NCBI GenBank assembly: GCA_037042915.1
Contig: CM073202.1
Coordinates: forward strand, 1,860,001 to 1,924,000
Reading direction: 5' to 3'
DNA from: Auricularia sp. M13
Lineage: Eukaryota > Basidiomycota > Agaricomycetes > Auriculariales > Auriculariaceae
Length of the DNA: 64,000 nt
Shown: positions 1 through 64,000 of the stretch, one piece after another
How positions within the stretch are numbered: position 1 is the stretch's first letter
Layout: every line of letters starts with the position of its first letter
Position numbers and translations under genes: made by a program
The notes under the pieces: generated by a model
Database searches by the model: none
Told to the model about the DNA's origin: nothing
Seen by the model: the letters and a program-made list of their open reading frames with translations, nothing else

Positions 1-1830
1 TTGACCTGGATCGTGTCGGGCGGGATGAACGTCGCCTGGCCCGCGCGTTGCATGCGCATATACTATCGGCAGCGCGGCGGAGCGTCAGCCGAAAACCCAT
101 ACGTCCACAAAAAGCAAAAGAAAAAGAGGCGCACCTCGATGAACTCGATGGCCGTCTTCTCCGTCTCGACGACGCCGGCGTCGAGGTTGCGGCCGAGGAT
201 GACGCCGACGGCCGTCTCGTACTTGCGCTCCGTCGGCTTGCACAGGTCGACGACGCGGCCGCGCACGCCGGGGAAGACACGCTGCAGGAACGACAGCGTG
301 TCGTTCAGCCGCGCCTCGCGCTCGGACTCGCGCCCGTCGACGCCAGCCTGCAGCGGCTTGTTGTGGATTTCCGAGAGCTTCTCGTTCACCTCGTTCTCCT
401 GCTGGCTATAGGTTGTGAGGGTGGTGGAGAATGATTAGAATCGCGCAAAGTGGGAGAGCGGGTGGGATGACAAGGACGTTCTTGATTCTCTGCCGCTCGG
501 CCATGATTTTCTCCAGCTCGGAGCGCGCTTTTGCCAGGTCCTCGTTCAGGGTGGCCATCTTGGCCTCGAGCTCATCCTTGCGCGCCTTCTCCTTGTCGTC
601 CTCAGCCTCGAGCCTTTCGCGCGTCGCCTCAAACTCGGCGAGCTTGGCCTCGTCAGCAGCAAGCACGCGTGCAGACGTCTTCTCGTCTCGCTGCAGCGAC
701 TTGAGCTGCTGCCGCTCAGAGACGGCTGTGAGCTGCGCCTGCGACTTGACAGCGCGGTATTCCTCCAGCACCTGGGGCGACAGCGAGACATTGTGCTGCG
801 ACGCCCTGCACTGCTCCTCGGCCGCCTGGTCCACCGCACGCTGGACGGCCGCAAGCTCCTTGCGCGCGAGCTTGATGCGTTCCTCCGCCTTGGCGATGTC
901 GGCCTCGAACGCCTTGGCTACCTTCTCTGCGTTCTCCTTCTTGCGCCGCGCGTGCGCCAGCTGCGTCTCGATGTCCAGCAGGTCTGGTTTCTGCGCAATT
1001 ACCACATCAGAAAGGTGAACAATATTGGAAGAGACAGAGAGACTTGCCTTCTTCTCCAAGTTCTTCTGCTTCTTGATACCCTGCTCTTTGGAGATAACCT
1101 CACTGCGCGCCTTGACATACTCGACCGCGCCGCCTCCGCAGCGGCGGCGTTCAGCGCCTGCTCCTTCCTGAGCTCGTCGAGCGCCTTACTCTGGCTCTTG
1201 ATCGCGCGCGAGTTGTCCTCGATGCGCTCCTCGATATGGTACCGCTTCCACAGCAAGCGCTGCAGCACGGCGTGCTCGCGCTCGTTAACCAAGCGCTCAA
1301 AGCGGTCCGCCTCCTGCTTCTACTCGCCGACCTGGCGGATCTCGCCCGCGATGCCGCGCCGCTTGGTGAAGTTGAACGTCGCGTTCTCCGTCGCGCGCTG
1401 CTGCGCGGCCTTCGCGCGCTCGTACTCGCCCGCCAGCTCGAGCGAGCCGGATAACTGCTCGATGAGCCGCGAGAGGTCCTTGTGTGATTGAGAGGCGATC
1501 GCTTTGATGTCGCCTTGGATCGAGGAAGTTCTTCGCTTTGACGAGGATGTTTTTGCCCTCCAGTGCTGCGCCGCGTTGTAGGCGTTGTAGGCGTTGTAGT
1601 TCACGACGCGGCCGTTGAGCTTGTATTCCCTCGAGCCGTTCAATGAGACACTGTACCAAAAATGATATAATAATCAGAATCATAGACACGGTATTAATAT
1701 TTAGAACCAGGACTTACGTGCGCTGGAACGTCCATTCCTTGTCCTGCGAATCGACCAGAACAGCGAGCACCCACGCCTTCTGGGCGTCTCCCTCGCCGTA
1801 TGCTCGTCCTCCGGCCTTTCATTGCTTGTC
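1..1830 (-). pseudogene. SMC1-like cohesin subunit fragment, 5'-truncated and decayed; runs off the window start
   Basis: Translated segments match the order of cohesin SMC1: a piece with KAWVLAVLVDSQDKEW, then REYKLNGRVVNYN, then SLELAGEYERAKAAQQRAT, coiled coil (about 1300-480), and the hinge (FLQRVFPGVRGRVVDLCKP at about 240-300, then MQRAGQATFIP after an intron at 63-134). SMC1 is an ATPase of the cohesin ring; the hinge mediates dimerisation with SMC3. The N-terminal Walker A head, which should lie upstream of about 1830, is absent: sequence beyond about 2.0 kb belongs to a transposase relic. There is an in-frame TAG near 1321-1323 and apparent frameshifts near 1130 and 1530. One intron (991-1047) uses a GC-AG boundary; another lies at 406-477. 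The C-terminal half lies outside the window. Probably a dead duplicate, although the indels could be consensus errors. Confidence 0.72.
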
Positions 1831-2029
1831 GTTCTCAGCGATTTGTCGATGAACGCTGGCGCTCAGCTGTGCGCCCTTCTTCCTACCGCGCATTGCGTCA
1901 CGCACGCGGCTGGAGGGTCCTTCCTTCTCAGTTCGCCTTGCTTGATGCCCATGTCCCGCGACATTCACTTACAGCGGCGTATAATGCCTCGACCTTCGTT
2001 TTGTTGTTAACTCCTTGTACGGACCCTAT

Positions 2030-5000
2030 GAACTGACATACCAGACCTTACTCTGGCTTCGTTTGCGTTGCCGATCATCACGTCGCCTCGCGGCAGAAAG
2101 GCAACGCAGGCCTTGCCGGGTCTGGTTGTAACGCATCGGTGTCTTGTACTTTTTTCTCCATCGCCATGTTTGTTGCGGAATAAAATGTATTACCGTCTTC
2201 GCCTGCTCGAATACATCTGTCGCGTCCGCGTTGTAATCGTTCATTCTCCCTTCCGCTTTTCTTCGTTTGTTGTTCTGCTCGTTGTCAGTCGCGACAACAA
2301 GCTTCCCAGTAGGACCATACCTCCGTTTCCACTCCATCTGTTGCGTACGAGTTCATCATCTGCGCCGCTTCTTCTGCTGCACTTCGTCGCGCACGACGAG
2401 GCCAAGTTGCTCGCGCGTCTTCCTCCCGCGCCACATCTTTTTCATTTCTTTCCTCAGAGCGGACAGTTCGTGTCGCCTGTTCCAGATCGCCAGGAATACA
2501 TAGCCGAAAAGAATAGCGTGGCCTTGAGACAAGTACGATAGCGTCTTCCGTATTTTTCGCAGACCCGAGTTGCCGCACTCCGCCGCGCTGGTGTTTATTT
2601 CTTTGAGGTTCGAGTTGAAGTGCTTGTAATTATTGATGAAGCACGCCGGTGAGCACCGTGAGTGCCCCTCCTTGTGAAACTCGTCGATGAGGAATATCGT
2701 ATCCTTGAAGAACTCGGCCTCGCGCAGCATGCAGTAAGGTGCGAGCGCGCACGCGAAGTCGTATATCACGTATTTTGGCGCTTTCTTCCAGTGCGTGAAC
2801 AGCGCGGAGAAGACGTCGTTGCGACCCTCGCCATGAGGGATGACGTGAAAGCCAAGGCATATACTATGCGTACACCAGACGGCCATAAGACCACCGGTTA
2901 TGCCTTTCTTGACGTACTCTTCGTAGTACTTCGAGCAGCCCACTGCGCGCCGGCGGCGCCGCTGACGGTGGCGCGTTCCGTCTTCTTGTCCGTCGGGAGA
3001 TGCGGGTACGTGGGTCGGTCGCGAATGCGTGGGCGCCCGTAGAACGTTCCTGTCTTTGTGTGCCGATGAGACATTATCTTTAATTATACTCCGCACGACC
3101 GCGTACCTCGCGCCAGTCTTCCTCGGTTGGTTTAATCGCCGCCGATTCCGGATCGTTGCTCGACAGACTCGCCAGGCTCCTTGTTGCGCGATCTACGACA
3201 AACCGTGCAACGTCTCTGAGGGCTTCCGATACCGCGCCGTCAACTTGAATTTCCCGTCGAAGAACGCGTCCGAAAGCGGGGACTGTACGCAGCAGAGCTT
3301 CGGCGGATTTTTAGTGTCCAGATTTCCCGACGAGATCCAGAGATTCCCATGACTCGCGCGGCGCGAACTGAATCACTGGCTCATATGCGAGCAGCTACGG
3401 CGACGTCAGCATGTTTTCAGCCGAATATCAACCATCTGCGTTACCTGTTCTAGCAGCTCGAGGTATAACTTCGTTCGCGGCTCTGTCGCTTCTCTCCACG
3501 TCGATCGTACATGCGTCTCGAATAGCGTGGCGAGCCCCGTGTTGACTTTCTTCAGCTCTTTGACGATTCCGGGGAGGCTCTTCTTCATTGTGTCGTCCTT
3601 CTCGTCGAGATCTTCGCGACGCCTTTGCGCGCGCCGCTGTGCCGCGGTCTGGTCCACATCCTCATCGACTATCATACTGTCGAAGACCGCTTCCTGGCCG
3701 CCGCGTCCTTGCGCCGGCAAGGGACTCTTGTTCCCTGCGCCGACCTTCTTCCTCCATCGCACTGCGTTCTGCGCGCGCGTTCGCAGAGCACCCGTCACGA
3801 GCGTCAACTTCTCCGACGGCGGGACAACGTTGGTCCTGACTGTGTCTCCAGTCGTCGTGGGTGGCCTCAGAGACGCCGTTTTTTGTTTTGCGTCAAATCC
3901 CGCAGTGACTCCGTCGAAAATAACAACTTGAGGACTTTCGCCGCATTTCGAGCACGCGAAACTGTTCACCAGTTGCTGGATTCTGAGCAATGAGAACCAG
4001 ACTTTGCGAAGCGTCGTGTCGGACACGAACGGCTCCGGGCTGCGGTGCTCAATGTAGGTATTGTCCGTGTGCTTGTGAAACGCGTGGAACGGCGCCTCAT
4101 AGCTTGACATGCTGCTCGTGAACGAGTTGAGTAGCTCGTGACTGTAGAGGTGTGCGTTGTTGAAGTTGAAGATCCCCAGGTCTCGGAGATCAGGCCCGCA
4201 GTTCTTGCGGCACGACGAGCAGCGCCGCACCTCGATCCTGGCTTCGTACGCGCGACAGGAGGTGTAGAGGATGCATTTGATGTGTCACGAACGGGGCGAG
4301 CGCCAACGCAGCACTGCCACATGCACAGCGTGCCTCGGTGTCGATCCTAAAGCGCGTAGGTATGGGATCGACCAACGGGAATGACGTAAGATCGTCCCGT
4401 GCCAGACGCGCCCACTCCGGAGGGGCGACTGGCTTGTACGACACGCTGCGGTTAATTTCGGATTCGCTCGCCGTCTCAGCTGCGACTTCTTTAGCAACTT
4501 CCTAAACAATGAATCCTGCTACCGTCCTTACCTTGTCCGTCCTTCCCTATAGTCTCTCTGTCGCCGTGACATCCCTCGGTTTCGCAATCGTGCTCGTCCG
4601 CTGCCGCTTCGCCTGCGATAATGCGGAGGAAAACAGCGTTTCTCCGTGCCGCGGAGATGTGCTCGCAGGCACGGCCGTGTTTGCGACACACCCACTCTCC
4701 CCATCGGCCTGTCGTCCATAGTGCGATACGACTGCTTTGCCCCTCGTGCGCGAGCTGCATAGAAACATTGAAAGCGCGTGCGGATCTTTAGCCGCCTTGT
4801 TTCTTTGAAAAAGGACGGATTCGGGGTTGTCTCGAGTGATCGTTAGCATACGCGAATTTGACTCTGAGCTCTTCAGACTTACCGTACTGCGAGAAGGGCA
4901 GCAACGGAAATTTGTTCACGTCCTCGAGTAGATGGGTATGCACGCAGCGCCCTTGCTCTGCGAAATCCGGGCACGGACTGCAGGTGTAGGTTGACTTGTG

Positions 5001-5369
5001 TGACGCAGTCACCTCGACTTCGATTACCGTCCATCCGTCCACGCCATCTATTGCCTCGAGATTGTCCCCGTCACACAGTTGTGCGACCCACGTCCTGGGG
5101 TCTATCTGGAAAAATCCCAGACTGCGCTGTTCGACGGCATGACGATAAACCGGATACAAGTCTTTTATGGTACTGTTAAAAGCTTTCGGTTTGCGACGAC
5201 TGGGACTTTTACAGACAGATGATGACAATGGGTATGTACTGGTCGATTTCGAACCTGAGACCGGGGGGGAGGGTAAGGTGGGCTGACTAGCAGCGTCTGG
5301 GGATTGGCCAGTCTTGCGAGCCGGTCCCCGTCCACGCCGCAAAGGCGGCTCCAAGAACACTGGTGGCAT
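2030..5369 (-). pseudogene. KDZ-type DDE transposase relic with SWIM and CxC cysteine clusters
   Basis: In reading order: a start near 5369; a SWIM-like finger (CSPCPDFAEQGRCVHTHLL, about 4930-4985); cysteine clusters (about 4190-4330; CSSCRKNCGPDL then FACSKCGESP) with VVIFDGVTAGF, a candidate first catalytic Asp; a basic linker; then the conserved core TGGLMAVWCTHSICLGFHV (about 2870), APKYVIYDFACALAPYC with a candidate Asp (about 2750), and NTSAAECGNSGLRKIRK with a candidate Glu (about 2570). This fits Kyakuja-Dileera-Zisupton transposases of basidiomycetes, which carry associated CxC clusters and cut and paste DNA in the nucleus. The coding frame is broken by several frameshifts and stops (about 4260-4500, about 3100, about 3310), so it should be inactive. 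No terminal inverted repeats were found. Family assignment rests on remembered family features, not a search. Confidence 0.6.
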
Positions 5370-5384
5370 AGGCTGCCCACCTCA

Positions 5385-6680
5385 ACGAATAAATTCAGAA
5401 TCATGCCGATTCTCGAGGTGAAATAAGCGACTTAACTTGCAGCGTACATTCCTCTAATTACGCTTCTGGTTGGTGAACACCGCCTCCGTCCGTCCCAGCG
5501 GCTGCCGAAACAACCACAAAAATCGTCGGGTCAGACATGAGAATTATCGTGAATTTTTTGTGGGCGTGACACGCACATTGTCCCAGACGGGCGCAACTTC
5601 ACGTGTGCACAGTCGTACTGACCAGGCCACAACGCCAGGACTTTCGAACGCAGCCGACTCAACAGGCACAACACCTAACGTCTAGGGTTGGCTCGTCGAG
5701 ACGGTGCGCGGGGAGGGGGTGGGGGTGGGGTGCGCGCGTGAGCGCGGTGTAGTGTACGCAGATGGAGAAGATGCGGACCTTACCGTGCGGAGTCCGAATC
5801 GACTTGTCCATCGCGCGCCCCCATCCCCGCTCGCGTCGGTGACCACCCGAGACGATTCGGTGTGGTTCGCTGACGCGAGCATCACGCTTTACATATGAAT
5901 CATGCTGCGCCATCGTTCCAGCCGAGCAAGGCACCGCCATGCTCGGCCGAGTCGCCAGCTCTCGTTGGAGACGCAATCCCGGTGCCCACGCATCAGCGGT
6001 TGCCAGATTACTGAGCATCTTCTAGTCGCGACTCCACCATGGGCGTCTGCCAGCGCGATCGATCCTCACATGGTTCCTTGTGCCGCCGGACGTCACTCCC
6101 TTCGCGAGTTCATGTTCCCCTCCTCTCCAGACCGTTCTCCTCAATTCTAGCTTTCCCACATGGACCTACATTTCGCCTAGAGATAGCTGTTCCCGTCCCC
6201 TCAACCATGGACTCGACTCCGCCCTGACCATGTGCATTTCCGGCATGATGAAATCTGATATGTACCTGTATCATCCCTGCTGCTGGACCACTGGAGCGGT
6301 TTCAAAATTATCCCGTCAGAAATCTGCAATCTGGAATCTCGAGATCTGCAAGCGCCAATATGAAATAATTTTCGTCCAAAGTGTAGCTGCCCTGCTACCG
6401 GGTATATGCCCTTCAAACTGCAGCCCTGGCACTTCGCTGACGTCCTGTACAGACAGCAGCGACAAGTCCAGCCTGATATCAGTTCCCCTTGAATACGCAA
6501 CCGCCCGAGCTTCGGTCAGTAGTTTAAGCTGCCATCACACTGCACAATCATGCTGATTGGCGTTCTTTTCCATATTCGACTGACGTTGGCACTTATCCCG
6601 ATAACCAGTCTCAAGCACGTTCCGAAAATGAACATTGGCATTGGCAACAATTGGGTATCTACTGCACAACCGCTGCATAC
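5385..6680. other. stretch without a convincing gene; holds a G-rich tract and the left 18-nt inverted-repeat end
   Basis: Only short overlapping ORFs on both strands were seen and none has recognisable domains. A very G-rich tract follows 5690 (runs such as GGGGAGGGGGTGGGGGTGGGG at about 5710-5730). Confidence 0.5.
5671..5688 (+). repeat. left copy of an 18-nt inverted repeat, possible transposon end
   Basis: The sequence ACACCTAACGTCTAGGGT is an exact reverse complement of 13835-13852. Both copies are followed inward by G-rich sequence of similar pattern (GCGGGGAGGGGG-like on the left, GGCGGGGAAGGGGTGGG-like on the right), suggesting longer imperfect terminal repeats. No target-site duplication was found. 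Confidence 0.4.
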
Positions 6681-6683
6681 ACT

Positions 6684-8668
6684 TTACCGGCGGAGGCGGC
6701 GTGCCCTGAGGCGCATCTTCACGACTTGGGACTTCAGCTTCTCGTTCTCGAGGCTCGCCGCCCTGAGGGCGTCCTCGGCCTTCTCCCTCTCCTTATGAAG
6801 ATCATCGAGGGCGACTGCCATCTCAGCAGCCTGCTGCTGGCGCGCCCCGCTCATCTCGCGGAACCACACGTCCCGAATCGCCTGCGGCAGAGTGGGCGCG
6901 TCGACCTCGACGCGGTCGCTGTGCCACGTGTATGCGTGGCCGAGCCCTTCCTTGGGCATCGCGATGATCATAACCGACGCGCCGAAGCAGTCGGCCAGAT
7001 ACTCGGCCTACGATGAACTTCGTCAACGACTGCCAGTCACCACTTCCGAGATCGAACGTACCTTCTGGACGACCGAGTTCACCATTGGCTTGAAATCGTG
7101 TTTGACGGTCTTGTGGACAGCTTGCACGCGAGCCCACCTGCCCGGGTAGTTTCGTTTGTATGCTGACCACACAAAGAATGGTAAGTACAGCGAGCCAGAA
7201 CGAAGAATGAACAAGACTGACTGATGATCTCGCCCGCAGCGGAACTGCCTTTCCAGCCATTGGCGATGACGGTGGAGGCCTTACCCTTCTCCTTTTCGAG
7301 CTCCACTCGCTGGTCGACCGTCTTGCTCAGGAGCTCGCGAAGAACAGCGGTCTTGGCGGCGGCGGTCTTGGCGGCGGGCGGTGGCGGCGGCGACGGGTCG
7401 GGGTCGCCATTCGGAGCAGCCTTCGCGGCAGCGGCATCGCCCTTCTTGCAGGTGGCCAACAACGACTGCTGCTCGCTCACCTTCTCCGCCGAGGATTCGC
7501 CAACTCCAACGCGACCTTCTGACGCGTCTTGTCTGGCTCGTTGGCGATCTGCTGGTGGAGCTTGACGAGTCGGGTTTCCGAGTCCATATCGTCGTCGCTG
7601 TCGATTATGCCAACGTGTGCCGCCTGGTTGAAATACTCGACGGTCAGTTCGTCGTCCGTGAGCTCCTCGCCCGCCATCCCGGTGTCAGCAGTGGCGTCGG
7701 CATCGGCGCCCTCGTCGCTGTCTGCGTCGTCGTCGTTGTCGGTCGGTTCATCCGCGTCCCCGTCCTCGGTCGAGCCGTCCTCGCCGTCCTGGTCCGGCTC
7801 CGCGTCTACACTGGACTCGTCTTCAGTACCGTCGACGTCCACGACGTGCTCGCTCGACTCGTCGCCGCTCGCGCCGTCGCTGTCAGCGTCGTCGTCACTG
7901 TCGGCGTCCGCCTCTTCATCCACCTGCGTATCCTCGCTGGCCTGGTCCTGGCTCGCGCTCTCGGCGTCGGCGTCGGCCTCGCTCTCGGTGTCAGCGTCGT
8001 CATCGTCGCCGTCGTCCTCGCTCATGGCTTCGGCGGCGGCGTCGTCGTCGTTGTCCTCGTCTTCGCCATCATCACCGGCGGTCCTGTAATCATCATACCC
8101 AGTGATTCCGGCCCAGTCCTCCTCCCCGTCTTGCATCTCGACATCGGCGGCGACGTCTGAGGAGGGGCCCGGACCAAGCGAGATGGACGTGGTACGATGA
8201 ACGAGCACCAGTGAGGACCTGTCGCTGGCTTCGGACTTTGAGTCCAGTGACATGGCGTCGGACTCCGCGCCCGCCTCGAGCAGGGCGCTGGCGCTCTGTA
8301 CTTCTGCCAGCATGGCCGCCTGGCGAGAATCCGTCTCCTTCGCCCGTGTGGCCTTTTTGTTGAGCTTGGCCGGCGGCGCAGAGCTCGCGCCGCCGGAACC
8401 GCTCAGCGTCCTGGCCTGCGACCCGTATATCAGTCGTTTCCCGTTAGATAATGGCGGAGAAGGCACCCACAGGGCAATGCGTCCAGTGGTGGTGCACTTT
8501 GCGCCCACCGCCTGAGCAGGTCTTGCACACCGGCTCCTTCTTGCTAGACGTGGCAGACGCCTTGCAAGGCGCACCAGCCCGCGCCTTCGCGACCTTGACG
8601 GGCGAGCCAGGACCCGAGCGCAGGCTTCGGCGTCGCGACGTGGTTTGTCGGCGAGTGTGGGGCGGCAT
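6684..8668 (-). CDS. acidic low-complexity protein with N-terminal CxxC and C-terminal coiled coil, unknown function
   Basis: Start chosen at the ATG ending at 8668 (MPPHTRRQTTSRRRSLRSG, basic). A short Cys/His-rich motif follows (VCKTCSGGGRKVHHHWTHCP, about 8470-8530). A probable intron follows, then a roughly 250-residue Asp/Glu/Ser/Ala-rich tract (about 7600-8200), a Pro/Ala linker, a stretch ending in VHKTVKHDFKPMVNSVVQK, and a C-terminal segment with EGLGHAYTWHSDRV followed by a coiled coil (about 6690-6850). Reading frame changes near 7500 and 7200 imply introns or indels not resolved here. The gene diverges from the acidic gene starting at 9062, sharing a roughly 390-bp intergenic region. 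Basic ends plus a long acidic centre suggest a nuclear protein; this is inference. No family was recognised. Confidence 0.5.
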
Positions 8669-9061
8669 GGCGAGCGTCAAGGCAACAAAGCGTAAGGAGC
8701 TGTTGGGGTGTTATGCGGGGGGAAAGTCGAACGAGTTGCACGAGTTCAAGTCCGCCAAATGATATCTGGGACTCAGCCCAGCAAGCACTCGTGCGTCTGT
8801 GACACCGTCGGCTTCTCACGGTATCATGCTAATTATTTATTTTTCGCAGGGTTCTCTCGGATCCATCATGACACCAACGATCCCGCGGCGCGGCATGTGC
8901 TGCCCTGACCGAGGCCTGGGAAATTTCCGCGCTGGGAGATCAAATCGACTTGGCCAAAAAATTCAGTCACGGTTCGTTGGCAATTGCTTTGTAGTGAGCG
9001 CATTCTCACATAAGGCAGCTCTCTGTGAGCACGGAGTCCCCTCGGCCACCCACCTCACCAG
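8669..9061. promoter_or_regulatory. shared intergenic region between two divergent genes
   Basis: About 390 bp separates the start at 8668 (minus) from the start at 9062 (plus). No clear TATA box was identified. The assignment as a bidirectional promoter is positional inference only. Confidence 0.35.
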
Positions 9062-10761
9062 ATGCGCACCTACAGCCGCAAACGCAGGCAGCGCGACGAC
9101 GTCAAAAGCAAGGCCAGCGCCGCTCGGCATCGCTTGACCTCTCCGTCTGTGCCGCCGCCGCCGCACCGCAAGGCGCGCGCGGCCGCAACGCGCGCTGCGG
9201 CCAAGCTGCTCTGCTCGCGCGACCATCCCGTTCAGTCGCTCGCTCTGGCCAAAGAACCCAAGCTCACCGAACTGCAATGCCCCGTCTGCGGCGCGTCTGG
9301 CCCCGGCAACCTATGGCGTACACCTGGCACTGCCGACCCGGGAAAAATTTGGTTCGGGGTACGTCGTTATATGCGCTCCCGGTCCACGTTGCATAACTTC
9401 GCCCAGTGTGCCGCCGCCTGCAAACAAGACATCAGGGAGATGGAAAACTCCCTGGCTGGCCCGCGCAAGACCCACCTGTCGACCTGTTTCGCGTCCTTTA
9501 AGACGGCCGAATGCTGGTTCGACTCTTGGGTGCCGCACGCGCTGCGCGCTCTTTCCGACGTCGGCAGTTCGCCGTCCAAGTCTGGCAACGCCAAGCTGAC
9601 TTCGTCTCGCCCTGGTGACGATGAAGACGCCACGGGCAGCGATGCAGACACCGACGGTTCCCAGCCTGGGGACGGCGCGGCGAGCGACGACGACGCTCCG
9701 CCGGCTCGTGGCAAGTCCGCGGGCAAGAAGTCTTCGGACGGCGGCAAGGACGACGACGACAACGACGACGACTTCTTCTCGAGCTCTAGTAGCGAACCCG
9801 GGGACACATCCGACCTCGACATTGAGATCAATTCTCGTGATGTCCCCGTCATCGTCGAATTTTTGGTGCGTGCCGGTCGCGCGCGCACGGTTTGATCTTT
9901 CTAACGCATACATAGGACGGTGTCCATGACATGTTCGTCGCTAAGGTCGTTTTCGACAAGCTATATTATTGGGAGCTCGACGAGAAGACAGCCAAGTACC
10001 TAGACGACAATCGCGACACGATGGCACTGGAGGGCTCGCACGGCGTCGCGGGCTGGAAGCCCTTCACGGACCTGCCGCGCATGATTCCGTTCCCATTGTC
10101 GCGGGCAAGGTCAAGTTGCGAGTCACGCACAAGAACCATCCGCAAGGTCCGCCGCTCGCCACGCGCACACGCGGAGATACGGGTCGCGGCCCTGCGCGCT
10201 CGCGCGGCCCCTCGCGCGCCAAAGGTCGAGACGAAGCAGGAGCGTGAGACGTCGGTCGTTATCGACCTGACGAACAGTGACGACGACGTCCCGGTGGGCA
10301 AGCTCAACGAAGCCGCCGAGTCCGACTACGAGGTCATCTTCGTCGAGCCAACGCCGCCGCTCCCCTCGAAATCCGCCAAAGCGACCGGGGCGAAGTCGGG
10401 TGCTCTAAAGCAACTGACTCTCGCCACTGCCAAACGTTCTCGCGCCGTCAAACCCGCGGATGCCAAGGCTACGCCGACCAAGACCACGGCGACCAAGGCG
10501 AACGCCACGCCGCTCGCTAGCGCCGCAATAAAGAGCAAGACGACTCACAAGACCAATTCGACGCCCGTCGCTACTGCCGCCATCAAGAAAACGCCGGGTA
10601 CCGGCTCTTCGAGCAAGAGCGCAGGGTCGTCGACCAAGCGCGCGCCGGCATCCGTTGAGCTCCCGTCGCCGTCGAAGGGGTCCGCGAAAAGGCGTGCGTC
10701 GACCGGTGGAGATGGAACGAAGTCCGTGAAGAAGAGGAAGATTAATCCGTTCGAATCCTGA
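9062..10761 (+). CDS. acidic/basic two-exon protein with a SUMO-interaction-like motif, unknown function
   Basis: Exon 1 is 9062-9865 and exon 2 is 9916-10761. The 50-bp intron begins GTGCGT and ends ATAG and restores the frame (EFLDGVHDMF across the junction), giving about 549 residues. The N-terminus is basic; a CPVCGASG stretch at about 9276-9300 and further cysteines (CAAACK) suggest a metal-binding region. An acidic tract (DDDDNDDDFFSSSSSEPGD) follows. Exon 2 carries VVIDLTNSDDD at 10255-10287, a textbook SUMO-interaction motif (hydrophobic core followed by acidic residues). The C-terminal third is Lys/Ala/Thr-rich with repeated AIKxK-like blocks and ends KKRKINPFES, a likely nuclear localisation signal. 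It lies back to back with the acidic gene at 6684-8668 and tail to tail with the TET/JBP-type gene. The function is not known. Confidence 0.62.
10255..10287 (+). other. SUMO-interaction-like motif within the 9062-10761 gene
   Basis: Codons give V-V-I-D-L-T-N-S-D-D-D. A V/I-x-V/I/L core followed by acidic residues is the usual SIM form. The motif is seen in sequence; binding is inferred. Confidence 0.5.
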
Positions 10762-10933
10762 TGGTTATACCCTTGAATTTGCCTCGCTGCTGCGTAAAAA
10801 AAAAAACGCCTTATGCCCACAAAAATACAGATCTGCTTGTGTTCCTTCATTGTACAATCACCGAGGTATGCATTCCGTGGGAACTTTGCCAAAGTGAACA
10901 TATATTCATGATGACAGAAGAATATCCACAGAA

Positions 10934-12797
10934 CTAGCCTACATTGGACTGCCAACGTGCCTGCCGGTTGCCCTTTGGCAGACTCGTGTGTGCTCGCATC
11001 ATCGCATATTCTTGCAGCCGCTGAGACACCTCGCTGATGGTCATCAGAGGAAGAGCGCCGATCGTCGTGCGGTTAACGATGCTCTCGTGCGTAAAATGCG
11101 CGATGCAGACGCGCTGTCCGCCCTTGTACGTGACTTCATGAGGGAAAACGGCACCGCGCAGCAGAATCAGCGTCCCGGGAAGGTACTCGATCTCGCGGTT
11201 GAGCACCTTGAAGAAACCGGTCGTGTAATTGCCGAGAGTGAGCACCGGCGTCCAGGCAAATTTCTTGTCCCGTCGGTCGGTGTGCAGTGCGGTCTCGCGA
11301 TTATAAATGAGAGAGCGTCCGTGGAAAAACGTTGGGTCCAGCTGAGATAGGATCTTGTACGCTGGGAATTGTGCTCTCAGCTGATCCCGCGCCGCCATCA
11401 TGAGCTCATGTTGTTTCGGGTCGACGCATTTAATGAGGTTATCGATGCGCTGCGACACGACGCGCAACTGATCCATGAGCTTCATGGCAGCATTGAAGTC
11501 CTTCACGCGTCCGCCGACGACATCGGTGGAAGGACCAGCTTGCCCGTCCTAACGTGCCGAATGAGGTGCGTGAGACCACAGAATTCTAGGGCCTCAGCAA
11601 AGTCACTGACCGGATGACCGATAGCGCTCCATATGTTGACAAGCTGGAAACACCCTGACAGCTCTCCCTTCGCATTGCGTCGATTGTATGCGCTGCGCTT
11701 ATTGCGCGTATTGCCATCGGCGCCGCATTTGTCAGGCGAAACCTCGACTTCCGCGCCGAATTGCATGAGATCTTTGAAGAGAATCTCCTGAGGTCTCTTC
11801 ATTAGCAGTTTGGACGGAGGTCGGAGGCGACACTGACGTGAGCTTTCTCTTTGAGGAATTGCGGGATTACCCACGCAAGAGCAACACCATCTTCGTCGCG
11901 CAGTACGAATGGCTCTGCACCGGTGCACCTGACCGGTGCACCGTCGTGAGGTATTTTCTGGTTGGTCCAGGTCTCCTGCTGCTCGTCTGCGAATGAGGCG
12001 AGCCGAACTCCTTTCATCTCCTCTGTGCGACGACCGTCGGTGACCTGAGGCAAAATGCACATCCTGGAGACGCTCACTGCTGTTCTTTATCGCCAGCTCG
12101 GTGCACTTGCGGTTCTCCTTGCACCATGACCTCCACATCTTCTTCGCCGCCTTGCGCTGTTGAGAAGTCGGCGTAATTCTATGGGGGATGGAGGCGTGAA
12201 CAAATCGCGCTGGGCGGGAGTGTGAGATGCCTACGGAACAGGAGCAGCAGCGAGACACTCGGTGAGAGGGCGCGGCAGAGATGCGGATCGCTGCTGAGAA
12301 AGGCTGCATGAGGTGAAACCCGTGAGACTGAATCCAGGGGCAAGGGAAACAGCTCACCCGAGGAGTCCAAGATCTGGGATGAGCTGTGCGATGTCCCTAC
12401 GCGGCGGTGCCATGTTAGCGTCGAGTGCTGCGTCAGACGGCCTGCTGGCACGCCCTGAACTATTGTCTCCGGCAGCACGGCGGCGTTCAGCGACTTGAAC
12501 GGACAGCGGGATATCCTCTGATGAGACGGAATCGCGCCGAGACGCAGCGAGCTTTGCAGCCAGCGGGACTTCCTCCGAAGTGTCTGATGCAACATCCTCG
12601 CCAGCCAGGCCCGCGGAAACTGCTGCATCGGCGATGGAGCGATCCTCTATTGCAGGTGTCGCGAGAAGCGAAACCGGATCGGTTCCCACCGTGGGAGACA
12701 GCATCCAGGGCAGAACGTCGATGTTGACAACGTCGTCATCCGGAGCTAAGTTGTGTGCATTAGCGGGACACTCAACGTGGGTGTAGGCGGTTGGCAT
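10934..12797 (-). CDS. TET/JBP-type 2-oxoglutarate/Fe(II) dioxygenase, probably with one frameshift
   Basis: The C-terminal part (10934-11506) has the double-stranded beta-helix signature: iron ligands H75 and D77 in ALHTDRRD, a distal H123 in FPHEV, and R132 in QRVCIAHFTH for 2-oxoglutarate, numbered within that segment. FFHGRSLIYNRETALH upstream is typical of fungal TET/JBP proteins, which oxidise methylpyrimidines in DNA. The start is set at the ATG ending at 12797 (MPTAYTHVEC); the first exon is Asp/Ser/Ala-rich. Later exons contain KKMWRSWCKENRKCTELAIK and a conserved stretch ending in VALAWVIPQFLKEKA. An intron of about 52 bp near 11789-11840 has donor GTCAGT and acceptor CTCAG. A one-base frame shift near 11506 separates SADA from VKDFNAA: an indel or unresolved intron. 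Basidiomycete TET/JBP genes are reported in association with KDZ transposons; a KDZ-like relic lies 5.6 kb away. Confidence 0.66.
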
Positions 12798-12899
12798 TAC
12801 CAAGAGGGCTGCTCGGGGTCGACATTTTGCGTATACGAAGGAGAGAAACAGGCAGTGGAAACAGGAATTTGGCACAGCAGGTCGCGCCAAAGGCTAGAT

Positions 12900-13834
12900 T
12901 GCGGCAGTGTGCCCAGATGAGGCGTTTATGTGCGCTCAGACTCTGCACACGCACTCGCAGTGCGGTCACCGCGAGGAGCGGCGAATGTGGCGCGGAAGCA
13001 ATCCGGCGATCTAGATTAGATCATAGCCCGATTTGGTGCGAGGAACGCGGAGTTGGCGTGTTCCTGTCACGGTCAACCTGCTACCAGCATGCCGCTTTCC
13101 ACACCCGGCGAGCCAATGCTGCAGTGTCTACCGCACGCAGCGGCACTTCTATTTCCGCGCGTGACTGCAGCCCCTCGCTGTGGGCTGGACGTTTTGCGGC
13201 ACATCAGCCCGAACTGCGCGTTGGGACGCCTGCACGAAATCTGTTTCGTGTAGGTTGTACTTGTGTGTCGGATAAGGCGTTTTGACGCCTTGGAAGCACG
13301 GCGACGGGCAGTGCGGGCTCATGTGAAGCCTTACGGCCAGCCAGCAGCGAAAGCGCAGATTTGCCCAGGACGCGTCGGCGCGTCAACAGCTCACGTGATC
13401 CGCGGGTACAGTGTTAAGTGTCGTGGTATAGACGCCGCAGAGATTTGAAGGCAGATTTTATGGGCAGAGAATTACAATAATCAGGGCAGGAGCTCATTCA
13501 CGGAGGTATTAGAACTGATAGCTGGTGCCCGAAGCTCACGGTGAGAATAATCACACTGCGATGTCTTGGACGGCGGATTTTAACCTCATTTTGACAGCAA
13601 AATTGTATAATAGGAACTGGGAAGGCAGGTGTCATGAAAGGACACCGTCAACAATGCCAGGAGGCAGGTCCGGAAGCATTTCGGCGCTGGACTTGGGCGG
13701 ATTTTCGCCCAAGTCCGTCTGACTGGGCAGTTTCGGCTTTGGCCGATATCTTCCCGACCACCACCGCTCACGGCGTCCAACGCCATCAGCACCCCCGCAA
13801 GCCCACCCCTTCCCCGCCTTGCTCTGCGCCGGTC
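12900..13834. other. stretch with no supportable gene
   Basis: Short ORFs only. A local pseudo-palindrome (AAGGCGTTTTGACGCCTT, about 13275-13293) and a near-palindromic GGGCGGATTTTCGCCC (about 13695-13710) were noted. Nothing else was recognised. Confidence 0.4.
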
Positions 13835-13852
13835 ACCCTAGACGTTAGGTGT
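13835..13852 (-). repeat. right copy of the 18-nt inverted repeat
   Basis: Exact reverse complement of 5671-5688. It is preceded, reading inward, by a G-rich (C-rich on plus) tract resembling that at the left copy. Confidence 0.4.
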
Positions 13853-13899
13853 GGCCGTAGTCGCAGCGCAGGTAATACATCTACCCAACTTCGCGCGCA

Positions 13900-14900
13900 C
13901 GTGGGTGCTCTCCTGCCAGTCCACATTGCGCACCGCGACGCGAACTGTGAGTACGATTTTCTTCGCTGTCATTCTGCTTGCCTGGGTGGCACACGAGATG
14001 TCGCTCGCCGTAGAGCAAGGCTTGGGGCCCAGGCCAGACGTTGGCGATCGGGTGTACGGCCTGCTCTGCGGCGAGCGCTTCACTCGCTGCTGGAGATATT
14101 ATCTGCCACTCAGTTTCTGTGGCTGCATGACACTCGAGACTTGCTGCAGTGCAGGTTGCGAGACCCACGCCCCACCTAGGCGATCAGGTCACGCGGCAGG
14201 CTCTGCAGCAAGTCGCGCGTTGACGCAGTCACTATTCTCGCTTGGGCTCGACACCCTTGTCATCGAAGCTAATAAAATTTTGCAGAGCACTGCCGTCACT
14301 GTCGACATCGAGCACGCCCAGGAGAATCGTGAGTGGATTTTTGTTCACTGTCATCCTGCCTGCCTCGGTCGTAGACGAGATGTACCTCGCCGCAGAGCGA
14401 AGCTCGGGGCCCAGGCCAGACGTTGGCAATCGGGTGTACGGCCTGCTCTGCGGCGAGTGCCCCACTTGCGGTGGGAGATCGCAAGTCGCGCGTCCATGCA
14501 GACGCAAAACTCGCCTGGGCTCAATGTCATGGTCTTCGATGCTAATGAAATTCCACAGAGCACTGCCGTCCCTGTCGACATCGAGCACCCCCAGGAGAAT
14601 CGTGAGTAGATTTTTCTTCACTGTCATCCTGCATGCCTCGGTCGTAGACGAGATGTACCTCGCCGCAGAGCGAAGCTCGGGGCCCAGGCCAGACGTTGGC
14701 GATCGGGTGTACGGCCTGCTCTGCGGCGAGTGCTTCACTCGCGGTGGGCGATCGCAAGTCGCGCGTCCATGCAGAGGCCATACCTGTCTGCGCTCAAAGC
14801 CATCCTTTTCGAAGCTGATTATATTTCACAGCGGACCAAAACACCCGCCGCCTGCCGCAGACGAGGTGTGTCACCGTGAGTACCAAGCGCAGACATTTGT
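13900..14900 (+). repeat. tandemly duplicated exon-intron units
   Basis: Three related copies plus a partial fourth. Each has an intron-like segment starting GTGAGT (13947, 14329, 14602), followed by coding-like sequence DEMYLAAERSSGPRPDVG and RVYGLLCGEC. The last two full units are 273 bp apart and nearly identical; the first is more diverged and 382 bp away. The intron-like ends CGTAG|ACGAGATG are conserved between copies. The parent protein is unknown. The reading frame across units could not be made continuous with certainty. Confidence 0.6.
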
Positions 14901-15042
14901 TAGACAAAGCTCAAGTCGCATCGGGGGCGTCGCAGCCCAGATCAGCTCATACTACGGATGTGAGTACAGCTGGCTCTCGAATGAGACGAGTCATCCTCAT
15001 TGATGCTCACCGCCCGATACAGACTGAATTCCGCGAAGCGCG

Positions 15043-18000
15043 ATGCCAAAGTGGAAGAAACGGCGGATGAACCAAGCGGAAATGGAGGCGTGGAGGACGA
15101 GGAGGGAGCAGAGCGAGAGAGAGAAGCTCGAGCGACAGAGGGAGGAGCGGGAGCGCGTGGAGATGGAGCAGACGGGAAGGCGCCGCTCGGTCTGGAGGGT
15201 AAGGAACATCAATGACGCTGACACGATGACCGAGACTCATGCTGTGGCAGCGAGGGCGGCAGCGGCGACGGAGCTCGCACGGCGCCCGAGCTGAGGCACG
15301 GGAACGATGAGCAGTGCGTGTCTGTCAACTCGCGAATTAACACAGCTGACATCAGCGCAGGGAGCGGCTTGGACGAGCCAGCGAGGACGAGTCGCGAACG
15401 GAAGAGTAAGCACTGCTGAAAATGTATATTCTAATGTCCTGAATGTACGTAGGGAGCCCGTCAAACGGCCAGAAGACTTGACCATTGAAGACCTGGCGGG
15501 CTATGAGTGAGCCGCTCAACGGTACCTGTCAAACAGAGCTGACGGTGTATTTCACAGCATCAACAAGTACCACGGCACGAAGGGCTTCGTCGTGGGCACG
15601 ACGATGACTTGGCGGCAATACATGGAGGGCGGCCGGGTCTTTGGCGATCCCTCGTTTCAGCTGATTGTCCCGAAGAAATACCAAGGCATGATCCCGACTA
15701 TCGACGCCGTGCAGAGAGATCCCACATTGCAACATCTCGTCGGCGTGGCGTGGGAGCTCTGGGAGGCGAGGAAACCGCCAGCGATACCGCGCGCACCTTC
15801 GCCGCCCTCAGAACTGGCGTTAGCCTGGGGGGAGACGGAGGACGCGAAATCGACATGGACGCCATACCAGTACTACTGGCCGTCCATAGACGACCCGACA
15901 TGGGTCGTCTACTCCAACCGCGTGATTATGCCGCCGCCGCCGACCGACCCAGAGAAAAAACTGCGGGCCGACGCCCGCTATGGAATCCATGAGCGCCAGT
16001 GGCTCCCGCAACACTGTGCGTCGGAGCGCATGAGGCCGTATATGGCTTTCATCCCGATGCTGCGGCCCTGGAAGCGCGACGAAAGACACCTGTTCGAGCG
16101 AACGGACACTTGGTTTTTCAAGACGGCCGAAAGTCCAGATCAAGACATCGCCTGGATGAGGTTCGACAAGGAAAGGCACACGGTTGCGGCGGCAGAGGGA
16201 CTTTGGAGGTTTCGAGACAGTGTACGGGCAGCGGTTCGTCAGGAAGCCACGCGCACGTCCCACGCCTGGGACGAGGCGAGGGATATGGCCGGGTCGCATG
16301 AACCCTTCTGGAGGCAGTGGGAGAAATACTCCGGCGGCATCGACAGGGAACATACCGCGTCCGCCATGGCGTACGTGGTGTCCGAGTCTGGGACGGAGTG
16401 GGTCCTGCGCTGCGCGCTCGGCGCCTTTCAGCGCGGTATCCTCGAAGTTAGAGGCTACATCGAATACCTCAAGGCCCTCTACAGGATGCGCGACCTCAGC
16501 ATGTATGACAAGCATCGTCAACTTGAGCCGACGAGGGGCGAAGTCGCCCGGATGACCCGATACTTCAATCGGAGGGATTCCCGGGGCGTCTTCGTCGAAA
16601 ACCAGGATGACGCTGTAACATTCGCCCGGTACGGCGTACCCGTGTGGTGGGTCGAAAAGTACAATTCGACCAAGCACGGAACTCGGTTACATCGTCAAGA
16701 CGGGGTGCCGGTTCTGTCATATGGCTTGGTCCCCGAGTTGGACGAGATAGTCTTCGAGGATGCGCCGTGCAAAGGGCACGATTCTGCGTCGCAAGCAGCG
16801 ACGCGGAAGCAGCAGGAGGAGAAGGAGAAGCACGAGGCGGCGATGGCAGCTGTGCATCAGGAACAACAGGCAGGGTACGTGAGATTATGCAAGGAAAATT
16901 ATCACTGGAGTTGACAATACACAGGTTTCAAGGCGAGCAAGGTCAAGCCGGCGACAATGGCGCCCCGTCTGCGTTTGACATCGACGAGTCGGACGTCGCG
17001 TTCCAGCATGAAGCACGGCAGCGTCCAGGTGGTGCTGAGGCAGGGTACGCGCGATTATACAAAGAAAATTATCACTGGAGTTAAACAATACGCAGGTTTC
17101 AAGGCAAGCAAGGTCAAGCCGGCGACAATGGCGCCCCGTATGCGTTTGACGTCAACGAGTCGGACATCGGGTTCCAGCATGAAGCATGGCAGCCTGCAGG
17201 TGCTGCTCAGGTTGGCAGAGAGGTCGTCACGAACCGGCGACCCGATACGCCACCCAAGAACACTGGCGCGAGCTCTCCGGCGCGCTCTACATCATCCACG
17301 TCGTGTCACGTCGACGCGGATGGCGCATCGGATGATGGCTGGGTGCAGGCGGACGACGCGCGTCTTGAACCGGAGGAGGACGATTCCGACTATGAAGCCT
17401 TGCTGCGCGAGCAGACCATGAGGAAGCTGGCTCAGTCGCAAAAGCAAAGGCGACCACCGCGCTGGTTGCTCAAGCCCCACTCAAGTAACGTTTCCACCCA
17501 GCAGCAGCAAGGCGCCTCGGAGACGGTCGAGGCGGTAATTGCGCCGCTCGCGAGTGCGCAAGAAGGCGTGACACAGACGGCGACCGCGGAAAATCATTCG
17601 CCTGCGACTGTGGCCGAGGACGAGACGCCAGACTTGAGGGGCGCGACTACGTCGACAACGCCGATATCTCAACAGGCGATCTCCCAGCCAGCGGAAGTCC
17701 CGCGAGTACAGCAGCGGATGTACAGCACCGCGTTCGACGACGGCGCCGACCTGCCCGACTACGAGGAGGACGAGACGCCGCACCCGCATATAGCGATAGC
17801 AGGAGCGGACCAGCCAGCAGGGTCGGACAGCGGTGTGATGAGGTTGGACAGCTCGCAACCGGCGGTGTTGGAGGGCGGTGTGATGAGGTTGGGCAGCTTG
17901 CTGCAAAAACGGAAAGGTATGCAAAATGGAGAAATACTTTGGGATTCATGCTAACCGTAAGAGAAGATCCTCCTACCGCGGCGGACGCTCCTGCGCCGGT

Positions 18001-19014
18001 GCGCCGAAAGCGAAATGCGCAGCGGAACACGATGCTGCACAAGACCCTCAAATCGATGCCCGAGGGCGCGCAGCTCAAGGGACTCTTGATTCGCATGACC
18101 ACGCGGTGGGAGGCGCAGTATGATCTCCCGGACTGGTGGCCGAGCACGCTCCAGGTTGGGACAGAGGCGGCACAGTACGTCGACAAGAGCAGGCAGCGCG
18201 AAGCCCGACTCGCGGGCTGCACGAATTCTGTGCCGCAGCTTCACAAGGGCGCAAAGACCATTCACAAGATGCCCACGCTGGACTATTTCGCGAACGCGTG
18301 GTCGAACCGCAGCGTCCAGCAGAAGACCAGCAAGCGCAACGTCTTCCAGGGCCTGTTCAGGTGGCTTCAAATCCGGCCATACTATCTCGCGAAGATCGCC
18401 AGCGACCCGATCGACGAGGACGAGGGATTCGAAACGAAGCAATGGCGAGAAATCATCAAGGGCGTCATGCCCAACAGGGAGTCGCGGCCGATAGTCAAGC
18501 GTCTCGGACTCGACGTCGCTCACGCAACGATAACGGCAGGGCAGGACACTGTCGATGTCGAGAAAGCCGAGCGGCTGCTCTCGCTGAGGCCACTGCTCGA
18601 AAAGTTGAAGGACAAGTGCACCTTCGACGGCCACGAGTTGCCGCCGCCGCCGTGGGATTCAGAGGAATCGCTACCGCTCAACTGGGTGAGCTACATCGTC
18701 TGGGAGCTCGCCGAGCTTGAGTTCCGCTACGACATGCTCGACCTCGCCATGAGCATGCGTCGCTGGTACAGCAACATCCCCGAGCTCCAGGCCGTGTCGA
18801 CCCTCGAGTACTATGGGTTGGTGAAGGACTGCTGGGCAGGCGGGATCGAGATGGTCAAGCCGACTCGCGGAAACTTGGCTGTGCTCGAGCAATGCGCGCG
18901 AGCGCTTGCTCGCGTTGCGGTCCTTCGCAGAGCTCATGAGGTACTGGCCTCGGGCGAGCGAAATGCTCGGGCCTTGGAAAGATCACTGGGACACCGACAA
19001 TGACGCGCCGCGCT
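15043..19014 (+). CDS. large multi-exon protein of unknown function
   Basis: The start at 15043 gives a charged coiled-coil N-terminus (MPKWKKRRMNQAEMEAW). An exon ends IEDLAGYE, an intron at about 15508-15558 follows, and the main exon starts INKYHGTKGFVVGTTMTWRQYM and runs to 16874. Two short introns (16875-16924, 17045-17095) flank a duplicated 40-residue exon. Then comes a long acidic/Gln-rich exon, an intron after LLQKRK near 17916, and an exon from about 17960 containing HKTLKSMPEGAQLKGLL, THRMPTLDYFAN-like and LNWVSYIVWELAELEFRYD segments. The most protein-like ending is MLGPWKDHWDTDNDAPR with stop at 19012-19014. Reaching it needs one frame change near 18910, so either a frameshift or an unseen intron exists. 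No catalytic domain was recognised. It resembles uncharacterised Agaricomycete proteins known to me only in outline. Confidence 0.55.
16871..17214 (+). repeat. tandem duplication of one intron plus one 40-codon exon
   Basis: Units begin CAGGGTAC at 16871 and 17041 (period 170 bp). Each has an intron (50 and 51 bp) with conserved GTAC[GC].. donor side and CAG acceptor, then an exon encoding GFQGEQGQAGDNGAP or its variant GFQGKQGQAGDNGAP followed by a D[IV][DN]ESD[VI].FQHEA segment. Both introns are in phase 1, so the duplication keeps the reading frame. Confidence 0.8.
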
Positions 19015-19377
19015 GAATCAGACGAGTTCCGAGAGCTCGAACGCAGCGCCTGGGTTTGCTACCAGCAAACCTTTTACGACCACCGCGGGCGCATGGCGCC
19101 GTTGCCCTGCAGAAGACCTCCGCCCCCCTTCGCTGTAGAAAACTCGCAAGACTAATGTGTATTGTGTATGACGAGACCATCTAACTTACTGTAGTAGATA
19201 AGACTGAACAGCTGTATGTAACATTCAAGCGCGTCGAAAAATGGTAGGTGCAGCGGGTGCACTATTGACATTGACTCGACCAGCACAGCGCACCATGATG
19301 TGCAGAGAGCGGAATAGGTAATGTAGGCAGGGGAGGAATCGTCGGTCAGCCGAGCGACACGGTTCAATAAGGGACAT

Positions 19378-19421
<44 letters not shown>

Positions 19422-20000
19422 CATCCGGCCAGAGGGAAAGGGTTATCTGACAGGCAGACTCTTAGTTGACGACCTATCTACCGCCAATGAATCCGGGGAG
19501 GAGTTGGCGAGTTGTGTAGAAGGTCTGCAAAGTTTTAACTGAAAAGTGAGCACAGCTCACTGGGCTCAACAGTGAGCGTCCTCTGCGCACCTGCAAGACG
19601 TTGGTTTCCGGGCAGTGCGGGTCAACGTGAAACCCCGTTTGCTGAACGGAGCATCACGCAGGCCTGCACTGCACGTGAATGACCGTCTTGCAAGGCACTG
19701 AACACCTTGCAAGGCGGCGAAGCGCGGTATCGAGCTATCGTTGGGCAGTTGTCTGGTGGCGGCGTGACGCAAGGCGACAGCTTCTTCGGGTTAAAGACCA
19801 CAACCACCTCATCGGAGTCGGGGAAATGGACGGCAGAGCAGGCGAATTGGCGTATACTCGAGAACAGGTGACAATGTGAACTTGAGCTGGGATTTCAATG
19901 GTTCATTGAATGTGTAGGGAACAGGGACGAAAACAAAGTGGAAAAAAAAAAGAGAAATCAAAAAGCCGCCATCGGGGGGACGGAGCGGGTGGGAGGATTA
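19015..20000. other. stretch without a supportable gene; contains a long T tract
   Basis: No domain-bearing ORF was seen. The stretch contains the T42 tract and a compositionally ordinary flank. Confidence 0.4.
19380..19421 (+). repeat. 42-nt poly(T) tract (poly(A) on minus strand)
   Basis: An uninterrupted run of 42 T. It could be the 3' tail of a minus-strand retroposed copy whose body would lie to the right, but no body or target duplication was recognised. A simple repeat is equally possible. Confidence 0.9.
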
Positions 20001-20009
20001 TTCAAGGAT

Positions 20010-20268
20010 CAATGCCTACGGCGACGAGTCGTTGTACGATGGCGGCGACCCGTTCTACGACGGCGGCGACCTGTTCTACGACGGCGACGACGCGTTCTAC
20101 GACGGCTACGACGCGTTCTACTACGGCGACGACACGTTCCACCATGGCCATCTGGCGCTCCGTACTACGGGCGCCAGGCGCACGTTTAGTCGCAAAGACG
20201 GGAGTACGCTCAGGCTCGCTGCCCTTGATAGCAGCAATGTCATCGGTGAGCTGCAGATTCTGCATTGA
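20010..20268 (+). CDS. short ORF with tandem FYDGGD-like hexapeptides, hypothetical
   Basis: In frame before the stop at 20266-20268, the codons give YDGGDPFYDGGDLFYDGDDA and further variants, about six 18-bp units from 20036 to about 20145. After that the sequence becomes ordinary (RRTFSRKDGSTLRLAALDS). There may be an upstream exon; the first in-frame ATG region is near 20012. The repeats are acidic and aromatic, so the peptide would be disordered. Whether it is expressed is unknown; the opposite strand also has a Val/Ala-rich ORF here, probably a shadow. Confidence 0.3.
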
Positions 20269-20269
20269 A

Positions 20270-22877
20270 TAAGAAACACAATGCTGAGTCCTAATAAGCG
20301 TCGTACCACCTGCTCAACTATGCGCTTTTGCTGTTGAACAATGACAAGAGGATGTTCGTTGATGACGGCGGGATTGACTGCAGAGAATGCATGCCGTTTG
20401 GCAGGTGCGACATGAAATTTGGTGGCAAAATGTGGGCTGGCGGGGTTGATGCTCGTGTGGAGCAGGAGAGAGGGAGAAAGAGGCTACGGTTCGTCGGTTA
20501 GCAGAACCTACAGCAATGTGACTGACGCACAGTAGTGACGATGGAATGAAAGGCGGCCGCACGCAGAAAACGCTGAGAGAGCAATGCGGACCGAGCAGTC
20601 TTAAGGGGCCCATAAAGCTCGTTAAGGGCAAGTTGCATATGGACCGCGCAAGCAGGACTAGACGGGACAGCGCGCACAACGGCCCGCTGTGGGATGGCAA
20701 CGATGCGCCTGTGGAGCAAAGGGAACGAAAGGTCGATAGCTATTGATCTCGCTGGTCGGCGCGAGGAGCGATTCTGCTCGACGGCGACGAACGTTTCATT
20801 ACTTGTGGGTTGCTCTGAGCCACCAGACCGACGAAGAGCGACGAGGCTCGGCCGAGCAGGCGGCAAGCGCGAGTGATATTGCATGTCAGCGACGTGCTCG
20901 CGACATGGCTCGCCAGCAGCGCGCTCAATAATGGCGAGGACAGCCGGCTTTGTATGAATGGGACGGAGAAGCTTTGCAGTAGACGCAACGGTGTGCCCGG
21001 GGCATACAGCGACGCAGCGAGGAGAATCAACGTCGCGGAGTACCGTCGACTGGCTGCGGTGTTGAGCGGCGAGAGGCTCTTCGGCGGCGAGCATGCGAGG
21101 GAGGAGTGCGAAACAGCAGAGCCGTCGGAACGGCTTTCCCCATCGACGTCATGCCCGACGCCCCGCTGTGGGACGCGGCGCCAATCTACTAGTCAGAGTT
21201 CAGTCAGTGTGAGGTCAAGATATGTGGTGGTCGCTGGTCATGTCTGGAATTCGAAGACCTCCCCAAGAGCATGGTTGACGGTACGTGTCACGCACATCAT
21301 GTGCACAGAGTCTTGAACTGATCACACATTCAAGGTACACCACAATACGGAAGGCAAAAAATCTCCTGCTCAGCTGAGCGGCTCGCGAGCTGGCAGCGCT
21401 CGACGGCGGGTAAGCCGGGCCTGACCGCGGTTCGACAACAGCGCGAGAGGACGAGACGTTGACAACCGCAGAGAGCAGCTCGACCGCGTGCACGAGCACT
21501 CAAGGACAGCCAGACTAGTCTCGTGCGCTGCACGCTCTCCGAGACGGTCAAGTCGGAAAGTTCCCCTGCAGAGCTGTGGAACAACGCGCGCGCTGTTCGA
21601 TCATGGCGGAGCAGGTCTCGGCCAAGCGTTACTGGGCGGCCACGACGAGGTCTGCGGGTGTGGCGTTTGTTAGTAGCGTCGAATAGTTCATCTCTACCGA
21701 CGCACAAGAACATGTTGTTGGCAGCGCGACTCGCGTCTGCGGCAAAGCGTTCCACAGCGTCGACGGCGCGTGGCAGGACCGCTGTGACGAGTCCCGGGGC
21801 GACGCTAACGCGGGTGCTGCTGACGCAGTCCAGCTGCGCCGACGAGGTATCTTTGTTGGACGTGAAGACCTCGATCCATCCTCCGTGACGCCCAGTCCTC
21901 GCACCTCCATCGCGTGCCAGGACCGCGCTTGCTTGGGCTCGGGGTCGTGCGGAGCTGGTTTGTGACTGCTGATCCACACACACCGTCGTTGTGAGAAGCA
22001 GCCGGGGCGGCATGGTGTCCAGAGGTCGCACTGCAATGCCGATGATGTAACGCTGAACACGGGCCCTAACCTCGAATGACGACGGGCAGGTTGGTAGCAT
22101 GCTCGCTGGAACGTATCTGCTTGGAAACATAGACGGCAGTATGTACCGGGGGCTCGAGTTCTTCTTTTATGTTCTAACGTGGGCGAAATACTTCAGGAAT
22201 GCACGAAGGCAATGAATGGGGACGAGCTCAGCGGTGCGGAACAAATGAGGATGTAGGCGGTTGTAGAAACTCAGCGATCGCAGAGGTGATTTCGAGAGAC
22301 CCATAGACAAATTTGGGAAGGGCAAGACTCACGGCATATGAGGTTGACCTTGGAGCCAGCACGGTCGAATTTGGGTCAACGGATGTTCATAGGTGAGGAT
22401 ACCGATTGAAGCAGCACAACGGGCAGTGATATATTGAAGGTGACTGTTGAGCATGAAGTGTTTGGCTTGCTGAAGTCCAGTCAGGGCAAGCAATACCAAT
22501 GTTGAAATACCGGGCCCATCGTGTCGACGATGGTCCAGGCGGAATGGTGAGCAAGAGGACGTTGGTGCTGAATGAAACGGTGACGTACTTAGCCTGTAGC
22601 CAGCACGAAGGGAGATCAAAAAGACAATGCAAAGACAACGGCATACAAGAGATACAAGGTGGAGTAGCCACAAAAGCTACATCTTGTGTAAGGCCCGGGC
22701 AGCGGCCTTGAAGATACGGGCGAAGACCAGCAGTCCGTCAGAGGGACGCTGCCGTGGTGAGAATGTCAGGCGCACGTAGTGGAATACAAGGCCTGACATA
22801 GTCAGATCGCAGATGAAGCGGGAGAAAAGACCGAGACTCAGGCCGCTCAAGCATTTTGCGAGGACCCAGCCGGTGCG
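20270..22877. other. stretch with only weak ORFs
   Basis: Minus-strand ORFs at 20498-21094 and 21330-22130 (198 and 266 residues) have no recognisable domain and compositional bias typical of GC-rich chance ORFs. They are not called as genes. Confidence 0.4.
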
Positions 22878-23570
22878 CTAGATGTTGCCAGAATAATTCA
22901 GGCAAGTGCTGAATAAATGGAGCAGACGAACCTCGTATAGATCGTCAGGACCATCCTCAGTGAGTGGGTGCCGAATATTGGCGCTGGCGGCAATAGCTTG
23001 GGCACTGGCGGCACGCTGCAGCGCAGAAACTGAACGCTCAAATGCTGCGGCGACACGAATTTCCGAGCGTGCCTCGGCGGCAGCAGCACGCTCGTCGGCA
23101 GCAACGACGCGAAATGCACCTTGTCCCTCAGTGGCAGCAGCATGGATGTCAGCGGCAGCTGCACGGTCTTCAGCAGCGGCGATGCGAGTCTCGACTCGTT
23201 TCTCGATGGTGGAAGCTCGTTTTTCTGCAGCAGCGATGCGAATTTCAGCCCGTTCTTCGGCGGCAGCAGCGTGTTCGTCCGCGCGAGCAACGCGGAATCG
23301 CGTGCTTCGCTCGGCCGCTGCAGCATATTGGTCCGCGGCAAGGATACGGTCTTCAGCGGCTGCTAAGAGCGTCTTGACGCGTTCCTCGATGGTGTCAGCT
23401 TGGATTGCTTCACTGGCGAAGCGAATATTGCCTGGTTCATCGGCAACGACCTTGGTAGAGGCTTCTACGGTCTTTGGAAGGGAGCACGTCTGCTGTGGGG
23501 CGACCCCAAAGCAATTCTCTGCAGTAGCCCGAGCAGGCTTGGCGGCGGCGAACATGCAGGTGGGCTGCAT
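22878..23570 (-). CDS. Ala/Glu/Arg-rich coiled-coil ORF, hypothetical
   Basis: 230 residues. The centre has repeats of the form AAAEDRAAAAD, AAAEERAEIRIAAAEKRAS and AAAERSTRFRVARADEHAA, spaced about 15-18 residues with acidic and basic heptad-like alternation, so a long amphipathic helix or coiled coil is likely. Strand choice: the minus frame has alternating charges, while the plus frame is a Ser/Ala shadow. Upstream on the minus strand, about 23600-24150 holds further coding-like sequence (NLDELVDLLHARALNITELC; VNSPLDLSMG) separated by stops or introns, so this may be the 3' end of a larger gene. The LTR element at 24155 would split that gene. No family was recognised. Confidence 0.35.
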   Translation of the reverse strand: MQPTCMFAAAKPARATAENCFGVAPQQTCSLPKTVEASTKVVADEPGNIRFASEAIQADTIEERVKTLLAAAEDRILAADQYAAAAERSTRFRVARADEHAAAAEERAEIRIAAAEKRASTIEKRVETRIAAAEDRAAAADIHAAATEGQGAFRVVAADERAAAAEARSEIRVAAAFERSVSALQRAASAQAIAASANIRHPLTEDGPDDLYEVRLLHLFSTCLNYSGNI

Positions 23571-24154
23571 GTCTGATGTCGGTCTGGCCTGCGGAAGTCA
23601 GTGCCGCAGGGGGCGGCTTTCAGCGTGGGCAGCGCACAGTTCAGTAATGTTCAGTGCGCGGGCGTGCAGAAGGTCCACGAGCTCGTCCAGATTGCGATGG
23701 TAGACGTGCGGCGCAGTGACGGCGGCGCGGAGAGGTCAGCAAAACTCGGTTCGGCAGCGAGGTTGGCTGGCTATAATTTTGTGACGCCACAGTCAAAAGA
23801 GAAGAGCGACAGCACTGGCAGCGTGTAGTCTGTAGGTGCAAGAGGGAAGTGTCGCTGGTAACAGACGGAAAGGCCGTCTTGGACAGCTGAAGAGAAAATA
23901 GCCGGCAGCAGCTCCGCTGTCCCGTTGACGGTCGCTATCCCGCTGACTGAAGGTGCGTCGGGCTCGTGCGGAGCCCATGGATAAATCTAATGGGGAATTG
24001 ACAGGCGCAATGGACGTAGGAAGTACTGCATACTGCAAAGTATCTTGAACAGTTGTGGTGAAATGTTCGTCTGTACATGCCAAATCGCCGGACGAGGGAT
24101 TGCATGACGAAAAACGTCCTGCATCAAGTTTGACAGTCGAGAGCGGGACACTAC

Positions 24155-25011
24155 TGTTGCGGTCATCACGGCCGTCGCAAGCTCTGTCCGCTTGCCCGCG
24201 GGTTTTACGCCGCTTCGCCGAGCGTTCGGTCGCTGCTGTATACAGTCGGCGCACTGTTTATCCTCGGACGGAGACTCGGCCAGGGTTATACGCCTAGAGT
24301 TGCTCACCTCGGGATATGATCGACGCGCCGCTCTCTACCTGTCTAGAGGGTGAGACGACCTCGGCGCATACCCCAATTCGGCTCGGTGGAGGCTTCTTCT
24401 CCTCGGACCAGGGTTCGGCAGCTTTCCCTTCGCCGTATATGTCGGATATGGGCGTTACGGTGCTCGGGACAAGCTCCAGGACCACCTTCGGACCTGGGGC
24501 TGACTCGGCGGGTCACCTTGAGCGGCCTCGGAGAGTCGGGAACGCCTCTATTGGACTTCTCGTGGGTGCGGTACTCCTCGGATGGATAGTAGGCTGGTTA
24601 TCATCGCCTGATACAAGCTCGGCTACACCCTCGGACCCTCGGCCCGTGGCCTCAACAGTGCGGCGCTCTCCCCGTGTACTCGGGAGGTGCCCTCCTCCTC
24701 GGTCCGTACCCTCGGTGGATGGGTGTGCGTGTGTAGCATACCTCGGCACCTTCACCCTATCTCGGACCACGTGCGACTGGAGGTGTGGTATGGTTTTGGC
24801 ACCATGGGAGACGACGGTGGGTGGACCCTTTAGCTCCGGGATCACCCTGGACCGGATCAGCGGACCTTGGGGAGGGTATATAGGTTGTAGGGTGTAGATG
24901 CGTGTACCCTAGGTTTGGTCTGGTCAATTGTACCGCTTGTCCGTTCTTCCTCGTCCCTCTCTCCTCTCTTGGGCGTCGGTCTCGGCGAGTGACGAGCGCT
25001 CTGCCGTGACA
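24155..25011 (+). repeat. 5' LTR of the non-autonomous element
   Basis: 857 bp, TG...CA. TATATA at 24877-24882 is 34 nt before AGGTTTGGTCT (24911), the inferred RNA 5' end and self-primer. Confidence 0.85.
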
Positions 25012-25013
25012 TA

Positions 25014-25024
25014 AGACCAAACCT
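25014..25024 (+). other. self-priming primer-binding site
   Basis: AGACCAAACCT, exact reverse complement of LTR positions 24911-24921, and separated from the LTR end by TA. There is no TGG start, which argues against ordinary tRNA priming. Confidence 0.7.
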
Positions 25025-26010
25025 TCACTCCCTTTCGACCGACGCTCATCCCTCTTCTCCTTCCCCACACGGCCGCGGCGTCCTCTCGACTACTATCGCC
25101 CGTGTGTCAAAGCCGACGACCTCATCAGGCCGGCCTCGCCGTCAGCGAGCCGCTGTGCACCGGCCGAGGTCCATTGGCACCCGCATCCTTCTCCCTCGGA
25201 GTCGCCACCCACCCCGAGAAGCGAGGCGTACGCTGTCAAGGCCCTATCTCCACCCCATCGGCCGCAGCGCATGACCAAGCCCTTGGCACAGCCTCTCCAC
25301 ACGGTCGCGCGGGATACCCCGATCCCGCCCTCGGCGACCCCTGGTGCAGCACCTCCTTCGCACCTTCTACCCCGGCGAGTAAACCGAGACACTCGCCTAC
25401 GCCCAAAATCCCACCCCGGTTGTCTGGACTTGCGCGCTCAAGCCACAGCTGTTGTACCTTCCCCTCTCGCACGCCATCGGCAGATGGGGCCTCGGCCGTG
25501 ATCCGGATGGACTGGATGCACGCGCCGCAACGCCCGAGATATGTATACCCTCATCCCGAGGACGTCACGACCCACTGGCCACTGGCTGGACGAACTGTAC
25601 GATGTCTCACGACCCTCCGAGCTCACGCCGAAGCTCCGGCAACCAGTAACTTCACTCGCTGCGCGAATCCCAGCCGCCGACGGCGGATCCCACACGTTCC
25701 TTATTTCCCTTATCACTTACAGGTCGTGGGCGCGGGCGCAGTCGGACCCACAGGACACAGTACAAGATTGGAATCCCACGGCCCTCGGACACTGGATTCG
25801 GCCGCAGAAGACATACATTAAACGGCACCCCATCTAGGATGGACGCGCAGGCGGTCGGAACCGAACCCTTGGACCCGCAGGGAGGAGCCCAATTATTCTC
25901 ACACGGACCCGGACCCTCGCCTCGGTCGCAAGTTCAAGAAAACTATTTATATTTTGTACACGCGCCCATTGCGACAAGAAAACTACATACAAGCCGGCCG
26001 ATTCGAGCAT
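25025..26010. other. internal leader region of the LTR element without recognised coding function
   Basis: A 239-codon plus-strand ORF (25102-25821) is present. It is Pro/Ser/Arg-rich without gag or other motifs and is not called as a gene. Confidence 0.5.
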
Positions 26011-27441
26011 CTAGTCCATATCCATCGCCTCCTCCACCTCCTCCTCCTCCTCCTCCTCCGGACCCGACTCAGGTGGCGCGGATGCGCGCGAGGAGGCCGC
26101 CCCAGGTGTCACGGAGGCGCGCGACGACCGAGTAGCGGTACCCGCTGCGAAGCGAGTGCCCCGACGCATCGCCGAGCGCAAAGGCGCCGTCGCCGACGGC
26201 TGCGCATTCGCGGCCGCACCCCCGGTGACCAGCGCCCACGCCGCCGCAAACTGGCCCATGAAGTTGGGGTGCAGCGCGGGCGCTGCGACCCGACCTCACC
26301 CGGCGCCTCGATAGGCAGCGCCGGCAAGCTCTCCTTCGCCGCCCGGGACCGCGACACACGGGACGATGACGATGCGGGCACCTGGGACGTGACCGACGCG
26401 GCGCGGAACGAGAAGGGCGGCGCGCGCGCCCGATACCGGCGCCTTGGAGCCCTTGCCCGTCTTGGTCCCGAACCCGAGCGGGGCGCGCAGGTCCTTCCAA
26501 GAGCACTTTACCTTCCGACGCGAGCACTCGAGGCACGCCGCCAGCCCCTGCGCCGGAAGGCAGTCGTCGTCGCGGTCCGCACAACGGCTGCACGGCTGCC
26601 CAGTGTCAGATATCACAACCCGCGCTGGACGATGGTAACTACTCACCGAGGTCGGGACCCCATGGCGGTCTATCAGACCCTCCGCGAACGCCCGGTCCCA
26701 CGCATGTCGGCGGTCGCGCAGAGCGGGTTGCTCCTCCACGCCGGGCGGGGGTGTCCGTGGCCGACGCGGGTGATGCAACACAGAGCCCAACGACGGCGGC
26801 GCAGGAGCGGGCGGCATCCGCACAGCAGACGATGAGCGCGGCCGACGAGCAGGCGGCGCCGAGAGAACAGACGGAGCGGGCGCCGACGGTCGGGACGAAG
26901 ACGACGCTGGCGCAGGACGACGCGGCCGAGGAACAACAACCGACGGCGGCGGCGGCGCGGACCTCTCGCACTCGGCGTACAGCGGGTGCCCGGGCGGGAT
27001 CTTCAGCGTCGAGCAACGGGTCCTGAACACGGCATCCGACGGCAGAGGCGGGAGGCGAAGCGCCAGCGGACGAACTTGCTCGGATAGCGCGGCGGGCACG
27101 GACAAAAACGGAGACAGGAGAGCGTCCGCGGGCGACGAGCAAGCAGCCAGACCGAGAGCAAGAGCACGGGCCGACGGCAACAACGAGAAGAGCAGGCGGC
27201 GCTCGACGCCGAACTCCAACTGTCGGTCGCGGGCCAGGTCACGGTGCGCAGCGGGGATGCCAGGGTCGCCGAGCGCGGCGGCGATGCGGTCCATGGCGTC
27301 GGTCAGGACAGCGATGCGGGCCTCCATATCCACGGTCCGGGCGCGCGAGAGCACAAAGTCGGGCAGCACGGGCACCCAGGCGGGTGCTCCGCCACTGCGC
27401 TGGTCGTCGCGGGCGTCGTCTGCGCGGTCTGCAGAGGGCAT
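26011..27441 (-). CDS. antisense cargo gene: Zn2Cys6-like cysteine-cluster protein with acidic tail
   Basis: Start chosen at the ATG ending at 27441 (MPSADRADDARD); an in-frame ATG also ends at 27513. After an Ala/Leu-rich helical region and a Pro/Ser linker, there is a cluster CSRCADRDDDC then CLECSRRKVKC, spacing C-x2-C-x6-C-x8-C-x2-C-x6-C. The Arg/Lys-rich half comes second, the reverse of classical fungal Zn2Cys6 factors. A 51-bp intron candidate (26596-26646; donor GTGAGT, CTGAC branch-like site, acceptor CAG) lies just before the cluster, and its removal keeps the frame. Beyond the cluster, best coding sequence continues through two frame changes (about 26410 and about 26280) to FMGQFAAAWALVTGG and an EEEEEEEVEEAMDMD tail ending at 26011. 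DNA binding is an inference. It runs opposite to the element's own RNA. Confidence 0.6.
26596..26646 (-). other. predicted 51-bp intron in the antisense cargo gene
   Basis: On the minus strand it begins GTGAGTAG and ends CTGACACTGGGCAG. The length is a multiple of three and the region also reads open, so retention would add 17 residues. Confidence 0.55.
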
Positions 27442-27608
27442 GGTGGTGGTAAGAGGACAAGAAGCAGATTGACAGGCCGAAGCTTTATGTCCAACCGCGA
27501 ACTGAATTGCCATTCAGTCCGCGGCGCCCTCGGCCCGTTGTTTCGTCCTCCCCGCCTTTCGCCTCTCGCCCTCGGACGCTCTCTCGGCTCGCGGCTTGAA
27601 AGGGGTTA

Positions 27609-28466
27609 TGTTGCGGTCATCACGGCCGTCGCAAGCTCTGTCCGCTTGCCCGCGGGTTTTACGCCGCTTCGCCGAGCGTTCGGTCGCTGCTGTATACAGT
27701 CGGCGCACTGTTTATCCTCGGACGGAGACTCGGCCAGGGTTATACGCCTAGAGTTGCTCACCTCGGGATATGATCGACGCGCCGCTCTCTACCTGTCTAG
27801 AGGGTGAGACGACCTCGGCGCATACCCCAATTCGGCTCGGTGGAGGCTTCTTCTCCTCGGACCAGGGTTCGGCAGCTTTCCCTTCGCCGTATATGTCGGA
27901 TATGGGCGTTACGGTGCTCGGGACAAGCTCCAGGACCACCTTCGGACCTGGGGCTGACTCGGCGGGTCACCTTGAGCGGCCTCGGAGAGTCGGGAACGCC
28001 TCTATTGGACTTCTCGTGGGTGCGGTACTCCTCGGATGGATAGTAGGCTGGTTATCATCGCCTGATACAAGCTCGGCTACACCCTCGGACCCTCGGCCCG
28101 TGGCCTCAACAGTGCGGCGCTCTCCCCGTGTACTCGGGAGGTGCCCTCCTCCTCGGTCCGTACCCTCGGTGGATGGGTGTGCGTGTGTAGCATACCTCGG
28201 CACCTTCACCCTATCTCGGACCACGTGCGACTGGAGGTGTGGTATGGTTTTGGCACCATGGGAGACGACGGTGGGTGGACCCTTTAGCTCCGGGATCACC
28301 CTGGACCGGATCAGCGGACCTTGGGGAGGGGTATATAGGTTGTAGGGTGTAGATGCGTGTACCCTAGGTTTGGTCTGGTCAATTGTACCGCTTGTCCGTT
28401 CTTCCTCGTCCCTCTCTCCTCTCTTGGGCGTCGGTCTCGGCGAGTGACGAGCGCTCTGCCGTGACA
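27609..28466 (+). repeat. 3' LTR of the non-autonomous element
   Basis: 858 bp. Differs from the left LTR by one additional G before TATATAGG. Confidence 0.85.
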
Positions 28467-28664
28467 ACTACCCACTGTGCCATGTTACAAAGCGAGGAAA
28501 AAAAGACGGGCTCGCTGTCGCTACACGTTGGAGGGTGCTCCGCGTAATTTGTCGTGGATATCGACTCGGCCATGTCCAATTCACAGGCCGCTTGAATTGT
28601 ATCTTGCGCGCCCGCGGCGAGCTCAACAGTCAACACAGCATCTTTTCGCGCCGCGCTGGTCGCA

Positions 28665-30870
28665 ATGGCGATCAGAACGTCGCTGACGCCGACATGCAGC
28701 GAGGAGGGTGTGTCCGCAAAGGAGGGCCTGCTGCTGTGGTGCCAGCGCAAGACCGCGCCGTACAAGGAGGTCGACGTCCAGGACTTTACCTACTCCTGGC
28801 AGGACAGTCTTGCACTGTGCGCCACTGCCTCCGGCATCGTTCCCCAGTGCTGACGCTTTCGCGCAGTTGCGCGCTTATACATTGCCACCGGCCAGACCTC
28901 CTCGACTACAACTCGCTTGACAAGGTATTCTGGGTACCGGTTCATGCTTTTGCCGACCTTCCAACGCCCATTGCAGACAGACCGGCATGGAAATACGCGT
29001 CTGGCCTTCCGCGTCGCGCAGGAACACCTTGGCATCCCAGTACGTGCCCGCCCCCACCGCACATGAACTCTTTACCTGCTCGCTCACCCACCCGCAATAG
29101 CAACTTCTCGAAGTCGAAGACTTATGCGACAACAAGCCCGACGAGCGCAGCGTCATGACCTACATCGCCTCCTTCTTCCACGCCTTCTCCTCGATGGACC
29201 AAGCAGAGACCGTCGTCGCGCGGCGCGTCGAGAAGTTCGCCGAGCTCATGCAGTCCGTCTGGACGAGCAAGAACGACTACGAGCGCCGCGCCAAGATCCT
29301 GCTGGCCGCCGTGCGCGCGGTGCAGGACGAGTGGGCGCAGGCGTCGCTGCGCGGCATCTCGTACCCCGAGGCGCGTGCGGCTGCCGCCGCGTTCGCCGCC
29401 TACAAGGCGAGCTCAAAGCGCGCGTGGGTCACGGAGAAGCAGGAGCTCGGCACGCTGTACGGCAACATCCAGACGTGATTACGCACCTACGGCCTAAGAG
29501 AGTGGGTCCCCGCGCCGGGGCTCTTGCCGCAGGTTCGTTTGCTCGTTCACTCGTGCAGGGCATTGCCAATGAATGCTAATTGTGCCTGCGCCACTATCAG
29601 GATATTGACTCGGAGTGGGCACGATTAGAGGCGGCTGAGGCTACGCGCTCCCGCGCGATTAATGCCCAGATTCGCGAGTAAATCTTCGCGTGACCCTTCC
29701 CATGGTAACGCATACTGACGAGCTTTCGTGCCGGTGTGATCATTCAGGATTAAGGAGACACTACGAAAAGCGTTTGCGGACCTTGCGAACGAGTTCGAGC
29801 GACGGTTGCGCAAGATCTCGTCCGAGCTCGCATCGCTGGAAGGTCCGCTTGAGGTCCGTCCAGCTTCCTCTTTGCATTGGAAGCTGAACGCGAAACTCTC
29901 GTTCGCAGGATCAACAGGCGGCCGTAAAGACCATCCAGACGCGATTACCTCCACTGACGGAACAGCTATCGACCGTCAAGGCGGCCGAGGACGAGTGCGC
30001 GGCGGCGAACGTGGAGGAGAACGACTACACCGTGTTCACGCACCAGGACCTTGAGTTCGAGCTCACGCTCCTCTCGCAGAACGTCGCCAAGAAGATTGCG
30101 TTTATCGACAACCAGGTGCGCCCAGCCGCTCGTTGCCTCTTCCCTTGCCTTGCCTTGCGTTTTCACCTTTCTGATGCGACTGCATGCAGATTGTGTCGCG
30201 CAACATGACGAACCTGACGCCGGCGCAGCTCGAGCAGTTCGAAAGCACCTTCCGCTATTTCGATCGCGACGAGACCAACACGCTGCACCCAGCTGAACTC
30301 GCAGGCGCCCCTCGGTCGCTGGGCATCGTTTATTCCGTACGCGCACCTCCTTCTACTCACGCAGTTGATTCCCATCTGCTGAATGCGCGTGGCAGGACTC
30401 GGATATGGACATTATTTACGACCAGCTCGTGCAGATGTACGGCGCAGTCACGTACGAGGCGTTCATCAATCTCCTTGTGCGTCGCCCGCTTCATGCCTTG
30501 CTTACACATTCCGTCCTAATATCACTATTCGCGACAGGTCGATATCACGGAGGACCAGACGACGCCGGAACAGCTGCGTGAGGCGTTCTGGGGCATCGTG
30601 GCGGACAAGGTACGCATGCTCATTCCTCGTTTCTCTTGCTGTCGCTCTGCTCGTGTTGACCGCGGTACAGCCCATCGTCTCGGAGCTCGACCTGCGGATG
30701 GCCGTGCTGCCGGCGTCGACGATAGATTACCTGCAGCAGGTGATGCCGCGAGTGGGTACGGACGGGGACGAGCCCGTGTATGACTACGAGGCCTGGCTGG
30801 AGCGGCGACGTGGATATCTTTCGCAATGGCGCGGGCTTCTGCGGCGACGGGAAGCTGGTCGAGCATTGTG
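28665..30870 (+). pseudogene. alpha-actinin fragment lacking the first CH domain, with a stop codon
   Basis: The second calponin-homology domain is clear ([48 protein letters not shown]). It is followed by a linker/spectrin-like coiled coil (MTYIASFFHAFSSMDQAE through AAANVEENDYTVF) and EF-hands (STFRYFDRDETNTLHPAEL and later helices). Alpha-actinin crosslinks F-actin; fungal forms are short with two CH domains and EF-hands. At least eight small introns are placed (e.g. 28929-28978, 29040-29102, 30117-30189, 30602-30669). The first CH domain expected upstream of 28697 is missing; the sequence there reads as unrelated minus-strand coding-like DNA. TGA at 29476-29478 interrupts the otherwise open stretch NIQT-stop-LRTYGLREW. 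The C-terminus is also lost after YDYEAWLE. Probably a displaced gene fragment. Confidence 0.72.
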
Positions 30871-30924
30871 ATGTGTTTCCCTGTGCTGACGAGTCGGATT
30901 TGAGCGGCCGCGGCGCAGTCATCC

Positions 30925-31581
30925 TCAACGTGTTCTTCGAGAGCTGCGAGGCGTCCCTCTGCGGCAACAAAGCGGCCCTCGATACTGGCACCAGGGCGTT
31001 TCTGGGATTGCGCAAGACTGAGCAGTCAGGCGCAGGTAGTTTTGCTCGTGGGCGTCAAGCTCGAATTCGAGCATGGAAGGAACATTGACAGGGAGAACAC
31101 TCCAGAGAGAACACTCCAGAGCACGCTCTGTTGCATGCCAAAGATGCGGTTTGGGGATGGAAGACCGCGCAACGTCGGCTGCGAGCAATCGATTCAGTGC
31201 GCGCAGCGAGCCATTGAGCTCAGCGGCAACGCGCTCGTTGTGATCTTGCATGGCGGGCAGCGCAAGTGCAAAAATGACGAGTAGAGCAATAGGCACGCTC
31301 GAGCGATGTTGCTCGCCGGACACGCACTCAAGGATGGCGAGGACGTCCTGACCATCCTGAATGCAGGGCAAAGGACTCAGAGGCGCTTGGATTGTGCCCA
31401 CGGGAGTCACGTCGACGCCATGTGGAGTGCATTGAGCGACGACCGCGGTGCGCGGGGCCGACATGGCGCGAGGTTCAGCAGCGCTCAGTTGCTCGGCGAA
31501 CGGCATGTGAAGAAAGAGTTTCGTGTGCGCAACGCAACCCGACGGACAGCTTGTATCCGCGACATTGCGTTGGCCACTCAT
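30925..31581 (-). CDS. hypothetical ORF, weak support
   Basis: 218 residues. There is one hydrophobic stretch (SSVPIALLVIFALALPAM, about 31240-31290) that could span a membrane. The rest is unrecognised. The upstream flank (31590-31660) is distantly repeated at 31835-31970. It could be a chance ORF. Confidence 0.25.
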   Translation of the reverse strand: MSGQRNVADTSCPSGCVAHTKLFLHMPFAEQLSAAEPRAMSAPRTAVVAQCTPHGVDVTPVGTIQAPLSPLPCIQDGQDVLAILECVSGEQHRSSVPIALLVIFALALPAMQDHNERVAAELNGSLRALNRLLAADVARSSIPKPHLWHATERALECSLWSVLPVNVPSMLEFELDAHEQNYLRLTAQSCAIPETPWCQYRGPLCCRRGTPRSSRRTR

Positions 31582-31589
31582 CTTTGGTA

Positions 31590-32060
31590 GATGTCACTAC
31601 AGTAGGCCCTCACGCGCGGCGTGATCAAATCGCCAAACCAGTAGTTCAGTGCGTGCGGAGACGCATCCGCAAGCAAAGACGCATGCGAAATATGAAGCTT
31701 CCAATCTCATGCTGAAGACACGAGTTGGCTTTAATATGTGGGTGGATGGTCTATTCATGAGAGCTGGCACTGAGGCCTTGCAGGACCAAACTTCGACGAA
31801 AGACGATTAGGTGTTTCATAGGTTTGTACCGCTCATATTTGGTATATGTGGCACTTAGTCTCAGACGCTCGTAAGGTCCCTGTGCCGGTTTCATCGCGCT
31901 CGGTGTGAGCACAGTCGGCCCTCGCACGCGACATGATCTAATCTCGAAGCCAGCCGTTCAGCGCGTGAGTCTTGTGCAACCCAATCGTCATCAAGCCAAA
32001 GCGGACGCCTGGGCTGGAATCCACGCCTACCGCAAGCTGCCGTATCCGTCCCGCTCGCTC
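31590..32060. repeat. two diverged copies of a short repeat, no gene
   Basis: Segments near 31600-31660 and 31915-31970 share the pattern GGCCCTC.CGCG.G.C.TGATC followed by CAG..GTTCAG.GCGTG. Origin unknown. Confidence 0.35.
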
Positions 32061-32065
32061 AGGCC

Positions 32066-33943
32066 ATGCCCGACTCCAACACCGGGCCTTTCACGTGTGT
32101 CGGCTTCAGCGCGTCAGCGCAGACTGTCCCGCTCGCCTCTCCAGAGCCTGCCTTCGACGTCGAGCCCATCCCCGGGCTCGACGTCGCGGCATACACCTTA
32201 GGCGCGCCAGTGGATGCCGTTGCAGTCACCCGTCTGCCTGCCACCGCACAACCTGCACCCGTGCTCAATGACGAGGCTTTCCCGGGCTCGACGCCTTGTC
32301 AACCGGACTGCACCGGCCAGCACAGGGCACGTCTGCCGAGAGGGCGTGCACAAACACCACGAGCATGTGGTTCACCGAGCTGGTGCTCGATGCCGTGCGA
32401 ATGCCCATGCGCGGTGTTCCATTCGGCTCCAAGCTCGTGTCTGCCAACGGCGCAAATACGTCAACCAACGAGCACAAGCTCGAGGTCGTCGTGTGCGCGT
32501 GCCACCAGCCGCTCGATACGCGGCTCGAGCCGCTCAACCCGTCGCTACATGAGGACGTGCAGGCGCTCGACCAGCACCTCGATACGCAGGTTGGGTCGAG
32601 CGCCAAAACCGGTGTTGTTCTCGAACCTGCGTACCGTGCAGCGCCTGACGTCGAGTTTTACCCTGCCTTCGACGGGCGCACGGCTACGTTGCTAGCTTGC
32701 GGGACGGCACACGGCCCGCCAGGCTCCTTCAACGTCGCGACCTCGCCAGTCTTGCCGGACTCTCTGGATATCGGTGAGTCTTTCTTTTATTTTGGTCGGA
32801 GCATTGCCTGACTACTTCACGCCCGCAGACTTCGGCGACTTGCGCCAACCCGCCGTGTTGCACCAGCCCGTCGTGCTGAACGAGTCCGCTTACGCGCCGT
32901 TGCGACATCGCGCGGACAGCAGGACGCTCGATGCGGTCACAAGCATTTCCAATGCCGTCAGCCCAGCACTGGCCGCTGACGCCATGACTATGGACAACGC
33001 CGCGCAGACAATGTCCTGCGGCCTGCGCATCTCGTTCACCCCGCTGAGCACTGCAACAGGCGTCGTTTGCGAGCCCAAGGACGCGCCCTCGACGCACGGT
33101 CCCTGCGGCGCGAGGCGCAGCGCCAGCGCCGAGTGTGGGACTTGCCGTTCCTGCGCCCGTCCTTGACGCCGCGCTCGACCGTCCGCCTCTGCATGCTCAC
33201 GACATCGAGTGCCTCCTTGGGCTCGACACCGCGTTGTACACATTGCGCCAGGACGCGACGACCGCCCGTGCCGCGCCTGCCGACGCCCTTCCGCTCACCC
33301 AACCTGCGCCCGGCTTGGACGCCCAGCCCGTCCACGCTCGTATCGCGATCAGCGACGCATCGCGCTGCGTCCACAACCTTGCGTACGGCGAGTCATCGTT
33401 CGACGCGCCGTTCAACGCGCCGTTCAACGTGCGGCAGCCGCTGCTCGAGCAGTTCGACGCGCCGTTCAGCGTGCCGTTCAACGTGCGGCAGCTGCTGCTC
33501 GAGCAGTTCAACGCGCCGTTCAACGTGCCGTTCAATGCGCCGTTCAACGCGCCGTTCAACGCGCCATTCAACGTGCGGCAGCCGCTCCTCGAGCAGTTCG
33601 ACGCGCCACTCAATGCGCAACCGCCATTCGACGCGCCTTGGCTCACGCAGCCTCTTGTCCCCCGGCTTCCCGGCAGCTCTGCCCAGCTCGCTCCCGTCGA
33701 CTTCCACTGCCCATTGCCTATCATCACGCACACTCAAGCAACACTCCGTTCAAAAAGGCGCGTGCACCGAGGTCTCGTATTGGAGCAAAGTATCCCGCAG
33801 AATACATGGCGCTCAAGGCGCAGCGCTTCGATCCGTGCGCATGGCATCGCAAGGGTGTCGACTTCACCAAAATCGCCCGTACGCCGTATGCGAGACTCGA
33901 CGCCAAGATTGCAATTTTGAAGGACTCCATGCGGGAGTTCTGA
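32066..33943 (+). CDS. repeat-containing protein of unknown function, frame broken
   Basis: Coding-like segments in order: MPDSNTGPFTCVGFSASAQT (32066), then TSMWFTELVLDAVRMPMRG and the long stretch to LPDSLDI. An intron with donor GTGAGT follows (about 32772-32827, acceptor CCCGCAG), then DFGDLRQPAVLHQPVVLNE. After a frame change near 33130 come LDTALYTLRQDATTARAAP and the NAPF repeat block. After another change the tail is FKKARAPRSRIGAKYPAEY, ending ILKDSMREF with stop at 33941-33943. At least three frame changes are needed, so it is either decayed or affected by indel errors. No domain was recognised. Confidence 0.4.
33400..33612 (+). repeat. 12-bp minisatellite encoding N-A-P-F, inside larger FNVRQPLLEQF units
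   Basis: The 12-mer AACGCGCCGTTC and variants recur in phase with codons. Larger blocks (FNVRQ[PL]LLEQF[DN]APF) appear three times. Confidence 0.8.
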
Positions 33944-33949
33944 ATCTGA

Positions 33950-34290
33950 TGGAGATGGGAATTTGGGGAGCTTGGGGGAGTTGGGGGTAGTGGGAATTTG
34001 GGAGTACTGACTTAGATAGACTTAGAGGGCTGAGAGGCCTAGGGTGGGCAAAAGAGTCAATTGGACTCTGGGAGTTGTGGGAGTTGGGAGTGGGAATATG
34101 TACATAGGAGTAACCCTCAAACTTGGGACTTGAGGAAAGCTGGGACTTGGGACTCGCTTTTTTGGGACTGCAAAAGTTGGGACCTGGGACTGGGTTCTTG
34201 GGACCGGAATATGAGGGGGTGGACTGTATTGTGGAAATTGGGACCTGGGACCCGAGTCTGTAATATAAGGAACTTGGGACCATTATACTG
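33950..34290 (+). repeat. purine-rich minisatellite based on TTGGGAC / GTTGGGAG
   Basis: Many imperfect copies of TGGGACTTGGGA-like and GGGAGTTGGGAG-like units occur across about 340 bp. No coding was seen. Confidence 0.7.
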
Positions 34291-34299
34291 AATACAGGA

Positions 34300-34497
34300 G
34301 TGCTTATATACCTGGTCTCGGGTCATTGCTTCAGGATTGGAGGAACGACCGCGCTACTCAGACTCGGAGTCGACACGGAGATTGTCAAGTTCTCGGGCCG
34401 TTGGAAATCCGACTCGTTCTTGCGCTACTGGAGGTCGGTAGATGGTATCATAGCCGCGCACGTTGACTTGTGTGATTTGTCCTGGTCTGGGTAACTG
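34300..34497 (+). pseudogene. tyrosine recombinase C-terminal fragment
   Basis: The peptide SGHCFRIGGTTALLRLGVD carries the H-x2-R motif. IVKFSGRWKSDSFLRYWRS follows, with the GRW position and the nucleophile Tyr in FLRYWR. This pattern is that of tyrosine recombinases of fungal Crypton or YR-type elements, which cut and rejoin DNA through a phosphotyrosine bond. The N-terminal catalytic Arg region is not found upstream; the sequence there is the minisatellite. About 65 residues remain of an expected 300 or more, so it is a remnant. It lies 220 bp left of the palindromic element and might have belonged to it; that is speculation. Confidence 0.6.
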
Positions 34498-34717
34498 TAC
34501 CTGCCAGATTTCGAATATATTTGTTTCCTCATCCTTTTTGTGGGTTCTCGTTCCAAGTTGGTCTCGTCGTTTGGGTTCCAACTCGGCTTCGAACGCTCTT
34601 GATCGATGCAGAGACTCCAGATCTCAGGAGTCACATCGAATGGAGCAACCCCCACATAGCATGACATGAGGCATGCCATGACTTTCTACATCAAACGCTG
34701 CGAAGCGCAGGGCAACA

Positions 34718-36952
34718 AGAAAGACTTGGCCTCACCGACCTTGCCCCCACCACTCAGAAAATGTTCTCTCACAGCCATAATAGAAAGTCGATATTATTGC
34801 ATTTGGAAGCGATTTAACATAAGAATTTTCGGACCACCGGAAAATACACAGTAATTAGTACAGGCTATGTAAACCTCTGGCAACTTGGAATACACTGTTC
34901 TGGGTCATTGCTAACACTCTGATTGAGAGTTGGAGGGTTCAGAGGGTACGGCTGTCTCGCAAGGGTACGGTCTACTATTCGGCACCCTGGTAAGCCGACC
35001 AAATCCTGCCTCGAGGTCCCTCTGCTGAGCTAGTAGCTTTCATAAGAGCTTTTAACACAGAATAACGTATACTGAGTTACAGTGACTCAAACAATTGATC
35101 AAGTGTTTGCCTGATTTAGAAAGCGGCCGTTATTTCTCTCCTCACAAGGGGTATGGTACCCTGAGATTTTTTTCACATATACTATACCTTCCTGGCTACA
35201 TAATTGCCATAGGAACTACCATGCTATCTGTCAGGGTTGGAGTGCTAGATTTCGAACAATTGGGGCAGTGCACTTGATCAATTTCTTTGCCAGCAATCCC
35301 AAATCGCATTTGCACCAGGTAGGAGCCTGGGAAGCCTTCCCCATGAGCAGAAGCTAACCTTGGTGTGCTCATGGGGTGTCATGGATGCAATTCCATGGAG
35401 TCTCACCCATTGTATATGCTACCAGTGTTCCGGTTGATGTTCCGTGGTCAGAACCCAGTTATCGTGCTGCCACACACCAACACGAGCCACAGGTGGTACT
35501 AGGCTACCCCATATGGTCATAATACTAGCTTTGGTCATATTCTGAATCATTTTCATGAGGTTCCTGGCATCCATACCCTTCACGTCAATATTCTGATTCT
35601 GTAGGTGATCAGGGTCCTCGGAACTCTCCCTCAACTAGGCATCTGTAACACAAGGGTAGAGCTTAGAATTTTTCATTTTACTCATTATTAACCTATTCTC
35701 CAGATTACCGATGGGTGGGAGGCCCAAGAACATGAGCTGGCGATGGTTTGACCTGACTTGTAGTTTTGCTCGACTTGTACCAATAGCCACAGCCACGTCT
35801 TCCAGGCCCCAGAGGTGTTTAACAGCCACAATATTGGTCTTACACACCTTTTCAAACACAAAGGCAGGGATGTGGACAGATAGGGCCACCTCTGGGGCCT
35901 GGAAGACATGGCTGTGGCTATTGGTACAAGTCGAGCAAAACTACAAGTCAGGTCAAACCATCGCCAGCTCATGTTCTTGGGCCTCCCACCCATCGGTAAT
36001 CTGGAGAATAGGTTAATAATGAGTAAAATGAAAAATTCTAAGCTCTACCCTTGTGTTACAGATGCCTAGTTGAGGGAGAGTTCCGAGGACCCTGATCACC
36101 TACAGAATCAGAATATTGACGTGAAGGGTATGGACGCCAGGAACCTCATGAAAATGATTCAGAATATGACCAAAGCTAGTATTATGACCATATGGGGTAG
36201 CCTAGTACCACCTGTGGCTCGTGTTGGTGTGTGGCAGCACGATAACTGGGTTCTGACCACGGAACATCAACCGGAACACTGGTAGCATATACAATGGGTG
36301 AGACTCCATGGAATTGCATCCATGACACCCCATGAGCACACCAAGGTTAGCTTCTGCTCATGGGGAAGGCTTCCCAGGCTCCTACCTGGTGCAAATGCGA
36401 TTTGGGATTGCTGGCAAAGAAATTGATCAAGTGCACTGCCCCAATTGTTCGAAATCTAGCACTCCAACCCTGACAGATAGCATGGTAGTTCCTATGGCAA
36501 TTATGTAGCCAGGAAGGTATAGTATATGTGAAAAAAATCTCAGGGTACCATACCCCTTGTGAGGAGAGAAATAACGGCTGCTTTCTAAATCAGGCAAACA
36601 CTTGATCAATTGTTTGAGTCACTGTATATACCATGCCTGCTCGGATAGTATAGTCCTGGTAACGCGGTAGAAGGGCCTCATCACCGTGACCGTCGACACC
36701 GACACCGACTGAAGCCCGAAAACACAAGTTTAACCCTCACAATAAGCCCAAGTATGGCCCTAGAGCATTGAAGACCGTCCTGGAATGCATAAAACCCTTC
36801 CCCGGGGCTCCAGCTAATTACTGTGTATTTTCCGGAGGTCAAAATATTCATATATCCAATCGCTTCCAAAGGCAATAATATCACGCTTTTGTTATGGGCT
36901 TGAGGGAAAATTTTCCGAGTGGTGGGGGCAAGGTCGGTTCGGCTAAGTCTTT
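34718..36952. mobile_element. possible foldback element: diverged terminal repeats enclosing a near-perfect palindrome
   Basis: The segment 34718-34854 is matched in inverted orientation by about 36817-36952. Shared words include ACCTTGCCCCCACCACTC, GATATTATTGC and CCGGAAAATACACAGTAATTAG, with clear divergence in between. Inside lies the palindrome 35078-36626. Coding-like ORFs inside are mirror copies, with no known protein family. No target-site duplication was identified. Confidence 0.5.
35078..36626. repeat. near-perfect inverted repeat, two 740-bp arms with a 69-bp spacer
   Basis: Left arm 35078-35817, right arm 35887-36626, spacer 35818-35886. I found two differences by eye: CACGTCTT against CATGTCTT near the spacer, and AAGCGGCC against AAGCAGCC near the outer end. 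Confidence 0.85.
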
Positions 36953-37761
36953 TTTCACACGGCTATCTGGGATTTCTGACCTATTCAAACCGCGACGGTG
37001 CGTCCCAGCCGCTACATGACGAAGACATTAGTCGGAGTTTGAAATGTAGCGGCTGGTGACGAGCCTACGCCATGGCTCCAGCAATTTGCTGAAATAGCTT
37101 CCGACTTTGTGCGCACCATGCACACCTTTCCACAGGAATATGCGCTCATTTCAAGACAAGTCTTTACTATGCACATGTCAGCAATGATGAGGGGAGCGGC
37201 CTGAGACATGGCCAAAGGGAGACAAGAGACAAGGATGGCATTGGGACTCCATGAGGTATATATACATCAGGAGGGACAATGTATGGTGGCAAACAATGTA
37301 GAGGAGACAATACTAACAGCACACCTTTCCGGATCTGCTCGCGCATAGGCGTAAAGTTGCACACCGCAGCTACGCTAGCTGGTGGCTATCAGATTCTCGA
37401 TGGTCATCCTCCTGTCTGCCGTGGACTTGCTCTTGTGAATTCTGATGGCCTTGTGGGCCGTGCTCAGTCGCATCCCTTCAGCTCTATGCCTGGCCTGTCG
37501 TACTGCACCACAGACGATGTATCAATTACATGCGGGCCACTCTTCTTTGCCCCGTCCAATGCAATATACCTTGCCATTTTCAGAGCCTCGTTTTGGAGAG
37601 CTCTCTTCCTGCCTATCAAGGATATATACGTATCAGTGGGACAGGAGCGAAGTACTGCAACTGCAGTTCAGAGAATGAGGCTGTCTTCGCTGAGGTGGAG
37701 CCAACCGTTTCGCTTGTTCTGTTCCAGCCTGACTGTGATTGCCTCTGCCAGAGTGAGAACC
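36953..37761. other. stretch without a supportable gene
   Basis: A 161-codon plus-strand ORF (37279-37764) has no recognisable domain. A short stretch near 37050-37200 reads DEPTPWLQQFAEIASDFVRT but is flanked by stops. Confidence 0.35.
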
Positions 37762-37894
37762 TGACACTCCCCCCCAGTTCCAGGTGGATTCCAGGTGGAA
37801 TTCCTGTGGAAAACCTGCTCCAGACAAAATATTTTTCAAGGGGTATAAAATTATGCTAGACATCACAAATGATGTTCAGAGATGCACAGCTGCA

Positions 37895-38914
37895 TGTTAC
37901 GGTGCGCGGCGATCTTGCCCATACGCCGCTTCCGTTGGATCTCTTTCGCCGCTTCACCCGCTCCGTCGGACCGATATACCCGTTCCGCATGCCTCTCCGG
38001 ACCGCGGGCACCTCGGCTACCTTCTCTCGGCGTCACCGGACCCCTTTCAACCTCGGTCCTTGGATGCGACGCGCTATTGCCATTGTTGTCGATCACCGCT
38101 GCGTTGGTTTCCAACCAGCGTGTAGCCGTTCGTCGGTCCGTCTCCTCGGTGTCACATTACGGCCTACACCTTCGGAGATGCCGCACACCACACCTCGGGT
38201 ATTGCCCTGCATGGCCGGTGTGCGCTGGGAGTACAGGTGAAGCTGCAATGATCGTGCCGACGTACATCCTTCACCCTCTGTCCCCTGGATGCTCGACCGC
38301 TCCGGCACCTCGGACCTCAGCCGCCACTCCTCGGTCCGCGTGCGGCATGGTCCATGGTCCGGAGGCTGTCCGTATGGAGTGGGAGTGTTGATTGTTGGGT
38401 GGTGCGCTTGTACCTCGCTCGCCGACGCGTTGCGCTCGCTGCTGCGCTCGCCATTGCGTCGGCGCCTTTCGCCCCCGGTGTCGGTGCGTGCATACATGCA
38501 AGGACACCTCGGTCTGTCTCGGATACCCGCCCGATACCCTCCATAGGCACGGACATCCTTTATCCCCTTCGTCCGGAGTCGTTCTGCGCCTTCGGCGCGA
38601 CGCTTCACTCTTTCTTGACCCTCCCTTGACTCCCTTTACCCCCCATTGCTTCCACTGGCTCCCGATTACCCTCGGTGACTTCCCCGATGCCTTTCCCATC
38701 GCTTCCGGACCTCTCTTTGGTGTTGGTTGGCTTCCTTTGTTGTCCGGAGCGTTCGGATCCAGTTTGCCTCCGATCGGACTATATGTACCGGCGATTGCCC
38801 TCGGATGTACCCTAGGTTGGATCTGGTCTATTATGTGTTCGACCTTCCCCTCCTGAGTACCCTTCCTGGTCGGCTACGCCTCCTGGTCGGTGGTGTATGC
38901 AGCACACCGTGACA
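37895..38914 (+). repeat. solo LTR (1,020 bp) related to the self-primed LTR families
   Basis: Begins TGTTACGG, ends CCGTGACA, and is flanked by the duplication CTGCA (37890-37894, 38915-38919). TATATG at 38780 is followed 34 nt later by AGGTTGGATCT (38814), the same layout as in the 24155 element. It arises by recombination between two LTRs. Confidence 0.8.
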
Positions 38915-38945
38915 CTGCATCAGGAAACATGAAAACATTCTAGTA

Positions 38946-38999
38946 ACTTAACCTAACCTAACCTAACCTAACCTAACCTAACCTAACTCCTAACCTAAT
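38946..38999 (+). repeat. (CCTAA)n array, telomere-like
   Basis: About nine consecutive 5-bp units, then CTCCTAACCTAA. Confidence 0.9.
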
Positions 39000-39386
39000 G
39001 GCATGCAGGTTTGGTGGGGATCGCGGGAATGCTGGGATGGCAGGGTCATGCATGGGCCAGCGCACACAGGATGTAATAGCTTGATCCCCGGACAAAAGCG
39101 CCTGCACGCGGCGCGCTAAGAGCTCGACGGAGGCCGCCTGTCGGCTCAGGAGCTGATGAACTCTCTGCTTCTTAAACTCTTGAACTCGGACTGAAAGTGA
39201 GATGAAGGGGGAAGAGGAAATCCATTCAACATCAACAGATGACGGCAGACTAAATACTCGGAACACAACTGCAATGGCAAGGCACTGATACAGACTGAGA
39301 GCACATGGTACGTACTTTCTAGCTACTCTGCACGCAGTGCCGCGAACATGGCTTGTCACTAACTGTTACGATGGCTTGTCACTAAC

Positions 39387-39927
39387 TGTTACGATCATGC
39401 CTTCCTATCTACTTCTCTATTGCTCCGATTTACTCCGTTCAACTTTCTAGTAACTTCTATCGTTTGTTCGCACCACTCGCACACACTCGAACCCTTAGAA
39501 ACCATTCTAGACCTTTCCTAAGTTTAGATCACCGGCTGTTGCGTCACCACTCTGTTCTGAGCATTAACACGTGCCTGTACCGAGTCATACCGGCTATCCG
39601 CATGCTCCGAGCTTATCACATGTATTCCGCAGTTCTCTTGAGATGTATATAATGATCTCGAGCTGTGATAGTGATCCCCAGCTAGAAAATCGACTTAGCA
39701 ACCTTTCCTCTTCTTCCTGCGTCCTACTTTGTCGTCCCAACCGCTCTCGCACTTCTCTCGACTTCTCGACGTCACCCTCGCTCGTCTCGGGCCTACATCA
39801 CCTCGAGTAACCCTCGATAGGTTCCGATCGACTTCGATAGGTCCCGCGCACCTTCGCTCCGCTCAATTCGCACTCTAGGCATTCGCACGATCGAGTTCCG
39901 TCCTTCCGTCGCGCATAGCGCTTAACA
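39387..39927 (+). repeat. probable solo LTR (541 bp)
   Basis: Begins TGTTACGATC, ends CTTAACA, and has CTAAC on both sides (39382-39386, 39928-39932). The right CTAAC is also part of the (CCTAA)n array, so the duplication is weak evidence. GTATATAATG near 39645 could be its TATA box. A 23-bp tandem repeat (ATGGCTTGTCACTAACTGTTACG-like) lies at its left border. Confidence 0.45.
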
Positions 39928-39979
39928 CTAACCTAACCTAACTAACTCATAACCTAACCTAACCTAACCTAACCTAACA
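39928..39979 (+). repeat. (CCTAA)n array, continuation in MITE copy 1
   Basis: About nine CCTAA units with interruptions (CTAACTAACTC), followed by CACTTAATCTCAG as in the intact copy. Confidence 0.85.
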
Positions 39980-40040
39980 CTTAATCTCAGTTTTTGATCA
40001 GTTTCCACATTGTTTCCAGTGGAATTCCACCGGAATCCGC

Positions 40041-41093
40041 AGCTTCTTGGTCAAAGAGACACAAGAAGCGCTTCTTGTGCCAGCAGAGCAGACAACTCGG
40101 AATCATCGCTTGCTGTTCCGCTCCGCCAAACCACCCTCTGGCACAGAGGGAGTTTCTTTGCGTTTCACGGGTCATCTTCGCATATTTCTTTCCTGGGTTG
40201 CGTACTGACAACGATAGGCTACTCGCATGCGCAATCACGATATCAAACACGCGCTCATTGCTTCTGTGGCTACTGTTCTGCATTAGGCTACCCCTATCTT
40301 GTCTGGGCAACCACATGCATTGCTGAGTCCCAGTCCTGCTTCTATTTGCGAGACACAGCCATCTGTTGCCCGCACTACACGAGATGCTAGCCGTTCGGAA
40401 GTCCAGACGCGTGGCGAAGAAGACTGGAGAATCCCTGCCCACGTTGATCGGGCAGAAATCGACACGCCTGAAAATCGCGCCTTTTCAAGACATAATCAAC
40501 ACGGAAGCCACAGTATATTCTCGACTACAGTACTACAACATATTCCGACAACGATGAGAACCGCAATCCTACAAATACAACATCCCGAAAACGAACACGC
40601 GACGCACGCCGGCAAGACCCGACATCGACACCAACCCGTGTGACTTGACAACCACGCACCATCCCGTATTCGCCAGTCCACCAGGATCTGTTACTGGCTC
40701 CCAAATACGCTTACGGGACTCCCTGAGTGGGTGCGAAGGACGAACAAGCACTCTCGAAGACAAGAGCGCTGCACGCGCCATCTGACTCTCGTAATGTCGC
40801 TGTCACGACTGCCAACGTGGCCCAGGGGAATCCGCACATGACCACGAGGGTATGCAGCAGCGCTGACTGCGATGGAACGTTCTCGACGCCATCGTCTCCG
40901 GCTCCAAGGGATCACCAGCGCACTCGAGAACAAACATGACACACGCCCAATTTGGTTATCGGCACCTGCGCATTTGTGAATGCATCACCAAGGCTGCGGA
41001 CTCGGACCATATCCCAGCCAGGGTACAGGGCATCCATCCTATCAACCGTCCCTGAGCATATGCACCCTGAGGAATCGGGGAAATGTAGAATAT
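40041..41093. other. stretch without a supportable gene
   Basis: The minus strand has a 151-codon ORF (39987-40442) of unknown kind that overlaps the MITE. Other ORFs are short. Nothing was recognised. Confidence 0.35.
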
Positions 41094-41098
41094 GAAAG

Positions 41099-41381
41099 TG
41101 TTACGGTGACCGAGGATACTCGCCGAACGGACGCTCTGCGGGTGGGGGAAAAAGGACGAGATGTATCGGCGGTGGGCAAACCAGCTCGAATCTAGCATAC
41201 AAAGAGCGGACAGCACACGGTATATAAAGGGGGTCCGGATCCGGCCGGACCGCTGACCGCAGGCCGGGGCCACGCATGCGCCGGCGGGTCTCGGTCTGAT
41301 GACTCGGTCCGTATGACGTCGGCGCGAGTGAGGTCCGATAAGCCCAACGGCGATAGGAGCGAAAGCGAATGAGCCGTAACA
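41099..41381 (-). repeat. 3' LTR of Gypsy copy A
   Basis: 283 bp, TG...CA. Confidence 0.9.
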
Positions 41382-41391
41382 TAACCCCCTA

Positions 41392-44300
41392 CTAGGACCG
41401 AACGAGCGTCGTGCCGAGGGCCCGCGCCCTGCGGGCCGCGGTGACCGGGTCGGGGATGTTGAAGTCGATCCCTGTGGTATGGTGGCGCTCGAAGAAGTTG
41501 GAGGGAAATATGGCACGGTCGAAGACGAGAGAGTGGATGTTCTGGGGTTTACCCGGGTTGCGGCGGACGAAGTCCTCGACGGCGCCGATCGCGTTGCCGA
41601 GATTTCCCTTGGGGACCCAGGAGTTGTGCTCGCGCCCGTAGCCGGCCCATTTGACCAGGTAGACAACGCCTCGTCCGAGCTTCTTGGAATCCAGGATCTC
41701 CTCCACTTCGTACTCCTCGTGATCGTCCACGATGGTCGGCGCTGGCGGGCGGGGCGGCGTTGGTGCGGGGCGTACGGCGCAACGTACGGCGAGAGGAGGC
41801 TTTCGTGGAAGACGGGGTGTAGGTTTTTCCACGCCTCCGGCAGCTCCAATTTGAAGGCGGAATGACCCACACTTTCGAGGATCTTGAAAGGACCGAAGCG
41901 CCGTTCGGCCAGTTTCTTGGACGAGACCGCAAGCTTGAGGTTGGTCGCTTCGAGCCACACTTTGTCGCCGACCTTGTATTGTCGCGAAGCACCTCGGCGC
42001 CGGTCGTACTGTGTCTTCATGGACGCGGCGGCCTTGGTGAGTGCGGATTTGGCCTCCTCCCAGGTCCGTTCCATCCGCTGGGCGAACTGGGCGGCCGACT
42101 CGTTGGTGACCACTCGCCGCGGTTCCACGCCCATACGTGGGTGGCGACCGTGATTGAGGAAGAACGGAGACGTACCCGTCGCCTCGGACGCGCGGTTGTT
42201 GATGGCGAACTCGGCCATAGCGAGCCAGTCGGCCCAGTCATCCTGCCGGGCGTTGGTCCATGCGCGAAGGTACTTCTCGATCTCCGCGTTCTCCCGCTCG
42301 GTCTGTCCGTCGGTCTGCGGGTGGTACGCGGTGGACGGGTTTGCCTCGATACCGAGGAGCTTGTAGAGCTCGTTCGCGAATCCCGACACGAACTGCGGGC
42401 CGCGGTCGCTGATGAGCTTCTTGAACAGGCCGAACCGTTTGAAGACGAAGTCACGGTACAAGCGCGCTATACCCTCCGACGTCACCGTAACATGCGTCGG
42501 GCAGAGGATGACCATCTTGCTGTGGCGGTCGGTCACGACGAAGACCGCGTTGAAGCCAAACGACTCGGGCAATGGCCCGATGAGGTCGGCGGAAACGACC
42601 TCCCACGGAGCACTCGGCGCCTCGTTGGGGTGTAGGGGTCCTGCCAGGGTCCGTGCCTCGGTTTGGAGCGTTGGCAAACGTCGCATGCGCGGACGTAACG
42701 CGCAACATACGCGGTCATGCCGGGGAACCAGTAGTACCGGTTAAGGAGCTCCAAAGTCTTGTACCTGCCCGGATGTCCTGCTATCGGTGTGTCGTGAAAT
42801 GCGCTGACGATGCGTTCACGTAGTCGGCGGTTACGCGGGATGTAGACTCGGCCTTTGTACTCGACGACGCCGTTCGTCTCCACAAAGTCCTGCGGGTACG
42901 CAAGCAGGCCCTTCTTGACTGCCTCGTCGCGTTCGTTGGCGTACTTGCGAACCTCGGCCAGGATGTGGTCCTCGTCTCGGAGTCCTAGTTGCCGAATGAT
43001 CACGTCCAACGGTCCGTTGTGCTCCTCGGCGAGTTGACGAAAACGGTCCGGTTGCAGGAGGACAACGTCGGCGTTGTCTTCTGCCCCTCATTAGGCATGT
43101 TCCGGCTCAGCTCGTCGGCGATGACGTTCGTCTTGCCCGGCCGGTGGTGCAATGTAAAATCATACTCGGAGAGCTCGGTGAGCCAACGAGCTTGCCGACG
43201 GTTGAGCTTTGCGGCTCGCGGAAGTACTGCAGATTCCGATGGTCGGTCCATATCTGGAACTGCGGGGCCCCTTTGAGGAAGTGGCGCCAATGTTCGAGGC
43301 AAAGCATCATCGCGAGCATCTCCCTTGTCGTAGATCTCGTAATTACGCTCGGCGGGACTGAAGCTCTTGCTAAAGAACCCGAGTGGGCGTAGCTTCCCGT
43401 CGATGACCTGGTGGAGGACTCCTCCTGCCGCGTAGTCTGAAGCGTCGGTCTCCAACCTGAACGGGGCCCGGTCCTGGGGGAGAAGAAGAGTAACGTCGTT
43501 GCACACGGCGTCGCGAAGGTCCTCGAAAGCCTGCTGCTGCTCCGGGCCCCATTCGAATACGACCCCTTTTCCGTTAGACGGTTGAAGGGTTTCGTGATGT
43601 GCGCGAAATGGGGGATGAAGTTCCGGTAGAAGTTACAGAACTGCATGAACGACCGGACCTCCCGCAGGTTGCGCGGGGGGTTCCAACGGCGTATGGCCTC
43701 CACCTTGACTGGGTCCATGGATACCTGCCCGTTTCCTACAACCAGGCCGAGGAACTTGACTTGGGCTTGCTCGAACTCGCATTTCTCCAGTTTGAGGTAT
43801 AGGCCTGTCTGCCGACACAGTTCCAGTACGGCCCGAACCGCGGTCCGATGGTCCTCCAAGGTGCGGGTAAAAACCAAAAGGTCGTCCATATAGACGATAA
43901 GGACGATCCGCCGAATAAGGTCGCCGAATATGTCGTCCACCATGCGTTGGAAGGTGGCCGGGCTGTTGGTCATGCCGAAGAACATGACGGTGGGTTCGAA
44001 CAGACCTCGGCTCGTGATGAACGCGGCCTTGAATTCGTCTCCCGGTCGGATTCGGACGTTGTTGTACCCCCATCGGACGTCGAACTTAGAGAAATAACGG
44101 GCGTCCTTGATCTTGGTCATGACGTCGGCGACCAGCGGGAGGGGGTAGGAGTCCCGCACGGTGTGGTCGTTGAGCCTCCTGTAATCCATAGTCGGTCGGA
44201 GTCCTCCATCCTTCTTGCCGACGAAGAAAAGCGGCGATGCAATGGGCGAGTTGGACGGCCGAATACGACCCGTCGCTAGGTTCTCGTCCAAGAACTCGTT

Positions 44301-45177
44301 CATCGCCTGTGTCTCCTTCGGCGACAAGGCGTAAACCTTTCCGCGGAGCTTGCGGTCGTTCTCCCATCCGGGCCGGAGGTTGATTTCGTGATCCCACCGA
44401 CGATGGGGGGTAGCTTGTCGAATTCCTTCTTTTCGAACACGTCGGCGTACTCGCGGTAGTATTCGGGGATGTCGGCGACGACGGCGGGTTTGGCGGCCTG
44501 CTCAATGCGGGTTGAGATAGACTCGAAAGCCCGAACGTACTCTTCTTCGTCGTCGGCCGCGAACTCCAAAGCGTCGGCGAGTGAGGCGAAGTCCTCGGCG
44601 AGGTAGCGGGCCGAGCTCGGCGCCGGGTTCGGCATACCACAGCGAGGCGGGCAGCGGGTGAACGTGAGCGCCCCTTCGGCCAGTCAATTTCCGGGTTGTG
44701 CTCCACCAACCAGTCGTATCCTAGAAAGAGGTCGTGTTTTCCACCAAGGTTGGCTACCGGAAAGTCGCGCCGTTCGCGGTGTTCGCGGCCGCGTGCGTCG
44801 CGCACGACCACAAGGAGTTCGACGTACTCCTTGATAAATCCGTTGACCGAGCCGTCGGCGTTGTAGACGGTCCGAACGACGGCTGCGGCTTGGGTTGTAA
44901 GCTGCCGGCGTTTGACAAACGCCTGGTCCACACTTGAGGTCGTGCATCCACTATCCAAAAGAGCTTTGGCCGGGATCCGTTCTCCGGTGTCGAGGGAGGT
45001 GAGGGTGAGAGGTATGTTCATTTGCCTTAGGGCCGAGGGTCGGACCTCGGCGAGTCTTAGGTGTTCACGCTCGGTGTGCGTATCGACAAGACGTTCATCT
45101 GTATTCGGTACGGAGGGCACACCGTCGCCTTCCCACAGGGATCGCGCGGAAATCACTGCGGGGCGGAAAAATCCTTG
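41392..45177 (-). pseudogene. Gypsy copy A pol (protease, RT, RNase H, integrase, chromodomain), frameshifted
   Basis: Protease: LLDSGCTTSS (catalytic Asp) near 44950. RT: fingers LSPKETQAMNEFLDE and active site YMDD at 43881-43892. RNase H: DASDYAAGGVL near 43430. Integrase: zinc site H-x4-H (HDTPIAGHPG) with CDVCQRSK, and core residues in SADLIGP, ISDRGPQF and TDGQTERENAE. The C-terminal chromodomain EYEVEEILDSKK through YLVKWAGYGREHNSW (near 41660) binds modified histone tails in this group and can direct insertion into heterochromatin. The stop at 41392 (LGTTLVRS end) sits just before the polypurine tract. Frame changes occur near 44672, 44405, 43559, 43375, 43088, 43207, 42645 and 41745, nearly all in homopolymers. 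Confidence 0.85.
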
Positions 45178-46250
45178 TCCTCGGTCTCCTCGGCGTGTTC
45201 CTCCAGGAGCGTGGATTTTCCTTCGACCATCCGAGCGATCTCCTCCATGTCCTCGGTGGAAAGGCCTCGGATGACGTCCTTGAAGTTCCTCTCCTGGCAG
45301 TCCCGAGCGAGATGGCCGGGTTTCTTGCAGCGGTAGCAGAGTCCTAGGGTCCGAGCGCGGTGACGGTCCACGTCCATGGGGTCCGGGTCGTGCGCAGGAC
45401 CGGTGGTGGCTGGGGCGGTGATCGCCGGAGCGGGCGCCGCGGCAGGTACGATCACCGGTTGAGTCACCCTCTCGGTGTAATGGTGAACGAAGGGCTTGGC
45501 CGCCGGGCGCGGCGTAGAGTTGGTGGCCGGGCGTGGTCACCGTGGCGGCGGATAATCGGGTCCTGCTCAAGGGCGTACTTGCGGAATTGAAAGTATCCGA
45601 GCGGTTTCTCGGCGTCGGCCTCCATCTTGACGAGCTTGTCCTCGGTGGCGACCTCGGCCTTGCGAAGTCCTTCGACCGTGGCGAGACTGGTGGTCCGGAA
45701 GATTTCGTGCGACTGCATCACGGCGAGGACGAGCGCCGGCTTGAGGTTGCGCCGAAGGTAGTCGACGAGAACGATGTCGTGATACTCCGGGTTGGTAAAT
45801 CCGGCCTTGATGCGGAGCTCGTCGAACTTGAGGAAGAAGGTGTCGGCGTCGCCTCGGCCTTGAGTGAGCTTGGAGATCGCCTCGCGGGCGTGCTCGGCGA
45901 TGCGCGGGTCGAGGAACTTCGTCGAGGTCGCGAAGGAAGTCGCTCCACTTGAGGTCCGGCGAGTCCAGGTCGTGGAGCTGACCCCAGTTCTGTGCCCAAG
46001 CGTCGGCGTCACCTTTGGTCAGGAAGCCGAGCGCGGCGAGTATCTTGTTGCGGTCGCCGGGGATTCCTTTGACGTGGAGCTCCAAGGTCCGACGGAAGGT
46101 CTCGTAGTTGGCGCGGGTCCCATCGTAATCCTCCGGGGCCTGGACGTAGTTTTTGGTGGGTGGGTTGCCCGGTTTGAGTCCGAGCGATTTGATGGCGTTG
46201 ACCAACGACGTTTCGATGGAGGTAGCGAACTCCTCGGTCGTCATCGGCAT
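45153..46250 (-). pseudogene. Gypsy copy A gag, frameshifted
   Basis: Same protein as the intact gag at 51185-52342. A CT loss near 45920 and a G loss near 45533 break the frame. The zinc knuckle CYRCKKPGHLARDC is at about 45295-45340. In this copy the gag frame ends DKDFSAPQ-stop at 45153 and pol lies in the -1 frame, overlapping it. Confidence 0.85.
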
Positions 46251-46411
46251 CTTGACGGTGGTGTCGGGGAAAGCGAAAGGCGCTGGAGATGGGAGGCGAG
46301 TTCTTCGCCGTCGGCCTGGACGTCGGGGGTGGTGTGCGACAGCTTGACCGAGGGCGCGGGGTGAAGGCGGGGGAAGGAACGGGGATACGCGGAGCGTCGG
46401 TAAGGGAGGGG

Positions 46412-46423
46412 TAGATTCGAGCT
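46412..46423 (-). other. self-priming primer-binding site of Gypsy copy A
   Basis: Minus strand AGCTCGAATCTA, 2 nt from the LTR end. It is an exact complement of TAGATTCGAGCT within the LTR. Confidence 0.75.
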
Positions 46424-46425
46424 TA

Positions 46426-46709
46426 TGTTACGGTGACCGAGGATACTCGCCGAACGGACGCTCTGCGGGTGGGGGAAAAAGGACGAGATGTATCGGCGGT
46501 GGGCAAACCAGCTCGAATCTAGCATACAAAGAGCGGACAGCACACGGTATATAAAGGGGGTCCGGATCCGGCCGGACCGCTGACCGCAGGCCGGGGCCAC
46601 GCATGCGCCGGCGGGTCTCGGTCTGATGACTCGGTCCGTATGACGTCGGCGCGAGTGAGGTCCGATAAGCCCAACGGCGATAGGAGCGAAAAGCGAATGA
46701 GCCGTAACA
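46426..46709 (-). repeat. 5' LTR of Gypsy copy A
   Basis: 284 bp. On the minus strand TATATA is followed 32 nt later by TAGATTCGAGCT (plus 46510-46521), the inferred RNA start. Confidence 0.9.
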
Positions 46710-46714
46710 GAAAG

Positions 46715-47181
46715 CCGTACCAGGGAAAACCCGTCATCATGATCGCAGCGCACTTTCCCACGGTCCGTAGCGTCATCCCATTGGCAGCCTGCTGCGCAGC
46801 ATACGTGTGGACGATCGGCAGACTTTCCTCGGAATAATTCCTGAGTCAGCGGCTCACGGGAACGACTCTCATTGGCTCCTGCATACGCATTGCGCAACAC
46901 ACAGCTTGCATGTGACATTCGCGATGCTTCCTATCGACAGGACACTATCGGTACCGTTCGGAATGAGGTCTTCAGTGGCTTGGAATCCCGCATGTATAAA
47001 ACCCAATAGGTAGTGTATGGCTGGCTGTGCAGCCAGCCTGCGAACCGTCTCGACACCGGCGCTTGCGTCGGATTCAGCCAAAGTGATGTTTCAAGCTACC
47101 AGTAGTCCGCCCCTCAAAGATAATATTATTCACATGTGTCACTAATCATCGTCGGCTCCGCTCGCACCCGGAGAACGACTG
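46715..47181. other. 467-bp spacer between the two Gypsy copies, no gene seen
   Basis: No recognisable features. Each flanking element has its own target duplication, so this is older host DNA and not part of a tandem array. Confidence 0.6.
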
Positions 47182-47186
47182 GGGAA

Positions 47187-47470
47187 TGTTACGGTGACCG
47201 AGGATACTCGCCGAACGGACGCTCTGCGGGTGGGGGAAAAAGGACGAGATGTATCGGCGGTGGGCAAACCAGCTCGAATCTAGCATACAAAGAGCGGACA
47301 ACACAGGGTATATAAAGGGGGTCCGGATCCGGCCGGACCGCTGACCGCAGGCCGGGGCCACGCATGCGCCGGCGGGTCTCGGTCTGATGACTCGGTCCGT
47401 ATGACGTCGGCGCGAGTGAGGTCCGATAAGCCCAACGGCGATAGGAGCGAAAAGCGAATGAGCCGTAACA
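47187..47470 (-). repeat. 3' LTR of Gypsy copy B
   Basis: 284 bp, preceded on the minus strand by the polypurine tract TAGTAGGGGGTTA (plus 47471-47483). Confidence 0.9.
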
Positions 47471-47480
47471 TAACCCCCTA

Positions 47481-50400
47481 CTAGGACCGAACGAGCGTCG
47501 TGCCGAGGGCCCGCGCCCTGCGGGCCGCGGTGACCGGGTCGGGATGTTGAAGTCGATCCCTGTGGTATGGTGGCGCTCGAAGAAGTTGGAGGGAAATATG
47601 GCACGGTCGAAGACGAGGGAGTGGATGTTCTGGGGTTTACCCGGGTTGCGGCGGACGAAGTCCTCGACGGCGCCGATCGCGTTGCCGAGATTTCCCTTGG
47701 GGACCCAGGAGTTGTGCTCGCGCCCGTAGCCGGCCCATTTGACCAGGTAGACAACGCCTCGTCCGAGCTTCTTGGAATCCAGGATCTCCTCCACTTCGTA
47801 CTCCTCGTGATCGTCCACGATGGTCGGCGCCGGCGGGGCGGGGCGGCGTTGGTGCGGGGCGTACGGCGCAACGTACGGCGAGAGGAGGCTCTCGTGGAAG
47901 ACGGGGTGTAGGTTTTTCCACGCCTCCGGCAGCTCCAGTTTGAAGGCGGAATGACCCACACTTTCGAGGATCTTGAAAGGACCGAAGCGCCGTTCGGCCA
48001 GTTTCTTGGACGAGACCGCAAGCTTGAGGTTGGTCGCTTCGAGCCACACTTTGTCGCCGACCTTGTATTGTCGCGAAGCACCTCGGCGCCGGTCGTACTG
48101 TGTCTTCATGGACGCGGCGGCCTTGGTGAGCGCGGATTTGGCCTCCTCCCAGGTCCTTTCCATCCGCTGGGCGAACTGGGCGGCCGACTCGTTGGTGACC
48201 GCTCGACGCGGTTCCACGCCCATACGTGGGTGGCGACCGTGATTGAGGAAGAACGGAGACGTACCCGTCGCCTCGGACGCGCGGTTGTTGATGGCGAACT
48301 CGGCCATAGCGAGCCAGTCGGCCCAGTCATCCTGCCGGGCGTTGGTCCATGCGCGAAGGTACTTCTCGATCTCCGCGTTCTCCCGCTCGGTCTGTCCGTC
48401 GGTCTGCGGGTGGTACGCGGTGGACGGGTTTGCCTCGATACCGAGGAGCTTGTAGAGCTCGTTCGCGAATCCCGACACGAACTGCGGGCCGCGGTCGCTG
48501 ATGAGCTTCTTGAACAGGCCGAACCGTTTGAAGACGAAGTCGCGGTACAAGCGCGCTATACCCTCCGACGTCACCGTAACATGCGTCGGGCAGAGGATGA
48601 CCATCTTGCTGTGGCGGTCGGTCACGACGAAGACCGCGTTGAAGCCAAACGACTCGGGCAATGGCCCGATGAGGTCGGCGGAAACGACCTCCCACGGAGC
48701 ACTCGGCGCCTCGTTGGGGTGTAGGGGTCCTGCCAGGGGTCCGTGCCTCGGTTTGGAGCGTTGGCAGACGTCACATGCGCGGACGTAACGCGCAACATAC
48801 GCGGTCATGCCGGGGAACCAGTAGTACCGGTTAAGGAGCTCCAAAGTCTTGTACCTGCCCGGATGTCCTGCTATCGGTGTGTCGTGAAATGCGCTGACGA
48901 TGCGTTCACGTAGTCGGCGGTTACGCGGGATGTAGACTCGGCCTTTGTACTCGACGACGCCGTTCGTCTCCACAAAGTCCTGCGGGTACGCAAGCAGGCC
49001 CTTCTTGACTGCCTCGTCGCGTTCGTTGGCGTACTTGCGAACCTCGGCCAGGATGTGGTCCTCGTCTCGGAGTCCTAGTTGCCGAATGATCACGTCCAAC
49101 GGTCCGTTGTGCTCCTCGGCGAGTTGACGAAAACGGTCCGGTTGCAGGAGGACAACGTCGGCGTTGTCTTCTGCCCCCTCATTAGGCATGTTCCGGCTCA
49201 GCTCGTCGGCGATGACGTTCGTCTTGCCCGGCCGGTGGTGCAATGTAAAATCATACTCGGAGAGCTCGGTGAGCCAACGAGCTTGCCGACGGTTGAGCTT
49301 TTGCGGCTCACGGAAGTACTGCAGATTCCGATGGTCGGTCCATATCTGGAACTGCGGGGCCCCTTTGAGGAAGTGGCGCCAATGTTCGAGGCAAAGCATC
49401 ATCGCGAGCATCTCCTTGTCGTAGATCTCGTAATTACGCTCGGCGGGACTGAAGCTCTTGCTAAAGAACCCGAGTGGGCGTAGCTTCCCGTCGATGACCT
49501 GATGGAGGACTCCTCCTGCCGCGTAGTCTGATGCGTCGGTCTCCAACCTGAACGGGGCCCGGTCCTGGGGGAGAAGAAGAGTAACGTCGTTGCACACGGC
49601 GTCGCGAAGGTCCTCGAAAGCCTGCTGCTGCTCCGGGCCCCATTCGAATACGACCCCCTTTTCCGTTAGACGGTTGAAGGGTTTCGTGATGTGCGCGAAG
49701 TGGGGGATGAAGTTCCGGTAGAAGTTACAGAACTGCATGAACGACCGGACCTCCCGCAGGTTGCGCGGGGGGTTCCAACGGCGTATGGCCTCCACCTTGA
49801 CTGGGTCCATGGATACCTGCCCGTTCCTACAACCAGGCCGAGGAACTTGACTTGGGCTTGCTCGAACTCGCATTTCTCCAGTTTGAGGTATAGGCCTGTC
49901 TGCCGACACAGTTCCAGTACGGCCCGAACCGCGGTCCGATGGTCCTCCAAGGTGCGGGTAAAACCAAAAGGTCGTCCATATAGACGATAAGGACGATCCG
50001 CCGAATAAGGTCGCTGAATATGTCGTCCACCATGCGTTGGAAGGTGGCCGGGCTGTTGGTCATGCCGAAGAACATGACGGTGGGTTCGAACAGACCTCGG
50101 CTCGTGATGAACGCGGCCTTGAATTCGTCTCCCGGTCGGATTCGGACGTTGTTGTACCCCCATCGGACGTCGAACTTAGAGAAATAACGGGCGTCCTTGA
50201 TCTTGGTCATGACGTCGGCGACCAGCGGGAGGGGGTAGGAGTCCCGCACGGTGTGGTCGTTGAGCCTCCTGTAATCCATAGTCGGTCGGAGTCCTCCATC
50301 CTTCTTGCCGACGAAGAAAAGCGGCGATGCAATGGGCGAGTTGGACGGCCGAATACGACCCGTCGCGAGGTTCTCGTCCAAGAACTCGTTCATCGCCTGT

Positions 50401-51246
50401 GTCTCCTTCGGCGACAAGGCGTAAACCTTTCCGCGGAGCTTGCGGTCGTTCTCCCATCCGGGCCGGAGGTTGATTTCGTGATCCCACCGACGATGGGGGT
50501 AGCTTGTCGAATTCCTTCTTTTCGAACACGTCGGCGTACTCGCGGTAGTATTCGGGGATGTCGGCGACGACGGCGGGTTTGGCGGCCTGCTCAATGCGGG
50601 TTGAGATAGACTCGAAAGCCCGAACGTACTCTTCTTCGTCGTCGGCCGCGAACTCCAAAGCGTCGGCGAGTGAGGCGAAGTCCTCGGCGAGGTAGCGGGC
50701 CGAGCTCGGCGCCGGGTTCGGCATACCACAGCGAGGCGGGCAGCGGGTGAACGTGAGCGCCCCTTCGGCCAGTCAATTTCCGGGTTGTGCTCCACCAACC
50801 AGTCGTATCCTAGGAAGAGGTCGTGTTTTCCACCAAGGTTGGCTACCGGAAAGTCGCGCCGTTCACGGTGTTCGCGGCGCGCGTGCGTCGCGCACGACCA
50901 CAAGGAGTTCGACGTACTCCTTGATAAATCCGTTGACCGAGCCGTCGGCGTTGTAGACGGTCCGAACGACGGCTGCGGCTTGGGTTGTAAGCTGCCGGCG
51001 TTTGACAAACGCCTGGTCCACACTTGAGGTCGTGCATCCACTATCCAAAAGAGCTTTGGCCGGGATCCGTTCTCCGGTGTCGAGGGAGGTGAGGGTGAGA
51101 GGTATGTTCATTTGCCTTAGGGCCGAGGGTCGGACCTCGGCGAGTCTTAGGTGTTCACGCTCGGTGTGCGTATCGACAAGACGTTCATCTGTATTCGGTA
51201 CGGAGGGCACACCGTCGCCTTCCCACAGGGATCGCGCGGAAATCAC
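47481..51246 (-). pseudogene. Gypsy copy B pol, few frameshifts
   Basis: An open segment from 49909 down to the C-terminus joins RNase H (Asp in ETDASDYA, about residue 125 of the segment), the integrase zinc site, the integrase core (SADLIGP, ISDRGPQF, TDGQTERENAE) and the chromodomain in one frame. The last residues shift frame near 47543 because of one missing G, so the native stop beside the polypurine tract is missed. Protease (LLDSGCTTSS) and RT (YMDD) lie in 49827-51246 in other frames; breaks are at a GC run near 50880, C5 near 50500, G4 near 50762 and near 49820. The first two pol breaks by the protease-RT linker (50762, 50500) are also present in copy A. Confidence 0.87.
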
Positions 51247-52342
51247 TGCGGGGCGGAAAATCCTTGTCCTCGGTCTCCTCGGCGTGTTCCTCCAGGAGCG
51301 TGGATTTTCCTTCGACCATCCGAGCGATCTCCTCCATGTCCTCGGTGGAAAGGCCTTGGATGACGTCCTTGAAGTTCCTCTCCTGGCAGTCCCGAGCGAG
51401 ATGGCCGGGTTTCTTGCAGCGGTAGCAGAGTCCTAGGGTCCGAGCGCGGTGACGGTCCACGTCCATGGGGTCCGGGTCGTGCGCAGGACCGGTGGTGGCT
51501 GGGGCGGTGATCGCCGGAGCGGGCGCCGCGGCAGGTACAATCACCGGTTGAGTCACCCTCTCGGTGTAATGGTGAACGAAGGGCTTGGCCGCCGGGCGCG
51601 GCGTAGAGTTGGTGGCCGGGGCGTGGTCACCGTGGCGGCGGATAATCGGGTCCTGCTCAAGGGCGTACTTGCGGAATTGAAAGTATCCGAGCGGTTTCTC
51701 GGCGTCGGCCTCCATCTTGACGAGCTTGTCCTCGGTGGCGACCTCGGCCTTGCGAAGTCCTTCGACCGTGGCGAGACTGGTGGTCCGGAAGATTTCGTGC
51801 GACTGCATCACGGCGAGGACGAGCGCCGGCTTGAGGTTGCGCCGAAGGTAGTCGACGAGAACGATGTCGTGATACTCCGGGTTGGTAAATCCGGCCTTGA
51901 TGCGGAGCTCGTCGAACTTGAGGAAGAAGGTGTCGGCGTCGCCTCGGCCTTGAGTGAGCTTGGAGATCGCTTCGCGGGCGTGCTCGGCGATGCGCGGGTC
52001 GAGGAACTTCTCGTCGAGGTCGCGAAGGAAGTCGCTCCACTTGAGGTCCGGCGAGTCCAGGTCGTGGAGCTGACCCCAGTTCTGTGCCCAAGCGTCGGCG
52101 TCACCTTTGGTCAGGAAGCCGAGCGCGGCGAGTATCTTGTTGCGGTCGCCGGGGATTCCTTTGACGTGGAGCTCCAAGGTCCGACGGAAGGTCTCGTAGT
52201 TGGCGCGGGTCCCATCGTAATCCTCCGGGGCCTGGACGTAGTTTTTGGTGGGTGGGTTGCCCGGTTTGAGTCCGAGCGATTTGATGGCGTTGACCAACGA
52301 CGTTTCGATGGAGGTAGCGAACTCCTCGGTCGTCATCGGCAT
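51185..52342 (-). CDS. Gypsy copy B gag polyprotein, intact
   Basis: 385 residues, start at the ATG ending at 52342 (MPMTTEEFATSIETSLVNAI). The capsid-like region (residues about 35-235) is helical with DADAWAQNWG and LVDYLRRNLKPALV typical of Ty3/Gypsy gag. A Pro/Ala linker leads to a CCHC zinc knuckle C306-x2-C309-x4-H314-x4-C319 that binds RNA during particle assembly. Gag packages the element RNA in cytoplasmic particles. The last roughly 20 residues differ from copy A because copy B has one A fewer in an A run near 51257; which version is native is unclear. Pol overlaps gag in another frame, so production of Pol would need frameshifting or a fused frame. Confidence 0.88.
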   Translation of the reverse strand: MPMTTEEFATSIETSLVNAIKSLGLKPGNPPTKNYVQAPEDYDGTRANYETFRRTLELHVKGIPGDRNKILAALGFLTKGDADAWAQNWGQLHDLDSPDLKWSDFLRDLDEKFLDPRIAEHAREAISKLTQGRGDADTFFLKFDELRIKAGFTNPEYHDIVLVDYLRRNLKPALVLAVMQSHEIFRTTSLATVEGLRKAEVATEDKLVKMEADAEKPLGYFQFRKYALEQDPIIRRHGDHAPATNSTPRPAAKPFVHHYTERVTQPVIVPAAAPAPAITAPATTGPAHDPDPMDVDRHRARTLGLCYRCKKPGHLARDCQERNFKDVIQGLSTEDMEEIARMVEGKSTLLEEHAEETEDKDFPPRSDFRAIPVGRRRCALRTEYR

Positions 52343-52503
52343 CTTGACGGTGGTGTCGGGGAAAGCGAAAGGCGCTGGAGATGGGAGGCGAGTTCTTCGC
52401 CGTCGGCCTGGACGTCGGGGGTGGTGTGCGACAGCTTGACCGAGGGCGCGGGGTGAAGGCGGGGGAAGGAACGGGGATACGCGGAGCGTCGGTAAGGGAG
52501 GGG

Positions 52504-52515
52504 TAGATTCGAGCT
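52504..52515 (-). other. self-priming primer-binding site of Gypsy copy B
   Basis: Identical to copy A's site and complementary to LTR positions 52602-52613. Confidence 0.75.
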
Positions 52516-52517
52516 TA

Positions 52518-52801
52518 TGTTACGGTGACCGAGGATACTCGCCGAACGGACGCTCTGCGGGTGGGGGAAAAAGGACGAGATGTATCGGCGGTGGGCAAAC
52601 CAGCTCGAATCTAGCATACAAAGAGCGGACAACACATGGTATATAAAGGGGGTCCGGATCCGGCCGGACCGCTGACCGCAGGCCGGGGCCACGCATGCGC
52701 CGGCGGGTCTCGGTCTGATGACTCGGTCCGTATGACGTCGGCGCGAGTGAGGTCCGATAAGCCCAACGGCGATAGGAGCGAAAAGCGAATGAGCCGTAAC
52801 A
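52518..52801 (-). repeat. 5' LTR of Gypsy copy B
   Basis: 284 bp with the TATATA box and 32-nt spacing to the inferred RNA start as in copy A. Confidence 0.9.
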
Positions 52802-52821
52802 GGGAACCGAGAAATACAGCC

Positions 52822-53446
52822 TGTGATTACGGATTTAGGCTAGTTGCTGGCCCGTTGCCAGCAACTGTTTCCACCATGTACTCATTTCTGCGGCTCCCGC
52901 AACCTCACGGACACGTCTCTGACTCTCTCTGACTTGTTTATGACTCGAAGTTTCAGTATATAAGGACCAGTTCGAGTAGGATAGCAATAACAACGGCTCG
53001 GAGCCCAGTTCACCCATCAGTAGCACAATTGAGTGCCTGAGCAGAATTCAAGCCTTTCTCTCGAGTCTTAGCCTTTCTCGGACGTTCTCAATCTCTTAGC
53101 TCATCCGAAGCGGCGGCCAACTGCGAGGAATTCGAGCTTCAGAACATATATTCAAGCTTAGTCACTACAGAGTCTCAAGCGGCTTCTCAGTCCCTGAAGC
53201 GCGAACTTGCAATCTATACAGTAGTTAGGTAGTTTTCCCTTAGCACAGCGGCTCATGAGCACCCGGCTCGTCCAGTAGTTCAGTATCGCGCACTCCGGCG
53301 CACAAGTTCTCGTACCCGTACACGTCCTCCGTTCTAGTCCGTACCCGAAATCGAAGTCCCAGTCACCATCAGCCATCTCCGTTGGCCTCAAGTCCAGAAA
53401 CTATACCTCCCCCAGGTGTGTGATCGCAACTTCAGTGATTACACAC
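52822..53446 (+). repeat. possible solo LTR (about 625 bp) of another family
   Basis: Starts TGTGATTACGG and ends GTGATTACACAC. CAGCC flanks both sides (52817-52821, 53447-53451). An interior TATA box (CAGTATATAAGG, about 52954-52965) lies before Ser-codon-like TC-rich leader sequence. The last two bases are AC, not CA, so the right boundary is uncertain. Confidence 0.45.
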
Positions 53447-53635
53447 CAGCCCCTCCTCCCTCCCGAATTCCTATCCATCCCTGCGTTACTAGCATTTGGC
53501 ACGTTCGCACACAGTCATAGACTTCGCCTGTGCAGTGTCAAAGACTACTAGCACATCCTCTGCCTCAATCCCTTCGTTCCGAAAGTCACTTTTGCGCGGA
53601 TACTCTCGTATTCGTGACTCACTCACACCAAGCAG

Positions 53636-53780
53636 CCAGTCCTTTTTTACCCATTTTCCATGCTGGAAAATAGGTTGAAAATGCTTTGGACGAATATTCA
53701 GCCTGTTTCCAAGGTTTTTTCCGCTTTTCAGCATTTTCAACTCATTTTCCACACTTGAAAACGGGTTGAAAAGGAGTGGC
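53636..53780. mobile_element. small inverted-repeat element (MITE-like), about 145 bp
   Basis: The two halves are imperfect inverted copies of roughly 50 bp: CCTTTTTTACCCATTTTCCA with GGTTGAAAATGCT on the left, and the inverted CCTTTTCAACCCGTTTTCAA with GAGTTGAAAATGCT on the right. No target duplication was determined. Confidence 0.4.
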
Positions 53781-54193
53781 TGCATGGCGTGACTCCCGTG
53801 TTCAAGTTATACATCTTCCCACTCCCCCTGCCATTCTCCTGCACCCTTCTATTCACTTCCTTGTGTGTTTGGGATACTCCACCCACGCACCCTTTTGTTG
53901 TGCAGCTCCTCTCTACTACTGAATCCATTAGGGCGTTTCACGGTAGCGTTTTGAGGCCGTTTTTAAGGTGTTTTGGGACTTGTTTTGTTTTCTGTTTTTG
54001 GCAAAAATGGGACCCCGGAACACGCAAAAAAGGACCGGAAACGACCGAAAAACGGCTCTCGCAGAAACGACCTTGTCGTCGTTTCTGCAGGCTCGTTTCG
54101 TTTTCCCTCTCTTTTCACTAACTCTTTTTTTCTCTCTGCTTCCGTCGGCCCACGAGCTCCGGGACTGGGCTGCCTCTTGACGCTCCTTTCCAT

Positions 54194-55693
54194 GCCTCCC
54201 AAGCCCAAGCCCAAGTCGGGCAAGGCAACCGTCGCCGCCGCCGCTCCAACTGCCCCTGCCATGGGCACACCCACTGCCGTCGCCCATGGAGGCTCTTCTG
54301 GGGCCGCTGCAGCGGGTACTACTGCCGGTGACGTGGAGGACACCGCCAACTCGACCGCCTCGCGTGCGACACGTGTTGAATGGGCCAAGCGACCCGTGCT
54401 GACGGAGCGCCTTGTCAGCTACCTCGTCGACAACCCCGGCTTCCGTATCAAGCTGTTTTCGGACGCTGTCGGCAACGCCAAGAAGGACAACCGCAGGCGG
54501 CAGACGGCCAAGGACTCCAAAGCGCAACATCACCTTACGCTCGCCGAGTTCATCTTCGCCGACGCTGAAGATAGGGAAGCCTTTGAGGCCAACAGGAAGA
54601 AGTTTGCAGATTCCGTTGGGCAACGCTTGGCACGGTGTGTAACGTTCCGTTTACATGATTTTTTTCCGCAAGGAGCTCGGGCAGACAGGCAGCGGACTCC
54701 TGCAGACTGCTGAAGCCGAGAATCAAATCGGTGTGTCTCGTTCTCGCTATCATATGCCATCTGATGGTCGTGGTCTCGCGCGCAGAGGCTATTCGCGTCG
54801 AATGGCCGTGGTGGGACGATCTCCACGCGTTCTGGTCCGAGCTGCCCAACTACGCACCGGTCGGTGTCACAGCATCAGAACCTGGGATCGACCATGCTGC
54901 GGCAGCAGCGTCCTTGTTCAAACCGCTGGCGCGCTCGGAAACTTTCGGCGAGGAGGAAGACGCAGAGATGGACGCTGATCCGATGGTACGCTACCTTCAC
55001 TGTGCATGCTTTGTCGAACTTATGGCGCCCCAGGCAAACGAAGAGGAGGATGACAGCCCTGCTACGATGGATGACAACGATTCTGCCAGGCTTGGCGGTG
55101 CTTCGTTTGATGATCTCGACGACACGAGCAGCGCGCGCGCACAGTCTCACAGCCGTCGCACGTCATCTTCGGGTGCGGACTGGGAGGATGACGTTGATGA
55201 AAACCCCTTCGTTCGTGCTCCTGCTGCTGCTCGGGCTTCACGTGCAGCCAAACCCACGTCCACTCACCGCTCCGATTCCGCTCACCGCTCTGAGTCCACC
55301 TCCCGTCGTTCCGCTCCTGCTTCCCAGGCTTCGTCTCGGTCTGCTTCGCTGCAGCCTCAGACAGCTAAGGCCGCAAAGAACAAGCAAACCCCCCTTGAAG
55401 TCCTTCGAGAGACCCGCCTTGCTGATACCAAGCGCCTTGACACGAAGCGCAAATTTGAGCACAACGAGAATATGGAAATTGCGCAGGTCAAGCGCATGCG
55501 GCTTCAGCTAGAGCATGAGCGTGCTATGCAGGACCGTGAGCATCAGGCGCGCCAGGCTCAGGCGGACCGCAAGCATCAGCTTCAGCTGAAGCAGCTCGAG
55601 CTGCAGATTGCACTTGCCTCTCGCCGTCCCGATCTCAACTTGCAGGGCGCGTTCGAGAACTTTGGCGGCCCTGATCCTGGCCTGGGTTTCTGA
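54194..55693 (+). CDS. Harbinger-associated Myb/SANT-like DNA-binding protein
   Basis: Start at 54194 (MPPKPKPKSGKATVAAAAPT). The trihelix-like domain begins RVEWAKRPVLTERLVSYLVD and continues FRIKLFSDAVGNAKKDN. A short intron follows at about 54635-54672, then ELGQTGSGLLQTAEAENQI. The second intron (about 54731-54785) leads to EAIRVEWPWWDDLHAFWSEL, and a third follows MDADPM (about 54985-55032). The C-terminal half is Ser/Glu-rich and ends in a Lys/Glu/Gln coiled coil (EHERAMQDREHQARQAQADR). In PIF/Harbinger elements this partner binds subterminal DNA and brings the transposase to the nucleus. The precise first-intron boundaries are uncertain: two alternative donors exist and one of them breaks the frame. 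Confidence 0.78.
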
Positions 55694-55753
55694 GGGAAGT
55701 ACATACTCTACGACACTCCTAATCGATACTACTGAGTAGATACACACGCCTAA

Positions 55754-57229
55754 TCATAATCCTAGACTACGGAATAGCTCTGCTTTGAGCTGCTCACGCT
55801 TTCGCTGTCCAGGTGTGAGCCGCTGTGCAAGAGCAGGTACAGTGTCATCGTCGAAGTCCTCCACCTCGTCATCACCCTCGTCTGCACCAAGCCTGAGCAT
55901 TTCCGCAACAAAGTCCTGATCCTCACTATCACCCGCAGTGTAACGGATGATGTTGTGCAGGATGATGCAGCACCGGATCCATGTCAGTGCCATGCGATGA
56001 GCACGCTCGTTGTTGATTTGTTGCCTGAGGTCCTTCAGCGAGCAAAAGCGTCCTTTCAGATACCCCATAGTATGCTCGCTCTTCACACGGACCTGAAAGC
56101 AGTTTCAGTGACCGGCAAGCAGATGTATTTCAACTTGCCGTAGATAGGTGAAAGTTGAACGTGCGATTCTCAGCAACCTTTGCGGTGTTGCCCTTGTATG
56201 GCACAACGCACCAGACTTGGGTGGCGCATGCGGAGTCCGCCCAGATCCACTCTCCTGGCGGGAGAAGTGTCACATGCTGTTGTGCAACACGACTATCGGC
56301 AAAGCATGTTGAATCGTGTGCGCTGCCGCAGTGGCCGAGGACGTAGTCGATGATGATCATGTTGGGTAGATTCACTATCTACATGTTGTTCAGTACAAGT
56401 AATCGACATGGAGCCAGAATACCTGTATATTCAGTGCATAACTGCTCTTCCGAGAGAAGTACGCCTCGCCGTGCCAACCCGGCTTCTCAAATAGCCGGAC
56501 CAGAGTCCCGTCAACCATGCAGAAGCCGCCTTTCCAGGCAGGGCATGAGACTGTCCGAACCCACTCCTTGGCCTCGTCCTTCTCCTCGGCGGTCGGCCAG
56601 CGAACATATTCGTCGTGGAGAGCGAGCAGTGCAAGCATGACACGCTGAGTGGCGTTATACACCATCCCAGATGATTCTCCTGCCCACTGTGCAACTCCTT
56701 CAACAGAGACAGCATTCCCAAAGTGACCGAAACGGTAGAGTGCAATTGCAATCTGCGAGCGAGCTGGCATCTGAGGCTGGTTGGAGTTGTTGGCAAAGAC
56801 TGGGTCCAGCTCCAAGAGGCGAACGATCTCGTCGAACACAGCTGGTGAGCAGCGCAAATTGTGCTGGAAACGCTTTGCATCGCTCGTGTAGAAGTCGTGT
56901 AGGATGAGAGGGAGCTGTGGTGCCTTTGCCACCCCTGCACTCGGCTCTAGAACTCAGATACTAGCCAAGATCGTCAAAGCCTCCTCGGTAGCGCGCATGT
57001 TGGCCATGTAGCTGTCGTCTTCATCATCTGAGCTGAGACGACGAAGACTGAGTGAGTCGCTCGAAGAGCTGGAACTGGAATCGGACGAGTCCGTGTCCCC
57101 TTCAAGAAGCTGCAAACGTCGAAGCGGGGAAGCATGCCCATCCGTAGCGCTCATGTATTGCCCCTGGGACTCCAGAGCATCGTTGATGATGTCCCGGATA
57201 ACACGGGCACGATGTGAGAGTGCTGGCAT
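55754..57229 (-). pseudogene. PIF/Harbinger DDE transposase with one premature stop
   Basis: Start at the ATG ending at 57229 (MPALSHRARVIRDIINDALE); an acidic Ser-rich N-terminus precedes a helix-turn-helix region (FQHNLRCSPAVFDEIVRLLE). Catalytic triad candidates: D in CMVDGTLVRLFEKPG (about 56510), D in WIWADSACATQ (about 56240) and E in VRVKSEHTMGYLKGRF (about 56070). Intron 1 (about 56378-56420) joins YALNIQ to IVNLPNM; intron 2 (56093-56138) has a GC-AG boundary (GGCAAGT donor). TGA at 56954-56956 lies in frame within LASI-stop-VLEPSAG, where relatives have Arg. A CGA to TGA change explains it. Apart from that codon, the gene reads through to a stop at 55754. An alternative would be a 27-bp intron removing the stop, which is shorter than usual. 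Confidence 0.78.
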
Positions 57230-57593
57230 CGCACTGCTGGCGTTGTAGGGGGAGCAGGATAGCTACCTGCCAGTGCGCCGCAGCACACACTTATGAGGTC
57301 CAAAGACTGGGCCAAGTATCCAGTCACTGGGGACCACGGGATACGGTGTTCACTCGGGCCTGCCAGTCCCGGATTCTGTGTGCTGCGGCCCGATGATGTC
57401 AGCAACAAACGAGATTATCTTGAGGCCAAAAAGCACGGTCAACACGGGATTCCATGGAGGGGTTTCACAGTAACCTTAATTTTTGATGGCTTTTTTGCTC
57501 CAAAAAGACTCAGAAACACCATTCAAAATGGACAAAAAACAGCGAAAAAACGGCGTCAAAAATCTACCGTGAAACGCCCTATTGTCGAGAACC

Positions 57594-58055
57594 TGACACT
57601 GCCCCCTGGTTCCAGGAGGATTCCAGGTGGAATTCCGGTGGAAAACCTGCTCCAGACAAAATATTTTCTAAGGGGTAAAAAATTATGTTAGACATCACAA
57701 ATAAGGTTCAGAGATGCACAGCCGCCTCAGGAAACATGAAAACGTTCTAGTAACCTAACCTAACCTAACCTAACCTAACCCCTAACCTAACCTAACCTAA
57801 CCTAACCCCTAACCTAACCTAACCTAACCTAACACTTAATCACAGTTTTTGACGAATTTCCACATTGTTTCCAGTGGAATTCCACCGGAATTCGGCCATT
57901 CTGGCCCATCCGATCCAACAGTCCAGTGGAATTCCACCCAAATTCCACCTTAGGGGGTATACCATCAAAATATGATGGATTTGACATTCTGACACTTTTT
58001 TTGCATAGTTGCATTTTTCCACCTGGAATCCACCTGGAATTGGGGGGCACAGTCA
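57594..58055 (+). mobile_element. telomere-like-repeat MITE, copy 2, intact (about 462 bp)
   Basis: Imperfect terminal inverted repeats of about 37 bp: TGACACTGCCCCCTGGTTCC on the left; the right end read inward is TGACTGTGCCCCCCAATTCC, both continuing GGATTCCAGGTGG. The interior has the (CCTAA)n array 57753-57831 and several GTGGAATTCCAC-like palindromes. There is no coding capacity. It starts 13 bp after the Harbinger element. Target duplication not clear. Confidence 0.65.
57753..57831 (+). repeat. (CCTAA)n array in MITE copy 2
   Basis: About 14 units in three blocks separated by CCCCTAA variants. Confidence 0.9.
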
Positions 58056-58112
58056 CTTACAGCTATTGTCTTAGTCTTTTCTGGCTGTTCAACGTCACCA
58101 TTGCTGCTAGCA

Positions 58113-58655
58113 ATGCCGATCCCTCCCAAGAACGTCCTGAAGCCCAAGGCAAAGAAGCCTGCCCTGCTGCCACCTGTGCACAATATGCAGTTGAAGAAAG
58201 GCACGGACACATAGCCTGAGCCAGAGCTGCCCATCATGCTGCCGGTCAAGAAGCCGGGGGTCAAGAAGGTACTTATCAAGAAGAAGGCGCCGGTGGCGGC
58301 CAAAGGCAAGGCCAAGGCGAAAGCCAAGGCTCCAGTGCTGCCGTTGGCTGACGATGACGAGGATGACGAGGAGGAGGGTGGCGGCAGCAGTGATGAGGAG
58401 GAAGGAGACGAAGAGGATGACAAGCTCAAACTGCCGGCACTGCCTCCGAAGAAGAACGGCAAGAAGGTCACAAAGCAGCCGGTGAAGCCCTTGGCTGCTG
58501 ACCACGTCAAGGTCACCATGGGACGCAAGCCTGCACGCGGCAAGGCCAAGCCCAAAGGAGGTGCCTGCTCGAATAGGTTTCTGCCTGACGGCGTGCTCGC
58601 GGATGCTGAGGAGGAGGATGAAGAAGTCGGCGAGGACGACAACGACGCCAGATGA
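58113..58655 (+). CDS. Lys-rich then acidic low-complexity protein, hypothetical, possible stop
   Basis: From the ATG at 58113 the frame reads MPIPPKNVLKPKAKKPALLP and meets TAG at 58212-58214. From the next ATG (58235) it is open to 58655: MLPVKKPGVKKVLIKKKAPV, alternating Lys/Ala blocks, an Asp/Glu block (DDDEDDEEEGGGSSDEEEGD), then KPLAADHVKVTMGRKPARGK and an acidic end. Composition resembles nucleolar or chromatin-associated disordered proteins. No domain was found. Both frames are the same, so a single change at 58212 separates a long from a short version. Confidence 0.4.
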
Positions 58656-58659
58656 GTTG

Positions 58660-59200
58660 GCCAAGGCCATTGCGCACTCTGTCAGCGAGTTTCTTTTTCT
58701 TTCCTCTCTTCCCTCTGCCCGTCTGTAAGGAGTCGTTACTGGCTTTTGTAGATACATCCACAGTGACTTAAGTAGCTTGTTTGTCCGGGTTTGGTACAAT
58801 TACTGTAAAGGCTAATCCGGCGGGGTCGTTATGATCACGCAATCTGTGGCTGTGTAGATAAGATAACAGATGTAATTGCACTATCGTGCGGAGGACGAAG
58901 GTGAGCTAAGTCCATATCCCAAAGGATGCAGTCCAGCTCTCCTGAGTCCGTCCGCTTATATACATGTTAAAGAGCAATTCTAGAATGTACATGAATGTCA
59001 AAGAACTGAATGTCCTGGAATATTCTCAATCCTGTGCAATGGAATTGTCCAGGATTGGATCCTGTTACAATGACCCCCCCCCTTCTTCAAGATAGTGTTG
59101 TCCTCGACATTAATTTATCATGGAGTCAAAGAAATGTATGCACTGGTGTCCTAAACGTGTGTCCTAAGTAATCATGACGGGCAAATGACAATATAATGCG
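58660..59200. other. stretch without a supportable gene
   Basis: AT-richer sequence with only short ORFs; it includes a C9 run near 59073. Confidence 0.4.
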
Positions 59201-59625
59201 AGTGCAGTATCTAGGCGTTCACCATGACACCTTCCTCAATCCTGTCAACATGGCTCGATTGTATGTCACGCGTGGCCCAGTCCAACAGAACGCGATCCCA
59301 TTCTTCAGTGCAGTACCGTGCTGGGTGCGTGCAGTACCGTGCTGGGCGCCAGCGCAGGAGCCGCTCGGCGATGTCAGGGCGCAAGCAGTGCCCTACGCGC
59401 CAGAACTCGGCGATGGCGTCCTCGGCACCATCAATCCACACTGTGTCAACGTCGCGCACCCAAACGAACTCACCCGTATCAATAAGGATCTTGTAGTCGA
59501 TGCCAGAGATGTTGCCGGCGTTGCAGGTCAGCACACGGCGTGCAAAGAGCTTGGAAAGATGGTGTTGTGGGAACTCGGGAGTTCGGTGATTGAAGATAGG
59601 AAGATGTGCGTAACGCACAAGACGG

Positions 59626-60453
59626 TGTTGCGGTCATCACGGCCGTCGCAAGCTTTGTCCGTTCGCCCGCGGGCTTTACGCCGCTTCACCGAGCGCTCGG
59701 TCGCCGCTGCATACAGTCGGCGCACTGTTTACCCTCGGGCGGAGACTCGGCCAGGGTTGTACGCCTCGGGCTGCTCAACTCGGGATATGATCGACGTGCC
59801 CCTCTCTACCTGTCTAGGGGGTGAGACGACCTCGGCGCATACCTCAATTCGGCTCGGTGGAGGCTTCTTACCCTCGGACCAGGGTTCGGCTGCTCTCCCC
59901 TCGCTGTATGCGTCGGGTATGGGTGTTGTGATGCTCGGGACGGGCTCTAGGGGTCACCCTGAACAGCCTCGGAGGGTCGGGAACGCCTCTATTGGACTCC
60001 TCGCTGGTGCGGTACCCTTCGGATGGATACCAGGCAGGTTATCATCGTCTGGTACAAGCTCGGCTACACCCTCGGACCCTCGGCCCGTGTTCTCATCAGC
60101 TTGGCGCTCTCCCCGCGCACTCAGGAGGTGTCATCCTTCTCGGTCCGTGTCCTCGGCGGGTGTGTGCGTGTGTGTAGCATACCTCAGCACCTTCGCTCTG
60201 TCTCGGACCATGTTCGGCTGGAGGTGTGGGAGGGTGCTGGCACCATGGGAGACGATGATGGACGGACCCCTTAGCTTCGGGATTCCCCTGGACCGGATCA
60301 ACGGACCTTGGAGATGGGTATATAGGCTGTGGGGTGTAGATGTACGTACCCTAGGTTTGGTCTGGTCAATTGTACCGCTTGTCCGTTCTCCCTCGTCCCT
60401 CTCTCCTCTCTTGGGCGTCGGTCTCGGCGAGTGACGAGCGCTCTGCCGTGACA
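59626..60453 (+). repeat. solo LTR (828 bp) of the non-autonomous element family
   Basis: Homologous over its length to 24155-25011 but with many substitutions. TGTTGCGG...CCGTGACA, with target duplication GACGG (59621-59625, 60454-60458). It retains TATATAGG and AGGTTTGGTCT. It is clearly older than the 24155 copy. Confidence 0.88.
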
Positions 60454-60880
60454 GACGGCTGGTCTCGAGCCAGTTGGCGTGCATAATGACACGCTCGTTG
60501 TTGTAACTCTCGTAGGTGTACAGGTCGTTAGAGCGCCACTCAACGGTCTCCCATCCTTGATGCGTGTTAGCAGAACAATCAAAGCGCACGCATGAAGCGC
60601 TCGCACCGTTTGGTCCGCGCCTCATGCCGTTGGCAACCTGCACCCTGGCGCGAATCTCATTGCGCCTGGCTGCGACGTCGTTCTGCATGTCGTCGTCGTT
60701 GTCGTTGATGTCCGGCTAAGGAGTGCCGGGCTGGCTGGTCGCCGTTGACGGGCAGAGGCAGAACGTCTGCAGCAACTTGAGTAAACAATCCTGTGAGCTG
60801 CGAAGCGAATCTCAGCTCACTGTCGGGATGTTGGCTCCCTCAATGTCTGATAAAGTGGCGTGTCGAAAGACGGTGTCGTC

Positions 60881-61560
60881 ATATGCTTCTTAAAGTGTAC
60901 ATTTATTATTTCCCATTGAAAAGGGGGTGTCACACCAATTTGGGTGTCTCTCACCTGTATAAAGTGTGGGAACATCACTTTTGACGTTTGGACACACTCA
61001 GTTGGAGTGTGGACACACTTTGTCAGCAGTGCCGACACTCCCATCAGAGTGCCGACACTCCATCAAGGTGCCGACACTCCAATCAAAGTGCCGACACTCT
61101 TGCAGGTGGGTGAAACACCAAGTTCCCTCACCTCCCAGACCTTCTCCAAACACTGAGATATGATTGGGGATCATGCTCAGAGTGCATTTAAGCCTATATT
61201 TTGAGTTTATTCAAAATTTTATTTTACCAAAAAAGGCAATTTGGACCCTGAGGAGGCATTCAGAGCATGCTCCCCAACCATATCTCAGTGTTTGGAGAAG
61301 GTCTGGGAGGTGAGGGAACTTGGTGTTCCACCCACCTGCAAGAGTGTCGGCACTTTGATTGGAGTGTCGGCACCTTGATGGAGTGTCGGCACTCTGATGG
61401 GAGTGTCGGCACTGCTGACAAAGTGTGTCCACACTCCAACTGAGTGTGTCTGAACGTCAAAAGTGATGTTCCCACACGTTATACAGGTGAGAGACACTCA
61501 AATTGGTGTGGGACCCCCTTTTCAGTGGGCAATAATAAATGTACACTTTAAGAAGCATAT
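60881..61560. mobile_element. foldback element, about 300-bp inverted arms
   Basis: Ends ATATGCTTCTTAAAGTGTAC and its inverse; the arms are near-mirror copies to about 61180 and from about 61260. There is a CGTC duplication on both sides (60877-60880, 61561-61564). Each arm holds four GTGCCGACACTC repeats about 19 bp apart. No protein coding. Confidence 0.8.
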
Positions 61561-61982
61561 CGTCAGCGAACCTGAAGCCAACTAGCCAGAGCCACGAGAC
61601 TGTGAACGTACGATGCACCCAGCCGTCCTCGTCAACTTGAATGTCCTCGCCGCATGCACGTTCGACTATCCAGATTTGGAGGTAAAGCGCGACGCCGTCA
61701 GCAAGGTTGCAGACGTGATGAATGAACGAGCACCAACCGAAGTTGTGAAGGAAGGCGTTGGCTGCTGCTGTATTGGCGTGCACGAACTCCTCAGCGTCTG
61801 GAGCGGCTGCACGCGCGTCGTTGTAGCTCGGTGGCAGGACCTCTTTGAGCGAGGGCATGGAGGAAGCGATGGAAAGGTTGTCGAAGTCGATGAATGGCAT
61901 CGTGGCGAGAGAGAGATTGCGTTGACTGAGTGTCAAAGCATTGGGCCCAGTTTGATGAAGATTGCACAACCACTGCACTCGC

Positions 61983-61990
61983 CTTATATA
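61983..61990 (-). promoter_or_regulatory. TATA box of the split host gene
   Basis: Minus strand TATATAAG, about 85 bp upstream of the ATG ending at 61900. Confidence 0.5.
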
Positions 61991-62104
61991 CACCACAGAG
62001 CCCTCTTTAACCTTCACAAAGCCTTACGATGCCCTTTTTGCATTATTCCGGATTATACTTAGGATCTTGCCGTTGTGAGTGTCTTTCCGTAAATAAGTAT
62101 TCAG

Positions 62105-63400
62105 ATCAATGATCCGTTCAACGCACCGCGGTGTCGCCATCCTGCTCGTTACGTCTGTACCCCATAACGAGTCCCGGTGCGGCTGCCTCGATTTCTGTGT
62201 GAGGTCGCCATGAAGCTTCCTCAATGGGCCTCCCTTTCCACTTCACCAGATACCATCGTGCCTTGTTTCTACCATGTTCCTCGCCGTCGAGGATTGCTTC
62301 GGGCATGAAGAACTCAATGCCGTCCTCGACGTGCATTGGTAGTCCGTACTCTGTGCAACTATTCCACTCGTTGGGTGAAGCAACATGAGGTTTAAGGTAC
62401 TCTACGTTTATTGTACTGTGGATCTTCATGTCCGCAGGAAGCTCGAGCCCGTAACTGTTGACATTGATTACATCAGTTACCCGATATGGGCCAATTCACA
62501 AAAGTCGTAACTTCTTTGTTTTTTGCTTCTTCGCCCATGGCGGATTGATATATTTGGTCGAAAGTAGGACCAAATCGTCTGGCTGGAATTGGTGTTCCTC
62601 ACGCCCTTCATGGTGGTATATCGCCTGACGCCGCTGAACATCTTCAATGGCTTGCACGGCTTGTACTGTTTTTTCCTTGATCATGGCAAGCAAATCGTCA
62701 ACCTCTTTGATATCCGATCTGTCCGTCACGTTAATGAGATCGTGCGGAAGCCTGGCTTGTTGTCCGGTATCCATCTCAAATGGGGTAAAACCAGTCGTCG
62801 CGTTTACACTGCTGTTGTATGCAATTTCCAACATCGGCAAGAGCTCTTCCCAATTGTCTTGCTTGTAGTTAATATATTGGCGAAGCATTGTCTTGAGCGT
62901 CTTGACTGCAGCCTTGCTCTGACCGTCAGTTTGAGGATGGTTCGCTGTTGAAAAGGCCGTTTTTATTCCAAAACATTCCATGATTGACGTCCAAAATGAG
63001 CTGGTAAACTTTCTATCTCTGTCAGAGATTATCACTCGAGGTAAACTGTGTAATCTCACAACGTGGATAATGAACAACTGAGCCGTCGCTTTCGCAGTGT
63101 CATTTTGCTTGCTATAAAGTGTGCTTCGTACATTTATCTACGACTAACAAAATCATGTCGTTCCCATGCAGAGACTTCAAGAACGGACCTTCAAAGTCCA
63201 CCGTTATTGTATGCCAACGCTCATTGACCACTGCTAATGGCTGTAGTAGCCCTGCTGGTGGGCGATTGGCATATTTATTTTTCTGGCACTTATCACAACT
63301 TGCCACGTACTTTTTGACGTCTAAATGAATCTTCAGCCAATAGTAAGGTAGACGACACGGAAACTCAGCAAAGCTACCAAATGCGGCAAGTGACTGCTGT
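62105..63400 (-). pseudogene. Ty3/Gypsy integrase-chromodomain fragment, inactive
   Basis: From 63306: MASCDKCQKNKYANRPPAGL (second half of the integrase zinc site), ITVDFEGPFLKSLHGND with the first core Asp, VIISDRDRKFTSSFW with the second, and HPQTDGQSKAAVKTLKTML, where the Glu expected after TDGQ is Lys. A stop (TGA near 62499) precedes IGPYRVTDVINVNSYGLELP. The chromodomain RWYLVKWKGRPIEEASW follows, ending at about 62118. This is a different lineage from copies A and B (low identity). RT and gag are absent; the right side runs into the inverted repeat at 63404. Confidence 0.8.
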
Positions 63401-63403
63401 CAG

Positions 63404-64000
63404 ACCGCATTTTGAGGATTTCCCCTCCCTGTAGACATACTATGGAAAATTGGTTTCCAACAATCTTTTCACGCAGCCTGTCAGATTCTGAAAGTGTAAG
63501 TATCAATGCAAACGGTGCTCAGGCTGTGCTGTTATCTTTTGTTTTGGTCCTGATCACTGCACTCGGGTGAGAGAACCATTGGGGCACACCAGAGGTCCCA
63601 AAACAGTATCTAAACGTCTTCTGTACATCTATAAGTACCATTGATTCTTCCTGGCTCGAAATAATCCAGAGAGTCGTGTTCTTTCACTCCTCCAAACCGA
63701 CTCTCACAAAATGGCAGGTCTTTTCACACATCTTCTGGATTATTTCGAGCCAGGAAGAGTCAATGGTACTTATAGATGTACAGAAGACGTTTAGATACTG
63801 TTTTGGGACCTCTGGTGTGCCCCAATGGTTCTCTCACCCGAGTGCAGTGATCAGGACCAAAACAAAAGATAACAGCACAGCCCGAGCACCGTTTGCATTG
63901 ATACTTACACTTTCAGAATCTGACAGGCTGCGTGAAAAGATTGTTGGAAACCAATTTTCCATAGTATGTCTACAGGGAGGGGAAATCCTCAAAATGCGGT
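63404..64000. repeat. inverted repeat, 267-bp arms with a 63-bp spacer, reaching the window end
   Basis: Left arm 63404-63670, right arm 63734-64000. Two differences noticed: GCTCAGGC against GCTCGGGC, and GATTCTTCC against GACTCTTCC. The arms may continue past the window. The spacer holds a smaller GAGAGTCG/CGACTCTC hairpin. Confidence 0.8.

Follow-up and report, generated by a model that had tools for sequence, protein, structure and literature searches.

A young LTR retrotransposon without gag-pol carries an antisense six-cysteine gene in Auricularia

Introduction

How does an LTR element that has neither gag nor pol come to hold a gene written against its own RNA, and what might that gene do for it? 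The question is raised by positions 24155-28466 of the window, a 64,000-nt stretch of Auricularia sp. M13 (GCA_037042915.1, CM073202.1: 1,860,001-1,924,000); all coordinates are positions within this stretch. A sequence-only reading had proposed a recent retrotransposition of a unit lacking replication genes, with an antisense, intron-bearing cysteine-cluster gene as its cargo and perhaps a whole family of such passengers. Most of this holds up below, but the word 'passenger' does not.

Results

A self-priming element

The features of the element, and of a relative elsewhere in the window, are as follows.

24150..24154, no strand: left copy of the 5-bp target-site duplication ACTAC (right copy 28467-28471)
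24155..25011, plus strand: 5' LTR, 857 bp
24263..24765 (LTR positions 109-611), plus strand: array of 18 CTCGG sites in U3, all on one strand, 5' LTR copy
24877..24882, plus strand: TATATA box of the sense transcript
24911..24921, plus strand: probable beginning of R, with 11 nt that can pair with the primer site
25012..25508, plus strand: conserved leader, in which seven representatives differ by 2-5% on average
25014..25024, plus strand: self-priming primer-binding site AGACCAAACCT; TAAGACCAAACC follows the 5' LTR in 21/21 copies
27598..27605, plus strand: polypurine tract GAAAGGGG, with TTA between it and the 3' LTR
27609..28466, plus strand: 3' LTR of 858 bp, its U3 repeating the 18 CTCGG sites of the 5' LTR
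59626..60453, plus strand: solo LTR, a diverged relative (85%), with the duplication GACGG and 17 CTCGG

Aligned to each other, the two LTRs show no mismatch over 857 bases and a single 1-base gap, and they have TG..CA termini. With its LTR pair, target duplication, primer site and purine tract the element is an LTR retrotransposon, and a search of its interior found neither gag nor pol. It is a young element that moved recently through its sense RNA, as the earlier reading had held.

That reading had also placed a primer site here, and the site is real, but it is not a tRNA site: the bases after the LTR do not start with TGG and instead complement the LTR's own R. AGACCAAACCT pairs with an 11-nt LTR segment that begins at LTR position 757, 34 nt past TATATA, and a complement of this length was matched in 4 of 2000 shuffles. 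Such complementarity between the primer site and the element's own RNA start is what defines the self-priming, Tf1/sushi-type Ty3 elements. A search for a helper that shares this primer site found none, which we count against the explanation favoured below.

A family of copies that all carry the gene

The genome contains 33 leader-bearing copies of this family (family 1), and in all 33 a gene match lies on the opposite strand, between leader and 3' LTR, leader and gene matches having been compared by eye. The further copies with the same cargo that the earlier reading had foreseen are therefore present, and copies in which gag-pol takes the place of the gene, which would have spoken against it, were not found among these 33. 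The copies fetched and aligned, 21 from seven subfamilies, share one 2.6-kb interior and lack gag-pol without exception; each of the 18 complete ones is flanked by a 5-bp duplication and shows no more than 2 mismatches between its LTRs. No gag-pol version with a family-1 LTR appeared among the 40 of 227 candidates scored in the LTR search, so that others may exist; the LTR-only places read (L030, L031/L032, L034, L040-L046) each proved to be a solo LTR flanked by a 5-bp duplication. The leader is the best conserved stretch of the interior; that it serves as a packaging signal is a guess.

An antisense gene with a retained intron

In the window copy the gene has the following parts.

25943..25953, minus strand: AATATAAATAG, a possible poly(A) signal past the antisense stop
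26011..26595, minus strand: exon 2, frame-shifted here, the predicted spliced product stopping at 364 aa
26500..26595, minus strand: codons of the six-cysteine cluster, immediately preceded by the intron
26596..26646, minus strand: intron, 51 nt, phase 0, GT..AG
26647..27441, minus strand: exon 1 of 265 codons, opening with the ATG at 27441
27442..27608, minus strand: conserved upstream region, with CATAAAG (27483-27489), a CT-rich stretch and a CACCATG context

The cargo gene and intron called from the sequence alone (26011-27441 and 26596-26646) are borne out by the aligned copies, all of them recently moved: the antisense ATG is kept in 21/21, as is a GT..AG intron of 51-52 nt, which makes the family a clear natural example of how a retained intron reveals the strand that was copied. 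When seven subfamily representatives are compared, exon 1 differs by 0.159/0.092/0.331 at codon positions 1/2/3 and exon 2 by 0.122/0.068/0.197; the same three-position count for the intron gives 0.45/0.45/0.36, and in the flanks the values are nearly flat. Between subfamilies dN/dS is 0.17-0.25 (18 pairs). Judged by these substitutions, the antisense protein is under purifying selection across the seven subfamilies. Sense-strand coding was considered as the source of the codon pattern and is ruled out by stops: the sense frame whose third positions coincide is interrupted in exon 1 of 7/7 open copies and in exon 2 of 2/7, the antisense frame has none in open copies, and it is on the antisense strand that start, splice sites and stop are conserved.

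What the window copy encodes falls short of the full-length protein, 364 aa as against 459-464 aa in the copies that are open end to end. Only 7 of the 21 are open in this way, a second finding that counts against our explanation. Many of the frame breaks are 1-base indels in short G/C or T runs, which could be assembly errors, and others lie elsewhere; some disabling indels are common to several copies, and therefore copies with a broken gene have moved.

Since the gene opposes the element RNA, its transcript might itself regulate the element, through double-stranded RNA or interference, with the protein incidental; roles for antisense RNA are discussed for such genes in the accessible text of PMC7264820. 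We regard this as improbable, because the codon-position pattern and the dN/dS values point to selection on the protein.

A cysteine cluster with its basic half second

The predicted family-1 protein has a helical N-terminus, a linker, a six-cysteine cluster and an acidic tail; an acidic tail is present in the family-3 protein (see below) as well. The cluster reads CX2CX6CX8CX2CX6C, with the basic stretch between cysteines 5 and 6, so that the earlier description of Zn2Cys6 spacing with the basic half second was accurate. Fungal Zn2Cys6 proteins have the spacing CX2CX6CX5-12CX2CX6-8C and a basic stretch between cysteines 2 and 3. All three families discussed here fit this spacing (middle spacing X8, X10 and X8 in families 1, 2 and 3), and the likeness to PF00172 extends to a basic stretch inside one CX2CX6C half; the family-1 cluster differs in that the basic half is the second, and its Zn_clus score of 17.4 bits, from the second half only, lies below the curated cut-off of 21, which again counts against our explanation.

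In structure models, exon 1 has a mean pLDDT of 57.8 (about 80 for residues 41-90), with MIT three-helix bundles as the best Foldseek match (E 0.63), and exon 2 a mean pLDDT of 50. In protein databases, with about 8,000 candidates scored for each query, neither the window ORF nor the family-1 exon-2 alignment had a match, and the family-2 protein had one (92%, from a metagenome). The exon-2 alignment had no sequence match in the PDB, and NCBIfam gave nothing meaningful.

From its cysteine spacing, the product is probably a metal-binding, DNA-binding protein. It might instead serve the retrotransposition cycle by binding nucleic acid, as an assembly, chaperone or nuclear-import factor: a basic cysteine cluster with a helical N-terminus would also suit RNA binding, the leader tops the conservation of the interior, and the Zn_clus score is under its cut-off. 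We think this unlikely, as the spacing fits zinc-cluster DNA binders, the tails in families 1 and 3 are acidic, and a conserved CTCGG array lies in U3, ahead of the RNA start.

Comparable genes in two further families, one an autonomous Ty3 family

Two further families carry genes that agree with the family-1 gene in layout, orientation and the place of the intron. Family 2, also without gag-pol, occupies about 28 places, and 24 of its 26 places with a primer site have the antisense gene. Family 3 is an autonomous Ty3 family whose pol has RVT_1, RNase H, integrase and SH3_Tf2-1 domains; its antisense gene sits between pol and the 3' LTR, and 37 of 46 gene places are opposite to and downstream of a listed reverse transcriptase, copy L054 combining reverse transcriptase, RNase H and integrase with the gene. 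Immediately 5' of the cluster each family has a phase-0 intron, of 51, 69 and 51 nt in families 1, 2 and 3. The earlier idea of a family thus stands, the same gene recurring from copy to copy, but 'passenger' does not: its presence in an autonomous family, in the same orientation and with the same intron place, argues for an accessory gene rather than a random passenger.

When profiles are compared between families, however, the cluster alone aligns (35 columns, E 2.6e-4, probability 42%), which counts against a common origin and is what one would expect had a host regulator been captured antisense as cargo, with separate captures from one host gene family. The genome matches included no untransposed host relative, but family 3 has a weak further match at C1:9395570 (28%, E 4.9e-5). 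Three captures sharing orientation and phase-0 intron place, one in an autonomous family, are less likely, and selection operates within the elements across seven subfamilies. Host capture therefore seems to us rather unlikely.

A directed CTCGG array in U3

CTCGG is over-represented in family 1, with 19 sites on one strand against a single one on the opposite strand, while shuffled sequences average 3.3 and never exceed 9; U3 differs by 0.036 within CTCGG sites vs 0.140 elsewhere. Families 2 and 3 have fewer, 5-7 per LTR; six family-3 stretches were fetched for this count, L055 being left out as it had no LTR match. Family 2 shows 0.017 within sites vs 0.057 elsewhere, on 3 U3 sites only, and family 3 shows 0.040 vs 0.023, its LTRs being 96-99% alike and too alike to judge. 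The array sits upstream of the RNA start.

Zinc-cluster factors of the host read CGG as well, and the array is striking in family 1 only, so a host factor may bind it, the element borrowing a host regulator for its promoter. This is a real possibility, although we lean against it, since the element has a zinc-cluster-like gene of its own under selection. It concerns the target alone and is compatible with the remainder of our explanation.

Discussion

The explanation we favour, with somewhat better than even confidence, is that the window element is one copy of a helper-dependent, self-priming (Tf1/sushi-type) family derived from Ty3, with Gag, reverse transcriptase and integrase supplied by another Ty3 element. 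The antisense genes of families 1, 2 and 3 would descend from one ancestor, which would make them an accessory gene of a retrotransposon lineage that has outlived gag-pol. Their product would be a nuclear DNA-binding regulator, most likely acting on the element's own LTR, where the conserved U3 CTCGG array is the candidate target. More tentatively, and with less than even confidence, we suggest a selfish circuit in which the lineage encodes its own antisense transcription factor together with a U3 array of 18 or more directed CTCGG; elements without gag-pol would then retain factor and array, control their own RNA and borrow the copying machinery of others.

On this explanation a helper-dependent family shed gag-pol and kept the antisense gene and the cis sites, while selection still preserves the protein. 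Because gene and cis sites are kept without gag-pol, the gene is here separated from gag-pol and the array becomes a testable candidate target; the element that offers this is small and has many young copies.

TRIM and LARD elements have LTRs, a primer site and a purine tract, lack gag-pol, are mobilised by helpers and are defined as non-coding. Family 1 shares the LTRs, primer site, purine tract and absence of gag-pol, but its interior is not non-coding, holding a conserved gene under apparent purifying selection. HBZ is an antisense gene near the 3' LTR of HTLV-1 whose product is nuclear; like the present gene it is antisense and near the 3' LTR, and its product acts in the nucleus, as that of the present gene probably does, but it belongs to an animal retrovirus and the protein is unrelated.

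Antisense genes in LTR elements are already known from plants and from Botrytis Boty, and their function is called unknown in the accessible text of PMC7264820 and PMC11963269, the latter also mentioning HBZ. Our literature searches, which covered few subscription papers, returned no basidiomycete example of an antisense LTR gene and none that encodes a zinc cluster. Maize Grande (gene23, with its own promoter), rice RIRE2 and bean PvRetro13 likewise place an antisense gene between pol and the 3' LTR, its function called unknown, but they are plant elements with gag-pol, and the accessible text reports no zinc cluster (PMC7264820). The plant Ty3 lineage Retand has an antisense TRP28 gene in most recently active copies, with predicted DNA binding and some non-autonomous members, as in the present families; it differs in its TRP28 domain, which is not a six-cysteine cluster, and no intron is reported in the text available (PMC11963269). 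Boty of Botrytis and Sclerotinia, with its antisense gene brtn (Zhao et al., 2011, as cited in PMC7264820 and PMC8365987), resembles family 3 as a fungal LTR element with an extra antisense gene between pol and the 3' LTR, whereas families 1 and 2 keep the gene without gag-pol; brtn is compared here by its description only. Within the literature searched, the novelty lies in the swapped halves of the zinc cluster, in the intron that is shared and in the selection kept without gag-pol.

Copies of the family-1 element

The family-1 element of the window, bounded by two LTRs free of mismatches, has an interior of 2.6 kb in which no gag or pol was found. This interior consists of three parts: a leader, a more variable middle and an antisense gene adjoining the 3' LTR.

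Features of the family-1 element in the window
24155-28466: whole element; LTRs 857 and 858 bp, 0 mismatches, ends TG..CA, duplication ACTAC
25012-25508: leader; mean difference 2-5% across seven subfamily representatives
27441 (start) to 26647, minus strand: antisense gene, exon 1
26646-26596, minus strand: antisense intron
26595 to the stop at 26011-26013, minus strand: antisense gene, exon 2

The sequence-only reading had suggested a possible family of elements with the same antisense gene, and a search of the genome (52 Mb in 14 contigs, with the window at 1,860,001-1,924,000 of contig C10) bears this out: when leader and protein searches were compared by eye, an opposite-strand gene match accompanied 33/33 leader-bearing copies. 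These correspond to 34 leader matches (all 34 candidates scored), a split copy being counted twice, and they include tandem arrays. Family-1 matches number at least 29 genome-wide, of which 21 are single alignments of at least 3.9 kb (26 of 194 candidates scored) and form our comparison set; a 22nd copy (L011), split by a nested insertion, was also fetched. The 21 copies form seven subfamilies (average linkage at 5%), with interiors 82-100% identical to that of the window copy. Both ends are complete in 18, every one with an exact 5-bp duplication, and the LTR pairs show no mismatch in 10 copies, one in 7 and two in 1 (gaps not counted). Intact duplications and near-identical LTRs argue that several lineages moved recently.

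Tandem LTR-interior-LTR-interior arrays lie at C3:2499000-2514700 (stretches L036, L037, L050) and C11:2666100-2678000 (L038, L039); the former is flanked by one duplication, GTGGC, and thus probably grew in place. At C3:4074388-4084567 (L031, L032), a host segment is repeated several times in tandem, and a solo LTR flanked by one and the same duplication, CAGTG, sits in the repeats, which indicates that duplication of the segment followed the insertion. The window itself holds a solo LTR of a diverged family-1 relative (85%) at 59626-60453, with the duplication GACGG and 17 CTCGG sites. A sense ORF of 191-193 aa covers most of each family-1 LTR (24316-24897 and 27770-28345, plus strand); the 5' copy, when searched, gave no Pfam match.

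The antisense gene and its product

The 51-bp intron candidate proposed from the window is bounded by GT..AG in 21/21 aligned copies (51 or 52 nt), as many as share the start ATG. In 7/21 copies the spliced frame reads through without interruption (459-464 aa); that of the window copy does not, being shifted within exon 2 (364 aa). Comparison of seven subfamily representatives gave differences of 0.159/0.092/0.331 at codon positions 1/2/3 of exon 1 and 0.122/0.068/0.197 at those of exon 2, with a fast-changing intron (0.45/0.45/0.36), nearly flat flanks (upstream 0.076/0.075/0.068, downstream 0.091/0.080/0.080) and 0.029/0.018/0.040 in the leader. The exon-2 signal is weakened because positions were counted on window coordinates and window indels push part of this exon out of phase, as in the block 26415-26326 (0.268/0.108/0.063). 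Among the seven open copies, the 18 pairs drawn from different subfamilies have dN/dS values of 0.17-0.25; the three pairs from within a subfamily, which hold few changes, have 0, 0.42 and 0.46.

The earlier argument from the retained intron also stands: a copied spliced antisense mRNA would lack it, and its presence in 21/21 recently moved copies shows the sense RNA to be the template copied. Some disabling indels are common to several copies, so that copies with a broken gene also moved; either the protein is able to work in trans, or it is dispensable in some rounds, or some of the indels are assembly errors.

On the antisense strand, CATAAAG, a CT-rich stretch and CACCATG precede the start, and AATATAAATA lies beyond the stop. 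An inverted repeat, ACTGAATTGCCATTCAGT, upstream of the start (27501-27518) and partly conserved in the 21 copies, is a possible binding site.

The predicted protein has, in order, a helical N-terminal stretch (modelled with a confidence of about 80 at residues 41-90, though low over the whole), a Pro/Ser/Arg-rich linker, the cluster CX2CX6CX8CX2CX6C, whose second half holds the basic part CSRRKVKC, and an acidic tail. Pfam Zn_clus matches the second half only (profile positions 2-14; 17.4 bits, cut-off 21), and the first cluster half of the family-2 protein gives a very weak match to profile positions 17-30 (E 3.2). Both partial matches would agree with a swapped order of the cluster halves, without proving it.

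Related families

The LTR end joined to the primer site, GTGACATAAGACCAAAC, is present without mismatch at 59 sites in the genome, 33 in family 1 and 26 elsewhere; at 24 of those 26 sites a second type of antisense gene lies downstream on the opposite strand. This family 2 (about 28 gene places, chosen among 67 matches) has a 481-bp LTR, and no gag-pol was found in the two copies read (L051, L052). Its antisense protein is 397 aa once a phase-0 intron of 69 nt, which immediately precedes PCEQC, is removed; as this intron contains no stop in frame, the unspliced reading is open too. A sense-strand ORF (L051:2432-3304, L052:555-2036) carries a chromodomain (E 1.6e-9 in L051) and could represent either what is left of pol or an additional accessory protein.

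A weak match of the family-2 protein (36%, E 0.005) led to L054, of family 3, whose two LTRs of 726 bp are 99.9% identical. It has a gag-like ORF, for which Pfam gave no match, and a pol with RT, RNase H and integrase, its frame interrupted in this copy and SH3_Tf2-1 in another frame. An antisense gene between pol and the 3' LTR encodes 376 aa and contains two phase-0 introns, of which the second (51 nt) ends directly before CEAC. Among 46 main places of this gene, picked from 106 matches, 37 lie opposite and downstream of an RT (32 at 2.7-3.6 kb, 5 at 5.1-7.9 kb), one is placed otherwise and 8 have no RT within 8.5 kb, all with respect to the best 150 of 348 RT candidates. A weak further relative of the protein at C1:9395570-9395998 (28%, E 4.9e-5) could mark a fourth family or be a host gene.

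In profile comparisons of family 1 with families 2 and 3, the cluster alone aligns (35 columns, E 2.6e-4, probability 42%, and 33% in a second comparison), and the case for common ancestry therefore leans on intron place and phase, orientation, position and layout. Such a gene is not general to Ty3 elements, since none was found in the window's other Ty3 elements (41-53 kb), where the pol ORF extends to the LTR and leaves no room. These two adjacent elements (41099-46709 and 47187-52802, minus strand) are 99% identical and self-priming, with a chromodomain and 284-bp LTRs. ORFs at 54192-56880 resemble, by eye, a PIF/Harbinger-type transposase and its partner.

Priming, the CTCGG array and a proposal

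Priming was examined in one element from each of four families (1, 2, 3 and the other Ty3 of the window). In each, the sequence following the 5' LTR is complementary to 11-12 nt within the LTR that lie 32-34 nt past a TATA box; 4, 0, 0 and 0 of 2000 shuffles, respectively, reached the observed length. No helper sharing the family-1 primer site was identified among 83 LTR-end sites (CCGTGACATAAG): three are followed on the same strand, in the next 9 kb, by one of the best 150 of 348 RT candidates (5.7-8.6 kb away), none convincing.

CTCGG occurs 19 times on the sense strand of the family-1 LTR and once on the other (500 dinucleotide shuffles: mean 3.3, maximum 9), and it has the highest z of the LTR's 60 most frequent 5-mers. 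Elsewhere in the window CTCGG averages 1.8 per 858 bases and strand, with at most 11 in any other 858-base stretch scanned. Eighteen sites lie in U3, irregularly spaced. Against eight diverged LTRs they differ by 0.036, compared with 0.140 elsewhere in U3 and 0.122 in 52 other NNCGN sites; 0/10,000 random draws were as low. Six active-subfamily LTRs keep 16-18 of the 18 sites, a solo LTR 14, and an old truncated copy 9, near its background. LTRs of the other families have 5-7 sites (z 2.7-4.0), and that of the window's other Ty3 has one (z 0.8). Family-3 sites show no extra conservation (0.040 versus 0.023 outside); family 2 gives 0.017 versus 0.057, on three U3 sites. Zinc-cluster factors commonly read CGG, which makes the array a natural target; the antisense protein is a candidate for binding it, a link that families 2 and 3 do not settle.

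By analogy with Tf1, we can propose that the sense RNA would begin in the 5' LTR, that its own start would pair with the primer site and prime reverse transcription, and that helper proteins would package and integrate it. The antisense gene, with its transcription beginning next to the 3' LTR, would give a protein that most likely works in the nucleus and on the LTR of the element itself, where its putative effect could be activating or damping. That selection has kept the gene in elements lacking gag-pol suggests a product of benefit to its own kind.

Comparison with known antisense genes

In the literature searched, mainly papers free of subscription, no report was found of such an antisense gene from basidiomycetes, nor of one encoding a zinc cluster. 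The fungal LTR element Boty is reported to carry an additional antisense gene, brtn (Zhao et al. 2011, as cited in PMC7264820 and PMC8365987). The function of such genes in known LTR retrotransposons is called unknown and a regulatory role is proposed (PMC7264820, PMC11963269), and some Retand clusters are non-autonomous (PMC11963269). Antisense genes of LTR elements have thus been described before, and the kind of gene reported here is a known one.
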